Shown here: piece after piece, positions 1 to 64,000 of the stretch
Layout: each line of letters begins with the position of its first letter
Position numbering within the stretch: the stretch's first letter is position 1
DNA from: Mycolicibacterium komanii
Lineage (GTDB): Bacteria > Actinomycetota > Actinomycetes > Mycobacteriales > Mycobacteriaceae
Direction: 5' to 3'
NCBI RefSeq assembly: GCF_001050035.1
Contig: NZ_CVTA01000044.1
Span: forward strand, 234,581-298,580
Length of the DNA stretch: 64,000 nucleotides
Notes under the pieces: generated by a model
What the model was told of the DNA's origin: nothing
The model's input: the letters and a program-made list of their open reading frames with translations, nothing else
Database searches by the model: none
Translations under genes and position numbers: made by a program

Positions 1-357
1 GCTGAAAGCCTTGCCGAACAAGCGGTTTCAGAGTCCGCAGCGCTGACCCCGCAGGAGGCCGCCCGGCGGTTCGACGAGAGCGCGCGGGTGCTGCGTGCCA
101 CGCCGATGCCCGCAGAGACCACGATCGCGTATCCGGTCGTCGGCAGCACGACGCTGGCCGTCGTCGCCGAGACCGCGCTCATGGAGGCGACGGTGCACCT
201 GCTCGACCTCGCCGATGCGGTCGGCGGTGTCGCACCGTCGGCCGAGGCGTTGAACGCCACGCGGGACCTGTTGATCTGCGTGCCCGACGCGACGCTGGCC
301 GTCGAGGTGCTCGCCGGGCGCGCCGATCCCGCGAGGGCGCTCCCAGCGATCCGCTGA
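1..357 (+). CDS. maleylpyruvate isomerase-like protein, C-terminal part (5' end outside window)
   Basis: The reading frame is open from base 1 and ends with TGA at 355-357, so the N-terminus lies outside the window. The visible ~118 residues contain the run 'PMPAETTIAYPVVGSTTL' followed by 'EATVHLLDLADAVGG', the pattern of the mycothiol-dependent maleylpyruvate isomerase / DinB-like family (TIGR03083 type), in which a His in the 'EATVHLLDL' helix helps bind metal. Members are mycothiol-linked transferases or isomerases of mostly unknown substrate. The family call is from motif memory; the substrate cannot be inferred. Confidence 0.6.
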   Translation, partial: AESLAEQAVSESAALTPQEAARRFDESARVLRATPMPAETTIAYPVVGSTTLAVVAETALMEATVHLLDLADAVGGVAPSAEALNATRDLLICVPDATLAVEVLAGRADPARALPAIR

Positions 358-505
358 CCAGCCGCGGCGGGTCTGGCAGAAAGCGCTGCTCATGCTCACA
401 GCAAGCTCCCAGCTGGCGAGGGAATACTTTTAGTTCGACTATCGATGTTTTTAGTGGACGCAATGGCGCGCCCCCGCAATCCACGCTCGTCCGAAGGATC
501 TCTTG
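358..505 (+). promoter_or_regulatory. AT-rich upstream region of the carboxylic acid reductase gene
   Basis: This 148-base gap is clearly more AT-rich than its surroundings at 425-455. It holds the direct repeat TTTTAGT at 428-434 and 448-454, about two helical turns apart, which could be a regulator site. A GAAGGA Shine-Dalgarno sequence at 493-498 sits 7 bases before ATG 506 and decides the start of the next gene. No clear -35/-10 pair was identified. Confidence 0.35.
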
Positions 506-3500
506 ATGACGACTGATAACCGCGAGGCGCGACTCGAGCGCCGTATTTCCGATTTGTTCGACACCGATCCGCAGTTCGCCGCTGCACGCCCTTCAGAACA
601 GGTCGCAGAGGCCATCGAAGCGATCGACCTCTCTGTCCCCCAGCTCATCCAAACCATCTTCGACGGCTACGCCGATCGTCCCGCGCTCGGTGAACGCGCC
701 GTCGAGTTCGTCACCGATCCAACGACGGGACGCACCGCCGCCCAACTGCTTCCCCGGTTCGACACCATCACCTATCGCGAGGTGTCGGACCGTGTCCGGG
801 CAGTGGCCGCCGCCTTGGCGGAGTTCCCGGTACGCACCGGTGACCGCGTCGCAATCGTCGGCTTCACCAGCATCGACTACACGACCGTCGACATGGCGCT
901 GCTGCACCTCGGTGCTGTCTCCGTGCCTCTGCAGACCAGCGCGGCCGCGACCCAGCTGCAGCCGATCTCCGTCGAGACCGAACCGGTCGCGATCGCGTCG
1001 AGTGTCGACTTCCTCGACGACGCGGTCGAGGTGATGCTCACCGGTCACCTCCCGCAACACCTGATCGTGTTCGACTACCACCCCGAGGTCGACGACCACC
1101 GCACCGCGCTCGACGCGGCGAAGGCGCGCCTCGGTGAAACCGGCGTTCGGGTCGAGACTTTGGACGATGCCGTCGCCCGCGGCCGTGCGCTGCCGGTCCC
1201 CGCACCGGCCGACGTCGACGACGACGAGCTCGCGCTGCTGATCTACACCTCGGGCAGCACCGGCGCGCCGAAGGGCGCGATGTATCAGCGCAAGATGGTG
1301 GCGAACTCGTGGCGCCGGTCGAGCATGGCGATGTGGGGTGGCGGGCAGGCGCTTCCGTCGATCACGTTGAACTTCATGCCGATGAGCCACATAATGGGCC
1401 GCGGCATCCTGTACGCCACGCTGGGTGCGGGCGGCACCGCGTATTTCGTTGCCAGAAGCGACCTCTCGACGTTCCTCGACGACATCGCGTTGGTGCGTCC
1501 CACGCAGCTGAGCTTCGTGCCGCGCATCTGGGACATGATGTTCCAGCAGTTCCAGAGCGAGGTCGACCGTCGTACCGCCGAGGGCGTCGACCGCTGGGCC
1601 GCCGAGACCGATGTGCTCGCCGATCTGCGCCAGAACCTGTTGGGCGGCCGGTTCGTCTCGGCGATGACGGGGTCCGCGCCGATCTCGCCGGAGATGAAGA
1701 CTTTCGTCGAATCACTGCTCGACCTGCACCTGACCGACGGCTACGGATCCACCGAAGCCGGTGCGGTTTTCGTCGACGGACAGGTGTCGCGTCCCCCGGT
1801 CGTCGACTACCGGTTGGCCGACGTCCCCGATCTCGGGTACTACCGCACCGATCGTCCGTATCCGCGCGGCGAGCTGCTCGTGAAGTCGGAGACGATGTTC
1901 CCCGGCTATTACAAGCGGCCCGAGATCACCGCGTCGGTGTTCGACGTCGACGGCTACTACAAGACCGGCGACATCGTGGCCGAGGTCGGCCCGGACCAGT
2001 TGGTCTATCTCGACCGCCGCAACAACGTGCTCAAGCTGTCGCAGGGCGAGTTCGTCACGGTCGCGAAACTGGAGGCGGCGTTCGGAACCAGCCCGCTGAT
2101 CCGCCAGATCTTCGTCTACGGCAACAGCGCCCGTTCCTACCTGCTCGCGGTGATCGTGCCGACCGACGACGCGCTGGCCCGCTACGACGGTGAGGCGCTG
2201 AAGACCGCGATCAGCGAATCCCTGCAGGACGTCGCAAGGACGGCCGGACTGCAGTCGTACGAGATTCCGCGCGACTTCATCGTCGAGACAACGCCGTTCA
2301 CGCTCGAGAACGGTCTGCTCACCGGCATCCGCAAGCTTGCGCGGCCGAAGCTCAAGGAGCACTACGGCGAACGGTTGGAGGCGCTCTACACCGAGCTGGC
2401 CGACAGCCAGGCCGCCGAACTGAGCGCCCTGCGCCAGCACGGCGCCGAGAAGCCGGTTCTCGAGACGATCAGCCGGGCCGCCGGCGCCCTGCTGGGCGCA
2501 ACGACCGCCGAGCTGCAGCCCGACGCCCACTTCACCGACCTCGGTGGGGATTCATTGTCCGCGTTGACGTTCGGTAATCTGCTGAACGAGATCTACGACA
2601 TCGAGGTGCCGGTCGGCGTCATCGTCAGTCCGGCCAACGATCTGGCGGCACTCACCGCTTACATCGAGGCTGCACGCGAACCCGGTTCCAAGAGGCCGAC
2701 ATTCGCGTCGGTGCACGGCCGGGACGCAACCGAGGTACACGCCGGCGACTTGACGTTGGACAAGTTTCTCGACGCCGCCACCCTGGCGACTGCACCGTCG
2801 CTGTCCGGCCCGAGCACCGAGGTGCGCACCGTGCTGTTGACCGGCGCGACCGGCTTCCTGGGCCGCTATCTGGCGCTGGAGTGGCTCGAGCGCATGGCCA
2901 TGGTGGGCGGCAAGGTGATCTGCCTGGTGCGCGCGAAGGACGATGCGTCGGCGCGCGAGCGGTTGGACCGGACGTTCGACTCGGGTGATCCCCGATTGCT
3001 GCGTCACTACCGGGAATTGGCCGCCGATCACCTGGAGGTCATCGCCGGCGACAAGGGTGAGACCGACCTCGGCCTCGATCGCCGGACCTGGCAGCGGCTC
3101 GCCGACACCGTGGACCTGATCGTCGATCCGGCAGCACTGGTCAACCACGTGTTGCCCTACAGCCAGCTGTTCGGGCCCAACGCCGTCGGCACCGCCGAGC
3201 TGATCCGCATCGCGTTGACGACGAAGATCAAGCCGTTCGTCTACGTGTCGACGATCGGTGTCGGCGCGGGCATCACCCCCGGGCGGTTCACCGAGGACGG
3301 CGACATCCGGGTGATCAGCCCGACGCGCCAGGTCGACGACACCTACGCGAACGGTTACGGCAACAGCAAGTGGGCCGGCGAGGTGCTGCTGCGCGAGGCG
3401 CACGACCTGTGCGGGCTGCCGGTCGCGGTCTTCCGTTGCGACATGATCCTGGCCGACACCACCTATGCCGGACAGCTCAACGTGCCGGACATGTTCACGC

Positions 3501-4027
3501 GGTTGATCCTGAGCCTCGTCGCGACCGGCATCGCGCCGTTCTCGTTCTACGAGGTCGACGCGGACGGCCAGCGCCAACGCGCGCACTACGACGGCCTTCC
3601 CGTCGAGTTCATCGCCGACGCCATCTCGACGCTGGGCGCGCAGGTGGGCCACGACGCCGGACCGGGTTTCGAGACGTATCACGTCATGAACCCCTACGAC
3701 GACGGCATCGGGCTCGACGAGTTCGTCGACTGGCTGATCGACGCCGGCTATCCGGTCGAACGCGTCGGTGACTATGCCACGTGGTTGCAGCGGTTCGACA
3801 CCGCGATCCGCGGGTTGCCCGAACGACAGCGGCAGGCGTCGCTGCTCCCGCTGCTGCACAACTACCAGCGGCCCGAGACCCCGATCCGGGGTTCGATCGC
3901 GCCGACCGAGCGGTTCCGCACGGCGGTGCAGGACGCGAAGATCGGTCCGGACAAGGACATCCCGCACGTGACGCGTGACGTCATCGTCAAGTACGTCACC
4001 GACCTGCAGCTGCTGGGCCTGCTCTAA
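506..4027 (+). CDS. car: carboxylic acid reductase (A-PCP-R enzyme, FadD9 type)
   Basis: The 1173-residue protein has the normal length for bacterial carboxylic acid reductases, which reduce carboxylic acids to aldehydes using ATP and NADPH. The adenylation domain carries the P-loop-like '[11 protein letters not shown]' near residues 247-257. The carrier domain has 'DLGGDSLSA' with the phosphopantetheine serine at 683. The C-terminal reductase domain is a Rossmann fold with 'TGATGFLG' at 779-786 and the catalytic YxxxK pair Y951/K955. ATG 506 is preferred over the in-frame TTG at 503 because of the spacing from GAAGGA. The enzyme needs a phosphopantetheinyl transferase encoded elsewhere. In M. 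tuberculosis the FadD9 homologue also lies upstream of ruvB, which supports orthology. Confidence 0.95.
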
Positions 4028-4035
4028 CGCGACGT

Positions 4036-4091
4036 CGAACGTGCGGCCGCTGCGAGATCTCCCCGACAAGATCGCAGTGGCCGCACGTTCG
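4036..4091. terminator. long-stem hairpin between convergent genes
   Basis: The left arm starting at 4036 (CGAACGTGCGGCC then GCTGCGA) pairs with 4070-4091, giving about 19 base pairs with one G-U position and a small bulge near the loop. It sits between the car stop (4027) and the stop of the oppositely oriented DUF1304 gene (4104). There is no U-tract, as is common for mycobacterial terminators. Its outer arms match those of the hairpin at 51461-51516. Confidence 0.6.
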
Positions 4092-4103
4092 GCGCACCCG
4101 GCA

Positions 4104-4484
4104 CTATAGCGCCACCGCCAGGATCAGCAACACGATCGCGATCAGCGGGAAGATCCCCTGTGTGACAGCGGCCCTCGCCTTGTCCGGTGAGGACAGCAAC
4201 AGCACCAGCGCCGCGGCCAGCATCGAGCCGACACCGGCGAAGATCAGTGCGAGGCCAACCCAGCCGAGCCCGCCGATGACGATCCCCACGATCGTGATGA
4301 TCGCCAGAAACAGGTTGTAGAAACCCTGGTTGAACGCCAACTCCTTGGTGGCCAGCGCCTGTTCCTCGGAGAGTCCGAACGTCGCCCTGGTGCGCGGCGA
4401 CGTCCACGTCAGAGACTCCATGACCCAGATGTAGATGTGCAGCAGGGCCGCGAGCCCCGCGAAGAACAATCCGGCATAACCCAT
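4104..4484 (-). CDS. DUF1304 small integral membrane protein
   Basis: The 126-residue protein begins MGYAGLFFAGLAALLH and has about four hydrophobic segments with the family signature 'FGLSEEQA' and 'AFNQGFYNLFLA', typical of DUF1304 (COG3759). The function is unknown. ATG 4484 overlaps the TAA stop of the upstream membrane-protein gene by one base (TAATG), so the two are likely translationally coupled. Confidence 0.85.
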   Translation of the reverse strand: MGYAGLFFAGLAALLHIYIWVMESLTWTSPRTRATFGLSEEQALATKELAFNQGFYNLFLAIITIVGIVIGGLGWVGLALIFAGVGSMLAAALVLLLSSPDKARAAVTQGIFPLIAIVLLILAVAL

Positions 4485-5122
4485 TACACGCCCACACTTT
4501 CCACTCGAACCACCGGCGGTATCGCCACCATGACCAGCCCCATCAGCACCATCCACACCACGACGGCGTACGCGCCGGGCAGCCCGATCCAGGTGTGCAG
4601 CAGCGCAGGCACGCCGAGCACCGCCAGCGCCGCCGACCACTTCGGCAGCACACCGGTGCGCCAGACGATGTATGCGGTAGCGAAAATCAGTGTGGCCGAA
4701 CCGATGTGGCTGTAGTGGTACAGCCACACCGCCAGGCCGAGGAACGGCTGCGAGTACGACGTCACGGTGAGGTCGTCGAACCGCACGATGGCGGCCGGAA
4801 TCGCGACCTCGGCGGACAGCCCGGCCGCGGTCAGCGCGAGAAACACCGCACCACCCAGCGCCGCGGTGTACACCGCGCCGGTGGGCCCGGCCGCCGACCG
4901 CAACACCGAAATAAGCACCCCGACGAACAACAGGCCGAAGAGCAGATGCAGCAGCGGCAGGGTGCCGTTCAAGGTGAGAAACGTTGCCGCACGGTCGAAA
5001 TAGGCGTCCACCCCGCCGGCGTCTTTCGGCGTCTCGGGCGAGCCGACCAGATACGCCGGCACGATCACACCTGCGGAGGCCACACCGAGCAAGCCGCCCA
5101 GCCTGATCGTGCCGCTGCCCAT
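4484..5122 (-). CDS. six-helix integral membrane protein of unknown function
   Basis: The 212-residue product has about six hydrophobic helices and short loops, and I do not recognise a functional family. The start at ATG 5122 is chosen because GAGGAGG lies 5 bases upstream; a longer frame reaching 5212 would overlap ruvB. It follows ruvB by only 20 bases and is coupled to the DUF1304 gene downstream, so it may be the distal part of the ruvCAB transcript. Confidence 0.7.
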   Translation of the reverse strand: MGSGTIRLGGLLGVASAGVIVPAYLVGSPETPKDAGGVDAYFDRAATFLTLNGTLPLLHLLFGLLFVGVLISVLRSAAGPTGAVYTAALGGAVFLALTAAGLSAEVAIPAAIVRFDDLTVTSYSQPFLGLAVWLYHYSHIGSATLIFATAYIVWRTGVLPKWSAALAVLGVPALLHTWIGLPGAYAVVVWMVLMGLVMVAIPPVVRVESVGV

Positions 5123-5142
5123 CTCGTCCTCCTCGGTCGAAC

Positions 5143-6207
5143 TCAGTCGAAAAGACCCACCTGTCCCAGACCCGTCACTCCACTCGGCGGGGTCAGGCCG
5201 AGATGTGTCCACGCCTGCGCGGTGGCCACGCGTCCCCGTGGTGTGCGCGCGATCATCCCGGCGCGCACGAGGAACGGCTCACACACCTCTTCGACCGTCG
5301 TCGCCTCCTCGCCGACCGCGACCGCGAGGGTGGACACACCGACCGGTCCTCCGCCGAAACTGCGTGTCAGCGCGGACAACACAGCGCGGTCGAGTCGGTC
5401 GAGACCGAGCTCGTCGACGTCGTAGACCTCCAGCGCGGCCTTGGCGATATCGCGGGTGATCACGCCGTCGGCGCGCACCTCGGCGTAGTCGCGGACCCGG
5501 CGCAACAGTCGGTTGGCGATGCGCGGGGTCCCCCGTGAGCGGCGCGCGATCTCGGCTCCCGCGTCGGCGCCCAACTCGATGCCGAGGATGCCCGCCGAAC
5601 GCGCCAACACCCGCTCCAGTTCGGAGGGTTCGTAGAAGTCCATGTGGGCGGTGAAGCCGAACCGGTCGCGCAACGGGCCGGTCAGCGCGCCGGAGCGGGT
5701 GGTGGCCCCGACGAGGGTGAACGGCGCGACATCGAGCGGAATCGACGTGGCACCGGGGCCCTTGCCGACCACGACGTCGACGCGGAAATCCTCCATCGCC
5801 AGGTACAACATCTCCTCGGCCGGGCGGGCGATGCGGTGGATCTCGTCGATGAACAGCACATCGTGCTCGACGAGGTTCGACAGCATCGCCGCGAGGTCGC
5901 CCGCACGCTCGAGCGCCGGCCCGGATGTGACCCGCAGCGAGGAGCCGAGTTCGGCGGCGATGATCATCGCCAACGACGTCTTGCCCAGCCCCGGCGGACC
6001 CGAGAGCAGGATGTGATCCGGTGTGCCACCGCGGTTCTTGGCGCCCTCGATGACCAGCTGCAGCTGCTCACGCACGCGCGGTTGGCCGATGAACTCCCCG
6101 AGCGACCGCGGCCTCAGACTCGCGTCGACGTCGCCCTCGCCGACCGTCAGCGCGGGAGAGACCTCACGCTGTTCGGCGTCGTCTTCGCCGTCGGTGAACC
6201 GGCTCAT
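5143..6207 (-). CDS. ruvB: Holliday junction branch-migration ATPase RuvB
   Basis: RuvB is the hexameric AAA+ motor that, with RuvA, drives branch migration of Holliday junctions. The 354-residue protein shows Walker A 'GPPGLGKT' (70-77), Walker B 'VLFIDEIHR' (D121/E122), the sensor motif 'GATTR' (168-171 region) and the C-terminal winged helix with 'TPRGRVAT'. The ATG at 6207 overlaps the ruvA TGA (ATGA), so translation is coupled. The length is normal. Confidence 0.98.
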
Positions 6208-6791
6208 TTGTTACCCAGCATGGACAGGGCGGCCCGCAACGCGGTCGACTGGTTGGCCTCGGGGTCGTTGGCCAGCACCTTGTCGGTGGCCTCTTCGGCC
6301 TGTTTGGCGGCGAACCCGAGCCCGATGAGCGCTTCGACGACCGGGCCGCGCACCGTATGCCCGCTCGCCGTCGCGGCACCGGACGGTGAGGCCATGCCGA
6401 CCTTGTCGCGCAGGCTCAGCGCCATCAACTCGGCGGTCTTCTTGCCCACCTTCGGGATGCGGGTCAGCGCGGTGATGTCGCCGTCGCCGATGGCTTGGCG
6501 CAGGGTCGGCCCGTCGTACATCGCCAGCGCCCCGAGCGCGATGCTGGGCCCGATCCCGGACACCCCGAGCAGCGTGAGGAACAGGTCGCGGGCATCGCCG
6601 TCCGCGAAGCCGTAGAGCGTCTGGGAGTCCTCGCGAACGATCATCGCGGTGATCAACCGGGCCTCGGCGCCGCGGCGCAGGGTGGCCAGCGTCGACGGGG
6701 TGGCCATCACCTTGTAGCCGACCCCGCCCGCTTCGATCACGACGTGATCGAGCGCGATGTCGAGAACCTCACCGCGAACGGATGCGATCAT
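6204..6791 (-). CDS. ruvA: Holliday junction DNA-binding protein RuvA
   Basis: RuvA is the tetrameric junction-binding partner of RuvB. The 195-residue protein starts [12 protein letters not shown] at ATG 6791, overlapping the ruvC TGA by four bases. It has the N-terminal OB fold, two helix-hairpin-helix motifs ('[13 protein letters not shown]' and '[12 protein letters not shown]') and the C-terminal domain III ('VEALIGLGF') that contacts RuvB. Order and overlaps define a ruvC-ruvA-ruvB operon. Confidence 0.97.
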
Positions 6792-7375
6792 CGTGCCGCC
6801 TTCGCTTTCGCCTTGAGCGTCGCTTTGTACTTGCGTTGTTGTTCGGCGGCCAGCGCCTCGGCCGCCGCCATTCGGGCGATCATCGGTGCGCGCCAACAAT
6901 GGCAGATCGCCAGCGCCAGCGCATCGGCGGCGTCGGCCGGTGTCGGTTTGGTCTGCAGCGCAAGGATTCTGGTCACCATCGCGGTCACCTGCGCCTTGTC
7001 GGCGTTGCCGTTGCCGGTGACCGCCGCCTTCACCTCGCTGGGGGTGTGGAAGTGCACGTCGATGCCGCGGCGGGCGGCCGCGAGCGCAATCACACCGCCC
7101 GCCTGGGCGGTGCCCATCACGGTGGAGACGTTCTGCTGGGAGAACACCCGCTCGATCGCGATCACGTCGGGCTTGTGGGTGTCCATCCAGTATTCGACGG
7201 CTTCACTGATCACCAGCAGGCGCCGGTGCAGCGGATCGCCCGACGGGGTGCGGACCACGTCGACGTCGAGCGCGGTGACCTGGCGACCCGCGCCGCCCTC
7301 GATGAGGGACAAGCCGCAGCGCGTCAACCCGGGGTCGACTCCCATCACCCGCACGTCCGGCCCTTCTGTGAACAC
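6788..7375 (-). CDS. ruvC: crossover junction endodeoxyribonuclease RuvC
   Basis: RuvC resolves Holliday junctions by paired nicking. The 195-residue protein has the RNase H-like acidic residues D14 ('VMGVDPGL'), E75 ('VIAIERVF') and D148/D151 ('[11 protein letters not shown]'). The start used is GTG at 7375; the first ten residues are not conserved, so a slightly later start is possible. The C-terminus is lysine- and alanine-rich. It is the first gene of the ruv operon. Confidence 0.96.
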
Positions 7376-7428
7376 TTGTTCGAGAGCTTAGCCGCCCGGC
7401 GGGCTCGGACCCAGCAGGACACGCCCGC

Positions 7429-7737
7429 TCAGATCACGAATTGACCGCCACGTCCACCCTCGGCGATCTGCAGCGCGATCTCGCTCATGCGACCCGTCGA
7501 CCTGTTCCATCCGCGCACCAGTTCACGCCCCACCTGATGCCCGTCGCGTTCGATGGTGATCACCCAGCGCACCCCGCAGAACTTGGCGAGCAGCCAAAAC
7601 GGCCACAGCACGACGAACAGCGCGCCGACGAGGATTTCCAGCCAACCGAAGGTGAGATCGAGAGCGTCGCCGGGAAACGGCCACCATCGCCTGCTGATCT
7701 GCCACTCGGCGCCGCCTGTGTCGCGTACCACTGCCAC
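7429..7737 (-). CDS. small membrane protein, paralogue of the 9100-9423 product
   Basis: The product (102 residues from GTG 7737) has one long hydrophobic stretch, 'LEILVGALFVVLWPFWLLAK', followed by 'GVRWVITIERDG' and 'REL VRGWNRS'. The same pattern, WP-x-WLL-x-K then GV-x-W then ER-x-G then VRGW-x-RS, occurs in the gene at 9100-9423, and the two genes flank the MscS channel. The start is placed by alignment with that paralogue; a GTG at 7812 would add 25 residues. Function unknown. Confidence 0.65.
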   Translation of the reverse strand: MAVVRDTGGAEWQISRRWWPFPGDALDLTFGWLEILVGALFVVLWPFWLLAKFCGVRWVITIERDGHQVGRELVRGWNRSTGRMSEIALQIAEGGRGGQFVI

Positions 7738-7862
7738 GCGCCAATTGTGCTTGTGGGACGCCAGAATCCGCTCACGACGCCCCGGAGCCGATGTTTCCCT
7801 CGAGGGCAACACGGCTACGCGACAGGGGACCTGATCCCGATTCGTGGAGTGACCTCATCCCC

Positions 7863-9092
7863 ATGCCGGACGAGACCGAACTGCAGACCGCAACCAATAT
7901 CGCCGTCACCATCGCCTGGGCGGCCGGGGCGATCGCCGCCGTGTACGTGTTCGGGGTGCTGGTGACCTGGCTGATGGCGCGCATCAGTCGCCGCAGCGCC
8001 CTGCTCAAGGACATCGAGGTGCTCACCCGCAAGCCGGTGCGCATGCTGCTGATGGTGATCGCCGCGACCGTCGCGGTCCGGCGGACGTCGGACACCGCGG
8101 ACTCGTGGCGCGACTGGGTCGACCACTGGCTGCTGATGCTGATGATCGCCTCGATTACCTGGCTCATGACCGGTCTGGTGCGCGTCGCCGAGCGGCGCAT
8201 GATCGCCCGCTATGGCGGCGGCGGTGAGGAGATATCGGACGCCGACCGGCTGTGGCGACGGGTCCGCACACAGGTCACGGTGCTGCGCAGACTCGCGATC
8301 GCCATCGTCGTCATCCTCGGCGGCGCCGCGATTCTGATGACCTTCCCGTCGTTCTCCGACATCGGCACCACGGTGTTCGCCTCCGCCGGTGTGTTGTCGG
8401 TGGTCGCCGGCCTGGCCGCGCAGACGTCGCTGGGCGCGGTCTTCGCCGGCATGCAGATCGCGTTCTCCGGCGCGATCCGCGTGGGCGACATCGTCCAGCT
8501 CGAGAACGGGCAGTGGTGGGGCCGCATCGAGGAGATCACGCTGACCTACGTCGTCGTGCGGATCTGGGACGAGCGCCGCCTGGTGCTGCCGTCGACGTAC
8601 TTCACCACCGAGCCGTTCGAGAACTGGACCCGAAGCGCCACCGAGATCATGGGTGCGGTCGAGTTCGATGTGGACTTCAACGTCCCGTTCAACGACATGC
8701 GCGCCGAGCTGGACCGGCTGCTGGCCGAGAGCGAGCTCTGGGACGGCCGCCGCGGTGTGCTGCAGGTGACCGACGCGGTCGGCGGCGTGGTGCGGGTGCG
8801 GATCGTCGTCAGCGCTCGCAACGCCGGCGCGCTCTTCGACCTGCAGTGCGCGGTACGCGAGGGCTTGGTCGACTGGGTGCAGCGCACCGGCGGAGTGGTG
8901 CCGATCAAGCGCATCGAACCGGCGGCGCCCGCCCCCGAGGCGCAGACCGATCGCGAGATCGCGGGCGAGACGAAGCGCGTCGCGGCGGGGATGTTCTCCG
9001 GCAGCCCGGAGGCCGAGGAGCGCGCCAAGGCGTTCGACCACACCATCGACTGCGAGGACGACGAGCTGGTGCGCACCAACGGCCGGGGCTGA
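7863..9092 (+). CDS. MscS-family mechanosensitive ion channel
   Basis: The 409-residue protein has four predicted N-terminal transmembrane segments. The last is glycine- and alanine-rich ('SAGVLSVVAGLAAQTSLGAVFAGMQIAF'-type, quoted in part), the pore-lining TM3 of MscS, followed by the beta domain motif 'GAIRVGDIVQLEN' and a cytoplasmic domain. Such channels release solutes on hypo-osmotic shock. ATG 7863 (MPDETELQ) is preferred over a GTG/TTG extension to 7791, which would put basic, unconserved residues in front. A charged C-terminal tail of about 60 residues follows the channel domain. Confidence 0.9.
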   Translation: MPDETELQTATNIAVTIAWAAGAIAAVYVFGVLVTWLMARISRRSALLKDIEVLTRKPVRMLLMVIAATVAVRRTSDTADSWRDWVDHWLLMLMIASITWLMTGLVRVAERRMIARYGGGGEEISDADRLWRRVRTQVTVLRRLAIAIVVILGGAAILMTFPSFSDIGTTVFASAGVLSVVAGLAAQTSLGAVFAGMQIAFSGAIRVGDIVQLENGQWWGRIEEITLTYVVVRIWDERRLVLPSTYFTTEPFENWTRSATEIMGAVEFDVDFNVPFNDMRAELDRLLAESELWDGRRGVLQVTDAVGGVVRVRIVVSARNAGALFDLQCAVREGLVDWVQRTGGVVPIKRIEPAAPAPEAQTDREIAGETKRVAAGMFSGSPEAEERAKAFDHTIDCEDDELVRTNGRG

Positions 9093-9099
9093 CCTACCG

Positions 9100-9423
9100 T
9101 CAGGAGGCCGTCGGCTGCTCGACCGGATAGGTGCCCGCCTGCACGGCCGCCGCGATTTCGTGAATGCGTTCGCCGGAGCGGCGCCAGCCGCGCACGTGTT
9201 CACGGGCGATCCGCTCGCCTCCGCGTTCGACGAGGATCGCCCACGACACGCCCAGCCACTTCAGCAGCAGCCAGACCGGCCACATCAACATGAACGGCAG
9301 CATGAGTAGGAAGAGGAACGCGTCGAGGGTCTCGAATCCGGTCTGCCACGGCAGGGTTCGCCACCACCAGCGCCGCACCGTCACCGTCTCCCCCTCTGGA
9401 TCGGTCACCGTCACCCTGGCCAT
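9100..9423 (-). CDS. small membrane protein, paralogue of the 7429-7737 product
   Basis: The 107-residue product starts MARVTVTDPEG at ATG 9423. It has a strongly hydrophobic hairpin ('DAFLFLLMLPFMLMWPVWLL') then 'GVSWAILVERGG' and 'REHVRGWRRS', matching the gene on the other side of the MscS channel. The gene ends 8 bases after the channel stop and converges on it. No enzymatic motif is visible; a membrane accessory role is only inference. Confidence 0.7.
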   Translation of the reverse strand: MARVTVTDPEGETVTVRRWWWRTLPWQTGFETLDAFLFLLMLPFMLMWPVWLLLKWLGVSWAILVERGGERIAREHVRGWRRSGERIHEIAAAVQAGTYPVEQPTAS

Positions 9424-9465
9424 GCCGCGGTCTCCGCTCTTTGTGGTCGTCCCGATAATGAGCCG

Positions 9466-9867
9466 ATGACGTTCATCGGGCCGGCCGAAGACAGACAGCT
9501 CATCCGTGAGCGCCTCGAAATCTACAGCGACGCGGTCACCCGCAAGGATCTCGACGCGTATCTGGCGTGCTGGACCGAGGACGGACGTCGGACCGGCTCG
9601 GGCGGCGAGTGTCACGGCAAGGGCGAACTGCGCGACCACTGGCACGCCATCTTCACGACCATCGAGCAGATGGCGTTCTTCACCCAGATGGCGTCGCTGG
9701 CCGTGCGCGGCGACCGTGCGGACGCGCGCTCGTATTGCCTGGAGTTCATGCGGCTGCGCGATCAACCGGCGCGCCAGCTGGTCGGCGAGTATGTCGATGA
9801 ACTCGTACGCGTCGACGGGAACTGGCTGTTCGCCTCCCGCCACTACCGCGTGGCCGTGCCGCTCTAA
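9466..9867 (+). CDS. SnoaL/NTF2-like protein
   Basis: The 133-residue protein fits the NTF2-like fold: an N-terminal helix '[24 protein letters not shown]' (quoted in part), '[22 protein letters not shown]', and a final strand '[13 protein letters not shown]'. Members are small cone-shaped enzymes or binding proteins; the substrate is not predictable. It starts 42 bases from the divergent gene at 9423 and its stop overlaps the convergent yebC stop by four bases. Confidence 0.8.
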
Positions 9868-10622
9868 TCCTCGTTGTCGAGTTCGGCGGCGACTTCGTCG
9901 GAGATGTCGATGTTGGTGTAGACGTCCTGGACGTCGTCGAGGTCTTCGAGCGCGTCGACCAGCTTCATGATCTTGCGCGCGCCGTCGGCGTCCAGCGGTA
10001 CCGACACCGACGGCTCGAAACCGGCCTCGGCCGACTCGTAGTCGATGCCGGCGTCCTGCAGCGCGGTGCGCACCGCGACGAGGTCAGTTGGCTCGCAAAG
10101 GATCTCGAAGGAGTCGCCGAGGTCGTTGACGTCCTCGGCGCCGGCCTCGAGCACCGCCATCAGCACGTCGTCCTCGGTGAGGCCGTTCTTGTCGAGGGTG
10201 ATGACGCCCTTGCGAGAGAAGAGATAGGACACCGAACCGGGGTCGGCCATGTTGCCGCCGTTGCGGGTCATCGCGACGCGGACCTCGCCGGCCGCGCGGT
10301 TGCGGTTGTCGGTCAGGCATTCGATGAGCACCGCGACACCGTTGGGGCCGTAGCCCTCGTAGGTGATGTTCTGGTACTCGGCGCCGCCGGCTTCCTCACC
10401 GCTGCCGCGCTTGCGGGCCCGCTCGATGTTGTCGTTGGGCACCGACGACTTCTTGGCCTTCTGGATCGCGTCGTAGAGCGTCGGGTTGCCCGCCGGGTCG
10501 CCGCCGCCGGTGCGCGCGGCGACCTCGATGTTCTTGATCAGCTTGGCGAACATCTTGCCGCGGCGGGCGTCGATGACCGCTTTCTTGTGCTTGGTGGTGG
10601 CCCACTTGGAATGGCCGCTCAT
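9864..10622 (-). CDS. yebC: YebC/TACO1-family protein
   Basis: The 252-residue protein starts [14 protein letters not shown], the hallmark N-terminus of YebC, and contains '[21 protein letters not shown]'-type sequence (quoted in part) and '[19 protein letters not shown]'. YebC proteins are reported as transcription regulators and, more recently, as ribosome-associated factors easing stalls at proline-rich stretches. The frame stays open far upstream of the start, but that part reads antisense to the acyl-CoA dehydrogenase and is not coding. In many bacteria yebC lies beside ruvCAB, as it nearly does here. Confidence 0.95.
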
Positions 10623-10705
10623 GCAGGTAGTACCTCTCCGTGCGCTTTCGTGCGCCAAGTTCGTGCGCTGAGTCCGCCCGACGAGTCTACGTGGATGTTT
10701 GCGCC

Positions 10706-11140
10706 CTACCGAACCGCGTCGGGCGACGTCAGCGCGATGACGCGGTAGCCGACGGCGGCCGGCCAGCCGATGTGGCCGTGCACGTGCACCTGCAGCCACG
10801 TCGGCGCCCCAGACGGGTCGTCGGTGAACGTCGCGGCGGCGTCGACGACCGCACCCGTCTCGCCCGAGCCCGCCAGAACGACCGAGACCGACAGCGTCGG
10901 AGTGCCCAGCGCGGCCCGGTCGTACGGGAGGCTGTCCGGGATGAAGAACGACGCCGAGAAGTTCGGCGACCGAATGCCTCTGGGCGCGTTGGGCGCTCGG
11001 CGCAGCGCGAGGCCCGACACGATCGGTTTGCCGTCGAACCAGGCGGTGCCGGTGTACTCGGTGCGGCGCGCGTCTGCGCCGTTCGGGAGCTTGACCAGGG
11101 TGTCGATGCGCGGTTGCGGCTCGACTTCGACCATCGTCAT
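10706..11140 (-). CDS. hypothetical protein sharing a palindromic promoter with the acyl-CoA dehydrogenase
   Basis: The product is 144 residues from ATG 11140 ([11 protein letters not shown]), or 157 from GTG 11179. It is rich in beta-type sequence ('[18 protein letters not shown]', '[16 protein letters not shown]') and has no signal peptide or recognised domain. An AGGAC element about 10 bases upstream favours ATG 11140; the GTG would suit a near-leaderless transcript from the palindrome at 11188-11219. Its divergent pairing with an acyl-CoA dehydrogenase hints at lipid metabolism, but nothing more can be said. Confidence 0.5.
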
Positions 11141-11187
11141 CGCGGCGTTCCGTCCTACCGGCGCTGTTAGGTCTGCCACAATACTTC

Positions 11188-11219
11188 GCCGCTATCTTAC
11201 TCCGCAGTAAGATAGCGGC
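11188..11219. promoter_or_regulatory. perfect 14-bp inverted repeat (operator/divergent promoter)
   Basis: GCCGCTATCTTACT at 11188-11201 is exactly repeated in inverse at 11206-11219, with spacer CCGC. It ends one base before the ATG at 11220. Each arm contains a TAAGAT (-10 type TANNNT), on the plus strand at 11208-11213, seven bases from the ATG. That suggests a leaderless start for the acyl-CoA dehydrogenase and a symmetric promoter in the other direction. The TTACT-n4-AGTAA core is typical of TetR-family operators; the regulator is not in the window. Confidence 0.7.
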
Positions 11220-12431
11220 ATGTCCTTCTCGCTTGAGCTGTCCCCCGACCTCGTCCACGTCCGGGACTGGGTCCACGAGTTCGCCGCCGACGTCGTCCGT
11301 CCCGCCGCCGCGGAGTGGGACGAGCGCGAGGAGACCCCGTGGCCGATCATCCAGGAGGCGGCGAAGGTCGGCCTGTACTCGATGGAGTTCTTCGCCGAGC
11401 AGGCCGCCGAGCCGTCCGGCCTGGGCATGCTCGTCGCGTTCGAGGAGATGTTCTGGGGTGACGCGGGTATCGCGCTGTCGATCCTGGGCACCGGCCTGGC
11501 GGCGGCGTCGCTGGCCGCCAACGGCACCCGCGAGCAGATAGGTGAATGGGTTCCCCAGATGTTCGGCAGCGTGAACGAACCGAAGGTCGCGTCGTTCTGC
11601 TCGTCGGAACCCGGCGCCGGTTCCGATGTCGGCGCCATCCTCACCCGCGCCCGCTACGACGAGGCCAAGGACGAATGGGTGCTCAACGGCGTCAAGACCT
11701 GGGCCACCAACGGCGGTATCGCCGAGGTGCATATCGTAGTCGCGTCGGTGTATCCCGAACTCGGCACGCGCGGGCAGGCCACGTTCATCATCCCGCCGAA
11801 CACCCCCGGCTGCCGGCAGGGGCAGAAGTTCCTCAAGCACGGCATCCGCGCTTCGCACACCGCCGAGGTGCTGCTCGAGGACGTGCGCATCGCCGGCAAC
11901 CTGATCGTCGGCGGCAGGGACAAGTTCGAGGAGCGGATCGCGCGGGTGCGCGAGGGCAAGCGGGCCAAGAGCCAGGCCGCGCTGGCGACGTTCGAGCGCA
12001 CGCGGCCCACGGTCGGCGCGATGGCGGTCGGCGTCGCGCGCGCGGCCTACGAGTACGCGCTCGACTACGCCGGCCAGCGCGAGCAGTTCGGCAAGAAGAT
12101 CGGCGAATTCCAGGCCATCGCGTTCAAGCTGGCCGATATGAAGGCCCGCATCGACGCCGCCCGGCTGCTGGTCTGGCGGGCCGGCTGGATGGCACGCAAC
12201 GGCAAGCCGTTCGACAACGCCGAGGGTTCGATGGCCAAGCTGGTCGCCAGCGAGACCGCGGTGCACGTCACCGACGAGGCGATCCAGATCCTCGGCGGCA
12301 ACGGCTACACCCGCGAGTATCCCGTCGAGCGGATGCACCGCGACGCCAAGATCTTCACGATCTTCGAGGGCACCAGCGAAATTCAGCGCCTGGTGATCGG
12401 CCGCGCGGTCACCGGCCTCGAAATCCGCTAG
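11220..12431 (+). CDS. acyl-CoA dehydrogenase (FadE family)
   Basis: The 403-residue flavoenzyme introduces a 2,3-double bond in an acyl-CoA thioester. Visible signatures are '[14 protein letters not shown]' (substrate and FAD contact), 'TWATNGG', '[15 protein letters not shown]' and the C-terminal '[19 protein letters not shown]'. The catalytic base is expected at E383 in '[11 protein letters not shown]'. ATG 11220 abuts a perfect palindrome, so expression is probably controlled by a DNA-binding regulator. Chain-length specificity cannot be inferred. Confidence 0.93.
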
Positions 12432-12437
12432 CTGTCT

Positions 12438-12490
12438 GCGATTTGTGCACATTTGAGAGCGCTCACCGCTCCCCGATGTGCACAAGTCGC
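12438..12490. terminator. hairpin between convergent fadE-type gene and pdxT
   Basis: GCGATTTGTGCACAT at 12438-12452 pairs with 12476-12490 (15 base pairs, one T/C difference giving a G-U type pair on one strand). It lies between stops at 12431 and 12497, so it can serve both directions. The loop is 23 bases and there is no U-tract. Confidence 0.55.
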
Positions 12491-12496
12491 CCGGGA

Positions 12497-13081
12497 TTAG
12501 AGCATGTCGACGAACAGTTTGTGGATGCGACGATCGCCGGTCATCTCCGGATGGAAGGCCGTCGCGAGCCGTTTGCCCTGTCGCACCGCCACGATGTGAC
12601 CGGCGGCCTCGGCCAGCACCTCGACGTCGGGCCCGACGCGTTCGGCCCACGGTGCGCGGATGAACACGGCGTGCACCGGGCCGTCGACGCCGCCGAACGC
12701 CAGATCGTCTTCGAACGAGTTGACCTGACGACCAAAGGCATTGCGCCGCACCGTCATATCGATCGCCTTCAGCGGTGTGGCCTCGCGACCCGCCGCTCCG
12801 GCATCCAGGATCTCCGAGGCCAGCAGGATCATGCCCGCACACGAGCCGTACGCCGGCATGCCGTCGGCCAGCCGCGACCGCAGCGGTTCGAGCAGGTCGA
12901 GTTCGCGCAGCAGATGGCTCATCGCAGTGGACTCCCCGCCGGGGATCACCAGCGCGTCGACGGCCTCCAGTTCGCGGACCCGCCGCACCGTCGAGGCCTC
13001 CGCCCCGGCCTCGCGCAGCGCGGCCAGGTGTTCGCGCGTATCGCCCTGCAGCGCAAGGACACCGACGTGTGGAGTGCTCAC
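12497..13081 (-). CDS. pdxT: pyridoxal 5'-phosphate synthase glutaminase subunit PdxT
   Basis: PdxT hydrolyses glutamine and passes ammonia to PdxS for direct synthesis of PLP. The 194-residue class I amidotransferase has '[14 protein letters not shown]', nucleophile C81 in 'YGSCAGM' and the H177/E179 pair in 'AFHPEMTGD'. GTG 13081 gives the conserved start '[13 protein letters not shown]' and overlaps the tesB stop (GTGA). Its partner pdxS lies one gene upstream. Confidence 0.96.
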
Positions 13082-13917
13082 GGTTTGTAGTCGCGCTTGA
13101 AGCGGGTCAGCCCCTCTTGCATGACCGCCGCCACCATCTCGCCGTACTGGTTGAAGAGCTTGCCCTGGCACAGCGACCGGCCACCGGACGCCGACGGCGA
13201 GGACTGGTCGTAGAGCAGCCACTCGTCGGCGCGGAACGGGCGCATGAACCACATCGCGTGGTCGAGGGAGGCGACCTGCAGGTGCTTGCGCTCCTTCGGA
13301 TAGTTCACCTGCGCCGAGCCCAGCAGGGTCAGGTCGCTCATGTAGGCCAGCGCGCAGATGTGCAGCACCGGGTCGTCGGGCAGGGGGTCTCGGTGCCTGA
13401 ACCACACCTGCTGTTGAGATGCCTTGCCCGGCAGCTTGTTCAACGTCTCCCGCGGAATGATCCGCACGTCCCACTCGTCGAACTGGCGGAAGCTGGCGTC
13501 GTCGAACACCTCGCTGACCGACGCGTAGTTCGGAATCTCCTCGGGCGATGCCGCGACGGGCATCGCATCCTGGTGCTCGATACCGCTCTGGTCGGTCTGG
13601 AAGGACGCCGACATCGAAAAGATCGTCTCGCCGTGCTGGATCGCATTCACGCGACGCGTCACGAACGACCCGCCGTCACGCAGGCGTTCCACGATGTACA
13701 CCGTCGGCGCCTTGGCGTCCCCGGGGCGGAGGAAGTACCCGTGCAACGAGTGCACCTGGAACGCCGGATCGACTGTGCGCACCGCCGAAACCAGTGACTG
13801 CCCCGCGACGTGTCCGCCGAAAGTGCGCTGCAGGAAACCGGATTCGGGGCTGAACACGCTGCCCCGGTAGATGTTGACCTCGAGCTGTTCCAGGTCGAGG
13901 ATCTTTTCGATCGCCAT
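13078..13917 (-). CDS. tesB: acyl-CoA thioesterase II (TesB type)
   Basis: The 279-residue double-hotdog thioesterase hydrolyses acyl-CoA to free acid and CoA. It shows '[16 protein letters not shown]' and '[11 protein letters not shown]' in the first hotdog and the active-site aspartate motif '[12 protein letters not shown]' in the second. It sits between pdxS and pdxT with only a 9-base gap and a 4-base overlap. The same arrangement is known in M. tuberculosis (tesB2 between snzP and snoP), so co-transcription is conserved although no metabolic link is obvious. Confidence 0.93.
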
Positions 13918-13926
13918 CCGGTCCGC

Positions 13927-14835
13927 TTACCAGCCGCGTTCGGCGAGCCGGTGCGGTGCCGCGACGTCCTCCACGTTGATGCCGACCATCGGCTCACCCA
14001 ACCCGCGCGACACCTTGGCCAGCACGTCGGGATCGTCGTAGAACGTCGTGGCCTTCACGATCGCCGCAGCGCGCGCCGCGGGGTCGCCGGACTTGAAGAT
14101 GCCCGACCCGACGAACACGCCCTCGGCGCCGAGCTGCATCATCATCGCCGCGTCGGCCGGGGTCGCGATGCCACCGGCGGTGAACAGCGTCACGGGCAGC
14201 TTGCCGGCCCGAGCCACCTCGACCACCAGGTCGTAGGGCGCCTGCAGCTCCTTGGCCGCGACATAGAGCTCGTCCTCCGACAGCGAGGTGAGGCGCCGGA
14301 TCTCGCCGCCGATCTGACGCATGTGGGTGGTGGCGTTGGACACGTCGCCGGTACCGGCTTCGCCCTTCGAGCGGATCATCGCCGCGCCCTCGGTGATGCG
14401 GCGCAGCGCCTCGCCGAGGTTGGTCGCACCGCACACGAACGGCACGGTGAACTTCCACTTGTCGATGTGGTGGGTGTAGTCGGCGGGGGTCAGCACCTCG
14501 GACTCGTCGATGTAGTCGACGCCGAGGCTCTGCAGGATCTGCGCCTCCACGAAGTGGCCGATGCGGACCTTGGCCATCACCGGGATCGTGACCGCCGAGA
14601 TGATGCCCTCGATGAGATCGGGATCACTCATGCGGGCGACGCCGCCCTGGGCGCGGATGTCGGCGGGCACCCGTTCGAGCGCCATGACCGCCACCGCACC
14701 GGCGCCCTCGGCGATCCTGGCCTGCTCAGGCGTGACGACGTCCATGATCACGCCACCCTTGAGCATCTCGGCCATGCCGCGCTTCACCCGGGCTGTTCCG
14801 GTTTGGGTCACCGACCCGTTCGGTGCGGTATCCAC
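13927..14835 (-). CDS. pdxS: pyridoxal 5'-phosphate synthase PdxS
   Basis: PdxS condenses ribose 5-phosphate, glyceraldehyde 3-phosphate and ammonia to PLP as a dodecameric TIM barrel. The 302-residue protein carries '[20 protein letters not shown]', the lysine in '[13 protein letters not shown]' (K89) and the phosphate loop '[13 protein letters not shown]'. GTG 14835 is chosen because GGAGGAGAT lies just upstream; residues upstream in the open frame are not conserved. Confidence 0.97.
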
Positions 14836-14901
14836 TGCTATCTCCTCCGAATCGCTACTGATCCAGTCTAAACGCGGCCGCAAATGTGTTGATTCCGCAC
14901 T

Positions 14902-15408
14902 TCAGCGGATCGATTGCAACTGCTGATGCGCACCGCCCCCGCGCGCGTCGGCGACCGCATTGGCCTGTTCCAGCAACTCGCCGAGTTGGAGCGGGTAGAC
15001 GGTTTCGCCATTGGCGACCAGCTCTTGGATCATTGTCTCATCACACCAGCGATAGCCGTGAATCGTGCGCCGCTCGAGCGCGGTGTGACCGCCGACGGAC
15101 GGTTCGAACCGCGTCGTGCGGTACACGAAAAATAGCTCTTCGCTGCGGATCACCGCACCGTCGAACTCGAACACCGCCTGACGCCGCCACAGCGGTCCGA
15201 CCAGGTCGGCCGCGGTCACGTGCAGTCCGGTCTCCTCGCCCACCTCCCGTGCCGCAGCGTCCGCCAGCTCCTCCCCTGATTCCACCGCACCGCCGACGGT
15301 GAACCACCATCGCGGCGCGTCGGCCAGCCCCGGGTCCGAGCCGCGAAACAGCAGCACGGCGCCGGCCTCGTCGAGCAGAACCACTCGCGCCGACGTGCGC
15401 CAACTCAC
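14902..15408 (-). CDS. NUDIX hydrolase
   Basis: The 168-residue protein contains a complete Nudix box at residues 40-62: G40, E46, R54, E55, E58, E59 and G61 ('EEL ADAAAREVGEETG' region), so it should be a metal-dependent hydrolase of nucleoside-diphosphate-linked substrates. It starts at GTG 15408, overlapping the stop of the LemA-like gene. In M. tuberculosis the equivalent Rv2609c is, as I recall, one membrane protein of about 351 residues carrying a MutT signature, so here the two parts are separate genes. Confidence 0.88.
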   Translation of the reverse strand: MSWRTSARVVLLDEAGAVLLFRGSDPGLADAPRWWFTVGGAVESGEELADAAAREVGEETGLHVTAADLVGPLWRRQAVFEFDGAVIRSEELFFVYRTTRFEPSVGGHTALERRTIHGYRWCDETMIQELVANGETVYPLQLGELLEQANAVADARGGGAHQQLQSIR

Positions 15409-15932
15409 CTGCGGCCGACCTCCGGTACCGTCTCGGGTCGCTCGACGATCTCGAAATACGTTGGCAGCGCCGCGGTTCCGCCGAGCCGCAGCAGTCGCAC
15501 CACCGGCCGTTCGCGCAGCGCGAGGGTGTCGCGTACCGCGTCGTTGTGAAAGCGGCGGGCCAGCACCACCCGCGCTTCGGCGTCGGACAGTTCGGTGACC
15601 AGCGGTGGCGGCAACGTCGTCAGGTCCACCCGGGCCAGCGCGGCCGACAGATCGTTCTCGGCGCCCTCGCGCCCCGGCCGGGGTGCCCGCTCGGCGGCGT
15701 CGGCCAGCGCGGCCAGCCGGGCGGCGTCCGGTCCCTCGCCATAGGCGTCGACAGCGACCGCACGGGCGACGACCGCGCGGCGGCCCAACGCGCCGTCGAG
15801 CGCCTGCCAGGACAGGTCGTATCGCACGTGCAGCCGGTCCAGGCGGTTGGCCGTCTGCAACGCCCATCCGCCGACCGCCAGAATGAGCACCACCAGCACC
15901 GCCAGCGTGATCACGACGATCCAGGTGATCAC
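15405..15932 (-). CDS. single-pass membrane protein, LemA-like
   Basis: The 175-residue product has one N-terminal transmembrane helix ('WIVVITLAVLVVLILAVGGW') followed by a soluble helical part with 'LHVRYDLSWQALDGALGRRAVVARAVA'-type sequence (quoted in full elsewhere only in part) and 'ARRFHNDAVRDTLALRERP', which recalls LemA proteins. It starts at GTG 15932 overlapping the pimA stop and ends overlapping the NUDIX start. Function unknown; it probably anchors or partners the NUDIX enzyme at the membrane. Confidence 0.7.
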   Translation of the reverse strand: MITWIVVITLAVLVVLILAVGGWALQTANRLDRLHVRYDLSWQALDGALGRRAVVARAVAVDAYGEGPDAARLAALADAAERAPRPGREGAENDLSAALARVDLTTLPPPLVTELSDAEARVVLARRFHNDAVRDTLALRERPVVRLLRLGGTAALPTYFEIVERPETVPEVGRR

Positions 15933-17119
15933 CGAACGCCTCCGGTCGCCTTCCTGGTCCTCGCGGTTCTCGCCGTCTTGGCCCGGCCGCCGTCACCGCC
16001 GGAGACCGTGACCTTGGTGCCCGAGCCCGAGACCGTTTCGTAGACGCGCATGATCTGCCGGGCCACCACCGACCAGTCGTAGCGCCGCACCGCCTGGGTG
16101 GCCGCCGCGATATAACTCTCGCGCACCGCATCGTCGGCGAGCACCTCGATCAGCCCGTCGGCCAGCGCCGCTGCGTCGTCGACCGGGACCAGGCGGCCCG
16201 CCGCCCCGTCGTCGAGCACCTGACGGAACGCGTCGAGGTCACTGGCCACCACCGCGGTGCCAGCCGCCATCGCCTCGACGAGCACGATGCCGAAGCTCTC
16301 GCCGCCGGTGTGAGGCGCGCAGTACACGTCGGCGCTGCGCATCGCCGACGCCTTGTCCGCGTCGTCGACCTGACCGAGGAAGCGCAGATGCATGGCCAAT
16401 TCGCCGGCGTCGTCGCGCAATTCGTCTTCGTCCCCGCGTCCGACGACGAGGATCTCGACGTCGGGGAATCGCTCGACCAGCTTCGGCAGCGCGCGCAGCA
16501 GCACGGCCATGCCCTTGCGGGGTTCGTCGTAGCGGCCCAGGAACAGCACCGACTTCCCGGCTCGCGGGTAACCGTCGAGCATCGGCGCCGACGCGAACGC
16601 CCCCACGTCGACACCATTGGGGATCACCACCGCATCGCTGCCCAGGGCCTCCATCTGCCAGCGACGAGCGAGGTCGGACACCGCGATGCGACCGACGATC
16701 TTCTCGTGCATCGGGCGCAGGATCGGCTCGAACACGGTGAGCGTCAACGACTTTGTGGTCGAGGTGTGGAATGTCGCGACGATCGGTCCCTCGGCGATGT
16801 TGAGTGCCAGCATCGACAGGCTGGGGGCGTTGGGCTCGTGCAGGTGCAGCACGTCGAACTCGCCTTCAGCGATCCACCGCTTCACCAGCCGGTGCGTCGC
16901 CGGCCCGAACCGCAGGCGTGCGACGGATCCGTTGTACGGAATCGGCACCGCCTTGCCGCCCGAAACGACGTAGTCCGGCAGCTCGGCCCCCGGCGACGAC
17001 GGCGCGAGCACGCTGACGTGGTGGCCCAGGCCGTCCATGACGTCGGCCAGCTGCAGCACGTGCGACTGCACCCCACCGGGCACGTCGAACGAGTACGGGC
17101 AGACCATGCCGATTCTCAC
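15929..17119 (-). CDS. pimA: phosphatidyl-myo-inositol mannosyltransferase PimA
   Basis: PimA adds the first mannose from GDP-mannose to phosphatidylinositol at the inner leaflet, an essential step of PIM/LM/LAM synthesis. The 396-residue GT-B enzyme (GT4 family) has 'MVCPYSFDVPGGVQSHV', 'VATFHTSTTKS', 'SVLFLGRYDEPRKGM' and the donor-site motif 'GGESFGIVLVEAMAAG'. GTG 17119 (VRIGMVCPYS) is the conserved start and overlaps the patA stop. A lysine/arginine- and threonine-rich tail of about 30 residues follows the catalytic domain. Confidence 0.97.
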   Translation of the reverse strand: MRIGMVCPYSFDVPGGVQSHVLQLADVMDGLGHHVSVLAPSSPGAELPDYVVSGGKAVPIPYNGSVARLRFGPATHRLVKRWIAEGEFDVLHLHEPNAPSLSMLALNIAEGPIVATFHTSTTKSLTLTVFEPILRPMHEKIVGRIAVSDLARRWQMEALGSDAVVIPNGVDVGAFASAPMLDGYPRAGKSVLFLGRYDEPRKGMAVLLRALPKLVERFPDVEILVVGRGDEDELRDDAGELAMHLRFLGQVDDADKASAMRSADVYCAPHTGGESFGIVLVEAMAAGTAVVASDLDAFRQVLDDGAAGRLVPVDDAAALADGLIEVLADDAVRESYIAAATQAVRRYDWSVVARQIMRVYETVSGSGTKVTVSGGDGGRAKTARTARTRKATGGVR

Positions 17120-18054
17120 GGGCTGGCCTCCAGCTTCGCGCGCCGCTCGGCCGACAGGTCCGCCAGCCACTGCGGTTGCATCATGTGCCAGTCGGCGGGG
17201 TGGGCGGCGATGTTGCGGGCGAACCGGTCGGCCAATGCCTGCGTGATGGCGGTGACGTCGCCCGACGATGTGTCGATCTCGGGATAGACCCGCATGCCCC
17301 AACCATCGCCTTCGAACCAGCAGTGCACCGGGAACAGCGCCGCCCCGGTCTCGATCGCGAGTTTGGCCGAGCCGGCGGGCATGCGCGTGGCTTCGCCGAA
17401 GAATTCCACCTCGACCCCGTTGCGGCTCAGGTCGCGCTCGGCCATCAGGCATATGGGTCGGTTGTCGCGTAACCGTTCGGCGAGGACCTCGAAGGGCGGG
17501 CGGTCACCGCCGGTCAGCGGTATGACCTCGAAGCCGAGGCCTTCTCGGTATTCCACGAAGCGCTTGTACAGCGACTCGGGTTTGAGCCGTTCGGCCACCG
17601 TGGTGAACGTGCCGTAGTTCTGGGCCAGCCAGACTCCGGCCATGTCCCAGTTGCCGCTGTGCGGCAGGGACAGCACCGCGCCGCGGCCGGCGTCCAGCGC
17701 GCCCCAGAGTAGGTCGATGTCGTCCACGACCAACTCCCGGCCGAGCGCCTCGTGGTCCATCGTCGGCAACCGGAATGCCTCCCGCCAATATCGGGCGTAG
17801 GAGGCCAGCGAAGCACGAATCAAGCCGTCGGGCACCTGCTCGGGCGCCACGCCGACGACCCGTGCCAGGTTCTTGCGCAGCTGTTCGGGCCCGCCGCCAC
17901 GGGCCGCGAAGTGTGCACCGGCATCGAAAGTGTTGCGGGCGAAGAACTCCGGCATCGCGCGCACCACCCGCCAGCCGGCGGCGTACCCCCAGTCCGCCAA
18001 CCGGCCACCCAACGGGTTGGCACTGGCCGTCGGTCCCGAGGGGGTGGTCGTCAC
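17116..18054 (-). CDS. patA: phosphatidylinositol mannoside acyltransferase PatA
   Basis: PatA transfers palmitate from acyl-CoA to the 6-position of the mannose that PimA adds. The 312-residue LpxL/HtrB-type acyltransferase has the HX4D motif 'PHSGNWD' (H132, D137) and 'ICLMAERDLSRNGVEVEFFG', typical of the family. It starts at GTG 18054 (VTTTPSGP) and overlaps genes on both sides by four bases, so it is translated in step with pgsA1 and pimA. Confidence 0.95.
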   Translation of the reverse strand: MTTTPSGPTASANPLGGRLADWGYAAGWRVVRAMPEFFARNTFDAGAHFAARGGGPEQLRKNLARVVGVAPEQVPDGLIRASLASYARYWREAFRLPTMDHEALGRELVVDDIDLLWGALDAGRGAVLSLPHSGNWDMAGVWLAQNYGTFTTVAERLKPESLYKRFVEYREGLGFEVIPLTGGDRPPFEVLAERLRDNRPICLMAERDLSRNGVEVEFFGEATRMPAGSAKLAIETGAALFPVHCWFEGDGWGMRVYPEIDTSSGDVTAITQALADRFARNIAAHPADWHMMQPQWLADLSAERRAKLEASP

Positions 18055-18728
18055 GGCTCCCCCGCCTCCGGTTTGTCGCCGCCGGCGTTGGTGGTGTCGG
18101 GCTTGGCGATACGGTCCATCGCCCCGGGAGAGGTGCGCACGCTGTGCACGCGCTGCCCGAGGGTCACCAGGCTGGTCACCGCCAGCACCCACATCGCGAT
18201 GTGCAGCAACCACACCACTCCGAACAGGCCGGACAGACCCGCACCGACCAGCACGATGATCAGCCGTTCCGGACGCTCGATCAGGCCGCCCTCCGCCGAC
18301 AGGCCGCTCGCCTCGGCACGGGCCTTGATGTAGGAGATCACCTGCGACGTCACCAGGCAGATCGCCGTCGCGACGACCAGCGAGGTGCTCTGCATCCCGA
18401 ACGCCGCCCACCACAGCAGCCCGCAGAAAATGGCGCCGTCGCTGATCCGGTCGCAGGTCGCGTCCAGTACCGCGCCGAAACGGGTGCCGCCACCGCGTTG
18501 GCGGGCCATCGCCCCGTCGAGCATGTCGGCGAGCACGAAGATCCACACCGCGAACGAACCCCACCACAGCTGACCGATCGGGTACAGCGTCAACGCGCTC
18601 AACACTGACCCCGCGGTGCCCAGGATGGTGATGCTGTCCGGGGTGAAGCCCGCGCGCAGCGCGCCCTTGGCGATCGGCGTGCTGATCTTCTCGTACGCCG
18701 CCCGGGTCATCAGGTAGAAGTTGCTCAC
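18051..18728 (-). CDS. pgsA1: phosphatidylinositol phosphate synthase PgsA1
   Basis: This CDP-alcohol phosphatidyltransferase makes phosphatidylinositol phosphate from CDP-diacylglycerol and inositol 1-phosphate. The 225-residue membrane protein carries the full signature DxxDGxxARxxxxxxxxGxxxDxxxD at residues 68-93 (D68, D71, D89, D93). Six transmembrane segments are expected. GTG 18728 ([14 protein letters not shown]) is used; an ATG five codons upstream is possible but lies inside the HIT gene. Confidence 0.95.
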   Translation of the reverse strand: MSNFYLMTRAAYEKISTPIAKGALRAGFTPDSITILGTAGSVLSALTLYPIGQLWWGSFAVWIFVLADMLDGAMARQRGGGTRFGAVLDATCDRISDGAIFCGLLWWAAFGMQSTSLVVATAICLVTSQVISYIKARAEASGLSAEGGLIERPERLIIVLVGAGLSGLFGVVWLLHIAMWVLAVTSLVTLGQRVHSVRTSPGAMDRIAKPDTTNAGGDKPEAGEP

Positions 18729-19315
18729 TGCTGCCTCGCCCATTCTTTGGCCAGCAGTTCACGGGTCTCGCGCAGCAACTGCGGCACCGCTTTCGAGCCG
18801 CCGATGATCGTGATGAAGTTCGCGTCTCCGCTCCAGCGCGGCACCACATGCATGTGCAGGTGGTCGGCCAGCGAACCGCCCGCCGACTGGCCGAGGTTGA
18901 GCCCGACGTTGAATCCGTGCGGGTGCGATACCGCCTTGATCACGCGGATCAGCCTCTGCGTGAACGTGATCAGCTCGAGGCTCTCGTCGGCGGTGAGGTC
19001 CTCCAGTTCGGACACCCGTCGATACGGCACCACCATCGAATGCCCCGGGTTGTACGGGTAGAGGTTGAGCACGATGTAGACCGACTCGCCGCGCGCGACG
19101 ACCAGCCCCTCCTCGTCGGGCATCGTGGGGATGTCAGTGAACGGCTGACGCGACTTACCCTCGCCCGCCGATCCGCCCTTCATCGGCGCCTCGGCGATGT
19201 AGCTCATACGGTGCGGGGTCCACAACCGTTGCAGATGGTCGGGCTCACCGGCACCGCGGTCGACCACCGTGTGCTCGTTGTCGACGCCGCGGTCGGCGTG
19301 CTCTTCGGCGTTCAC
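18725..19315 (-). CDS. HIT-family Ap4A phosphorylase-like protein
   Basis: The 196-residue protein has the histidine triad '[10 protein letters not shown]' and the upstream '[16 protein letters not shown]' and '[19 protein letters not shown]' (in part). It is the counterpart of Rv2613c, which has been described as a diadenosine tetraphosphate phosphorylase. The start is GTG 19315, which overlaps the thrS stop and gives the usual N-terminal extension containing '[10 protein letters not shown]'. It is the second gene of the thrS-to-NUDIX operon. Confidence 0.92.
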
Positions 19316-21366
19316 TTGGCTGTGTCCACCTCGAGCAATTCCGCTGTGGGAGCGGCGTTCTGCCGGCTCGCGATCCATTCGGTGATCGCGGCGACGGCTT
19401 TGTCGCGCGGTACGCCGTTGATCTGGGTACGGTCGCCGAACCGGAAGCTGACCGCGTCGGCCTCCACGTCGCGGTCCCCCGCCACCAACATGAACGGCAC
19501 CTTCTGGTTGGTGTGGTTGACGATCTTCTTCGCCATGCGGTCGTCGCTGGCGTCCACCTCGGCGCGGATGCCCCTCATCTTCAGTTGCGTCGCAAGGCCG
19601 TTCAGGTACGGAACGTGGTCGTCGGCGACCGGAATGCCGACCACCTGCACCGGCGCCAGCCACGCCGGGAAGGCGCCGGCGTAGTGCTCGGTCAGGATGC
19701 CGAAGAACCGCTCGATCGACCCGAACAGCGCGCGGTGGATCATCACGGGCCGCTGCCGCGAGCCGTCGGCGGCGGTGTACTCCAGCTCGAAACGTTCCGG
19801 GAAGTTGAAATCCAGCTGGATGGTCGACATCTGCCAGCTGCGGCCGAGCGCGTCCTTGGCCTGCACCGAGATCTTCGGGCCGTAGAAGGCCGCACCGCCG
19901 GGATCGGGCACGAGGTCGAGCCCGGACGCGGCGCCCACCTCGGCCAGCACATTGGTGGCCTCTTCCCACAGCTCGTCGGAACCGACGAACTTATCCGGGT
20001 CCTTGGTCGACAGCTCGAGGTAGAAGTCGGTCAGCCCGTAGTCGGCGAGCAGGTCGAGGATGAACCGCAGCAGCGAGGTCAGCTCGTCGCGCATCTGGTC
20101 ACGGGTGCAGTAGATGTGCGAGTCGTCCATCGTCAGCCCGCGCACCCGCGTCAGACCGTGCACGACGCCGGACAGCTCATAGCGGTACACCGTGCCGAAT
20201 TCGAAGAGCCGCAACGGAAGTTCGCGATACGAACGCCCACGCGACCGGAAGATCAGGCAGTGCATCGGGCAGTTCATCGGCTTGAGGTAGTAGTCCTGCC
20301 CCGGCTTGCGCACCGTGCCGTCGGGGTTGAGCTCGGCGTCGAGGTGCATCGGCGGGAACATGCCGTCGGAATACCAGTCGAGGTGTCCGGAGATCTTGAA
20401 CAGCTCGGCCTTGGTGATGTGCGGAGTGTTGACGAACTGATAGCCGGCCTCGATGTGCTTGCGCCTCGAGTAGTCCTCGAGCTCGCGCCGGATGATCCCA
20501 CCCTTGGGGTGGAAAACGGCAAGGCCCGAACCGATTTCGTCGGGGAAGCTGAACAGGTCGAGCTCGGCGCCGAGCTTGCGGTGGTCGCGGCGCTGCGCCT
20601 CCTCGATGAACTCGAGGTACTTGTCGAGCGCTTCCTGGGATTCCCACGCCGTGCCGTAGATGCGTTGCAGGCTGGCATTGTCCTGGTTGCCGCGCCAGTA
20701 GGCGGCCGAACTGCGGGTCAGCTTGAACGCCGGGATGTACCTCGTCGTCGGAATGTGCGGCCCGCGACACAGATCGCCCCATTCCCGTTCCCGGGTACGG
20801 GGATTGAGGTTGTCGTAGGCGGTCAGCTCGTCACCGCCGACCTCCATCACGTCGGGGTCGCCGGATTTGTCGTCGACCAGCTCGAGCTTGTAGGGCTCGT
20901 TGGCGAGTTCTTCGCGCGCTTGGTCTTTCGACTCGTAGACGCGGCGGGAGAACAGCTGACCCGCTTTGACGATCTGACGCATGCGCTTCTCCAGCGCGGC
21001 GAGATCCTCGGGGGTGAAAGCCCGCTCGACGTCGAAGTCGTAGTAGAAGCCGTCGGTGATCGGCGGACCGATGCCGAGCTTGGCCTCGGGGAAGAGGTCC
21101 TGCACGGCCTGCGCCAGCACGTGCGCGGTCGAGTGCCGGATGACGCTGCGACCGTCTTCGGTGTCCGCGGCCACGGGCGTCACCTCGACGTCGGTGTCGG
21201 GCGCCCAGGACAGGTCGCGCAGCCGGCCCTCGGCGTCGCGCACGACGACGATCGCATCCGGCGCGCCCCGGCTCGGTAGGCCCGCCTCACGCACCGCCTC
21301 CCCCGCCGTGGTCCCGGCAGCGACCCGGATCGGGGCTGCTGAGGTGCGGTTGAGGGCGGCGCTCAT
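19312..21366 (-). CDS. thrS: threonine--tRNA ligase
   Basis: Class II threonyl-tRNA synthetase of 684 residues, normal for the family. An N-terminal TGS-like domain is followed by the editing domain ('[20 protein letters not shown]' region), the catalytic core with motif 2 '[20 protein letters not shown]' and the zinc-site '[11 protein letters not shown]', and the anticodon-binding domain. It starts at ATG 21366 and appears to lead the operon with the HIT, pgsA1, patA, pimA, LemA-like and NUDIX genes. No T-box structure is evident in the 77 bases upstream. Confidence 0.97.
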
Positions 21367-21443
21367 CGGTGACTCTCCAGTTTCATTGTCAACAGACTCG
21401 AGGACGCGACCATGCTATCGGTGCCCGTCGGCGATCCGTGCCG

Positions 21444-21863
21444 TCAGGACCCGATGCCGAGAGGGCTCTGGAGCAGCTTGTGCTCCAGCCCGACGAGATT
21501 GCCGGCGAAACTGACCGCGCCGAGTAGCCACAGCGTCGCGAACACCACCAGCGCGGTGAACACCCCGGCCAGGATCTGCACGGCGGCGTGCTGACGGTGG
21601 AACCACTCCATCGCCTTGTCGTAGCGCTCCTTGGCGTACGCGAGCAGCCGTCGCGCCCACTCGAACTCCGTGGCCAGGATCCCGAGGCCGACGAAGACGA
21701 TGGCCCAGCCCGGCCCCGGATACGGGATCGCGACGATGCCCAGGGCCAGGACCACGGCACCGACGACGCCGACCGCGATGCGGTAGCCGAAGTTGACCGA
21801 GCGCCGTTCCCGCACCCGCTCGCGCCACCGCCCGAGGCGTTGTTTGACGTCGGAGGTGTTCAC
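21444..21863 (-). CDS. TIGR02611-type small membrane protein
   Basis: The 139-residue protein begins at GTG 21863 (VNTSDVKQRLGRW), overlapping the thioesterase stop. A basic N-terminus precedes two hydrophobic pairs: 'AVGVVGAVVLALGIVAIPYP' with 'GPGWAIVFVGLGILATEFEWA', and a C-terminal hairpin. The 'PYPGPGWAIVFVGLGILATEFEWA' pattern is that of the actinobacterial TIGR02611 family. Function unknown. It lies 77 bases upstream of thrS on the same strand. Confidence 0.85.
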   Translation of the reverse strand: MNTSDVKQRLGRWRERVRERRSVNFGYRIAVGVVGAVVLALGIVAIPYPGPGWAIVFVGLGILATEFEWARRLLAYAKERYDKAMEWFHRQHAAVQILAGVFTALVVFATLWLLGAVSFAGNLVGLEHKLLQSPLGIGS

Positions 21864-22477
21864 GGCTGGCCCGGTTTCAACTTGACGAACAACGCGTGTG
21901 CCTCGGCGAGCACGGTGTCCCCGTCGAGCAGCCGTCCGGAGACGAAGATCTTGCGACCCTCGAGGCGGTCGATCCCCGCCTCCACCTGGAACTCCTTCTC
22001 GACGTGCGCGATCTTGCGATAGTCGACATGCAGGAACGCGGTGCGCTGAGCCCGGCTGCCGCTGAGCGTGAACGCGGTGAAGCCCAGCAGCGCGTCGAAG
22101 AGCTGCGCGACGCTGCCACCGTGCGCAGCGCCATTGCGGCCGAGGTGGAAGCGGCGGAATTGGGCGGTGCCCTCGATGCGCTGGTCCTCGGTGATGTGCA
22201 CGTCGAGGGGTATCGACAGGATGTTGCCGCGGCCGGGCAGGTCCATCCGGCGACCGGACGGTGAGGACCACTCGTCGGCGTAGTAGGGGGCGAGCAGCTG
22301 CGACACCTTCTCGATCTGGTCCGCCGCCTCGCTGATCACGTCGTCCGGGGCGTCTGCGGCGCGAGCGTGGTCCTGCAGCGTGCGGACGGCTCCGATGAAG
22401 CGTCCGTAGTCGGGTCCGCCGCGATCGGTGGCAACCGGCGGGTTGAAGCCACCACCGGGGTGCTGCTCAGAGCTCAC
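21860..22477 (-). CDS. PaaI-type hotdog thioesterase
   Basis: The 205-residue protein has the hotdog-fold core 'RNGAAHGGSVAQLFDALLGF' followed by 'AFLHVDYRKIAHVEKEF' and 'FVSGRLLDGDTVLAEAHALF', typical of acyl-CoA thioesterases of the PaaI group. The first ~90 residues are a less conserved helical extension. The start is GTG 22477. It is coupled to the TIGR02611 gene downstream. The acyl substrate is unknown. Confidence 0.82.
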   Translation of the reverse strand: MSSEQHPGGGFNPPVATDRGGPDYGRFIGAVRTLQDHARAADAPDDVISEAADQIEKVSQLLAPYYADEWSSPSGRRMDLPGRGNILSIPLDVHITEDQRIEGTAQFRRFHLGRNGAAHGGSVAQLFDALLGFTAFTLSGSRAQRTAFLHVDYRKIAHVEKEFQVEAGIDRLEGRKIFVSGRLLDGDTVLAEAHALFVKLKPGQP

Positions 22478-22498
22478 CCGTCCACCGTATTGCGTCGG

Positions 22499-23365
22499 TC
22501 AGTCGTCGGACGCTCCGGCTTTGCTCAACGTGTCGAACTCGTCGTCGGTCAGCTCGATCTCGGCGGCGGCCACGTTCTCCTCCAAATGGGCCACCTTGGA
22601 GGTGCCGGGAATCGGCAACATCACCGGCGAGCGCCTCAGCAGCCACGCCAGCGCCAGTTGCGATCCGGTGGCGTGGTGCTCGGCGGCGATGCGCTGCAGC
22701 GGCCCGTCCGGCGCGGCCAACGGGCCTGCGGCCAGCGGGAACCATGGAATGAAGCCGATGCCCTGGGCCTCGCACGCCTCGAGCACCGGCTCAGCCGAGC
22801 GGACGCTGACGTTGTACATGTTCTGCACCGTCACGATCGGGGCCACCTTCTGCGCGGCCTCGAGTTGTTCGACGGTGACCTCGGACAGGCCGATGTGGCG
22901 GATCTTGCCTTCCTGCTGAAGCTTGAGCAGTTCGCCGATCTGATCCTCGGCGGGGAACTTGGTGTCGATGCGGTGCAGCTGGAACAGGTCGATGGTGTCG
23001 ACGCCCAGACGCCGCAGGCTCATCTCGCATTCCTGGCGTAGGTAGGCGGGGAACCCGAGCACCGGCCATTCGTCGGGCCCGGTCCGCACCAGTCCGGCCT
23101 TGGTCGCGACGACGACGCCGTCGTAGGGGTGCAGCGCCTCATGGATCAGTTCCTCGGAGACGTAGGGGCCGTACGAGTTCGCGGTGTCGATGAAGTTAAC
23201 CCCGAGTTCGACGGCGCGTCGCAGCACCCGCAGACATTCGTCGCGGTCCTGCGGGGGACCCCAAACACCCTTGCCCGTCAACCGCATCGCGCCGAAGCCG
23301 AGGCGGTTGACGGTGAGATCGCCGATCGTGAACGTGCCGGACGCTTGTGCGACGGGGGTGGTCAT
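22499..23365 (-). CDS. aldo/keto reductase
   Basis: The 288-residue TIM-barrel NADPH-dependent oxidoreductase has the catalytic tetrad D60 and Y65 ('[10 protein letters not shown]'), K89 ('VVATKAGL') and H131 ('LFQLHR'), and the cofactor-site '[14 protein letters not shown]'. The length is typical of the AKR superfamily. It is transcribed away from the DUF1990 gene from a 29-base shared gap. The substrate is not predictable. Confidence 0.92.
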
Positions 23366-23394
23366 GCCCCCGACCGTACGCCGACGATGGCAAG

Positions 23395-23901
23395 GTGGCG
23401 TGGGTGAAGCTCAGCGATCTGGCGGCGCTACCGCTGACGTATCCGGAGGTGGGCGCGACCGCGGGAATGCTGCCGCCCGGTTATCACCATGTGCACAAGA
23501 CGGCCGTCATCGGCCATGGCCGCGACCGCTTCGAGGACGCCGCGGACGCCGGCATGCGGTGGGGCATGCTGCGTGGCGCCGGGGTGCGGGTCGAGGCGAC
23601 GACGGAGGTCGCGGAGGTCGGGTCGGAGGTTCTGGTGCATCTCGGCCCGATCGCGGCGCCGTGCCGGGTGGTGTACGTCGTCGACGAACACGACGCCCGG
23701 GGGTTCGCCTACGGCACCCTGCCCGGCCACGCGGAGTCGGGCGAGGAGCTGTTCCTGGTCCGCCACAACCCGGCTTCGGGCGACGTGACGGCGGTGGTCA
23801 CCGCGTTCTCCCGGCACGCGACCTGGTGGAGTCGGCTGGGCTCGCCGGTGACGTCGCTGGTTCAGCGGGTGGTGACCGGACGGTATCTGCGGGCGCTGTA
23901 G
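23395..23901 (+). CDS. DUF1990 family protein
   Basis: The 168-residue protein carries '[20 protein letters not shown]' and '[15 protein letters not shown]', the DUF1990 signature, plus '[19 protein letters not shown]'. Family members resemble START-type ligand binders; function is unknown. The start is GTG 23395 ([12 protein letters not shown]); GTG 23404 is an alternative. It is divergent from the aldo/keto reductase. Confidence 0.8.
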
Positions 23902-24026
23902 GGCCCGGTTCTTGCGGTCCGGGTGAAAATGAACTGACGGTGGTTTGCTTCACCGATAATTACGGCTTGACCGCGGGACCGACCGCGGGCCGAAGCGTGA
24001 TCGAGAACGACCGAAGAGGACTCCGC

Positions 24027-24728
24027 ATGGTGATGGCGAAAGAACCCGAAGAACGCGAGGACGCGCATCTGCGCATCGCGGAGTTGGTGCGCGGGCTCTA
24101 CAGCCGGCAGGACGCGGATACCGTCATTGCGGAGCTGGCCGAACACGCGGCCGTCGAGATTCCGGGCGCGCAGCATGCCGGCATCACCATCACGCGGAAG
24201 TCCAAGAGCGTCGAAACCCCGGCTGCCACGCACCTGTATCCCATGCTGCTGGACAAGATTCAGCAGCGTTATCAGGAGGGCCCGTGCCTGACCGCGGCGT
24301 GGGAGAAGAAGGTCGTCTACGTCGCCGACCTCCAAACCGATGACCGGTTCCCGCGCTATCGACGAGATGCGTTGGCGGAGACTCCTATTCGCTCCATCAT
24401 GGCGTTCCAATTGTTCATCGAGGGCGAGACGATGGGCGCGCTCAACGTCTACTCGGAGGAACCCGACGCCTTCGGAGACGAGTCCAGGAGCCTCGGGCTG
24501 GTTTTCGCCGCCCATTCGTCGGTGGCCTGGAACGCCGCTCGCCGCGACGAACAGTTCAGGCAGGCGCTGGCCAGCCGGGACACCATCGGCCAGGCGAAGG
24601 GCATGATGATGGAACGCTACGGCGTCAACGCCGTGCAGGCGTTCGACCTGCTGCGCAAGCTATCTCAGGACTCCAACGTGCCACTGCTCAAGGTCGCCAA
24701 GGAGATCGTCGACCAATCACAATCCTGA
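24027..24728 (+). CDS. GAF and ANTAR domain regulator
   Basis: The 233-residue protein has an N-terminal GAF sensory domain ('LTAAWEKKVVYVADLQTDDR', 'IRSIMAFQLFIEGETMGALN') and a C-terminal ANTAR RNA-binding domain ('IGQAKGMMMERYGVNAVQAF', 'LKVAKEIVD'). ANTAR proteins bind paired RNA hairpins and act as antiterminators; mycobacterial ones are linked to stress responses. ATG 24027 is preceded by GAAGAGGA at 24013-24020. No dual hairpin target was identified in the 125 bases upstream. Confidence 0.92.
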   Translation: MVMAKEPEEREDAHLRIAELVRGLYSRQDADTVIAELAEHAAVEIPGAQHAGITITRKSKSVETPAATHLYPMLLDKIQQRYQEGPCLTAAWEKKVVYVADLQTDDRFPRYRRDALAETPIRSIMAFQLFIEGETMGALNVYSEEPDAFGDESRSLGLVFAAHSSVAWNAARRDEQFRQALASRDTIGQAKGMMMERYGVNAVQAFDLLRKLSQDSNVPLLKVAKEIVDQSQS

Positions 24729-24731
24729 GCG

Positions 24732-25598
24732 TCAGCGCGAGATCACCCGCGGAACCTCCGGGTTCGTCGGATCGGTTCTCGGCCGCGGCACCTCAATGCT
24801 GTTCTCCTGCACGATGACCGGGTCGCCGACCTTGACGTTGTCGAAGTACCACTCGGCATCTTCGGGGCTGAGGCTGATGCAGCCGTGGCTGACGTTCTCG
24901 TGGCCGAGCGAGTTGATCGCCCACGGCGCCGAATGAACGAAGATGCCGCGGCTGGTGAGCCGGACGGCCCACTCCACGTCGAGTAGGTAGCCATCGTCCG
25001 CGCTGACGGGAATGCCGACACTGCTCGAATCCATCATCACGTCGCGTTCCTTGCCCAACACGGGGAAAGTCCCGACGGGCGTGGGATATTCGGGCCTGCC
25101 CATCGAGGCCGGGAAGACGCCGGGCTTGCCGAAGAAGGGGCGGTGGTGCGGCGACGGGAGCTCGTGCGGCGGAACGCCGTCAACGGTGACGGTGAAGGTG
25201 TGCTCGGCGATGTTGGCCACACCGACCACCGCGGGACCCGTCGCGATGTTGGTCTTGATACCGCCGACAGACAGCGCGATCGTGCTGTGCGCGGGCCAGA
25301 ACTGGTCAGGGGCCCACTGAACGGTCTTGGGGTCGAGCCATTCGAACTTGCCCGTCATAGCGGGTGTCGAGGTGATGTCGAGCGAACGCTCCGCGAGCGC
25401 TCTGTCGACGACCGTGTCTTTGAACGTCACCACCACGGGGTGCGCAATACCAACGACTTGACCTTCTACAGGCAAGATGGAGGCGATAGCGCTTCTCACT
25501 GTCTGGGTGGCGGCCGCCGAGCCTTGTCCGGCCGGCCCGGCCACCACACTTGTAGCGATGACAACGGCGGCAAGAACACACCGAAGTACAGCACGCAA
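24732..25598 (-). CDS. secreted L,D-transpeptidase
   Basis: L,D-transpeptidases make 3-3 crosslinks in mycobacterial peptidoglycan. The 288-residue protein has a signal peptide (RAVLRCVLAAVVIATSVVAG), an Ig-like domain and the YkuD catalytic domain with H222, and 'VSHGCISL' containing S237, H238 and nucleophile C240. TTG 25598 is chosen because AGGGAGG lies 8 bases upstream and it places the signal peptide at the N-terminus; the frame reaches 25667 without a better start. There is no lipobox cysteine at the end of the signal. Confidence 0.9.
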   Translation of the reverse strand: MRAVLRCVLAAVVIATSVVAGPAGQGSAAATQTVRSAIASILPVEGQVVGIAHPVVVTFKDTVVDRALAERSLDITSTPAMTGKFEWLDPKTVQWAPDQFWPAHSTIALSVGGIKTNIATGPAVVGVANIAEHTFTVTVDGVPPHELPSPHHRPFFGKPGVFPASMGRPEYPTPVGTFPVLGKERDVMMDSSSVGIPVSADDGYLLDVEWAVRLTSRGIFVHSAPWAINSLGHENVSHGCISLSPEDAEWYFDNVKVGDPVIVQENSIEVPRPRTDPTNPEVPRVISR

Positions 25599-25750
25599 TC
25601 TTGGTGCCTCCCTTGAAATTACAACGATGTCAATAATGGTAGGGCAGCCCGGGCGCTTTATAACCAAGCGCGCGTGGGCAATTCGATTAAGTCTCCGTCA
25701 CGGATCGGCCACGACTCGCTGTTTGCACGAATCGCTTGTGGACCAATGAA

Positions 25751-25789
25751 TTTGGCCCGGCGACGAGTCTTGATCGCCGCCGGGCCAAA
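25751..25789 (-). terminator. intrinsic-type hairpin behind the proline-rich gene
   Basis: TTTGGCCCGGCG at 25751-25762 pairs perfectly with 25778-25789 (12 base pairs, 15-base loop). It lies 27 bases beyond the stop of the minus-strand gene at 25816 and ahead of the promoter region of the L,D-transpeptidase, so it should end transcription of the former. Confidence 0.7.
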
Positions 25790-25815
25790 CCGGAGGGACT
25801 ATCCTCGGTGCGCCG

Positions 25816-26298
25816 TTAGGTGACGGGCCCGGGCGGAGTCGGCTGACCCGGAACGGGCGCGCCTGGCGCCGGCGGGCGAGACGGGTCTCCCTTGCCCTTA
25901 CCGGCGAGCCCGCCCATCTCCGTGAGCGGAGCGCCGATCACCGCCGGGGCGCCGCCCACAATCGGAGCACCGGCAACCGGCGGCACCAGAGGCGGCGGCA
26001 CGACGGGCGGCACCAGTGGCGGTGGCACCAGAGGCGGCGGCACGACGGGCGGCACCAGCGGCGGCGCGATGGGCGGCGGGCCGGGCAGTGCCATCGGCAC
26101 CCCGGCCATATCGGTCAGCGGCGCGCAGACGGGTGCCCCCGGTGCTGCTCCGGCGGGCGCCTGCCCGGTCGCCGATTCGACACATTCGTATCCCCCGGCC
26201 AGGGCAGTTGGACTCAGTGCAATCGCCACCCCAATGGCCGCACCTATCAATCCAGCCCCCACAGCTGCCGCGATGTTGACTCCTTTAAAGGTCGTCAT
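25816..26298 (-). CDS. proline-rich exported protein
   Basis: The 160-residue product starts MTTFKGVNIAAAVGAG at ATG 26298 and has a hydrophobic export signal ending near 'SPTALAGGYECVE'. About 30 residues of PPLVPP/VVPP repeats follow, then a glycine/proline-rich tail. Two cysteines lie close after the signal ('YECVE', 'PVCAPL'). No enzyme domain is visible; a cell-wall or secreted structural role is inferred from composition only. A GTG at 26316 would add six residues. Confidence 0.65.
   Translation of the reverse strand: MTTFKGVNIAAAVGAGLIGAAIGVAIALSPTALAGGYECVESATGQAPAGAAPGAPVCAPLTDMAGVPMALPGPPPIAPPLVPPVVPPPLVPPPLVPPVVPPPLVPPVAGAPIVGGAPAVIGAPLTEMGGLAGKGKGDPSRPPAPGAPVPGQPTPPGPVT
25982..26065 (-). 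repeat. two copies of a 42-bp tandem repeat in the proline-rich gene
   Basis: The segment starting GGCACCAGAGGCGGCGG at 25982 recurs at 26024, an offset of 42 bases (14 codons). It encodes a 14-residue period of VPPVVPPPLVPPPL. Being in-frame, copy number can change without breaking the gene. Confidence 0.75.
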
Positions 26299-26650
26299 CG
26301 ACGTTGATCCCTCCACTCACGCTCACACTTTCGTTCAACCGAGGCAGCAGACCTTGCATGCCGTACCGAGGTCGCGTCCATACGACCGCGTTAATATCAG
26401 CAGGCAGTTGTCGACGACACGCCACGCCGCACCGCGCCGTTTCCAAATGGTGACCGCTTCGGCATGGTAGAGCCGCTTTCAAAGTCGCCCGAAGCATCGA
26501 TCGCTCCCCCACCTGCGGTTCTGGGCACATCACCGTCGACAGGCAGATAACGATGATCAGATGCATTCAAAGGTTGTCGAGGGTTTCGGCCCCACTGACC
26601 ACGGGCATCACTGTCGCTACAGGTCAAGACGAGTCAGAGGTTGGTATGTG
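26299..26650. other. 352-base divergent intergenic region
   Basis: This stretch separates the proline-rich gene (minus) from the DUF1469-type gene (plus). Its base composition is lower in GC than the flanks, especially around 26300-26400 and 26540-26650. Open frames across it have no coding character. It presumably holds both promoters. I see no clear hairpin or operator. Confidence 0.4.
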
Positions 26651-27052
26651 ATGACGGTGGAATCGAGGCCTACTGCAGACGCGTCGATCGGCGAGTTGAT
26701 GAGCCAATTGTCGACGCAGACGTCGCGGCTGATCCGCGATGAAATGCGGTTGGCGCAGAAGGAATTTCAGGAATCGGCCAAACATGCCGGGATCGGCGCG
26801 GGACTGTTCAGTGTCGCGGGCTTGTTGGCCTTCTTCGGCGCGGCGACGTTGATCGCTGCGGGCATCGCGGCGCTGTCCCTGGTGCTCGAGGTGTGGGCGG
26901 CGGCGCTGATCGTCGCCGCCCTGTTGTTCGTGATCGCGGGCATTGCGGCACTGGTAGGGCGCAAACAGGCGCAGGAGGTCACGCCGGCGGCCCCCAAGAC
27001 CGTCGAGACGGTGAAAGCAGACATCCAAGAGCTGAAGGACGCACGGTCATGA
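26651..27052 (+). CDS. phage-holin-like (DUF1469) membrane protein
   Basis: The 133-residue protein has an amphipathic N-terminus ('SIGELMSQLSTQTSRLIRDE'), two adjacent transmembrane helices ('GAGLFSVAGLLAFFGAATLI' and 'VWAAALIVAALLFVIAGIAA') and a charged C-terminal helix. This matches the actinobacterial DUF1469/'phage holin family' group, which is chromosomal and not lytic. ATG 26651 is chosen; a GTG one codon earlier is possible. It overlaps the DUF3618 gene by four bases. Confidence 0.85.
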   Translation: MTVESRPTADASIGELMSQLSTQTSRLIRDEMRLAQKEFQESAKHAGIGAGLFSVAGLLAFFGAATLIAAGIAALSLVLEVWAAALIVAALLFVIAGIAALVGRKQAQEVTPAAPKTVETVKADIQELKDARS

Positions 27053-27378
27053 CCGCCCCGAACCCCGGCCCCGAGCCGGGCCCGGACGCTGGCGTCGACG
27101 ACATCCAGGCCGATATCGAGCGGACGCGCCATGAACTGGGTGAGACCGTCGAGGCGCTGCAGGCCAAGTTGGATGTGAAGACGCGCGCTCAAGAGAAGGT
27201 CGACGAGACCAAAGAGCACGCCAAGGAGAAGGCGGCCGAAACGAAAGAGCGCGTCGTCGAGAAGGCGGACACGCTTCGGCACACGGCGACCGACAATCCG
27301 AAGCAGACGGTTCCGGTGGTGGCGATCGTCGCGATTCTCGCGGTTGTCGGAGTCGTCGTCTGGCGGCGCAGGCGCTAG
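27049..27378 (+). CDS. DUF3618 family protein
   Basis: The 109-residue protein has 'DIQADIERTRHELGETVEAL' (the DUF3618 core), a long lysine/glutamate-rich coiled coil ('KVDETKEHAKEKAAETKERV') and a C-terminal transmembrane helix ending in RRRR. It is translationally coupled (ATGA) to the preceding holin-like gene. The pair is common in actinobacteria; the function is unknown, and membrane-associated stress protection is a guess. Confidence 0.85.
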   Translation: MTAPNPGPEPGPDAGVDDIQADIERTRHELGETVEALQAKLDVKTRAQEKVDETKEHAKEKAAETKERVVEKADTLRHTATDNPKQTVPVVAIVAILAVVGVVVWRRRR

Positions 27379-27385
27379 CTCCGGG

Positions 27386-27793
27386 TTAGGAACCGAATCG
27401 GAAGCGGCGGCCGGTGACGCGTCGAGGAAGCACGCGGACGTAGTGGTCCTTGGCGTGTGCCGTCCACGGCGATAGATGCGCCCGCTCGGCCTGCTCGAGG
27501 TCATCGTCATCGTTCACAGTGCGGGCGACGCCGCGGACGATCACGCTCCAGCCCTCGGCGGCGTCGTGATCGTCGACCTCGAAGAGGACGTCGTGGTTGA
27601 CCGCGGAGCTGACCAGCTTGGTGCCCTGGGCGGTGCGGAACAGCAGCGTCCTGTTCTGGACGACGAAGTTCACCGGGAAGATCTCGGGGTGCCCGTCGGC
27701 GGTCGTGACGAGTCGCCCCAGGGACACGCGGCCCAAGAGGTTCCAGCATTCGCTTTCGGGAAGAATCTCGCCGGGCCGGTCTGCTTCAGACAT
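27386..27793 (-). CDS. pyridoxamine 5'-phosphate oxidase-family protein
   Basis: The 135-residue split-barrel protein has 'LLGRVSLGRLVTTADGHPEI' and 'FPVNFVVQNRTLLFRTAQGT', the pattern of the PPOX/flavin or F420-binding family (Pfam PF12900-like). It starts at ATG 27793. The cofactor and substrate are unknown. It converges on the DUF3618 gene with a 7-base gap. Confidence 0.8.
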   Translation of the reverse strand: MSEADRPGEILPESECWNLLGRVSLGRLVTTADGHPEIFPVNFVVQNRTLLFRTAQGTKLVSSAVNHDVLFEVDDHDAAEGWSVIVRGVARTVNDDDDLEQAERAHLSPWTAHAKDHYVRVLPRRVTGRRFRFGS

Positions 27794-27876
27794 GACGACT
27801 CGGGAAGGGCGGATTGGACAGCAACGGCATGGGCTGAGTCTAGGGAGACGGCAGATCGCGCGTGGCGTTGAAGGGG

Positions 27877-27948
27877 TGGTCCCGGCTGGGTTCGAACCAG
27901 CGACCTTCCGCGTGTGAGGCGGACGCTCTCCCACTGAGCTACGAGACC
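27877..27948 (-). tRNA. tRNA-Val (anticodon CAC)
   Basis: The 72-base cloverleaf on the minus strand has acceptor arms GGTCTCG and CGGGACC, anticodon stem TCCGC/GCGGA with loop CTCACAC (anticodon CAC), and T-arm GGTTCGAACC. No CCA is encoded. Confidence 0.95.
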
Positions 27949-28226
27949 GGAGAGTCGACCGAACGGCCGAACGACGTCGAAGACTAGCACGATCGAGGGT
28001 CGCACCCCGAATCCGTAGCGGTTGTGGGGTGACCCGTGCGCGCCCGGCGATGGAGGAGCACCGGGACGGGGGACCCCGGGCGCGACTTCGGCTCTCACGT
28101 GAGTCGTACCTGCTGTTTTGAGATGTGAACGGGCAGAGACGCACCGGCGAACGTCGGGATTTGTGCGGCTACACTTTGGTGGACTATCGTCGTCCTTCGC
28201 GACGGGCGACGAGTCGTTCGTGGCGC

Positions 28227-28299
28227 GCGGATGTAGCGCAGTTGGTAGCGCATCACCTTGCCAAGGTGAGGGTCGCGGGTTCGAATCCCGTCATCCGCT
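28227..28299 (+). tRNA. tRNA-Gly (anticodon GCC)
   Basis: Cloverleaf with acceptor GCGGATG/CATCCGC, anticodon stem CACCT... loop TTGCCAA giving GCC, and T-arm GGGTTCGAATCCC. No encoded CCA. First of three plus-strand tRNA genes. Confidence 0.96.
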
Positions 28300-28326
28300 C
28301 GAAGGTGCAGTGGCATCAACCCCAGC

Positions 28327-28397
28327 GGTGGAGTGGCCGAGTGGTGAGGCAACGGCCTGCAAAGCCGTGCACACGGGTTCGATTCCCGTCTCCACCT
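28327..28397 (+). tRNA. tRNA-Cys (anticodon GCA)
   Basis: Cloverleaf with acceptor GGTGGAG/CTCCACC, anticodon loop CTGCAAA (GCA) and T-arm GGGTTCGATTCCC. It lies 27 bases after tRNA-Gly, so the two are probably co-transcribed. Confidence 0.95.
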
Positions 28398-28410
28398 CAA
28401 TGATGGTTCG

Positions 28411-28485
28411 GCGCGATTAGCTCAGCGGGAGAGCGCTTCCCTGACACGGAAGAGGTCACTGGTTCAATCCCAGTATCGCGCACCA
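28411..28485 (+). tRNA. tRNA-Val (anticodon GAC), CCA encoded
   Basis: Cloverleaf with acceptor GCGCGAT/ATCGCGC, anticodon stem CTTCC/GGAAG and loop CTGACAC (GAC), T-arm GGTTCAATCC, and encoded CCA at 28483-28485. In M. tuberculosis I recall the prophage phiRv2 being inserted at the corresponding valU gene, so this 3' end is a candidate integration site. Confidence 0.96.
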
Positions 28486-28946
28486 CACTTTGTACTGATG
28501 GGCTGTATCTAGCTCACCTATCTATTCGCCATGCACTTTCCGAGCCATGGCGCTCTCGATGTCCCTAATAGGTTGCGCCGCGACATTCAACCAGTGCCTC
28601 GCGAGGTAAACAACCGCCGGTGGCGGGCTCCATCCTTTCCAGAGAAGCTCTGCTAACTATCCCCTTACCGGTTCAGCGTTAATATGAGCCGAGCCCGCGA
28701 CGGGCAGGCCGACTCAACGAAGCGCTTCTGAGCGCGGGCACCCAACACGGATGGCACCGGAGTATTGGTGAAGGCTCGCATCCGTGGGCCCCAAGAATGT
28801 ACGGCTAGTACGCCCTTACTAACATCGCAAAAAAGGAGTCGTGGCCCCCCTCCGACGGCACCGGAAGCTAGCCCGCAAGGACCCGCCACACCAAGTCGCG
28901 CAGCCCGGCAGCGGCAGATGCCCTAGCAGCGCAGACATGCTCGTTT
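28486..28946. other. gene-poor, lower-GC stretch behind tRNA-Val
   Basis: I find no complete gene here. On the minus strand 28522-28656 an open stretch of 45 codons ends in TAG and reads 'AVVYLARHWLNVAAQ' then 'RDIESAMARKVHGE'. It looks protein-like but has no start, so it may be the tail of a decayed gene. A 74-codon frame at 28665-28889 (minus) has no coding character. Position and composition suggest remains of an element once integrated at the tRNA; no tRNA-tail direct repeat was found. Confidence 0.4.
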
Positions 28947-28970
28947 TTTGGGGGGGTTAACCCCCCCAAA
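28947..28970. repeat. 24-bp perfect palindrome of G7/C7 tracts
   Basis: The sequence is T3-G7-T2 followed by its exact complement A2-C7-A3, centred between 28958 and 28959, with no spacer. It lies 54 bases before the start of the DUF6197 gene. It could be a protein-binding site or a cruciform; as RNA it would have no loop except TTAA. Confidence 0.85.
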
Positions 28971-29011
28971 CCTTGGAGGCCAACCTCGTGTTGTTAGGCG
29001 GCCGCACTTCG

Positions 29012-29017
29012 TACTTT
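29012..29017 (+). promoter_or_regulatory. -10 element for a leaderless DUF6197 transcript
   Basis: TACTTT (TANNNT) ends 6 bases before ATG 29024, the spacing expected when transcription starts at the ATG itself. The 'GAAGG' between them is too close to work as a Shine-Dalgarno site. Inference from spacing only. Confidence 0.4.
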
Positions 29018-29023
29018 GAAGGT

Positions 29024-29473
29024 ATGGCTGACATGAATACCGACCGGGCCGTGATCGAGGGCGCTTTGGCGCTCATCGAGGCTGACGGCGGGTGGACCCA
29101 AGGCGCCTACTGCCGCGACGCCGATGGCACGCAGGTGCACCCGGCACTCGACTCGCCGGGCAACTGGGTGCGGGTGCGCACCGAGCACGTCGGCGCGGGA
29201 GGCTACCGGACACGCACCGAGCCCGTGGCCGCCCCATGCAGCTTCTGCCTGGGAGGGGCGCTGCGCACCGCGGCTGGTTACTGGCACAGCGGGCAGCCCT
29301 ACGCGGCGCAACAACAGGTCGATCGGCTGGAATTACTACTGGTGCGGCTGGCCAATTCCGCCGACGCAACGGACTGGCCGAACCTAGACGCATTCAACGA
29401 TGATGCGCACACCACCGCGGGTGACGCGGTGTTGCTGCTAAAGCACGCCGCCGTCTACGCGTGCGACAGTTAG
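29024..29473 (+). CDS. DUF6197-like protein
   Basis: The 149-residue product has 'GALALIEADGGWTQGAYCRD' followed by a central cysteine-containing 'CSFCLGGALRTAAGY' and a C-terminal 'FNDDAHTTAGDAVLLLKHAA'. This order matches what I remember of DUF6197, small actinobacterial proteins often found on phages and islands. Function unknown. It is the only convincing complete gene in the region behind the tRNA cluster. Confidence 0.65.
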   Translation: MADMNTDRAVIEGALALIEADGGWTQGAYCRDADGTQVHPALDSPGNWVRVRTEHVGAGGYRTRTEPVAAPCSFCLGGALRTAAGYWHSGQPYAAQQQVDRLELLLVRLANSADATDWPNLDAFNDDAHTTAGDAVLLLKHAAVYACDS

Positions 29474-29982
29474 GCAACCGGACCTGCCGTTCACTTTCCG
29501 CGCGGCCAAAGCAGGGCCTCGCACAGGTTCCGGAAAGTCGCCAGGACTAGCCCTAAACCCGACCTCTACCTGTCGTTCGGCCCCGTCCTCTCACTGCAGC
29601 AAGTATGCGCGCGAGACGGCGAAATTGCATCAGGAGTATCGCCATACACCTCGGAAATTGCGCCAGCTAACTCGACGCCACGGTACATCCATCCGCAGCG
29701 AAAGATGCTGGGCAATGTGGGGGCGCCATGGATTGCGCATGTCCCGGCAACCACTGACTCACGTGCCCTTTTCCGAGCTGCTCTCGTCAGACGCTCACCC
29801 GAACGCGAAGTAAGGAATCCCGACTCACTTACGGAAGCCGGGGGCGACTCGAAACGCGTTTGTACGAGGTTGAGTCGATCACCTAAGTCGTTGCGAACAA
29901 TAACGGTCGCGCCGTATGCCATTGCGATCTTGATTGCGTCAGAGTAAATATCCCTCAGTCACTCTGGGGGAGGACACAATTC
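29474..29982. other. 509-base stretch without a convincing gene
   Basis: GC content is lower than in the core genome. A minus-strand frame at 29566-29922 begins 'MAYGATVIVRNDLGDRLNLV', which looks protein-like, and the bases upstream continue in frame as 'RDIYSDAIKIA'. After about 35 residues it becomes serine/arginine-rich and unlike a folded protein, so it is probably a decayed fragment. Nothing else stands out. Confidence 0.35.
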
Positions 29983-30264
29983 ATGCGCGGCAACCTGTCG
30001 ATTGCAAATATATTTTTCTATGCCGGTGGACTGACACTTGGTCTGCTCAGCTTTTCTGGCCCGGCGGCGGCTTCGCCGACCTGCTGGGGCGCCATCCCGC
30101 CGGGATCGGCACATCAACCATTTTTGAATGGCTCGGCCGATGATGCCGCCTGCACACATCAGCAAGATACCAGTGACACGAGCATGGCCGACCTCGACGA
30201 GGCGGGCTCCTGGCCCGGCAGTGGCCCTGAGCTGGCGGCGGCCCCGTGGACGACCGTTCCGTAA
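29983..30264 (+). CDS. small predicted exported protein
   Basis: The 93-residue frame starts at ATG 29983 behind a strong GGGGGAGGA at 29966-29974, about 8 bases upstream. It opens with a credible signal peptide (MRGNLSIANIFFYAGGLTL then LLSFSGPAAASP). The mature part (about 62 residues, two cysteines) has no known domain and could be frameshifted or remodelled. The start is better supported than the rest. Confidence 0.45.
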   Translation: MRGNLSIANIFFYAGGLTLGLLSFSGPAAASPTCWGAIPPGSAHQPFLNGSADDAACTHQQDTSDTSMADLDEAGSWPGSGPELAAAPWTTVP

Positions 30265-30376
30265 GAGCGCGGCGCGGCCGGCGGGCTGCTCTCCACTTAA
30301 GGGGAAAGCCTTCGGCCGCCGACCCCCACCTACTACGCTTTGCGAAGACCGACCGGTCCTGACACGAGGGTGGGAC

Positions 30377-30802
30377 ATGATTCGCCAACTGCTCGCCACT
30401 GCCGCCATCGCGGGCGCCGCCATCTGTGCGGCACCGTTCGCCTCAGCGGACGACAACGACTATCCCGACACCCCCGGGCGGTATGCCTCCGACGTACCCG
30501 GCATGAACTACGACGCCCACCTCACTGGGCCGTGCTTCAACCTCGAGCGGTTCACCTTCGGGCGCGGCCCGGGCGGAGAAGTCTTGCAGTGCCGTTGGAT
30601 CGAGAACCAGTGGCCGCCTATCCCCACCAACCAGGGCTTCTGGCAAGCCTCTTACGAACTCTTCGGCGTCCAGGACGTCGGTGCCCCGTGCCCCAAGCCT
30701 CAATCCGCCGCTCAGTCCCCCGACGGTCGTCCGATGCTCTGCCTCGGCACCCGGGGATGGCAGCCGGGCTTCTTCACTCGCGAGGGCTTCTTCCCGAGGT
30801 AA
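30377..30802 (+). CDS. secreted protein of unknown function
   Basis: The 141-residue product begins MIRQLLATAAIAGAAICAAP and has a signal peptide ending 'PFASADD'. The mature domain has four cysteines ('GPCFNLERF', 'VLQCRW', 'APCPKP', 'MLCLGT') that could form two disulfides. The pattern 'FTFGRGPGGEVLQCRWIENQ' is one I associate with small exported mycobacterial proteins, but no function is known. The frame is open farther upstream, where it overlaps low-coding sequence. It converges on the AraC gene. Confidence 0.75.
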   Translation: MIRQLLATAAIAGAAICAAPFASADDNDYPDTPGRYASDVPGMNYDAHLTGPCFNLERFTFGRGPGGEVLQCRWIENQWPPIPTNQGFWQASYELFGVQDVGAPCPKPQSAAQSPDGRPMLCLGTRGWQPGFFTREGFFPR

Positions 30803-30806
30803 GCCG

Positions 30807-31160
30807 TCAGGCGCGCAACGTCTCGCTCGGCGGAGTTCCGTAAGCGCGTTTGTAGACACCGCTGAAGCGGCCGGCGTGCGTGAAACCCCACCGCCCCGCG
30901 ATCGCCATCACGGTGTCGCTACGCGGGTCCGCTATTTGCAGTTCGCGGTGCGCTCGATCGAGCCGCACCCGCCGCAGATACTCGAGCGGCGTCGTGCCGA
31001 GGTGTCGGCGGAACGCGTATTGCACCGAACGCGGCGTCACATTGACGGCAGTGGCAATATCTCTGAGTGTTATTTCCCTGTGGGCGTTCTCGTTGATGAA
31101 CGTGATCGCGCGCCGCAGCAGGGCGGACTGAACACGAGTAGGGTCCACATGGTTGCGCAT
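30807..31160 (-). CDS. AraC-type regulator, DNA-binding domain only
   Basis: The 117-residue protein is little more than two helix-turn-helix motifs: 'ITLRDIATAVNVTPRSVQYA' and 'VMAIAGRWGFTHAGRFSGVY', with the family tail 'YKRAYGTPPSETLR'. It lacks the usual ligand-binding domain, like SoxS/MarA-sized regulators. ATG 31160 is chosen because the longer frame runs into the divergent START-type gene. The 76-base gap to that gene suggests it regulates it and itself. Confidence 0.85.
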   Translation of the reverse strand: MRNHVDPTRVQSALLRRAITFINENAHREITLRDIATAVNVTPRSVQYAFRRHLGTTPLEYLRRVRLDRAHRELQIADPRSDTVMAIAGRWGFTHAGRFSGVYKRAYGTPPSETLRA

Positions 31161-31236
31161 AGCAATTCGTGGATACCCCGGCGCCGATAACCGAAACGGC
31201 TTACGACGCGTTTCACATCCAGGGCATGATTTGCTG

Positions 31237-31725
31237 ATGAGCGATCGCATCGAGGTCCAGCGCACCATCGCCGCGCCGGCGTCCGACATCTTCGCCGTCC
31301 TGACGGACCCCCAGGGGCATGTCGCAATCGACGCCACCGGGATGCTGCAGGACGCGGAGGGCGAGCCGGTTCGCGCGGCCGGCGACAGCTTTGTCGTCCA
31401 CATGGATCGCGAAGCTCTCAACGACTTCCCCATGGGCAAGTACGACGTCACCGTCTCGATCCGCGACTTCGAGCAGGACAGCCTGATCTCCTGGACGGTC
31501 CTCGGCCGAATCCGGCCGCAAGTCGGCCACGTCTACGGCTATCGCCTCGAGCCAACCGCCGACGGAACGCTGGTGACGTCGTTCTACGACTGGTCCGACA
31601 TCGACCCGCACTGGCGCGAGGCGGGCATCTTCCCCGTCGTCTCCGAGAACGCGCTGCGAGCGACGCTGGGCATCCTCGACCGCACGGTCAGACGCGGATA
31701 CCCGCGACCGTCAACCCAAGGTTGA
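31237..31725 (+). CDS. SRPBCC (START-like) ligand-binding protein
   Basis: The 162-residue protein has 'VQRTIAAPASDIFAVLTDPQ' and 'SLISWTVLGRIRPQVGHVYG' and a long C-terminal helix, typical of polyketide cyclase/Bet v1-like proteins that bind hydrophobic ligands. It is divergent from the short AraC gene. Its last codons overlap the first of two palindromic operators of the next gene. Confidence 0.85.
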   Translation: MSDRIEVQRTIAAPASDIFAVLTDPQGHVAIDATGMLQDAEGEPVRAAGDSFVVHMDREALNDFPMGKYDVTVSIRDFEQDSLISWTVLGRIRPQVGHVYGYRLEPTADGTLVTSFYDWSDIDPHWREAGIFPVVSENALRATLGILDRTVRRGYPRPSTQG

Positions 31726-31755
31726 CGCCGACGCGTCGTCAACCTACGGTTGACG
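31709..31755. promoter_or_regulatory. twin palindromic operators upstream of the ClpC2-like gene
   Basis: CGTCAACC-caa-GGTTGACG at 31709-31727 and CGTCAACC-tac-GGTTGACG at 31737-31755 are perfect 8-bp inverted repeats with 3-base spacers. Their centres are 28 bases apart. The second ends two bases before ATG 31758, so bound protein would block transcription or a leaderless start. The gene product contains a helix-turn-helix, making autoregulation likely. Confidence 0.8.
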
Positions 31756-31757
31756 TT

Positions 31758-32483
31758 ATGACGCAGTCCGCCAAGATCACCAACCCGGTCCGGCTCGACG
31801 ACCTCATCGACGTCATCAAGACCGTGCACACCGAACCCCTCGACCAACTCACCGACGCCGTGCTGGCGGCCGAATCCCTCGGCGAGATCGCCGATCACCT
31901 GATCGGCCACTTCGTCGACCAGGCCCGCCGCTCCGGGGCGTCGTGGACCGACATCGGCAAGTGCATGGGCGTCACCAAACAGGCCGCGCAGAAACGCTTC
32001 GTCCCCAAGACGCCCACCGACGCCGAATTCCTCGACCCCAATGCAGGCTTCGGCAGGTTCACTCCCCGCGCCCGCAACGTCGTCGTCGAATCCCAGAACC
32101 TCGCCCACGCGGCCGGCAACGCCGAGATCGGATCCGACCACCTTCTGCTGGCACTGTTTAAAGACCCCAACGGGCTGGCCGCCAAGCTGCTCGCGGCCCA
32201 AGGCGTCGACTCCGACGCCGTGACGCGGGTGGTGTCCCTTCCGGCACGGGCCGAGGGCGACCTTCCCGCACTGGTCCCGTTCACCAGCGGCGCGAAGAAG
32301 GTCCTCGAACTAACCTTCCGTCACGCACTCCGCTTGGGGCACAACTACGTCGGCACCGAACACATCTTCCTGGCGCTATGGGAAGCCGAGGACGACGACG
32401 GCCCTCTGCACCGCATCGGCGTCGATAAGGACAGGTTCGAAACCGAGCTGCTCGACGCGTTGCAGGCCTTCACCAAGGAGTGA
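31758..32483 (+). CDS. clpC2: ClpC2-like protein (HTH plus Clp N-terminal repeats)
   Basis: The 241-residue protein has an N-terminal helix-turn-helix ('SGASWTDIGKCMGVTKQAAQ') followed by two Clp-N repeats ('AGNAEIGSDHLLLALFKD' and 'LGHNYVGTEHIFLALWEAE'), but no ATPase domain. It corresponds to Rv2667, named ClpC2, which is reported to bind cyclomarin-type compounds that target ClpC1 and to protect the cell. Two palindromes immediately upstream fit published ideas of autorepression. The next gene starts 41 bases on. Confidence 0.88.
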   Translation: MTQSAKITNPVRLDDLIDVIKTVHTEPLDQLTDAVLAAESLGEIADHLIGHFVDQARRSGASWTDIGKCMGVTKQAAQKRFVPKTPTDAEFLDPNAGFGRFTPRARNVVVESQNLAHAAGNAEIGSDHLLLALFKDPNGLAAKLLAAQGVDSDAVTRVVSLPARAEGDLPALVPFTSGAKKVLELTFRHALRLGHNYVGTEHIFLALWEAEDDDGPLHRIGVDKDRFETELLDALQAFTKE

Positions 32484-32524
32484 TCTCACAACGGTCGACC
32501 CGGGGACGTCTTCATGATGTGAGG

Positions 32525-33001
32525 ATGCGACCGTTCGAAGACGTAGTGGCCGAGCACGGTCCGACCGTGCTGCGCGTCTGCCGCGCCGTCGTGGGTCCCG
32601 TCGACGCTGAGGACGCCTGGTCCGAGACGTTTCTGTCGGCACTGCGCGCCTACCCCCGGTTGCCTGCCGACGCGAACGTCGAGGCCTGGCTCGTCACCAT
32701 CGCCCACCGCCGCGCCCTCGACGTCGGCCGGGCCCGGTCCCGAAGACCCACGCCCACCGACGACATGCCGGACCGAGCCGCGCCGCGGGCGGATCCGGCG
32801 GCCCGCGACCCCGACCTGTGGGACGCCCTGGCCCGCCTGCCCGCCAAGCAGCGCCAGGCCGTCGCCTACCACCACATCGCCGGCCTACCGTTCGCCGAGA
32901 TCGCCGACCTGCTCGGCAACTCCCCCGACGCAGCACGCCGCGCCGCCGCAGACGGCATCAAGACACTTCGCAGCATCTACCGTGAGGACCGATTCTCATG
33001 A
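32525..33001 (+). CDS. ECF-type RNA polymerase sigma factor
   Basis: The 158-residue protein has sigma region 2 ('MRPFEDVVAEHGPTVLRVCR', 'DAEDAWSETFLSALRAYPRL') and region 4 ('LPAKQRQAVAYHHIAGLPFA' with 'EIADLLGNSPDAARR'). No anti-sigma gene is adjacent. Its stop overlaps the start of an O6-alkylguanine-DNA alkyltransferase gene (ATGA), so it is probably translated with it. It could also be a sigma-like regulator without a dedicated anti-sigma. Confidence 0.88.
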   Translation: MRPFEDVVAEHGPTVLRVCRAVVGPVDAEDAWSETFLSALRAYPRLPADANVEAWLVTIAHRRALDVGRARSRRPTPTDDMPDRAAPRADPAARDPDLWDALARLPAKQRQAVAYHHIAGLPFAEIADLLGNSPDAARRAAADGIKTLRSIYREDRFS

Positions 33002-33591
33002 CCACCAACATCTTTGACGAGCTGACCCCCGACGGCGAGACACTCGACCGGTTGCACCGACGGCTGGAACGCGGCGCCGCTGACGACGGCGTCCTCGACG
33101 TCGCCTACCGCACGATCGACAGCCCCGTCGGCCCGCTCCTGTTGGCCGCCACCACCGTCGGACTGGTCCGCGTCGCGTTCGACGTCGAGGACCACGACAC
33201 GGTGCTCACCCGCCTGGCACAAACGGTGAGCCCGCGCATCCTCAGCGCACCGTCCCGCCTCGACACCGTCGCACGCCAACTCGACGAGTACTTCACCAAG
33301 CGCCGCACCACATTCGAGGTCCCCGTCGACCTTCGGCTCGCAGCGGGCTTCCGGCGCAGCGTCATCGAGCATCTCCGCGACATCGGCTACGGCCGGCGTG
33401 AGAGCTACGCGGCCGTCGCCGTCGCAGTCGGCAACCCCCGCGCCGTACGCGCGGTGGGAAGCGCATGCGCCCACAACCCACTTCCGGTCGTGATCCCGTG
33501 CCACCGTGTCGTCCGCTCGGACGGATCGCCCGGCCAATACGTCGGAGGCCCGCAGGCGAAGTCGACGCTGCTGAGCCTCGAGGTCGCCTGA
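32998..33591 (+). CDS. ogt: methylated-DNA--protein-cysteine methyltransferase
   Basis: The 197-residue suicide enzyme removes alkyl groups from O6-alkylguanine onto its own cysteine. It has the N-terminal domain ('IDSPVGPLLLAATTVGLVRV'), the arginine-finger region 'VGNPRAVRAVGSACAHNPLP' and the active-site 'VIPCHRVV' with C168. The usual 'PYGETRTYGE' segment reads 'GYGRRESYAAVA', a small departure. It is coupled to an ECF sigma-factor gene. Confidence 0.93.
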   Translation: MTTNIFDELTPDGETLDRLHRRLERGAADDGVLDVAYRTIDSPVGPLLLAATTVGLVRVAFDVEDHDTVLTRLAQTVSPRILSAPSRLDTVARQLDEYFTKRRTTFEVPVDLRLAAGFRRSVIEHLRDIGYGRRESYAAVAVAVGNPRAVRAVGSACAHNPLPVVIPCHRVVRSDGSPGQYVGGPQAKSTLLSLEVA

Positions 33592-33627
33592 GGGAATGAA
33601 TCGGCGTGCCGAGCGGTATAACCTCGC

Positions 33628-34053
33628 ATGAAACTCAACGACGCCGCACGCGCCCTCATCGGGCAGGGCGCAGACGCCACGCTGGTCACCCTCAATCCCG
33701 ACGGCAGTCCACAGGTGACGTTGGTATGGGTGGCGCTGAAGTCGACGCCCGAGGGCGACGAGCTCGTCACCGCACACCTGGCCGAGCATCAGAAGGTCCG
33801 CAACGTGCGCCGCGACCCCCGCGTGGCGGTGACGATCCTGTCGCCGCACGGTGCCGGGCAGGCGATGCGGCCGTATCTGGCGATCAACGGAACCGCCCGC
33901 GTCGTCGAGGGCGGTGCGCCCGAGCTGCTGAAGGAATTGGCTCAGACGCTGTCCAGCCCGGATTCGGGATTCCCGCCCAAGGAGGCTCCGCCGGGCTACC
34001 TGACCCGGATCCGCATCGACAAGGTCGGCGGCGTCGGGCCGTGGACGTCCTGA
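33628..34053 (+). CDS. PPOX-class F420-dependent oxidoreductase
   Basis: The 141-residue split-barrel protein has 'GADATLVTLNPDGSPQVTLV' and 'EHQKVRNVRRDPRVAVTI', typical of the F420-binding PPOX group of mycobacteria. The C-terminus contains 'YLTRIRIDKVGGVGPW', as in many family members. The substrate is unknown. It follows ogt by 36 bases. Confidence 0.88.
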   Translation: MKLNDAARALIGQGADATLVTLNPDGSPQVTLVWVALKSTPEGDELVTAHLAEHQKVRNVRRDPRVAVTILSPHGAGQAMRPYLAINGTARVVEGGAPELLKELAQTLSSPDSGFPPKEAPPGYLTRIRIDKVGGVGPWTS

Positions 34054-34099
34054 CCTGGAAGCGTCTGTAACACGTTTCAGTGTGTGCGATCATTCGGTG

Positions 34100-34591
34100 A
34101 TGCGTCGCTGGTTCGTGCTGCTCGTGGTCGCCATGGCGACCACCGCCGGAATAGTCGCTGCACCCGCATCGGCGGTGACCGCGCCGATCGGCAGGCTGGG
34201 CGACACCCTGCAGGTGAAGTTCGAGGGCCTGGTCGCCGACATCACCGTGCACAGCATCGATCCGTCGCCGATCCCGCCCGGTTTCGGCTATGCCCCACGG
34301 CCCCCGCGTCAGCAGGTCTGGCGAGCCTGGGTGACGGTGCATTCGATTCAGGTGCCGACGCCCTATGCGCAGTCGATCACCTACAGCTTCCGCGGTGTGA
34401 CGCCCACAGGCGACAGTTACGAACCTCGCAACACCGACGCCCCCGACGCGCTGCAACCGCAGCTGACCAACGCGCCCGCCGGGTCCACGGTCAGCGGCGC
34501 GGTGTTCTGGGACTGCTACCGCGACCTGGTGTCCAACGTGGTGCTGCTCGACAAGGTCACCGGCGAGCACCTGGCTCAGTGGAACGTGTAG
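34100..34591 (+). CDS. secreted MPT63-like (DUF1942) protein
   Basis: The 163-residue protein has a signal peptide (RRWFVLLVVAMATTAGIVAA ending 'PASAV') and a beta-rich mature part starting 'APIGRLGDTLQVKFEG'. 'RQQVWRAWVTVHSI' aligns with the 'GQVWEATATVNAI' region of MPT63, an immunoglobulin-like secreted antigen. It is in the position of Rv2668. ATG 34100 (MRRWFV) places the signal correctly; an upstream GTG adds six residues. Confidence 0.72.
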   Translation: MRRWFVLLVVAMATTAGIVAAPASAVTAPIGRLGDTLQVKFEGLVADITVHSIDPSPIPPGFGYAPRPPRQQVWRAWVTVHSIQVPTPYAQSITYSFRGVTPTGDSYEPRNTDAPDALQPQLTNAPAGSTVSGAVFWDCYRDLVSNVVLLDKVTGEHLAQWNV

Positions 34592-34597
34592 TCGCCG

Positions 34598-35155
34598 TTG
34601 GGTGTTGACGTCACGGCGGCCGTCGAAGCCGACCTGCCCGAACTCGCCGACGTCGCCGCCCGTACGTTTCCGCTCGCCTGTCCCCCGGCGGCCACACCCG
34701 ACAACGTCGCAGCGTTCATCGAGGACAACCTGTCGCAGTCCCGCTTCCGCGACTACCTAGTCGACCCCGACCGGGCCGTCTTCGTCGCGCGTGCCGACGG
34801 CGCAATCACCGGCTACGCCATGCTGATTCGCGGTGTGCCCGACGACCCCGACGTCCAGCGCGCGGTCGTAACCCGCCCGGCCGTCGAGGTGTCGAAGATC
34901 TACGTGCTGCCCGACCACCACGGCGCCGGAGTGGCCACTGCCCTGATGACCGCGGCGGTGCAAGAGGCCGCGAATCTGGGGGCCGCAGCGGTGTGGCTCG
35001 GCGTCAACCAGCAGAACCAACGCGCGCAACGGTTCTACGCCAAGCACGGTTTCGTCGTGAGCGGCACCAAGACGTTCCGATTGGGTGCGACCATCGAGAA
35101 CGACTACGTGATGGTGCTCGACCTTCAACCGCGAACAGACGCGAAACTGACGTAA
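34598..35155 (+). CDS. GNAT-family N-acetyltransferase
   Basis: The 185-residue protein has the acetyl-CoA-binding motif 'VSKIYVLPDHHGAGVATALM' and 'LGVNQQNQRAQRFYAKHGF', standard for GNAT enzymes. The start is a TTG at 34598, six bases after the previous stop. It matches the place of Rv2669. The acceptor substrate is unknown. Confidence 0.88.
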   Translation: MGVDVTAAVEADLPELADVAARTFPLACPPAATPDNVAAFIEDNLSQSRFRDYLVDPDRAVFVARADGAITGYAMLIRGVPDDPDVQRAVVTRPAVEVSKIYVLPDHHGAGVATALMTAAVQEAANLGAAAVWLGVNQQNQRAQRFYAKHGFVVSGTKTFRLGATIENDYVMVLDLQPRTDAKLT

Positions 35156-35177
35156 TTGGTCGGCGAAAGTAGGCAGG

Positions 35178-36230
35178 TTACGTCTGCTCGCGCGAAGAGG
35201 GCGAGCCCAGTTCGGTGCCTTCCCTCGACAACGCCAGCAGTCGCGATGTCGCGCGCAGATACTTCTTGCGGAAACCACCCGCCAGCATCTCCTCGCCGAA
35301 GAGGGTGTCCAGCTTGGCTCCCGACGCCACCACCGGGATTCCCGCGTCGTACAGGCGGTCGGTCAGCGACACCAGGCGCAGGGCCACATTCTGGTCGTCG
35401 ACCGTGTGCACGCCGGTGAGGAACACCGCGCCGACCCCTTCGATCAGTGTCAGGTAGCGCGACGGGTGCATGGTGGCCAGATGCGCGCACAGCGCGTCGA
35501 AGTCGTCGAGCGTCGCATCCGACGACCGTTCGGCGCGCTCGCGGACCTCGGAGTCGCTCAACGGTTCGGGCGCAGGCGGGAGATCCCGATGGCGATAGTC
35601 CGGTCCGTCGATGCGCACCGTCTCGAAAATGGCTGCCAGCGTGTTGATCTCACGCAGGAAGTCCTGGGCCGCGAATCGGCCCTCCCCCAGTTGCTCGGGC
35701 AGAGTGTTCGACGTCGCAGCCACCGACACCCCGCGCTCGACGAGTTGCGACAAAAGCCGCGAGATCAGCGTCGTGTTGCCTGGGTCGTCGAGTTCGAATT
35801 CGTCGATGCACACCACCACGTAATCGGCCAGCAGCTCGATGCACTCGACGAACCCGAAAACGCTTGCCAATTGGGTCAACTCGCCGAAGGTGGCGAACGC
35901 CTTCGGTTCCGGCAGCCGGTAGTACGACGACGCCAGCAGGTGGGTCTTGCCGACACCGAAACCCCCGTCGAGATACAAGCCGACGCCGGGCAGCACCTCC
36001 CGGCGCCCGAACAGCTTCTTCTTGCCCACCCGGCGCTGCTCGGCCTGATCGCAGAACCGGACGCAGGACTGCACGGCCGCGGCCTGCGACGGTTCGGCGG
36101 GGTCGGGGATGTAGCTGTCGAAACTGACGTCGGAGAACGTGGGTGGCGGCACGAGTTGGGCGATCAGCCGGTCGGGTGTGACGTCGGGGTGCCGGTCGAC
36201 CAGATGTTGCACCGCGCCGGACCCGTCCAT
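35178..36230 (-). CDS. zapE: cell division ATPase ZapE (AFG1-like)
   Basis: The 350-residue AAA+ protein has Walker A 'GGFGVGKT' (89-96), Walker B 'VVVCIDEFELDD', and the AFG1/ZapE motifs 'YLDGGFGVGKTHLLAS' and 'RFAAQDFLREINTLA'. In E. coli ZapE is linked to Z-ring dynamics; in mitochondria AFG1 works with proteases. It converges on the acetyltransferase and is divergent from the RibD-like gene, as for Rv2670c. Confidence 0.92.
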   Translation of the reverse strand: MDGSGAVQHLVDRHPDVTPDRLIAQLVPPPTFSDVSFDSYIPDPAEPSQAAAVQSCVRFCDQAEQRRVGKKKLFGRREVLPGVGLYLDGGFGVGKTHLLASSYYRLPEPKAFATFGELTQLASVFGFVECIELLADYVVVCIDEFELDDPGNTTLISRLLSQLVERGVSVAATSNTLPEQLGEGRFAAQDFLREINTLAAIFETVRIDGPDYRHRDLPPAPEPLSDSEVRERAERSSDATLDDFDALCAHLATMHPSRYLTLIEGVGAVFLTGVHTVDDQNVALRLVSLTDRLYDAGIPVVASGAKLDTLFGEEMLAGGFRKKYLRATSRLLALSREGTELGSPSSREQT

Positions 36231-36264
36231 GCAGGCACCTTATCGACGTGCTGCAATCGTCTTC

Positions 36265-37047
36265 ATGCCCGATACCGCCGCTGCGGCGCAGTTCACAGTG
36301 CTCGGGCCCGACGGCGCCCCGATCGACGGCGCCGACGGGAGGCTCGCCGAGTTCTACGCCTACCCCGCCGACCTGCAAAGGTGCTGGGTGCGCGGCAACA
36401 TGATCGCCACTGTCGACGGCGGAGCGACCGCCGGCGGCAAGACCGCGGCGCTCGGAGGCGTCGGCGACCGCAGCGTCTTCGAGCAGATGCGCTACGCCGC
36501 CGACGTGATCCTCGTCGGCGCCGCCACCGTGCGCACCGAGAACTACTCCGGCGCGCAGGTGCCCGTTCCGCAGCGCGGCGAGCGGCAGGCGCGCGGCCAG
36601 GCGGAGGTGCCGCCGATCGCCGTCGTCACCCGATCGGGCAACCTCGACCCGGACGCCCGTTTCTTCACCCGCACCGAGGTGCCGCCGCTGATCCTCACGA
36701 GCTCCGCCGCCTGCGGCGACACCCGCCGCCGTCTCGGCGGGCTCGCCGAGGTGATCGATGCCTCCGGCTCCCGGCCCGACGAGGTCGACGCGGCGACGGC
36801 GCTCGACGCGCTGGCCGAACGCAAGTTGTTCCGGGTGCTCACCGAGGGCGGTCCGCTGATCCTGAGCCTGCTCATCGAGAGCGATCTGCTCAACGAGCTG
36901 TGCCTGACGATCGCGCCGTTCCTGGTGGGCGGCAAGGCGCCGCGGATCGCGACCGGCTCCGGCGAGGTGCTGACGCGGATGCGTCCGGCGCATGTGCTGA
37001 CCGACGACGACGGCTATCTGTACACCCGCTACGTCCGGCTCGGCTGA
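36265..37047 (+). CDS. RibD C-terminal-like pyrimidine reductase
   Basis: The 260-residue protein belongs to the DHFR-like reductase fold: 'RCWVRGNMIATVDGGATAGG', 'DVILVGAATVRTENY' and 'LTEGGPLILSLLIESDLLNE'. It corresponds to Rv2671, reported to have weak dihydrofolate reductase activity and to influence antifolate response when overproduced. The deaminase domain of full-length RibD is absent. ATG 36265 follows the divergent zapE start by 34 bases. Confidence 0.9.
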   Translation: MPDTAAAAQFTVLGPDGAPIDGADGRLAEFYAYPADLQRCWVRGNMIATVDGGATAGGKTAALGGVGDRSVFEQMRYAADVILVGAATVRTENYSGAQVPVPQRGERQARGQAEVPPIAVVTRSGNLDPDARFFTRTEVPPLILTSSAACGDTRRRLGGLAEVIDASGSRPDEVDAATALDALAERKLFRVLTEGGPLILSLLIESDLLNELCLTIAPFLVGGKAPRIATGSGEVLTRMRPAHVLTDDDGYLYTRYVRLG

Positions 37048-37072
37048 GCCGCGCATCAGTACTGTGGTCGGC

Positions 37073-38638
37073 ATGCATCGGCGTGGTCAGCTGGTTCGGC
37101 TTCTCAGCCTGGCATCCGTCGTAGCCTTCGTCGCGGCGTGTTCGCCGGGCCTTGCCGCCAATCCCCGCTTCGCCACCGACTCCGGCGCGGGGCCTCAGGG
37201 CGAGCCGGAAACGACCAAACCGGCTGAGGGCCCGCCGGCCGTCGAGGCGCCGAAGAACGACCTGGCCTGGCGGGAGTGCACGTCGCGAGTGTTCAGCGAC
37301 GCCTCCGTGCCCGCCGTACCGGGTGTGACGCTGGACTGCGCCACCTACGACGCCGACCTCGACCCGATCAACGGGGCGTCGGGCACCGTCAGCATCGGCG
37401 TGGTGCGGGCTCGCGGTCCGCAGACGCCTGGGGACGCGGGTCCCTTGGTGATGACGACCGGAAGTGATCTGCCGTCGTCCATCCAGCTGCCGGTGTGGCT
37501 GTCGCGAGCGGGCGCCGACGTGCTCAACACCCATCCGATCGTTGCCGTCGACCGCCGCGGCATGGGCATGTCCGGCGCGCTGGACTGCCGCGACCTGTTC
37601 GACCGCCAGGAGATGCTCGACCAGGCGCAGTTCCAGTCCGGCGATGACCCTGTGGCGAACCTGGGCGCCATCGTCCAGACCGCGACGACCAGCTGCACCG
37701 ACACCATCGCCCCCGGCGATTCGGCATACGACAACTCCCACGCCGCCGAGGACATCGAGCGGCTGCGCAGCACCTGGGACGTGCCCGCCCTCGCGCTGCT
37801 CGGTGTCGGGAACGGAGCGCAGATCGCGCTCGCGTACGCCGGATCGCACCCCAATAAGGTCGCGCGCCTGGTGCTCGATTCCCCGCTGCCACTGGGCATC
37901 GCCGCCGAAGCCGCGATGGAGCAGCGCGTCAAAGGTGAGCAGGCCGCGCTGAACGCCTGGGCCGCGCAGTGCGCCGCGACCAACTGCGTGCTGGGCCCGG
38001 ATCCCAAAGCGGCGGTCGACGCACTGCTCTCGGCGGCCCGCCAGGGCCGCGGTCCCAACGGCGCCGCCGTCGCCACGGTGGCCAATGCGATCGCCACCGC
38101 ACTCGCCTATCCGCGCGGCGACCGGGTCGAGTCGGTCAATGCGCTGGCCGCCGCGATCGCGGCCGCGCAATCGGGAGATCCGGCGCCGTTCACCGACCTC
38201 ATCGCCCGCGCCGAAACCCTGCGCGACACCGACGGTCAGTTCGTCAACGGCTGCAGCGATTCGCTGAACCGCCCCACCCCCGACAGGGTGCGCGAGCTGG
38301 TGGTGGCCTGGGACAAGCTGTATCCGCAATTCGGCACCGTCGGTGCGCTCAACCTGGTCAATTGCCTGAACTGGCCGAGCGGTTCGACGCCCGAGGAGCC
38401 GAAGAACCTGAAGATTCCCGTGCTACTGCTCGGCACCCAAAACGACCCGATCGTGGGCAACGAAGGCGTCGCCGCAGTCGCGGCCACGGCGATCAACGCC
38501 GGCTCGGCCAACCGACGAGTCATGTGGCAGGGCATCGGACACGGCGCCTCGATCTACTCGCCGTGCACCCTGCCTCCGGTCCTGGGTTACCTCGACAGCG
38601 GCAACCTGCCGGACAGCGACACGTTCTGCCCTGCCTGA
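37073..38638 (+). CDS. lipoprotein alpha/beta hydrolase (S33-like) with altered nucleophile elbow
   Basis: The 521-residue exported protein has a lipobox 'FVAAC' with acceptor C23, then a low-complexity linker and an alpha/beta hydrolase domain with the S33 C-terminal region ('VLLLGTQNDPIVGNEG' for the acid and 'MWQGIGHGAS' for the histidine). At the nucleophile elbow the sequence is 'LLGVGNGAQIALAYAG', so the expected serine position is N247. Rv2672 is annotated as a possible secreted protease. Activity of this version is therefore doubtful unless another residue serves. Confidence 0.85.
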   Translation: MHRRGQLVRLLSLASVVAFVAACSPGLAANPRFATDSGAGPQGEPETTKPAEGPPAVEAPKNDLAWRECTSRVFSDASVPAVPGVTLDCATYDADLDPINGASGTVSIGVVRARGPQTPGDAGPLVMTTGSDLPSSIQLPVWLSRAGADVLNTHPIVAVDRRGMGMSGALDCRDLFDRQEMLDQAQFQSGDDPVANLGAIVQTATTSCTDTIAPGDSAYDNSHAAEDIERLRSTWDVPALALLGVGNGAQIALAYAGSHPNKVARLVLDSPLPLGIAAEAAMEQRVKGEQAALNAWAAQCAATNCVLGPDPKAAVDALLSAARQGRGPNGAAVATVANAIATALAYPRGDRVESVNALAAAIAAAQSGDPAPFTDLIARAETLRDTDGQFVNGCSDSLNRPTPDRVRELVVAWDKLYPQFGTVGALNLVNCLNWPSGSTPEEPKNLKIPVLLLGTQNDPIVGNEGVAAVAATAINAGSANRRVMWQGIGHGASIYSPCTLPPVLGYLDSGNLPDSDTFCPA

Positions 38639-38674
38639 CGCCTGACGCGTTCGGCGGTCGGGTACCGTGCGGTC

Positions 38675-39976
38675 GTGCGCGATCTTGTGACCGCCCCGTT
38701 CCGGCCCCGGACCTCCCCGCCCAACGTGGCGTCGGTGTTGAAGGTGATCCTGTGGCCGCTGGCGATCCTGTTCATCATTCACCGCAGCTACGTCCTGGCC
38801 ACCAACGGCTACATCACCGACGACTACGGGCCGGTGTACCGGGCGGTCGTCAACTTCAAAATGGGCTGGGACATCTACAACGAGCACTTCGACCACGTCG
38901 ACCCGCACTACCTCTATCCGCCGGGCGGCACGTTGTTGATGGCACCGTTCGGCTATCTGCCCGTCGACGCATCCCGGTACTGGTTCATCACGTTCAACAC
39001 GATCGCTATCGTGCTGGCCGCCTACTTCCTGGTCCGGCTGTTCGGCTTCGGCTTCCGTTCGGTCGCACTGCCCGCGCTGCTGGCCGCGATGTTCTGCACC
39101 GAAAGCGTGATCAACACACTGGTTTTCGGCAACATCAACGGATGCATCCTGCTGGCCGAGGTGTTGTTCTTCCGCTGGCTGCTGGACGGTAAACGCAACC
39201 ACGAATGGTCGGCGGGTGCGGCGATCGGATTGACCCTGGTGGTCAAACCGCTTCTGGCGCCGCTGGTGTTGCTGCCGCTGCTGAACCGGCAGTGGCGAGC
39301 GCTGGTGACCGCGGTCGCGGTGCCGTTGGCGTTCAACGTCGCGGCATGGCCGTTGATCAGCGACCCAATGAACTTCTTCACCCGTACGGTCCCCTACATT
39401 CTCACCACCCGCGACTACTTCAACAGCTCGATCGCCGGCAACGGTGTCTACTACGGCCTGCCGACCTGGCTGATCCTGTTGTTGCGCATCGCCTTTGCCG
39501 TCATCGCGGTGATCTCGCTGTGGCTGCTGTACAAGTACTACCGCACCCGCGACCCGCTGTTCTGGATGACGACGTCGTCCGGCGTGCTGCTGATCACCTC
39601 GTTCTTGGTGCTGTCGCTGGGGCAGGGCTACTACTCGATGATGCTGTTCCCATTCCTGATGACGGTGGTGCTGCCGAACTCGGTGCTGCGGAACTGGCCT
39701 GCGTGGCTGGCGATCTACGGGTTCATGAGCGCCGACCGCTGGCTGCTCGGGCACTGGCCGACGACCGGTCGGTTCCTCGAGTACATGAAGTTCACCTACG
39801 GGTGGGGCCTGATGCTGGTCGTCGTGTTCTCGGTGCTGTACTTCCGCTACCTGGACGCCAAGGCGGAAGGGCGTCTCGACGACGGAATCGACCCGACGTG
39901 GCTGAAGAAGGCGCCACCGTCGGATCCGGACGCTTCGGCGGAACCGGCACGGCCCGTCGCACCGCCGATCAGCTGA
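38675..39976 (+). CDS. aftC: alpha-(1->3)-arabinofuranosyltransferase AftC
   Basis: AftC introduces the alpha-1,3 branch points of arabinogalactan and lipoarabinomannan arabinan using decaprenyl-phosphoryl arabinose. The 433-residue polytopic GT-C enzyme has about ten transmembrane helices, an early aspartate pair 'NGYITDDYGPVYRAV' in the first periplasmic loop and 'PHYLYPPGGTLLMAPFGYLP'. The start is GTG 38675. It corresponds to Rv2673. The next gene in M. tuberculosis is msrB; here 11 kb intervenes. Confidence 0.93.
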   Translation: MRDLVTAPFRPRTSPPNVASVLKVILWPLAILFIIHRSYVLATNGYITDDYGPVYRAVVNFKMGWDIYNEHFDHVDPHYLYPPGGTLLMAPFGYLPVDASRYWFITFNTIAIVLAAYFLVRLFGFGFRSVALPALLAAMFCTESVINTLVFGNINGCILLAEVLFFRWLLDGKRNHEWSAGAAIGLTLVVKPLLAPLVLLPLLNRQWRALVTAVAVPLAFNVAAWPLISDPMNFFTRTVPYILTTRDYFNSSIAGNGVYYGLPTWLILLLRIAFAVIAVISLWLLYKYYRTRDPLFWMTTSSGVLLITSFLVLSLGQGYYSMMLFPFLMTVVLPNSVLRNWPAWLAIYGFMSADRWLLGHWPTTGRFLEYMKFTYGWGLMLVVVFSVLYFRYLDAKAEGRLDDGIDPTWLKKAPPSDPDASAEPARPVAPPIS

Positions 39977-40108
39977 TATCGGTTACGGCTCCGACAGTAT
40001 TTGCCAACGCAAGGTTCTTGCGGGCAGCACGCCCGCTATAACCAGTGCTGACGCGCCTTCGATCTCGTACGATTGATTCGCTCGCGGGGTCTGAAGGGGA
40101 GGCGCAAC

Positions 40109-41176
40109 ATGCCGAGAATCCCTCTAGACCCGCAGTCCATCACGGCGGAATGGTTGAGCGAGGTTCTCGAAGCCGACGTGCGGGTCTGCAAACTCGAGCA
40201 GTTCGGGATCGGCTATGGGCTTCTCGGTCGCCTCTATCGGGCCCATCTCGACGGCGACCCGGACCTGCCGCCGACGGTCGTGGTCAAGCTTCCAACGCTG
40301 GATACGATTGCGCGAACCAATCTTTGCGAAGACCTCGAGTTTTACCACCGGGAGGTCCGGTTCTACCAGGAAATCGGCCTCGCCAATCCGCTACCGCCCG
40401 CACGGCCGTACTTCGCGGCCATCGACGAGGCCACCCACGATTTCGTCCTGGTGCTCGAGGATCTGGGTCGGCTCCGCAACGTCGACCAGCTCGTCGGCTG
40501 CTCGGTCGCCGACGCTGAAACCGTCATCGACGCCATCGCCAACCACCACGCCTACTGGTGGGAGAGCGATCGCCTCGCGTCGCTGCCATGGCTGAAGGTA
40601 CACACCGATCCGCCCTTTCCCCAGGTGATCGTGAGCAACTACCACGCCGCCTGGCCGAAGTGCGTCGAGCGCGTGGGCTCTGAACTGACTCCGAAGATCC
40701 GTGATTACGGCGACCGCTTCGCGACGTTGATGCCGTGGTTCCTCGAGGAGGTCTCGCATCGACCCCAGACCTTCCTGCACGGAGATCTGCGCTTGGATCA
40801 GATGTTCTTCGCCGGGGACGCAGGGGATCCGCCGCTCACAGTGCTCGACTGGCAAGTCACGAATAGAGGTCGGGGCGGATTCGACGTCGGATACTTCCTC
40901 AGCCAGAGCCTGACCCCCGACACACGTCGTGGTTGCGAGGACGCGCTACTGGCTCGCTATCACGCTCGCCTTGCCGAGCACGGGATCGACTACCCGGCAG
41001 AACAATTGCGGCACGATTATCGCCTCGCGATCGCCTGGTGCTTTGTCTATCCCGTCATGGCCGAGGGGCGCATCGAGATCGTCAACGACCGCAATGAGCG
41101 CTTGGCGCGCGAGATGTTCCGCCGCGCCGTGGCGGCGCTGGAGGACCACGACGTGTTCTCTCTGGAGCCCGACTGA
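40109..41176 (+). CDS. APH/EcKinase-like phosphotransferase
   Basis: The 355-residue kinase-fold protein has the nucleotide-binding 'PPTVVVKLPT', the catalytic loop 'FLHGDLRLDQMFF' (catalytic D226) and the metal-binding 'VLDWQ'. At the usual Asn of HGDxxxxN the residue is Q231. Related proteins phosphorylate aminoglycosides, choline or small alcohols; the target is unknown. ATG 40109 is preceded by AAGGGGAGG with 6-base spacing. It ends two bases before the giant cyclase gene, so the two are very probably co-translated. Confidence 0.85.
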   Translation: MPRIPLDPQSITAEWLSEVLEADVRVCKLEQFGIGYGLLGRLYRAHLDGDPDLPPTVVVKLPTLDTIARTNLCEDLEFYHREVRFYQEIGLANPLPPARPYFAAIDEATHDFVLVLEDLGRLRNVDQLVGCSVADAETVIDAIANHHAYWWESDRLASLPWLKVHTDPPFPQVIVSNYHAAWPKCVERVGSELTPKIRDYGDRFATLMPWFLEEVSHRPQTFLHGDLRLDQMFFAGDAGDPPLTVLDWQVTNRGRGGFDVGYFLSQSLTPDTRRGCEDALLARYHARLAEHGIDYPAEQLRHDYRLAIAWCFVYPVMAEGRIEIVNDRNERLAREMFRRAVAALEDHDVFSLEPD

Positions 41177-41178
41177 CC

Positions 41179-44100
41179 ATGGCTGAGGACCGCCGTACCT
41201 GCGCCTCCTGCGGGACGGCGAACGAGGAGGACGCGCGCTTCTGCGAGGGTTGCGGCGGCTCACTCGCACGTGTCTGCACGACGTGCGGCTTGGAAGCGAG
41301 AGCGACCGCTCGGTTCTGCCGTGGCTGTGGCGCCCCGCTCGACGAATTGGCCACCCCCGCACCGGAGCAGATTGCGGGTCCTGCGCGTAAGACCGTCACG
41401 GTGATGTTCGCCGATCTGGCCGGGTCGACCACCTTCGAGGAACGGGTCGACGCCGAGACGGCACGCGAGGTGATCGGCCGCTACCACGACCTGCTGCGGT
41501 CGACCGCGCAGCGACACCGCGCGGGCGTCACCAAATACATCGGCGACGGCTTCATGGCCGTCTGGGGTGTTCCCGAGATCGGTCCCGAGGACGCGCTGCG
41601 CGCCGTCGACGCCGCGGCCGAATTGCAGGACCGGTTCGTCGACCTCGCCGCCCAGGTCGCCGAGACGCACCGCACCGAGTTGGCGCTGCGCGTTGCCGTC
41701 AACACCGGTGAGGTCGTCGTCGGCGCGGGTGACGCCGACCTGGTGGGCGACGCGCTCAACGTCGGCGCTCGCCTGGAGGCCGAATGCCCGCGCGGGCGGG
41801 TGGTGGTCGGTGAGGAGACCTGGCGGGCGACACGAGGGCGATACGGCTACGAATCGCTCGGCCAAGTGCAGGTGAAGGGCCGCCACGCGCCGGTTGCGGT
41901 GTACCAGTGGGCCGGAAGGCATTCGGATGTCGCGGACGCCGCGCCGTTCGTCGGCCGGTCGCAAGAAGTGCGGCGGCTTCAAGGCGTCCTCGACGACGCG
42001 ATCGCGGGGCGTGCGGCCCGGCTTGTCACCGTGATCGGCGACCCCGGCGTCGGCAAGAGCCGCCTGGCGACCGAATTCCTTGGTGCTCAATCGGATGCGT
42101 GCGTTGTTCAAACTCGATGTGCCGTCGAGGGATCGGTCGCGCTTGCGCCGATTGTCGAGATGTTGCGGGCCCGGGATCTCGAATCCGACATTCCGGCAGG
42201 AGTCTCGGAGCGAGATCGTCTGCTGCGCGACCTCAAAGGCCTCGCGACCGGCGTACCGGGGTCGGTCGAAGAGAACTTCTGGGCGCTGCGCAGATTCGTC
42301 GAGGTGCTGGCGTGGAGCGGTCCAGTTGTGTTCACACTCGACGACATTCAATGGGCCGACACCTTGCTGTTGGACTTCATCGAGCACCTCGTCGAGTGGG
42401 TCAAGGACGTGCCGGTGCTCGTGCTGGCGTTGGCACGGCCCGAGCTGCGCGAGATTCGGCCTGACTTGGTCGCCGCCAGCCGCTGGGTCGCCGACGCGCT
42501 CCACCTCGACGGCCTCGACGCGGGGGCGACGGCAGAGCTTGCGGCCAAGGTGTTGGGCGCCACCGAACTCCCCGCCGAACTGCTGCATCGCCTGCCGGCA
42601 TCCACCGGCGGCAATCCCCTGTTCGTCCGGGAATTCGTCGGAATGCTCGCCCACGACGGCGTACTGGTGGAGCACCCGAACGGCTGGCGACTGACCATCG
42701 ACGTCGACGCCATCACCATTCCGCCGACGATTCACGCCCTGCTCGCGTCGCGGCTGGAACGGCTCGACACCGGCGACCGACGGATCCTCGAGACCGCGTC
42801 TGTGGTCGGCAGCGACTTCTCCGTCGGCACCGTTCGAGCGCTCGCCGGCGGTCATGCGGATGCGATCAAGTTGTCGCTCAACCGACTAAGGCGTCTCGAA
42901 CTCGCTCAACCCACGGGGACGTACGTCGGTGATGAGGCCGTCTGGCGATTCCACCATGTGCTCATCCGCGATGTGGCCTACCGGCGGTTACTGAAGTCCG
43001 AGCGCGCAGAACTGCACGAACGCCTGGCCGACTGGGTCGAATCAGGCGGCGCCAGTGTGGCATTCGAGGCTGACGAGATGATCGCCCGCCATCTGGAGGC
43101 CGCGCACACCTATCTGAGGGAACTGGGCGCCTTCGACGAGCACACGAACGATCTGGCTCTGCGTGCCGCCCGTCATTATTCGGCAGCCGCGCGACGCGCA
43201 CTCGACCGCGACGAGTTGGTCTCCGCCGGCACCCAGGCCGCGCGGGGCGCCGCTCTTGCCGGCGCAGACGAGGGCGTAAACGCCGAGCTCTTGCTGACGG
43301 GGTGCGAGGCACTTCTGTCCGCAGGCGACGTGACCTCCGCCGCCGCCCTCGTCGAGGATCTCGAGCGCATCGCGGGCGACGCGTTGGCGCCATGGGCGAC
43401 GTGCTATCGATGCCAGTTCGGTGTGTACACCGACCCGGAGCGGCTGTTGGAATACGACGCGCTGCTCCAGGGCGCCATCGACGAATTCGCCCGTCGCGCA
43501 GACCCAGCGGGCCTCGCCAAGGCGCACCGGGTACGGGCGAGCGCGCGGCTGCGATTGGGACGGGTCGGCGACGGCGAGGTCGACCTGTTCGAGGCGCTGA
43601 TCGCCGCTCGACAGAGCAGAGACCACCGACAGATCACCGCTGCCTTGGGCGCAGCGCCGGGCGCGGCGCTGTGGGGGCCGAGCCCGGTGCCGAAAGCCGG
43701 CGGCCGGTGTTTGGACGTGGTTCGAATGCAGCGGATGACGACGGCTGCACCCTCCCTCGAGGCGACGTCGTTGCGACATCTGGCCGTGCTGGAACTGCTG
43801 CGCGGGCGACCGGACAAGGCCCGCAAGATGCTCGGCGAGGCTCGTCAGATCGTCGCCGACCTCGGTCTGCGGCACGGGTTGATGGAAACGGAGTTGTTCG
43901 CCGGGATCATCGAGTCGATGAGCGGCGACCCCGTCGCTGCTGAACCGCACTTCCGCACGGCGTTGGAAGGTTTGGATGCGTTGGGCGTCGGCGCCGACGC
44001 GGGCCTGGCCGCTGCCTTGCTCGCGAGATCGCTTCTCGCGCAGGGCCGCATCGACGAAGCCGACCGCTATGCGACCGAGAGCGAGCGGCTGGCAGGCCAC

Positions 44101-47100
44101 AACCTCAAGACGGCGATCGCGTGGCGCGCGGTGCGAGCCGAGATCCTCTCCGCACAAGGGTGCCACGATGAGGCGACTGTGATGGCCCGGGATGCGGTCG
44201 CGGTGGCCAGCGGGACCGACATCGTGCTCGACCACGCCGAGGCCTGCCTGGCACTGGGTCGTGTGCTGGACCAGGCGCGGGATTCGAGCGGGGCCAGGTC
44301 AGCCCGAACCGATGCCAGAGCGCTCTACGCGGCGAAGGAGGTGTCGATATCGGTTGGACTCGACGACGAACCCGTAGTCGCACGGTCGGAGGAAGCTGCC
44401 AGCGGAGCACTGAGTCACGCAGCGGAACGCGCGCCCGCTGCCGCCCGCCGGCTCGCGGTCGACAACGATTCCTGCCGACTGCTGCCCATGTTCATCCAGG
44501 CGACCAAGGACGGCGATGTCGAGGGTGCCCTCGCCTGGTTCTCAGAGCAGTTCGTCTACGACGACCGGCGGCGACTGAGCGGCGACCCTGTCGTCGGACT
44601 GGACGCGATGCGGACTGCCCTGGAGCGTGTTCATGAGCAGTACACGCAGTTCGAGTTCCGCGTCTTGGCGGTCCGCGGCCGTCATCTGCATCTTCTATGG
44701 AGTCGCTGGGCCGACGACAACGGCAATACCGCCACGACGCTGTACGTCAACGAAACCGGAGACGACGGGCGCATTCTCCACCACATTCGGTTCGACGAGG
44801 ACGATTTCGAGAGCGCCTACCGAGAGCTTGAACGCCGGTTCTACGCCGGAGAAGGTGAGGCCTTCGCCGACGTCGGCGCCGTCGGAACGGAATATATCGT
44901 GGCGCTCACTGCGGGTGATCTGAACCGTGCGTTCAATGAACTCAGTTCCCCAGGGTTGCGGTTCGAGAACCGTTCCCGGATCGCGTTCCCCGATCCCGTT
45001 GTGAGTGATGCGAAGACAAGTTGGGGTCAACTCAACGCAATGATGCTGTCGACGCGGACGTGGGCGTCGGTCGGTTTCTGGCTCTCTTCTCGCTGCCTCA
45101 TTGCCCTTATCGAGCGGGAGGCGATCGGCTCAGACAACGAACGCTATTCGTGGGCATGGCTGATCGTGAGCGAGATCAGCGGGGGCGTTTTCGTATCCAG
45201 CTGCGTGTTCGACGTCGATGACGAGGACGCGGCGTTCGCCTACGCCGAGGAGCGAGTGCGGGCGACCACCAGCCGGCTTGCCGTGGAAAACCAAGCATCC
45301 CGGTCATTGCCGCGCTTCGTCGAAGCGCTGCGGTCACATGATGTCGACGGTGTCGTCGCGGCCTATGCGGACGAGTTCGTCTACGACGATCGCAGACGAC
45401 TCAGCGGCGCGCCGATCGTCGGACGCGACGCAATGCGGGCCGCGGTCGCCCGAATCTGTGATCAGTACACGCAATTCGACGTTCGCGTGTTGGCTGTTCG
45501 CGGCGACCGGCTTTTCATGGCACGGAGTCGCTGGGCCGACGAGTCCGACAACGCGACGGAATACCTCCATGTCACCGAGGTGAACGACGCCGGCCAGGTC
45601 GTCTACGACGGTCGGTTCGATGCCCACGATTTCGAAGGCGCCAACCGAGAACTGGAACGCCGCTACTACGCCGGGGAAGGCGCCGCTTATGCGGACGCAG
45701 GGGCTGTGACGACGGATATCACAAGCTCACTGAATCGAAAAGACTATGACCGTGTATTCGGTGAACTCTTCGCTTCGGACTTCCGACTCGAGAATCATTC
45801 TCACGCGGCATTTCCCGAACTTTCCGCCAGCGAATTCCGTGGCACCTTGGAAGAGCTCGATGGCATCGTTGCTTCGTCGCGTGTGTGGACTCCAGCTATC
45901 AAATGGCTGTCACCGAATTGGCATGTCTTCCTTTTCGCGCGCGAAGCTGCGGGACTCGATGACGAGAAATACGAGTGGTCCAGCATCCACACCGCCGAGA
46001 TTCGAGGCGGACGACTGGCGTCGATATGCCAGTTCGAAATCGATGATGAGGCCGCTGCATTCGCCTATGTCCAGGAACGAGTGCGGGCAACCGAAAGTCG
46101 GCTTGCGGTGACGAATCGCGCTAGCCAGGCGGCGGATGTCGCGTGGCGCGCGTTCCAAGTCGGCGATCTCCGCGCGGCCATGGCCGGGTGCTCGGATTCG
46201 TTCGTCTATGACGACCGGCGGGGGGTGAGCGGTAATGCGATCGAGGGCCTCGACGGGTTGCGAAACGCCTCAGTTCGGATTCTCGATCTATATCCCCATT
46301 CCGAATGGCGCACCTTGGCAGTACGCGGTGAACGACTCGAGCTTGGCTGGAGTCGGTGGTGGGATGACGCGGGTAACGAAACGAGCGGTTTCCACGTCCT
46401 CGAGACCGACAGCGACGGCTCGACCATCTATCACGGCCGGTTCGACGAGGACGATTTCGAAGCTGCGCTTCGTGAACTCGAGCGGAGGTACTACGCCGGC
46501 GAAGGTACGGCGTTCGCTGAAGGCGGCGCGGTCTCCACGGCGACGTTCGTGGCTATCAACCGCGGCGACTACGACAGGGTGGTCGAAGAACTCAGCACTC
46601 CAGCGATGCGCATCGAGAACCGTTCGCGCTCTGGACTTCCCGACCGGTCAGCCGACGATCTACGCTCCGGCTGGGGCCACTTGGACGCTTTGGTCTCCTC
46701 TTCGCGGAGCTGGCCCTCGGTCGTCTGCTGGTTGTCACCGCAATGGAGCGTCAGCCGCGTCGAACGCGAGGCGACCGGTGACGACGGCGAGCTGTACACC
46801 TGGACATTCGTGCTCGTCGCCGAAGTGCTAGATGGTCGCACGAATTCCCTGTGCCAGTTCGACATCGAGGACGAGGAGGCCGCTTTCGCGTACGCCGACG
46901 AGCGGGTTCGCGCCGCCAGCAGCCGGCTGGCAGTCAAGAATAGCGCTACTGACGTCGTCGAAGCCGGCTGGCAAGCAATGCGGAGTCACGACGTCGAAGG
47001 CCTCGTCGCCACCTACGCCGACAGTTTCGTCTACGTCGATCGACGCCGTCTGAGCGGCGACCCCATCGTTGGTCGCGACGCGATACGCGCAGCGATCCAG

Positions 47101-50100
47101 AGGGTCCTCGATCAATACAGCCGATTCGAGATCCGCGTGCTGGCAGTACGGGGCGACCGCCTGGCGATGGGGCGCAGTCGCTGGTGGGACGAGGCGGGGA
47201 ACGAGACGACACAGCTTCATGTTTCCGAAATCGGCGACGACGGTTTGTGCGTCTACGACTGCCGCTTCGACGGAGACGACTTCGAGGGCGCGTATCGAGA
47301 GCTCGAACAGCGCTACTTCGCCGGAGAGGGAGCGGCGTTCGCCGAGACAGGCGCTATCGGAACCGAGATGACCCTCGCGTGGAATCGCGGAGATTTCGAC
47401 CGGGTGTTCGGGGAATTCTTGGCGCCCGAATTCCGGATCGAATCGCGGACGCAGTCGGTTTTCGGCGATCGTTCGGCAGCCGAGCTTCGGTCCACTTACG
47501 AAGAACTTTGGGAGATGGTCGCCTCGACGCAGGTTTGGATCTCGTCGGCGTACTGGCTGTCCCCGACGGTCGGGATAGGCCGCAACGAACGCGAAGCAAT
47601 CGGCCATGACGGTGAGACGTACACGTGGACAAAGCTTTACGTTTTCACTCTTCGCGACAACCGCTTCACATCGATGTGCGAGTTCGCTGTGGACGACGAG
47701 GCCGCGGCGTTCGCGTATGCCGAAGGCTGCGTCCGCGCGACGACGAGTCGGCTGGCAATCACCAATCGGGCGTGCGAAGTAGGAGATCGAGTCCTCCAGG
47801 CGAGCGAGAGCGGGGACGTCGACACCGTCGTCGCCAATTTCGCCGAGCACTTCGTCTATGACGATCATCGGCGCCTCAGCGGCGACCCCGTCACAGATCG
47901 TGTGGAACTCAGGGCGGCCGTGCAACGAATGCTCGGGCAGTACAACCACTTCGACGCCCGCGTGCTGGCTGTTCGCGGCGAGCGCCTTCAACTCGCCCAT
48001 ACCCGATGGTCCGACGACGCCGGAAATGAGACGTCATATCTCCTCGTGATCGAGCTCGACGCCGATGGGCGTATCGCTTTACAGGCCAGCTTCGACGAAG
48101 GCGATTTCGACAGCGCATATCGCGAACTCGAACAGCGTTACTACGCCGGCGAAGGCGCAGCGCACAGCGATGCGGGCACGACGACGACCGAATTCGCGAT
48201 CGCTATCAATGCACGCGACCTGGACCGTGCGTTCGATGACCTCATCGCACCAGACTTCCGTGTCGAAAATCATTCGCGCTCCGGTTTTCCCGAGCGCTCG
48301 GCTAAGGGGCTGAAGGCGACTGTCGCCGAACTGCAATCGATGTTCGATCGCGTGCGCTCCTGGAACTCAGCCGTGTGCTGGTTGTCGCCGTTGCACGCAA
48401 TCGGCCTCAACGAACGCGAGGCGATCGGTCACGATGGTGAACGGTTCACGTGGTCACGGCTTTTCTTGATGGAGGTCAAGCAGGGTCGGCTCACGTACTT
48501 GTGCATATACGAACTGGATGACGAAGAAGCCGCATTCGCGCACGCCGAAGAGCTCGCCCATGAGGCTGCGACTCGCTTGCCGGTCACGAATATGGCCACC
48601 CGGACGTTTCTCGTCGGAGGGCAGGCTGCGAACGCGCACGACGTCGACGCGATGGTCCGACAGTATTCCGAGCACTTCGAATACGACGATCGGCGAAGGC
48701 TGGCGGGAAACCCGCTACCCGATGTGCGCAGCGGCGCGGAACGCATCTTGGCGCAGTACAACCAGTTCGAGGGACGCACACTGGCCGTCCGCGGTGACCG
48801 GCTGCATCTGTCTTGGAGTCGCTGGTGGACTGACGCCGGATACGAAACGGCCCACCTGATTCTGCAGGAGGTCGATGACAGCGGGCGGATCACCTATGAA
48901 GGTCGTTTCGACGAGGACGACTTCGAGCGCGCCTATCGCGAACTCACGCGCCGTTACTGCGTAGGTGAAGGTGCAGCGGTCGCTGAGGCAGAGGCGACAC
49001 TCGCGGAGTATCCGATCGGCTTCACGAACGGAGACATCGACGGCGTCTTCGATCGCCTTACTGCTCCGGGATTACGTGTCGACGACCGGTCGCGCTCGCT
49101 TTTCGGCGAACGTTCCGTCGGCGAGTTCCGGTCAACCTATGACGAACTGCTCGCCAGGACCTCCTCACTGCGGGTGTGGCACGCCGCGGTCAGTTGGCTG
49201 TCACCGGCGGTGGTTGTCGCCCGGTTTGAACAGACTGCGGTCGGAGCGGATGGCGAGCGGTTCGCATGGACGCACATCGACGTCATCGAGATCCGTGGCG
49301 GGCGGTTCAGCTCGGTCTGCTTGTTCGAAACCGACGATGAGGAAGCTGCATTCGCGTATGCCGAGGAGTTGGTGCGGGCTGCGAACACCCGGCTCACAGT
49401 GAACAATCTGGCTACCCGTACCGTCGACAACCTCTGGAGGGCGTTGCAAGCACGGGATGCCGATGCGGCAGCCGAGCTCGCCGCCGAGTCATTTAGTTTC
49501 GGTGATCATCGCCGCTTGCACGGAAATCCCGTCGGAGACACGCGCACCGCGCTCGCACGCATCCTCGAGGACTACACGTCCTTCGAGACGCGCACGCTCG
49601 CGGCACGCGGTGAGCGCCTCCACCTCGGTTGGACCCGCTGGTCTAACGACGACGGTTTCGAGGTTCACTATCTCACCGTTCATGAGGTCGATGACGCCGG
49701 ACGGATTCTGTATCACGGTCGCTTCGATGAAGACGATTTCGATGGCGCCTACCGAGAACTCACCCGTCGCTATTGCGCTGGAGAAGCCAAAGATTTCAGC
49801 CGCTCGGCGACCATCGTCACCGAGTGGATGTCAGCGCTCAACGCGGGCGATTTCGACCGAGGGTTCAGAGACCTGGTCACGGAGGACTTTCGCGTCGAGA
49901 ACCGTTCTCGCACGGCGTTTCCGGACCGTTCCGCGGCGGAACTGCGAGCAAGCCTCGAGGACTTGCGGTCCATGATGACGTCGATTCACCAATGGGACGT
50001 CGCCGAATGTTGGGTATCACCCAACTGTGTCGTCACTCGCAATGAAAGACAAGCCGTCGGCAAGGACGGTGAGCAGTACACCTGGTCCAGCATCGATGTC

Positions 50101-51048
50101 GGCGAGATCCGCGACGGCCGGGCCGCGCTCGTCTGCCGATTCGACGTCGACGACGAGGAGGCGGCGTTCGCGTACGCCGAGGAGCTCGCCCATACCGTTC
50201 ACAGCCGATTCAGACTGACCAACCGGTCCTGCGAGACCGTCGCCGACCTCCAGAATGCCCTGTGCGCCGGAGATCTCGAGGGAGGTATCGGCTGCTACGC
50301 GAACCCATCCGTGTACGAAGATCGACGCCGGCTCAGCGGGGATCCCATTCGCAACGCCGCAGGGCTGCGGCTGGCCGGGGAACGGATCCTGGCTCAGTAC
50401 AGCCACTTCCAGTGGCGAACACTCGCCGTCCGCGGTAATTCGATGAGCATGCACGCCAGCGTCTGGTCGGACGACTCCGGCAATGCAACCTCCTATCTGC
50501 ACGTCTACGAGGTCGATGACACTGGACATTTCATCTACGAGGGCCGCTTCGACGAGGACGACTTCGAGGGCGCCTACCGAGAACTCACACGCCGCTACTG
50601 CGCGGGTGAAGAGGAGGCGGTCGCCGAAGGCATAGCGCATACTGCGGAGTACCTGATGGCCATCAACCGACGAGAATGGGATCGGGTGTTCGGCGAGCTG
50701 ACGGATCCGGCAATCCAAGCCGTGAGCCGATCCAGTTCCGGCTTTCCCGATCGCTCGGCCGCCGAACTGCGCGCCAGCTACGAGCACCTGTGCGCAATGG
50801 TCGATTCGATACGTTCCTGGCACGCAGCGGAACATTGGCTGTCGCCGACGGTGGCGGTGACGCTTCACGAACGCGAAGCAATCGGCCATGACGGCGAGCG
50901 GTACGAGTGGAGCCGACTGATCGTGGGCGAGTTCCACGGTGGGCTCACCAGGCACATATGCGAATTCGACATGGACGACGAGGACTCCGCCTTCGCGTAC
51001 GCGGAGGAGCTTGTGCGCCGTGCCGGCACTAGTAGCGTGGAGTCATGA
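41179..51048 (+). CDS. giant zinc-ribbon, adenylate cyclase, STAND ATPase protein with 16 NTF2-like domains
   Basis: This single 3289-residue frame has no recognised counterpart in my memory at this size. Residues 8-50 hold four CxxC pairs (C8/C11, C22/C25, C33/C36, C47/C50), two zinc ribbons. Residues 71-245 are a class III cyclase with metal ligands D79 and D123, purine-specifying K119 and D187 (ATP type), and transition-state N194 and R198. An AAA/STAND ATPase follows with Walker A 'GDPGVGKS' (287-294) and Walker B 'FTLDDIQWAD' (385-394). Helical, probably TPR-like sequence runs to about 1090. Residues 1091-3289 are eight units of 272-280 residues, each two NTF2/SnoaL-like halves. The protein has no signal or membrane segment and is strongly acidic in the repeats. 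It overlaps msrB (ATGA). I infer a cytoplasmic ligand-responsive cAMP-producing switch; the NTF2 array may be the sensor. Confidence 0.88.
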   Translation: MAEDRRTCASCGTANEEDARFCEGCGGSLARVCTTCGLEARATARFCRGCGAPLDELATPAPEQIAGPARKTVTVMFADLAGSTTFEERVDAETAREVIGRYHDLLRSTAQRHRAGVTKYIGDGFMAVWGVPEIGPEDALRAVDAAAELQDRFVDLAAQVAETHRTELALRVAVNTGEVVVGAGDADLVGDALNVGARLEAECPRGRVVVGEETWRATRGRYGYESLGQVQVKGRHAPVAVYQWAGRHSDVADAAPFVGRSQEVRRLQGVLDDAIAGRAARLVTVIGDPGVGKSRLATEFLGAQSDACVVQTRCAVEGSVALAPIVEMLRARDLESDIPAGVSERDRLLRDLKGLATGVPGSVEENFWALRRFVEVLAWSGPVVFTLDDIQWADTLLLDFIEHLVEWVKDVPVLVLALARPELREIRPDLVAASRWVADALHLDGLDAGATAELAAKVLGATELPAELLHRLPASTGGNPLFVREFVGMLAHDGVLVEHPNGWRLTIDVDAITIPPTIHALLASRLERLDTGDRRILETASVVGSDFSVGTVRALAGGHADAIKLSLNRLRRLELAQPTGTYVGDEAVWRFHHVLIRDVAYRRLLKSERAELHERLADWVESGGASVAFEADEMIARHLEAAHTYLRELGAFDEHTNDLALRAARHYSAAARRALDRDELVSAGTQAARGAALAGADEGVNAELLLTGCEALLSAGDVTSAAALVEDLERIAGDALAPWATCYRCQFGVYTDPERLLEYDALLQGAIDEFARRADPAGLAKAHRVRASARLRLGRVGDGEVDLFEALIAARQSRDHRQITAALGAAPGAALWGPSPVPKAGGRCLDVVRMQRMTTAAPSLEATSLRHLAVLELLRGRPDKARKMLGEARQIVADLGLRHGLMETELFAGIIESMSGDPVAAEPHFRTALEGLDALGVGADAGLAAALLARSLLAQGRIDEADRYATESERLAGHNLKTAIAWRAVRAEILSAQGCHDEATVMARDAVAVASGTDIVLDHAEACLALGRVLDQARDSSGARSARTDARALYAAKEVSISVGLDDEPVVARSEEAASGALSHAAERAPAAARRLAVDNDSCRLLPMFIQATKDGDVEGALAWFSEQFVYDDRRRLSGDPVVGLDAMRTALERVHEQYTQFEFRVLAVRGRHLHLLWSRWADDNGNTATTLYVNETGDDGRILHHIRFDEDDFESAYRELERRFYAGEGEAFADVGAVGTEYIVALTAGDLNRAFNELSSPGLRFENRSRIAFPDPVVSDAKTSWGQLNAMMLSTRTWASVGFWLSSRCLIALIEREAIGSDNERYSWAWLIVSEISGGVFVSSCVFDVDDEDAAFAYAEERVRATTSRLAVENQASRSLPRFVEALRSHDVDGVVAAYADEFVYDDRRRLSGAPIVGRDAMRAAVARICDQYTQFDVRVLAVRGDRLFMARSRWADESDNATEYLHVTEVNDAGQVVYDGRFDAHDFEGANRELERRYYAGEGAAYADAGAVTTDITSSLNRKDYDRVFGELFASDFRLENHSHAAFPELSASEFRGTLEELDGIVASSRVWTPAIKWLSPNWHVFLFAREAAGLDDEKYEWSSIHTAEIRGGRLASICQFEIDDEAAAFAYVQERVRATESRLAVTNRASQAADVAWRAFQVGDLRAAMAGCSDSFVYDDRRGVSGNAIEGLDGLRNASVRILDLYPHSEWRTLAVRGERLELGWSRWWDDAGNETSGFHVLETDSDGSTIYHGRFDEDDFEAALRELERRYYAGEGTAFAEGGAVSTATFVAINRGDYDRVVEELSTPAMRIENRSRSGLPDRSADDLRSGWGHLDALVSSSRSWPSVVCWLSPQWSVSRVEREATGDDGELYTWTFVLVAEVLDGRTNSLCQFDIEDEEAAFAYADERVRAASSRLAVKNSATDVVEAGWQAMRSHDVEGLVATYADSFVYVDRRRLSGDPIVGRDAIRAAIQRVLDQYSRFEIRVLAVRGDRLAMGRSRWWDEAGNETTQLHVSEIGDDGLCVYDCRFDGDDFEGAYRELEQRYFAGEGAAFAETGAIGTEMTLAWNRGDFDRVFGEFLAPEFRIESRTQSVFGDRSAAELRSTYEELWEMVASTQVWISSAYWLSPTVGIGRNEREAIGHDGETYTWTKLYVFTLRDNRFTSMCEFAVDDEAAAFAYAEGCVRATTSRLAITNRACEVGDRVLQASESGDVDTVVANFAEHFVYDDHRRLSGDPVTDRVELRAAVQRMLGQYNHFDARVLAVRGERLQLAHTRWSDDAGNETSYLLVIELDADGRIALQASFDEGDFDSAYRELEQRYYAGEGAAHSDAGTTTTEFAIAINARDLDRAFDDLIAPDFRVENHSRSGFPERSAKGLKATVAELQSMFDRVRSWNSAVCWLSPLHAIGLNEREAIGHDGERFTWSRLFLMEVKQGRLTYLCIYELDDEEAAFAHAEELAHEAATRLPVTNMATRTFLVGGQAANAHDVDAMVRQYSEHFEYDDRRRLAGNPLPDVRSGAERILAQYNQFEGRTLAVRGDRLHLSWSRWWTDAGYETAHLILQEVDDSGRITYEGRFDEDDFERAYRELTRRYCVGEGAAVAEAEATLAEYPIGFTNGDIDGVFDRLTAPGLRVDDRSRSLFGERSVGEFRSTYDELLARTSSLRVWHAAVSWLSPAVVVARFEQTAVGADGERFAWTHIDVIEIRGGRFSSVCLFETDDEEAAFAYAEELVRAANTRLTVNNLATRTVDNLWRALQARDADAAAELAAESFSFGDHRRLHGNPVGDTRTALARILEDYTSFETRTLAARGERLHLGWTRWSNDDGFEVHYLTVHEVDDAGRILYHGRFDEDDFDGAYRELTRRYCAGEAKDFSRSATIVTEWMSALNAGDFDRGFRDLVTEDFRVENRSRTAFPDRSAAELRASLEDLRSMMTSIHQWDVAECWVSPNCVVTRNERQAVGKDGEQYTWSSIDVGEIRDGRAALVCRFDVDDEEAAFAYAEELAHTVHSRFRLTNRSCETVADLQNALCAGDLEGGIGCYANPSVYEDRRRLSGDPIRNAAGLRLAGERILAQYSHFQWRTLAVRGNSMSMHASVWSDDSGNATSYLHVYEVDDTGHFIYEGRFDEDDFEGAYRELTRRYCAGEEEAVAEGIAHTAEYLMAINRREWDRVFGELTDPAIQAVSRSSSGFPDRSAAELRASYEHLCAMVDSIRSWHAAEHWLSPTVAVTLHEREAIGHDGERYEWSRLIVGEFHGGLTRHICEFDMDDEDSAFAYAEELVRRAGTSSVES
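44449..51045 (+). repeat. eight tandem protein-coding units of about 825 bp
   Basis: Units begin at the arginine of an 'S/T-R-L-x-V-x-N' motif: 44449, 45274, 46099, 46924, 47749, 48574, 49390 and 50206. Spacing is exactly 825 bases for units 1-5 and 816 for units 6 and 7; unit 8 ends at the stop. Half A of each unit has 'FVYDDRRRLSGDP' then 'LAVRGDRL' then 'RFDEDDFEGAYREL'; half B has 'FENRSR-x-xFP' then 'WLSP' then 'FDVDDEEAAFAYAEE'. Units 1-5 end half A with RRYYAGEG-type sequence, units 6-8 with TRRYCAGE, so the array contains two subgroups. DNA identity between units is far from complete, so the units are old. Confidence 0.9.
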
Positions 51049-51458
51049 CCACACCGGCTCCCAAACTGCAGCTGACCGATGACGAGTGGCGCAAGAAGCT
51101 GACCCCCGAGGAGTTCCACGTCCTGCGCGAGGCCGGCACCGAGCGTCCCTTCACCGGCGAGTACACCGACACCAAGACTGAGGGCGTCTACGAGTGCCGC
51201 GCCTGCGGCGCCGAGCTGTTCCGCAGCACCGAGAAATTCGAATCGCACTGCGGCTGGCCGTCGTTCTTCGATCCCGCCGATTCCGACGCCGTCATCCTGC
51301 GCACCGACGATTCGCTCGGGATGCACCGCGTCGAGGTGCTCTGCGCCAACTGCCACAGCCACCTGGGCCACGTCTTCGAGGGCGAGGGCTACCCCACCCC
51401 GACCGACCAGCGCTACTGCATCAACTCGATCTCGCTGCGGCTCAAGCCGACCTCCTGA
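51045..51458 (+). CDS. msrB: peptide-methionine (R)-S-oxide reductase MsrB
   Basis: MsrB repairs methionine-R-sulfoxide in proteins. The 137-residue enzyme has zinc ligands C51/C54 and C101/C104, the conserved 'ESHCGWPSFFD' and catalytic C126 in 'RYCINS'. Its ATG overlaps the TGA of the giant cyclase gene by four bases, so it is translated at least partly from that operon. It corresponds to Rv2674. Confidence 0.96.
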   Translation: MTTPAPKLQLTDDEWRKKLTPEEFHVLREAGTERPFTGEYTDTKTEGVYECRACGAELFRSTEKFESHCGWPSFFDPADSDAVILRTDDSLGMHRVEVLCANCHSHLGHVFEGEGYPTPTDQRYCINSISLRLKPTS

Positions 51459-51460
51459 CG

Positions 51461-51516
51461 CGAACGTGCGCTCAGTTCAAATATTCACGCGGATCTTCGA
51501 ACTGAGCGCACGTTCG
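51461..51516. terminator. 18-bp perfect hairpin between convergent genes
   Basis: CGAACGTGCGCTCAGTTC at 51461-51478 is the exact inverse complement of 51499-51516, with a 20-base loop. It lies between the msrB stop (51458) and the stop of the minus-strand gene at 51527. The outer bases CGAACGTGCG and CACGTTCGGCGCA are the same as in the hairpin at 4036-4091. No U-tract. Confidence 0.7.
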
Positions 51517-51526
51517 GCGCAGAACG

Positions 51527-51838
51527 CTACGACGGGTAGACGGCGAACTCGGCCCGGTCCTCGGTGTCGGCGACACACTGGAACAGCAACGGCGCGGTCA
51601 TCGCGTTGCCGGAATAGCACGTGAACGGGCCGATGACCTGATACTTGTCGCCGTTCAGGTCGTACTTCACCGCATAGTCCGACGCGGTGATGCAGTCGAT
51701 GTCGCCGGCCGTGATGTCGATGACCTGACCGAAGCGCGGCGCGCACTTCTCGCTGTCCGGAGCCTGCGCGACACCCGTCGGCGCCATCGCGAGCGCCCCA
51801 AGCAGAAAGCCTGCGCCGAGCAGCACCTGTGTCCTCAT
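51527..51838 (-). CDS. small secreted protein
   Basis: The 103-residue product has a signal peptide (RTQVLLGAGFLLGALAMAP to 'GVAQA') and a mature part of about 78 residues with four cysteines ('SEKCAPRF', 'DIDCITAS', 'FTCYSG', 'FQCVAD'), probably two disulfides. No family is recognised. It starts at ATG 51838 and is the counterpart of no gene I recall between msrB and hemQ. Confidence 0.75.
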   Translation of the reverse strand: MRTQVLLGAGFLLGALAMAPTGVAQAPDSEKCAPRFGQVIDITAGDIDCITASDYAVKYDLNGDKYQVIGPFTCYSGNAMTAPLLFQCVADTEDRAEFAVYPS

Positions 51839-51877
51839 CGGACCATGATGAACGAAGTGGTCCCGGCCGGGAGCCCT

Positions 51878-52573
51878 TTAGGGCAGGCGATCGACCAGTT
51901 GCTCGGCGCTGATCCGCGGACCGGTGAAGAACGGCGTCTCCTCGCGGACATGCCGGCGCGCGTCGGTGGCGCGCAGATCCCGCATCAGGTCGACGATGCG
52001 GTGCAGTTCCGGAGCCTCGAACGCCAGGATCCATTCGTAGTCGCCCAGCGCGAACGCCGGAACGGTGTTGGCCCGGACGTCCTTGTAGCCGCGCGCTGCC
52101 ATGCCGTGCTCGGCGAGCATGCGACGGCGCTCCTCGTCGGGCAGCAGGTACCAGTCCAGCGACCGCACGAACGGATACACGCAGATGTAATTGCCCGGCT
52201 CCTCGCCCGCCAGGAACGCCGGAATGTGGCTCTTGTTGAACTCCGCCGGGCGGTGCAGCGCGACGTTGCTCCAGACCGGACTGCTGACGCGCCCCAAGGT
52301 GGTGGTGCGACGGAAGTCGGCGTAGGTGGCCTGCAGCGCCTCGACGTTGTCGGCGTGCGTCCAGATCATGAAGTCGGCGTCGGCGCGCATTCCCGCGATG
52401 TCGTACAGGCCGCGCACCACCACACCGCGTTCCTCCTGCTGTTTGAGGAACGTCGCGGTCTCGTCGGCGACGGCCGCGCGGTCCTCGCCCAGTTCCCCCG
52501 GACGCACGGCGAACACCGAGAACATCAGGTAGCGGAGGGCGGAGTTGAGGGCGTCGTAGTCGAGCTTGGCCAT
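51878..52573 (-). CDS. hemQ: coproheme decarboxylase HemQ (ChdC)
   Basis: HemQ/ChdC decarboxylates coproheme to heme b with peroxide in the coproporphyrin-dependent pathway. The 231-residue chlorite-dismutase-like protein has '[20 protein letters not shown]' and '[20 protein letters not shown]', the region of the proximal histidine, and '[18 protein letters not shown]'. ATG 52573 lies 5 bases after the hemY stop, so it is in the hemE-hemY operon. Confidence 0.95.
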
Positions 52574-52577
52574 GGCT

Positions 52578-53933
52578 CTATCGTGCCACGCGCGAGGTGA
52601 CCAACGCCGCCGCCGCCCTGGTGGCCGCCGACACACACGCCGGAACACCGATGCCGTCGAGAAACCCGCCCGCCACCGCGATCGTCGGCGGCAATCCCGC
52701 CCGCAGCTCGGCCACCAGCGCCCCGTGACCGGGGCCGTACTGCGGCATCGCGTCGATCCAGCGCTGCACGCGGAAGTCGACGGGCTCCGTCCTGACCCCG
52801 AAGAGCGTCGCGAGATCCTCCGCGGCCCACGTGAGCAGCTCTTCGTCCCCCACGCTGCGGGCCAGATTGTCGCCGAACCGGCCGAACGACAGCCGGACCA
52901 GCTCGACGCTGCCGCGCGGACCCCACTTGCGCGACGTCAGCGTGACCGCCTTCGAGCGCAGCCGTTCACCGCTGGCCACCAGCACACCGGACTGCTGCGG
53001 CAACGGCGTACCGCCCGGCAGCGCGAGCGCCACCAACGCCGTCGACGCCACCGGAATGCGACCAGCCGCGGCGGCGCTCTGGGGGGCCACCTCTGCAACG
53101 AGCCGCGCCAGACGCGGCGCAGGTACCGCGAGCACCACCGCATCGGCGTGGTGGCGGGCGCCCTCGTCGTCGACGAGTTCCCAGCCCCGCGCGTCGCGGT
53201 GCAGTCCTTCGACCGTGACCTGCCGCCACTGCACCCCGGCGCGGCGAACGAGCTCGTCGACCAACACCCGGTAGCCGCCCTCGACGGCACCGAAGACCGA
53301 CCCGGTGACCGGCGGCGGCACGGCCTCGCGGACGGCGTCGGTCAGGCTGGGAGCACCGCGGTCGAGGACGACGGCCAGCGTCGGGACCGCCGACCGGACG
53401 CCGATCGTGCCCGCGTTTCCGGCGTAGACACCGGTGAGCAGGGGCTCGACGGACCGGGTGACCACCTGCTCACCGAATCGGTCACCGACGAGGTCGGCGA
53501 CGGACGGGTCGGCGCCGGGACGCCAGGCGAACGGGCGGTCGCGTTCGCCCTGCATCCAGGCGATCGTCGCGTCGTCCACCAGTCCGGCCAGCGCCGACGG
53601 CTGCGCAGGTATCCCCTGCAGCGTGCCCGCAGGCAGCGGGTGCAGCCTGGCCTGGCTGTAGATCAACGGTCGCGCGCCGGTCGTGCCGACCTGCCGGTTC
53701 GCCAGGCCCAACTCGGCCAGCAACGCGGGGACCTCGGGTCGTCGGGCGACGAACGCCTCGGCGCCGACGTCCATCGGTTGCCCGCCGATCCGCTCGGTAC
53801 GCAACACGCCGCCCAGCCGGTCCGCCGGGTCGAACACCGTGATCGACGCATCCGGGCCCGCCGCAACCCGCAGCCGATACGCGGCGACAAGGCCCGAAAC
53901 ACCGCCGCCGACAACGCAATACGACGCAGTCAC
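52578..53933 (-). CDS. hemY: coproporphyrinogen III oxidase HemY (CgoX)
   Basis: This FAD enzyme oxidises coproporphyrinogen III to coproporphyrin III in actinobacteria. The 451-residue protein starts with the dinucleotide fold '[15 protein letters not shown]' and ends with '[17 protein letters not shown]', the C-terminal FAD contact of the protoporphyrinogen-oxidase family. GTG 53933 overlaps the hemE stop (GTGA). It lies between hemE and hemQ as in M. tuberculosis. Confidence 0.94.
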
Positions 53934-54994
53934 AGCGAGTGCACCAACGCCACCACTTCGGTGATCACCTCGGGATCGGTCGCGGGGAGCACGCCGTGGC
54001 CGAGGTTGAAGACGTGTCCCGCGGCTCCGGCGTCGACCGCCCGGCGACCCTCGTCGACAACCGCACGCGCCGCACGCTCGGCCACCGGCAGGCCTGCCAG
54101 CAACACCACCGGGTCCAGATTGCCCTGCAACGCCGTCCCCGGGACGACCCGGGCGGCGGCGTCGGGCAGCGACGTGCGCCAGTCGACCCCGACCACGGCC
54201 GGGGCGCCGTGCCCGGAGGCGGCCTGAGACATCGCCCCCAGCAGTTCGGCGGTACCGACGCCGAAGTGCGTCATCGGCACACCGGCGGCGGCCAGCGTGG
54301 CGAACACCCGGGTGCTGTGCGGAAGCACATGGCTGCGGTAGTCAGCCAGCGAGAGCGTCCCGGCCCACGAGTCGAACACCTGGATCGCGTCGACGCCGGC
54401 GTCCACCTGGACCTGCAGGAACGCGATCGTCACGTCGGTCAGCGCGGTCATCAGCGCGTGCCAGGTGTCGGGTTCTGCGAGCATCATCGCCTTGGTGTGC
54501 TCGTGGTTTCGGCTCGGTCCGCCCTCGACGAGATAGGACGCCAGCGTGAACGGCGCGCCCGCGAACCCGATCAACGGCACGTCACCGAGCTCGGAGACCA
54601 GCATTCCGACCGCATCGGCCACCGGCGCGACCTGCTCGCGCTGCAGCGGTCGCATGGCCGCGACGTCGGCGGCGGTGCGGATCGGATGCTCGATCACCGG
54701 ACCGACGTCGGGCACGATGTCGAGGTCGATACCGGAGGCTCGCAGCGGCACCACGATGTCGGAGAACAGGATCGCGGCGTCGACGCCGTGCCTGCGGACC
54801 GGCTGCAGCGTGATCTCGGTGATCAGCTCCGCATCGAAGCAGGCCTGCATCATCGTGTTCTTGGCCCGTAGCGCGCGATACTCCGGCAGCGAACGGCCCG
54901 CCTGCCGCATGAACCACACCGGCACGCGGCCGGGTTTGCGGCCGCTCGCGGCGGCCAGATATGGCGAGTCGGGCAGCTCACGGCGTGTGTTCAT
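53930..54994 (-). CDS. hemE: uroporphyrinogen decarboxylase
   Basis: HemE converts uroporphyrinogen III to coproporphyrinogen III. The 354-residue TIM-barrel enzyme shows '[20 protein letters not shown]' and the second signature '[20 protein letters not shown]'. The start at ATG 54994 ([10 protein letters not shown]) matches known mycobacterial HemE; ATG 55012 would add six residues. It leads the hemE-hemY-hemQ operon. Confidence 0.95.
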
Positions 54995-55114
54995 CGCTGT
55001 CAATGCTGCCATGAAGACCCGTCGGCGCCCGCTTCGCCTCGGCCGACCGGTTGTCCGTACAAGATCGGCGCGCCACGCGCACAGACCTGCTCGAATGGTC
55101 TAGCGTCAAACGTC

Positions 55115-55696
55115 GTGACCACCGCCGAACCGGCTCAGTTCCGCGAAGCGGTGGCGGCGATGAATGCCACCACCGTCCGACCGGAGATCGAGCTCGGCCC
55201 GATCCGCCCGCCGCAGCGGCTGGCGCCGTTCAGTTATGCGCTGGGCGCCGAGGTCCGCCATCCCGAGACGGCGATCGTGCCGGAGCGCTCCGAAGGCGAT
55301 GCTTTCGGCCGCCTGATCCTGCTGCACGATCCCGACGGCGCCGACGCATGGGACGGCACCATGCGGCTCGTCGCCTACATCCAGGCCGACCTGGACTCCA
55401 GTGAGGCCGTCGACCCGCTGCTGCCCGAGGTCGCGTGGAGTTGGCTCGCCGACGCCCTTGCGGAGCGCGCCGAACACGTCACCGCGCTGGGCGGCACCGT
55501 CACCGCCACCACCTCGGTGCGTTACGGCGACATCTCCGGTCCTCCCCGCGCGCACCAGCTGGAGCTGCGTGCCTCGTGGACGGCGACGACGCTCGAGTTG
55601 GGTCCGCATGTCGAGGCGTTCTGCGAGGTGCTCGAGCACGCTGCCGGGCTGCCGCCTCAGGGCGTGACCGACCTCGGCTCCCGCACCCGCGCCTGA
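55115..55696 (+). CDS. DUF3000 family protein
   Basis: The 193-residue protein has 'FREAVAAMNATTVRPEIELG' and 'LAPFSYALGAEV', matching DUF3000 proteins of actinobacteria (Rv2680 type). The start is GTG 55115. Function unknown. It precedes the RNase D gene by two bases and the two are likely co-translated. Confidence 0.85.
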   Translation: MTTAEPAQFREAVAAMNATTVRPEIELGPIRPPQRLAPFSYALGAEVRHPETAIVPERSEGDAFGRLILLHDPDGADAWDGTMRLVAYIQADLDSSEAVDPLLPEVAWSWLADALAERAEHVTALGGTVTATTSVRYGDISGPPRAHQLELRASWTATTLELGPHVEAFCEVLEHAAGLPPQGVTDLGSRTRA

Positions 55697-55698
55697 CG

Positions 55699-57003
55699 AT
55701 GCCCGATCCCCACGAGGCCATCCCCGAGGCGGCCGAGGCCGAAACGGGCGAGCCGGAAGCCACGCCGCTCCTCACCCCCCGCGACGGTGTGCCCCCGCTG
55801 TCCGCCAGCGTCACTGAGATCCGCAACGCCGCCGACCTGCTGGCGTCCGGCCACGGCCCGTTCGCGGTCGACGCCGAACGGGCTTCGGGATTCCGCTATT
55901 CCAACCGCGCCTACCTCGTGCAGATCCGACGCGCGGGCGCCGGCACCGTGTTGATCGATCCGGTGAGCCACGGGGCCGATCCGGTCGAGGCGCTGGCGCC
56001 CGTGGCAGAGGTGCTGCGCACCGACGAGTGGGTGCTGCACGCCGCCGACCAGGATCTGCCGTGCCTGGCCGAACTCGACATCCGGCCGGTCAGCGTGTAC
56101 GACACGGAATTGGCAGGCCGGCTCGCCGGCTACGAGAAGGTCAACCTCGCCGCGATGGTGCAGCGCCTGCTCGGACTGCAGCTGATGAAGGGCCACGGTG
56201 CGGCCGACTGGTCCAAGCGTCCCCTGCCCGACGACTGGCTCAACTACGCCGCACTCGACGTTGAAGTGCTGATCGACCTGCGCGACGCCGTCGCCGCCGT
56301 CCTCTCCGAGCAGGGCAAAACCGATTGGGCGGCACAGGAATTCGAGCAACTGAAGAACTTCGAAGCCGCACCGACACGACGCGATCGCTGGCGTCGGACA
56401 TCGGGGATTCACAAGATCCGCGACGCGCGGACGCTGGCCGCCGTGCGCGAGCTGTGGACCACCCGTGATCACATCGCCCAGCGCCGCGACATCGCGCCGG
56501 GCCGCATCCTGCCCGATTCGGCGATCATCAACGCAGCCACCGCCGATCCCGACACCGTCGAGAAGTTGACCGCGCTTCCGGTGTTCGGCGGTAACCGGCA
56601 GCGCCGCAGCGCGAAGGTGTGGCTCGACGCGCTCGCCCGGGCCCGCACGACGCAGGACCTACCCAAATCGCAGGAGCCGTCGAACGGTCCCCCGCCGGCA
56701 TCCCGCTGGGCCAGGCGCAAACCCGAAGCCGCCGCGCGACTGGAGGCGGTGCGCGGCGCGCTCACCGAAGTGTCGCAACGTGTTTCGGTGCCGACCGAGA
56801 ATCTCCTCTCCCCCGACACCGTGCGGCGCCTGTGTTGGGACTGGGAAGCCATCGACGACAGGGCCGCCGTCATCGAGGCGTTTTTGCGCGACGCGGGAGC
56901 GCGGCCCTGGCAGCGTGAGCTCACGGTGGCACCGCTGGCCGAGGCGCTGGCCGCGGCTGACGCCAAGCTGGCTCAGCAATCGGCAGTTCCCGACGACGAA
57001 TAG
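55699..57003 (+). CDS. rnd: ribonuclease D-like 3'-5' exonuclease with HRDC domain
   Basis: The 434-residue protein has the DEDDy exonuclease core: D58/E60 ('FAVDAERA'), 'LHAADQDLPCL' and 'YAALDVEVLIDL' with the Tyr and last Asp. An HRDC domain follows ('HIAQRRDIAPGRILPDSAII'). RNase D trims tRNA and structured RNA 3' ends. It corresponds to Rv2681. The N-terminal 35 residues are acidic and not conserved. Confidence 0.92.
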   Translation: MPDPHEAIPEAAEAETGEPEATPLLTPRDGVPPLSASVTEIRNAADLLASGHGPFAVDAERASGFRYSNRAYLVQIRRAGAGTVLIDPVSHGADPVEALAPVAEVLRTDEWVLHAADQDLPCLAELDIRPVSVYDTELAGRLAGYEKVNLAAMVQRLLGLQLMKGHGAADWSKRPLPDDWLNYAALDVEVLIDLRDAVAAVLSEQGKTDWAAQEFEQLKNFEAAPTRRDRWRRTSGIHKIRDARTLAAVRELWTTRDHIAQRRDIAPGRILPDSAIINAATADPDTVEKLTALPVFGGNRQRRSAKVWLDALARARTTQDLPKSQEPSNGPPPASRWARRKPEAAARLEAVRGALTEVSQRVSVPTENLLSPDTVRRLCWDWEAIDDRAAVIEAFLRDAGARPWQRELTVAPLAEALAAADAKLAQQSAVPDDE

Positions 57004-57019
57004 TGACCCCTGGGCCGAG

Positions 57020-57934
57020 CTAGCCGCCCGCCTTGTCGACGTGGGACAGGAAGTGGTGCAGCACTTCCCGCGGAGCCTCCAGCTGCGGCCAGTGACCGAT
57101 GTCGTCGGCGAGCATCACGACGTCGGCCTCGGGAATCACCTCGGCGTACCGACGAGCCATGTGCGCGCCGGAGTTCGGGTCGATCGGTCCGTCGATCAAC
57201 CGCATGGGCACCGCGGTTTGGCGCATCGCGCGCACCCAGCGATTGCGATTCGCGTAGCGGTCGGCCAGGAAACGTCCGACCTTGTGCAGGACCCGCTTAC
57301 CGTCGTTGAACTCGAGGATCTCGTGGAACCGCGTCATCAGCTCGCGTGACGGTTTCGTGTTGGGCCCGAACATCTCGTTGATCGTCGACTCCAGCACCTT
57401 GCGCGACAACGCGCTGCGCCCCTGCAGCGGGCTCATCAGGTCGCCCAGCGGAGTACCCGACATCAGCTTCTGCATGGTGCGTGGCGTGTAGGCCTCGTTG
57501 AACAAGCCGCCGTTGAGCCAGGTGATCGACTGGTAGCGCACCGACCCGTACGACTGATCGCCGAATTCACTGCGGGCCAACAGTTCCTGGCCCACCGAAT
57601 CGCCCAGATCGTGCGCCAGGAGGTGACATTGCTCGACGTTCAGGTGCTCCAGCAGGGCCTCGTGCATGTCGGCGTGGTCGAGCACCGAGTAGCGGTAGGC
57701 GGCCGGTTTCGCCGAGAAACCCATCCCGATCATGTCCGGTGCGATGACGGTGAATCGCTCGGTGAGCGTCGGCCAGATCAGCGACCAGTCCCACGAGTTG
57801 AACGGATAGCCGTGAACGGCGAGCAGCGTCGGCGCCTGACCGAGTGGCAAGCCCTCGACCCGGTAGAAGATCTCGAAGCCCAGGTAATCGAAGTAGTGGC
57901 CCGCGGCTTTCCAGCGCTCCAACTCGGCGTCCAT
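57020..57934 (-). CDS. haloalkane dehalogenase/epoxide hydrolase-like alpha/beta hydrolase
   Basis: The 304-residue protein has 'HGYP' (41-44, oxyanion region) and the nucleophile elbow 'LLAHDLGDSVG' with an aspartate nucleophile, D109, as in haloalkane dehalogenases and epoxide hydrolases. The histidine is in 'DIGHWPQLEAP'. It therefore uses an aspartyl-ester mechanism. The substrate is unknown. It converges on the RNase D gene with a 16-base gap. Confidence 0.85.
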   Translation of the reverse strand: MDAELERWKAAGHYFDYLGFEIFYRVEGLPLGQAPTLLAVHGYPFNSWDWSLIWPTLTERFTVIAPDMIGMGFSAKPAAYRYSVLDHADMHEALLEHLNVEQCHLLAHDLGDSVGQELLARSEFGDQSYGSVRYQSITWLNGGLFNEAYTPRTMQKLMSGTPLGDLMSPLQGRSALSRKVLESTINEMFGPNTKPSRELMTRFHEILEFNDGKRVLHKVGRFLADRYANRNRWVRAMRQTAVPMRLIDGPIDPNSGAHMARRYAEVIPEADVVMLADDIGHWPQLEAPREVLHHFLSHVDKAGG

Positions 57935-57977
57935 CGTCGCAGCCTAGCTGGATTCGCTTCCATGAATCCCGCGGCCG

Positions 57978-59168
57978 TCAGCTGAACTGGCGCGCCAAGA
58001 ACGGCGTCGAATCCGGTAGCGAGGCCAGCACGGTGCCGCTGTGGTCCTCGTCGGGGTAGACCTCGAGCGTGACGTCTTGTCCATTGGCGGTGAGCTCATC
58101 GGCGAATCGCAACGTGAGGTCTGGCGGGACGTCACGATCGAGCAGTCCGACGCCCAGGAAAATCGGCCGGTCGTATCCGTCGGCGGGGATGCCCATGTAC
58201 GCGTCGACGGCTTCCGTCGCCCCGGGGATCGAAGCCAGGGGTACGGAGAAGAACGACGGCAGTGTCGCGTCCGTCAGCGCGGCGGAAAGCTCGGCCAGAC
58301 ACTCGGTTTCGGCGCGATCGGCGGCCGCGCGACCGGCCGGCGTGAGCATGCCTTCGAGGTCGAGCTCGGGATGGGCTTCGCGCAACGCCGCGACGATGTA
58401 GGCGGTGTAGGCGTTGGCCACCGGCCCCAGCTGCGGGGGCACGGCCATCTCCGGCCCCGCTTGTTTGACGATGTTCTCGACGTGCGCCGGGGTTCCGGTG
58501 GCGACGACACCGCGGAAGTCCAGGCCCGCTCCGGCGCTGAACTCGGTGGCCCACCGGGCGGTGGCGACCGCGGCGGCCCCACCCTGCGACTGGCCGACCA
58601 CCGCCCACTTCGGGGACAACGGCAGACCGAGACCGTGGGCCGCGATCACCGAATCCACCACGCCGCGTGCGGTTGTGACGCTGTTGAGGTAGCTCATCAG
58701 GCCCGGTGTGCCGAGGCCGGCATAGTCGCTGGCGACCACCACGTAGCCCTGGTCGAGCCAATGGGTGAGGTACGCGTTGTCCCGGTCACTGCGCGGACGT
58801 GCCGACGGCGTGCAGTCATCACCGAGTCCGACGGTGCCGTGCGCCCACGCCACGACGGGCCATCCGCCGGGCGGCGGAGGCGTTTTCGGGGTGAAGACGG
58901 CGGCGGTGCTCACCGCGGGGCGGTCGTGCTGGTCGATCGTGGCGTACAGGATCCGGTACGCCGACTCCGCGCCGGCCACCGCCAGCGACGGGTCGAGCGG
59001 AACCGATACGATCAGTGCGCCCGGCGCCGGGATCGGGCCGGCGTAGCTCCGCACATCCAGGTTCGACCACTGCGGCGCCCCGGCGGGCGCCACGCCGGGG
59101 GTCGCCACCAGGCCGATCGCGACCAGCAGCGCGACAGCCAGAACACGAACGACCCCAGCGAGTTTCAT
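57978..59168 (-). CDS. secreted lipase (LIP family)
   Basis: The 396-residue protein has a signal peptide (MKLAGVVRVLAVALLVAIGL to 'VAPAGA') and the alpha/beta hydrolase elbow 'VVGQSQGGAAA' with nucleophile S194. The acid and histidine are in 'LLDRDVPPDL' and 'PDEDHSGTV'. This is the pattern of the secretory lipase family PF03583. ATG 59168 is chosen over a GTG two codons upstream. Confidence 0.87.
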   Translation of the reverse strand: MKLAGVVRVLAVALLVAIGLVATPGVAPAGAPQWSNLDVRSYAGPIPAPGALIVSVPLDPSLAVAGAESAYRILYATIDQHDRPAVSTAAVFTPKTPPPPGGWPVVAWAHGTVGLGDDCTPSARPRSDRDNAYLTHWLDQGYVVVASDYAGLGTPGLMSYLNSVTTARGVVDSVIAAHGLGLPLSPKWAVVGQSQGGAAAVATARWATEFSAGAGLDFRGVVATGTPAHVENIVKQAGPEMAVPPQLGPVANAYTAYIVAALREAHPELDLEGMLTPAGRAAADRAETECLAELSAALTDATLPSFFSVPLASIPGATEAVDAYMGIPADGYDRPIFLGVGLLDRDVPPDLTLRFADELTANGQDVTLEVYPDEDHSGTVLASLPDSTPFLARQFS

Positions 59169-59231
59169 TGCCACAGCCTATCGAGCGTCGGCGCGGGGAG
59201 CGCGCATGCCCGCCGAAGAAGGCGCGAACGG

Positions 59232-61145
59232 CTAGTCGAGTCGCTCGCTGACTTCGGTTTCGTTCACGGCGGCGCCCTGCGCGGCGATCCAGCCCGTGAT
59301 CTGACGGGCCACCGTGCGATCGGTCAGCCCGACCTCGGCGAGCACCTCGCCGCGCGACGCCTGCGCGAAGAACTCCTGCGGCAGTCCGACGTCGCGGCAG
59401 GGCACGTCGATCTCGCTGCGGCGCAACGCCGCCGAGACCGCCGACCCGATACCGCCGTTGACGCCGTTGTCCTCGAGTGTGACGACGAGCTTGTGCTCGC
59501 GGGCCAGCGCGGTGATCGCCTCGGGCACCGGCAGCACCCAGCGCGGGTCGACGACCGTCACACCGATGCCCTGGTTGCGCAACAACTCCGCGACCGCCAG
59601 CGCCATCGTGGCGAACGGTCCCACCGCCACCAGCAGCACGTCGTCGCCGAGCCCCTCGGCGGGTACGGCCAGCAGGTCGACACCGTCGCGCCGTTCAACA
59701 GCCGAGATATCCTCGCCGACATCGCCTTTCGGGAACCGGATGGCCGTCGGACCGTCGTTGACATCCAGCGCCTCGCCAAGTTCCTCGCGCAGCCGGGAGC
59801 CGTCACGCGGCGCGGCCACCCGCATACCGGGCACGATGCCCAACATCGACAGGTCCCACATGCCGTTATGGCTGGCGCCGTCGGGGCCGGTGACGCCCGA
59901 GCGGTCCAACACCATCGTCACGGGCAGCTTGTGCAGGGCCACGTCCATCATCAGCTGGTCGAACGCCCGGTTCAGGAAGGTCGAGTAGATCGCGACGACC
60001 GGATGCAGCCCGCCCATCGCGAGCCCGGCCGCCGACGTCATCGCATGCTGTTCGGCGATGCCGACGTCGAAGAACCGGTCCGGGAAGCGCTGACGGAATG
60101 CGGTCAGCCCCGTCGGGCCGGGCATCGCCGCGGTGATCGCCACGACATCGCGGCGCCGCGCTGCGTAGCCGATCAACGCCTCGGAGAACGTCGACGTCCA
60201 GCCTGGACCGGGGACCGACGTCGCCAGCCCGGTCTCGGGGTCGATGACGCCGCACGCGTGCATCTGGTCGGCCTCGTCGTTCTCGGCGGGCGCGTAACCC
60301 ATGCCCTTACGGGTGACGACGTGGACGATCACGGGCATGTTGAAGCCGCGGGCGCGGCGCAGTGCGATTTCGACGGCGTGTTCGTCGTGGCCGTCGATGG
60401 GGCCGACGTACTTGAGGCCCAGATCGGTGAACATCACCTGCGGCGCCAACGCGTCCTTGATGCCGGCCTTGATTGAGTGCATGCACTGGTAGCACACCTC
60501 GCCGATGACCGGGACGCCGCGCACGGCCTTGCGGCCCTCTTCGAGCACCCGTTCGTAGCCGGGCTGCAGCCGCAGGCCCGCGAGATGCTCGGCGAACCCG
60601 CCGATGGTCGGCGCGTAGCTGCGCCCGTTGTCGTTGACGACGATCACCACCGGCCGCCGGGCCGCCGCGATGTTGTTCAGCGCCTCCCAGCACATGCCGC
60701 CAGTCAGCGCGCCGTCACCGACGACGGCCACCACGTGGCGGTTGCGGTGCCCGGAGAGCTCGAACGCCTTCGCCAGACCGTCGGCATAGGACAGCGCCGA
60801 ACTGGCGTGGCTGGACTCCACCCAGTCGTGCTCGCTCTCCTCGCGCGAGGGATAGCCGGACAGGCCGCCCTTCTTGCGCAGGGTGCCGAACTCGTGGCTG
60901 CGGCCCGTCAGCATCTTGTGCACGTAGGACTGGTGTCCGGTGTCGAAGATGATCGGATCGTGTGGCGAGTCGAACACCCGGTGCAGCGCGAGCGTGAGCT
61001 CGACGACACCGAGATTGGGGCCGAGATGCCCGCCGGTGGCAGCCACCTTGTGGATCAGGAATTCGCGGATCTCACGTGCTAGATCGCTCAGCTGCGACTG
61101 CGATAGGTGCTGCAGATCAGCGGGCCCGCGGATCTGTTCAAGCAT
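59232..61145 (-). CDS. dxs: 1-deoxy-D-xylulose-5-phosphate synthase
   Basis: DXS makes the first MEP-pathway intermediate from pyruvate and glyceraldehyde 3-phosphate. The 637-residue thiamine-diphosphate enzyme has the TPP motif '[18 protein letters not shown]', '[14 protein letters not shown]' and the catalytic glutamate region '[18 protein letters not shown]'. The length is normal. It corresponds to Rv2682c (dxs1). Confidence 0.97.
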
Positions 61146-61173
61146 TCGTTTAGTCTACGCACGGCTGTCGTAG

Positions 61174-62502
61174 TCAGTCCTGCCGAGCTTGGTAGATGTC
61201 GGGCACACCGTCGTGGTCGGCGTCGGCGGTCTCCTGCTCGTAAATCGCCCGATATTGCCTGTTCCGAAGCCTCAACAGGACCGCGGCCAGGGCTGCGGAG
61301 GCCAGCGACCCCGTCAGCACCCCGATCTTCACGAATTCGTCACGTTCGGACCCGATGCCGTAGGCCAGGTCGCCGATGAGCAGTGACACGGTGAAGCCGA
61401 TACCGGCCAGCATGGCGATGCCGAAGACGTCGATCCACCGGATAGCCGAGTCCAGGTTGGCGCGTGTGACGGCCGCCAGCACCCGGGTGGTCAGGTAGAT
61501 CCCGACCGGTTTCCCGACGATCAGGCCGAACACGATGCCGAGCGTGATGGGGTCGGTCATGGCCTCGGTGAACCCGGTGTAGCCGCCGATGGTCACCCCC
61601 GCGGCGAAGAAGGCGAAGACCGGAACCGCGACACCCGCCGACAGCGGGCGCAGGCGGTGCTCGAAGTGCTCGGCGAGGCCCGGCCCCGCGTCGGGTCCGC
61701 CCGCGGCCTCCGAGCGGACCACCGGGACCGTGAAGCCGAGCAGGACGCCCGCGACGGTGGCGTGGATGCCGGACTCGTGCATCAAGGCCCAGGTGGCCAG
61801 TGCGAGCGGGATCAGCAGCCACCACGACCGGATGCGGCGCTGCACGCACAGCGCGAACAGGGCGAGCGGCGCCATGGCTGCCGCCAACGCGGGCCAGTTG
61901 ATGCCTTCGGTGTAGAAAACGGCGATGACCAGCACCGCGAGCAGATCGTCGACGACGGCGAGCGTCAGCAGGAACGTGCGCAGGGCGGACGGGAGGTGCG
62001 TGGAGATGACGGCGAGCACCGCGACGGCAAAGGCGATGTCGGTCGCGGTCGGAATGGCCCAGCCACGCAGTGCGCCGCCACCGACGTGGGCGGTCACCGC
62101 GACGAAGATCAGCGCGGGCACGACCATCCCGCCGACGGCGGCGGCGATGGGCAGGGCCGCGCGGGCGGGGTCACGAAGATCGCCAGCGACGAACTCGCGT
62201 TTGAGCTCCAGCCCGACCACGAAGAAGAACAGCGCCAACAGCCCGTCGGCCGCCCAGGTGCCAACCGTCAGGCTCAGGTGCATGCCGAACGGTTCGCCGC
62301 CGACCTCGAGATCGCGCAGCGCGAAGTAGCTCGCCGACCACGGGGAGTTCGCCCAGATGAGGGCTACGGCCGCCGACACCAGCAGCAGCGCCCCGCCGAC
62401 GGTTTCCTTGCGCAGGATCGAAGAGATGCGATCGGTCTCGGACCACGACCCGCGCGAGAACAGCGTTCGCCGTGCGAATCGGCGGAGTGGGCTAGAGGTC
62501 AC
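61174..62502 (-). CDS. nhaA: Na+/H+ antiporter NhaA with a calcium-loop-like tail
   Basis: The 442-residue membrane protein exchanges sodium for protons. It has the ion-binding aspartates in '[20 protein letters not shown]' and the family segments '[18 protein letters not shown]' and '[19 protein letters not shown]'. After the last helix a soluble tail ends '[13 protein letters not shown]', a DxDxDGxxD loop like thrombospondin type 3 or EF-hand calcium loops. GTG 62502 ([12 protein letters not shown]) is used; the frame upstream is not conserved. Confidence 0.9.
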
Positions 62503-62631
62503 GGCGGGTCCCGATCTGTGTTTCGCGGTCGACAAAGAATCGCCGACCAGACTTCCCGGCACACCTGTCGCCCAACGTATCAACGCGACGTGCGCCCCGC
62601 AGCGATGGGCGTCTCGGCTACGTTGACCGAG

Positions 62632-63090
62632 ATGATCGTCGAACGACAGAGCACCGTCGACGTGCCCGCCGAGCGGGTGTGGGAGCGCATCGTCACGCCG
62701 GAGGGCATCAACGACGAACTGCGTCCGTGGATGACCATGTCGATGCCGCGCGGTCGCAAGGATCTGACCGTCGACACCGTTCCCGTCGGCGAGCCCGTGG
62801 GCCGTTGTTGGATGCGGTTGTTCGGGGTGCTGCCATTCGACTACGACCATCTGACCATCGCTGAATTGTGGCCCGGCCGTGGGTTTCACGAGGAATCGAC
62901 GATGTTGAGCATGCGACTGTGGCGGCACGAACGCACGCTGGAGCCGGTGGGCGAAGGGCGAACCGCGGTGCGCGATCGGCTCACCTTCGAACTGCGCACC
63001 CCGCTGCGAGTGCTCACTCCTGTGATCGCGGCGGGTATCGGGGCGCTGTTCGGGCACCGCCAGCGTCGGCTGGCGCGGTACTTCGGCTGA
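62632..63090 (+). CDS. SRPBCC (START-like) protein
   Basis: The 152-residue protein has '[20 protein letters not shown]' and '[20 protein letters not shown]', fitting the START/Bet v1-like fold. The start is ATG 62632, with a TACGTT element just upstream that would suit a leaderless transcript; ATG 62605 is an alternative. No ligand is known. It is divergent from nhaA. Confidence 0.75.
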
Positions 63091-63093
63091 TCG

Positions 63094-63573
63094 TCAGATC
63101 GCGATGCGGCGCGGTCGGTCGGATCCGGGCCAGACGTAGTCGAGATCGTCGGGCACGTCGGGAAAGAACCGGCGGTAGTGCTGCGGGTCCTTGCGGACGA
63201 GCACCGACTGATGGCTGCGGTGAAACGCCGGATCGCCGAGCCACGGCGGCACCTCCCCCGCGGCCGCCAATTCGTCCTGGGTGCGCGGGCTGCTGATGCC
63301 GGTCGTGCGGGTGAGGTCGGTGACCATCGTCGTCGCGCACGTGTCGGCGTGTCCCAGCCGACACCATCCGGCGCAGATGTCGAGCCCGTAGCGGACCAGG
63401 GCCTCTTCGTAGCCCGCCCACATCGCCGCCGCGGGGTGATGACGCCAGCCGTAGCCCGGCACGGTCAGCGCGCGCACCACCTGTATCGCCTCGACCCGCT
63501 GCTTGCCCAGCCGCTTCGTGTCCAGGACGCGGGCGGTGTCGTCGAAGCCCGGGCAGGGCAAAAACGTCTGCAT
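63094..63573 (-). CDS. MSMEG_6728-type (pyrimidine dimer DNA glycosylase-like) protein
   Basis: The 159-residue protein begins 'MQTFLPCPGFDDTARVLDTK' and contains 'WRHHPAAAMWAGYEEALVRY' and 'PAFHRSHQSVLVRKDPQHYR'. This arrangement matches the family named for MSMEG_6728, related to pyrimidine dimer DNA glycosylases (PF03013). An N-terminal or near-N-terminal catalytic role is known for that family, but activity here is unproven. It ends 4 bases from the convergent SRPBCC gene. Confidence 0.8.
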   Translation of the reverse strand: MQTFLPCPGFDDTARVLDTKRLGKQRVEAIQVVRALTVPGYGWRHHPAAAMWAGYEEALVRYGLDICAGWCRLGHADTCATTMVTDLTRTTGISSPRTQDELAAAGEVPPWLGDPAFHRSHQSVLVRKDPQHYRRFFPDVPDDLDYVWPGSDRPRRIAI

Positions 63574-63606
63574 TCTCGGCGGGGTACCCGTTTGGCCGCG
63601 TTCATT

Positions 63607-63653
63607 CTGCGTCCAGGGCGCGGAAAGCCGGTCGATATGCGCCCTGAGCGCAG
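63607..63653 (-). terminator. hairpin behind the RNA methyltransferase gene
   Basis: CTGCGTCCAGGGCGC at 63607-63621 pairs with 63639-63653 (15 positions, two mismatches in the middle). It lies just beyond the stop of the minus-strand methyltransferase at 63656 and ahead of the next gene start at 63573, so it should act as its terminator. Confidence 0.5.
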
Positions 63654-63655
63654 AG

Positions 63656-64000
63656 TCAGCGCGCGAGTACCGCGACGCACTCGACGTGGTGCGTCAGCGG
63701 GAACGAGTCGAACACCCGCAGCTCTTCCACCGCGTACCCGTGCCCGCGGTAGAGCCCCACATCGCGTGCGAATGACGCTGCCTCGCAACCGATGTGGACG
63801 ATCCGCGGCACCCCGGCGGCCGCCAGCAGATCGATCACCTCGCGACCGGCACCCGTCCTCGGCGGGTCCAGCACCGCGACATCGGCGCGATCGTGTTGGG
63901 CGGCGACCGCTCGGCGCACGGAGTCGGTGATCACCGACACCCATCTCATGTCACCGAGGGCGGCCCGCGCCGCGCGCGACGATCCCCGCGAGGTGTCCAC
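63656..64000 (-). CDS. TrmA/RlmD-type RNA (uracil-5-)methyltransferase, C-terminal part
   Basis: The frame is open to the window edge; only the last ~115 residues are seen. They carry the motifs of m5U RNA methyltransferases: 'VAVLDPPRTGAGREVIDLL', the nucleophile cysteine region 'IGCEAASFARDVG' and the base 'FDSFPLTHHVECVAVL'. This is the C-terminal catalytic end of a class I methyltransferase with the position of Rv2689c. The N-terminus lies beyond 64000. Confidence 0.9.
   Translation of the reverse strand: MDTSRGSSRAARAALGDMRWVSVITDSVRRAVAAQHDRADVAVLDPPRTGAGREVIDLLAAAGVPRIVHIGCEAASFARDVGLYRGHGYAVEELRVFDSFPLTHHVECVAVLAR

Follow-up and report, generated by a model that had tools for sequence, protein, structure and literature searches.

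A cyclase/ATPase gene with an exchangeable array of paired NTF2-like domains and an adjoining EcKL-type kinase gene in mycobacteria: a candidate cassette-variable receptor

The window, i.e. the whole stretch of 64,000 nucleotides from Mycolicibacterium komanii that was analysed, contains a single ATG-started frame for a protein of 3289 residues, in which zinc ribbons, a class III cyclase, a STAND-type ATPase and a TPR region precede eight pairs of NTF2-like domains (Table 1). A gene for a small-molecule kinase of the EcKL (ecdysteroid-kinase-like) type adjoins it on one side and a short open reading frame (ORF) on the other, and the surroundings include genes which we take to be aftC, msrB (the short ORF) and hemQ, the last having the Pfam match Chlor_dismutase. 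An earlier note, made from the letters alone, had proposed one uninterrupted gene with a zinc ribbon-cyclase-ATPase front. Both proposals hold: the frame is continuous, the gene is likewise uninterrupted in named isolates, and Pfam matches together with the motifs given below identify the modules of the front; only the TPR region was missing from the note's list.

Table 1. Coordinates of the features described in this study (positions in the window; aa, residues of the array protein).
Feature	Position	Strand	Remarks
aftC-like gene	38675-39973		Pfam GT87
EcKL-type kinase gene	40073..41176	+	PF02958, E 1.8e-14, 54.2 bits (cut-off 22)
Whole array gene	41179..51048	+	ATG start, one frame, 3289 aa; zinc ribbon-class III cyclase-STAND-type ATPase-TPR-(NTF2a-NTF2b)8
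Double zinc ribbon	41200..41340	+	aa 8-54; four CxxCG at 8, 22, 33 and 47
Class III nucleotide cyclase	41389..41889	+	aa 71-237; Pfam, alignment to 2w01 and 3r5g
AAA_16 (STAND-type) ATPase core	41944..42423	+	aa 256-415
TPR_12 stretch	43759..43974	+	aa 861-932; within the region linking ATPase and array
Unit 1	44449..45273	+	a 44449-44853, b 44854-45273
Unit 2	45274..46098	+	a 45274-45678, b 45679-46098
Unit 3	46099..46923	+	a 46099-46503, b 46504-46923
Unit 4	46924..47748	+	a 46924-47328, b 47329-47748; chosen for modelling
Unit 5	47749..48573	+	a 47749-48153, b 48154-48573
Unit 6	48574..49389	+	a 48574-48969, b 48970-49389
Unit 7	49390..50205	+	a 49390-49785, b 49786-50205; counterpart absent from close relative L003
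Unit 8 and short tail	50206..51045	+	a 50206-50610, b 50611-51030
msrB-like ORF	51045-51458	+	137 aa; four-base overlap with the stop of the array gene

The cyclase domain (Pfam match of 73.2 bits) retains all six catalytic residues when aligned with 2w01 and 3r5g (the latter being CyaB), i.e. D79, K119, D123, D187, N194 and R198. We take these to represent the two metal Asp residues, the Lys/Asp substrate pair and the Asn/Arg transition-state pair, and presume that the Lys/Asp pair is of the ATP type. Domain and residue set thus assign the protein to the class III nucleotide cyclases, with cAMP as the predicted product. The AAA_16 match (79.9 bits against a cut-off of 32.6) contains a Walker A motif, GDPGVGKS, at aa 287 and a Walker B motif, VVFTLDDIQWAD, at aa 383; a putative P-loop ATPase placed between an effector and a repeat part is the arrangement by which we class the protein as STAND-type. 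No LuxR/HTH family appeared in the Pfam list for the 3289-aa protein up to E 1, and mean hydropathy over 19 residues peaks at 1.64 (aa 1326), within an NTF2 domain. A TOMM kinase/cyclase fusion (TIGR03903) was ruled out by its score of 161.8 bits against a curated cut-off of 705.75.

From aa 1091 to its end, the protein consists of eight units of about 275 aa, each a pair of NTF2/SnoaL domains (a and b), which gives the 16 domains in eight two-half units counted by the earlier note. The AlphaFold2 model of unit 4 (pLDDT 94.3, pTM 0.91) was compared with the PDB, and both of its halves matched structures of the ketosteroid isomerase (KSI) type, so that the proposed fold withstood structure prediction; unit 4 was modelled singly, and the remaining seven units were assigned by alignment to it. 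The best structural matches include steroid, polyketide and designed-ligand binders. A single unit is predicted to form one rigid body, in contrast to a model of two units, for which pTM was 0.60 at a pLDDT of 90.8. NTF2-like or SnoaL_2 profiles matched 14/16 a domains and 7/14 b domains at E<=0.01, and these matches, together with the predicted cone-shaped alpha+beta fold, place the units in the NTF2-like superfamily. Unlike the structural comparison, a PDB sequence search with the b halves returned no significant chain and a lone NTF2-like row at E 1.1. Judged by strand position, varying residues lie on both faces, the structure letters being shifted by one in places. The units of the window are mutually 44-56% identical in protein, and synonymous codons at the linkers are no more conserved than elsewhere; recent gene conversion within this array was therefore rejected. 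No clear stand-alone ancestor of the unit was seen among the best 120 of 163 proteins matched in a single-unit search, many of these matches lying on short contigs.

The earlier note had missed the coupled EcKL gene, as well as the exchange of units between otherwise near-identical genes. The EcKL profile match is accompanied by two motifs of the kinase kind, HGD (as HGDLRLDQ, in the window and all 19 loci examined) and DW (as LDWQ, in 20/20 sequences), which assign the product to the EcKL family, with a putative small-molecule substrate; its nearest solved relatives by sequence, all of them weak matches (E 0.005-0.009), are a putative acyl-CoA dehydrogenase entry and 4-hydroxytryptamine kinase. 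The start may be ATG 40109 rather than TTG 40073, because four distant homologues (L005, L007, L008 and L009) align only from residue 13. The gene lies directly upstream of the cyclase gene in the window and in 21/21 related loci that carry the N-terminal part (10/10 loci of one set and 11/12 of another, the twelfth being L028), and in all 20 sequences checked the cyclase ATG either adjoins or overlaps the end of the EcKL frame. With the four-base overlap at the other end of the array gene, the EcKL gene, the array gene and the 137-aa ORF look translationally coupled in the window. A sigma-70 promoter/terminator scan of positions 39900-41300 found neither. Both aftC and hemQ flank the pair in the window and in 10 of the 21 loci with the N-terminal part; for eight of the 21 (L005, L007-L010 and L025-L027) aftC was not found in the fetched DNA, so the EcKL-cyclase pair persists in other surroundings. 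An apparent EcKL-cyclase fusion (P0248) was rejected since its sequence leaves the EcKL frame ahead of the cyclase. None of the six window neighbours scanned encodes a reverse transcriptase.

A search with the array returned 230 proteins at E<=1e-3. Among the best 120 of these, the organisms, where named, are mostly Mycobacterium or Mycolicibacterium, with a few others (e.g. Acidimicrobiaceae), and most entries are nameless, the remainder being automatically called 'nuclear transport factor 2 family protein' or 'AAA family ATPase'. The family size is a lower bound, because only candidates with most words in common are scored in the protein searches. In the 118 proteins counted (that of the window and 117 relatives; the hybrid or BTAD-type P0116, P0119 and P0121 were dropped here and from the counts of near-identical pairs) arrays of 3-12 units stand behind a constant front of about 1080 aa, the number of NTF2 domains being even in 110 and a-b alternation strict in 115. 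For the 105 members with an even domain number and an N-terminal part above 900 aa, the numbers of proteins with 3 to 12 units are 13, 15, 20, 22, 10, 12, 5, 4, 3 and 1, respectively. P0002-P0005 have 16 domains, as in the window; an uninterrupted (ab)8 gene like that of the window is present in L002 and L004, both named isolates, and (ab)n genes in others. The main exception to pairing is an extra leading a domain (aababab), present in L010, L026, P0094, P0107 and P0114.

The occurrence of the gene is patchy. Units were detected at E<=1e-25 in 18/198 genomes drawn from the genus of L003 and in 4/201 drawn from its family, all four being among the 18. L009 has an interrupted N-terminal part, its sequence being divided between two frames (6754-8292 and 8042-13312), and at L028 array remnants occur without N-terminal or EcKL matches, which suggests apparent decay in some species.

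A second class of giant genes, 3150-5260 aa in frame length, likewise has arrays of related NTF2 units; it occurs in the genomes of L001, L003, L004, L006 and L008. The layout of these genes appears to be a BTAD-like front, a cyclase, an ATPase and an NTF2 array. Six of these genes were fetched, L011-L016, from the genomes of L003, L004, L008, L008, L001 and L006, respectively, the L008 genome thus having two; five of the six, uncut at the start, open with BTAD-like and cyclase sequence, as seen in their N-terminal sequence, and for the related P0116 both BTAD and cyclase are among the Pfam entries. The genomes of L002 and L010 also yielded weaker matches, in frames of 3719 and 2759 aa. L012 and L015 share 94% identity in the N-terminal part, compared with 47-76% for the units of L012, so the pattern of a conserved front and diverged units is also present in this class.

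In the gene family of the window this pattern was followed against four named Mycobacterium isolates (L001-L004). Identity is 92.3-92.9% for the N-terminal part, 94-97% for aftC and 95-98% for hemQ, and ranges from 53 to 97% for the best-matching units. Synonymous distances (dS, plain NG86 estimates without confidence limits) are 0.32-0.43 for the N-terminal part, 0.19-0.39 for aftC and 0.07-1.83 for the units. In domain-sized stretches compared with the same isolates, pS is 0.17-0.42 and identity 79-99% in 32 stretches of the N-terminal part, and 0.03-0.73 and 42-99% in 62 array stretches (two further ones being gaps); these identities come from collinear alignment, which scores any displaced unit as divergent, and best matches irrespective of position were computed separately. 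Weaker constraint alone would also produce a diverged array behind a conserved front, yet it leaves the synonymous differences unexplained; as synonymous distances also vary, relaxed constraint is not the sole cause of the divergence. Omega is 0.09-0.31 in every unit compared, and the units are under purifying selection; given these values, and since dS rises with dN, point-wise positive selection was rejected as the main cause. The least conserved stretch of the N-terminal part is aa 953-1088 (44035-44442), directly before unit 1, with 79-82% identity against 90-99% in the other stretches. Between the isolates EcKL shows 84-90% identity and a dS of 0.40-0.83, against 95-98% and 0.19-0.39 for aftC; being the more diverged gene, it may co-adapt with the array or be swapped along with it.

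The alignments point to replacements, gains or losses both of whole units and of individual a or b domains. Several units combine a retained half with a substituted one: in L004, for example, a4 is 92% and b4 51% identical to the window. Identity between these two genes drops at the a-b linker helix near aa 2037, and their b4-to-a5 boundary has no sharp edge; this breakpoint, the one looked at closely, suggests that linker helices may be the usual exchange points, against which stands the lack of any extra conservation of synonymous codons at the linkers. Replacements keep the a/b class. When five genes were compared in all 20 ordered pairs, 31/160 a domains and 72/160 b domains had no match reaching 65%, i.e. 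b domains change more than a domains. L003, the closest relative, is the mildest case (units 86-97% identical, one whole unit absent) and P0002 is nearly uniform too (85-92%), which means that some relatives do not show the mosaic.

The same exchange is visible between near-identical genes. All eight pairs of proteins with N-terminal parts at least 97% identical have two or more domains below 75% (3/14, 2/12, 3/14, 6/16, 2/10, 12/18, 2/10 and 10/16 domains, some of them whole-unit gains or losses). P0052 and P0053 have N-terminal parts that are 99.7% identical and array domains that are 93-100% identical apart from one a domain (53%) and one b domain (54%); P0037 has one whole unit extra. The outgroup P0022 matches a3 of P0052 at 96% in collinear context and a3 of P0037 at 53% at best, which places the a3 replacement on the P0037/P0053 side and leaves P0052 with the older a3. 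These three genes may come from metagenomes and, with their sources tagged lgn, jgi and ena, are possibly chimaeric; the results for L001-L004 rest on named isolates. A b-a piece was gained or lost between P0062 and P0084, both bearing the name M. alsense. The reverse case is that of P0030 and P0032, whose N-terminal parts are 91% identical, with unit 1 lower than the rest and units 2-6 almost identical, and unit 7 of P0011 matches unit 5 of P0028 at 94%, although the N-terminal parts share 80% identity.

The layout of the protein, with a cyclase effector in front, an ATPase switch and a repeat-type sensor behind, leads us to read it as a STAND receptor. We tentatively favour, at slightly less than even odds, a STAND-type adenylyl cyclase receptor with a cassette-variable array sensing small molecules and working with EcKL. 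The receptor would probably be soluble, and the eight rigid a-b pairs would form its sensing part, each pair offering pockets of the KSI type, whose ligands would most likely be hydrophobic or aromatic small molecules. The TPR region might relay ligand binding to the ATPase, and ATP exchange there would let the ATPase assemble or re-orient the N-terminal cyclases, leading to their dimerisation and to cAMP synthesis. As the earlier note had supposed, the array may be a multivalent platform for ligands or effectors that controls cAMP. KSI-type cones often bind hydrophobic small molecules, and several such complexes are among the structural matches; the coupled EcKL also points to small molecules, and it would probably phosphorylate the same class, either inactivating the molecules or producing the sensed form. 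Swapping, adding and dropping units or individual a or b domains would renew the array, and strains with a constant signalling front would accordingly differ in what they sense. Class-keeping domain exchange, purifying selection and a constant front are what is expected if each domain contributes a specificity.

An unlikely, though serious, competitor is a sensor of a conflict system, whose array would recognise macromolecules of phages or competitors and whose cyclase would signal a protective or abortive response, the exchange reflecting an arms race. The STAND-type layout, shared with other STAND defence proteins, the exchange of domains beside a constant signalling part and the patchy occurrence would all suit it, and DGR-diversified sensors tied to STAND/NACHT defences have been described (PMC10907252). 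The cyclase domain matches the Pycsar cyclase models of PADLOC (best E 1.1e-13), but this match is limited to the shared class III domain, and neither EcKL nor unit 4 has a PADLOC match at E<=0.01. Pycsar defence (PycC) itself was ruled out, since the models cover the cyclase part only and the adjoining genes are EcKL and the 137-aa ORF rather than a cyclic-nucleotide effector. Moreover, the aftC-like and hemQ-like surroundings in the window and ten loci are of the housekeeping kind, with no evident defence island, and both EcKL and the KSI-like pockets suggest small molecules instead.

Slightly less probable is a purely structural role, in which the NTF2 pairs would serve as oligomerisation or spacing modules, nothing would be sensed and the mosaic would be a by-product of repeat recombination. 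Purifying selection on all units compared and the keeping of the a/b class on replacement argue against it, as does the low mutual identity of the window units, by which internal homogenisation is not the source of the mosaic.

That the paired domains are active enzymes of the Lsd19/MonB or KSI kind carried on one polypeptide, with a front that merely regulates them, seems improbable to us. The best whole-unit structural matches are indeed the two-domain polyether epoxide hydrolases Lsd19 (4rzm, E 1.4e-12) and MonBI/MonBII, and D39 of the a domains, kept in 56/58 units, aligns in weak matches (E 0.15-1.1) with KSI residue 38, presumably the catalytic Asp. However, the position of the KSI oxyanion tyrosine (about residue 15) is most commonly L, F, A or V, and a ketosteroid isomerase was ruled out on this position, the Asp being kept; the roles of both residues are as we assume. 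A limonene epoxide hydrolase (LEH) was ruled out as well: what we take to be its catalytic Asp-Arg-Asp set falls, in a weak alignment with 5aif (E 0.0095), on W/R 84, R 86 and G/A 113 of the a domains. The b domains have no conserved Asp at the aligned catalytic positions, and the two domains of a unit are placed unlike those of Lsd19, 220 residues aligning only at an rmsd of 11.7.

An artefact of assembly or annotation (several genes, or a collapsed or expanded repeat), which the earlier note had named as what could overturn its proposal and which the repeat nature of the gene, the interrupted L009 frame and the L028 remnants might recall, is to be regarded as negligible given the same open gene in L002 and L004, the other (ab)n isolates, the 16 domains of P0002-P0005 and window units that are merely 44-56% identical.

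Returning to the receptor with its small-molecule sensing array, a bolder and more doubtful extension would be that single exchanged NTF2 domains recognise ligands and are mutually interchangeable as modules on a STAND core that is constant, signals through cAMP and is coupled to a dedicated small-molecule kinase. It is similarly conjectural that each mycobacterial strain has its own combination of specificities, renewed by the swapping of whole domains and not by point mutation. If the array is a ligand sensor, it would represent a bacterial receptor repertoire made by swapping entire pocket domains, and it might hint at the stimuli of some mycobacterial cyclases, many of which are unexplained. 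Since alleles differing in one a and one b domain exist naturally (P0052/P0053), the link between domain and specificity is directly testable.

The impression of the earlier note that no such protein has been described met no contradiction in the full-text literature searched (preprints and most subscription papers lay outside this search), and the accessible portions of PMC3388012 and PMC7159879 contain no description of the architecture; a family of deposited relatives with the same architecture and 3-12 units nevertheless exists. STAND-type cyclases are known; one combining a paired NTF2 array, a coupled small-molecule kinase and domain-by-domain exchange did not come up in the literature searched. 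The Mclx proteins (Rv0386, Rv1358 and Rv2488c), predicted soluble and nearly exclusive to mycobacteria (PMC4452763), have a class III cyclase followed by an AAA/NB-ARC ATPase, the same order as here, but end in a LuxR HTH, in contrast to the zinc ribbons in front and the NTF2 array at the end of the protein described in this study. The ECF41/ECF56 sigma factors (SigJ, SigG1) carry a SnoaL_2 domain fused C-terminally as a regulatory part (PMC7730460), i.e. behind a signalling core as here; theirs is one domain on a sigma factor, whereas the cyclase-ATPase has 16, arranged as a/b pairs. Two KSI/LEH-like domains per chain of about 275 aa are also found in Lsd19 and MonBI/MonBII, but these are enzymes with a single pair, differently placed domains and 14% identity. 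Fungal NLRs combine a constant NTPase signalling part with variable repeats, although other repeats vary there and NTF2 domains or units are replaced here. Finally, the DGR-diversified STAND/NACHT sensors (PMC10907252) also join a constant NTPase signalling part to a fast-changing recognition part, with the difference that they change by point hypermutation, whereas here whole NTF2 domains or units are replaced.
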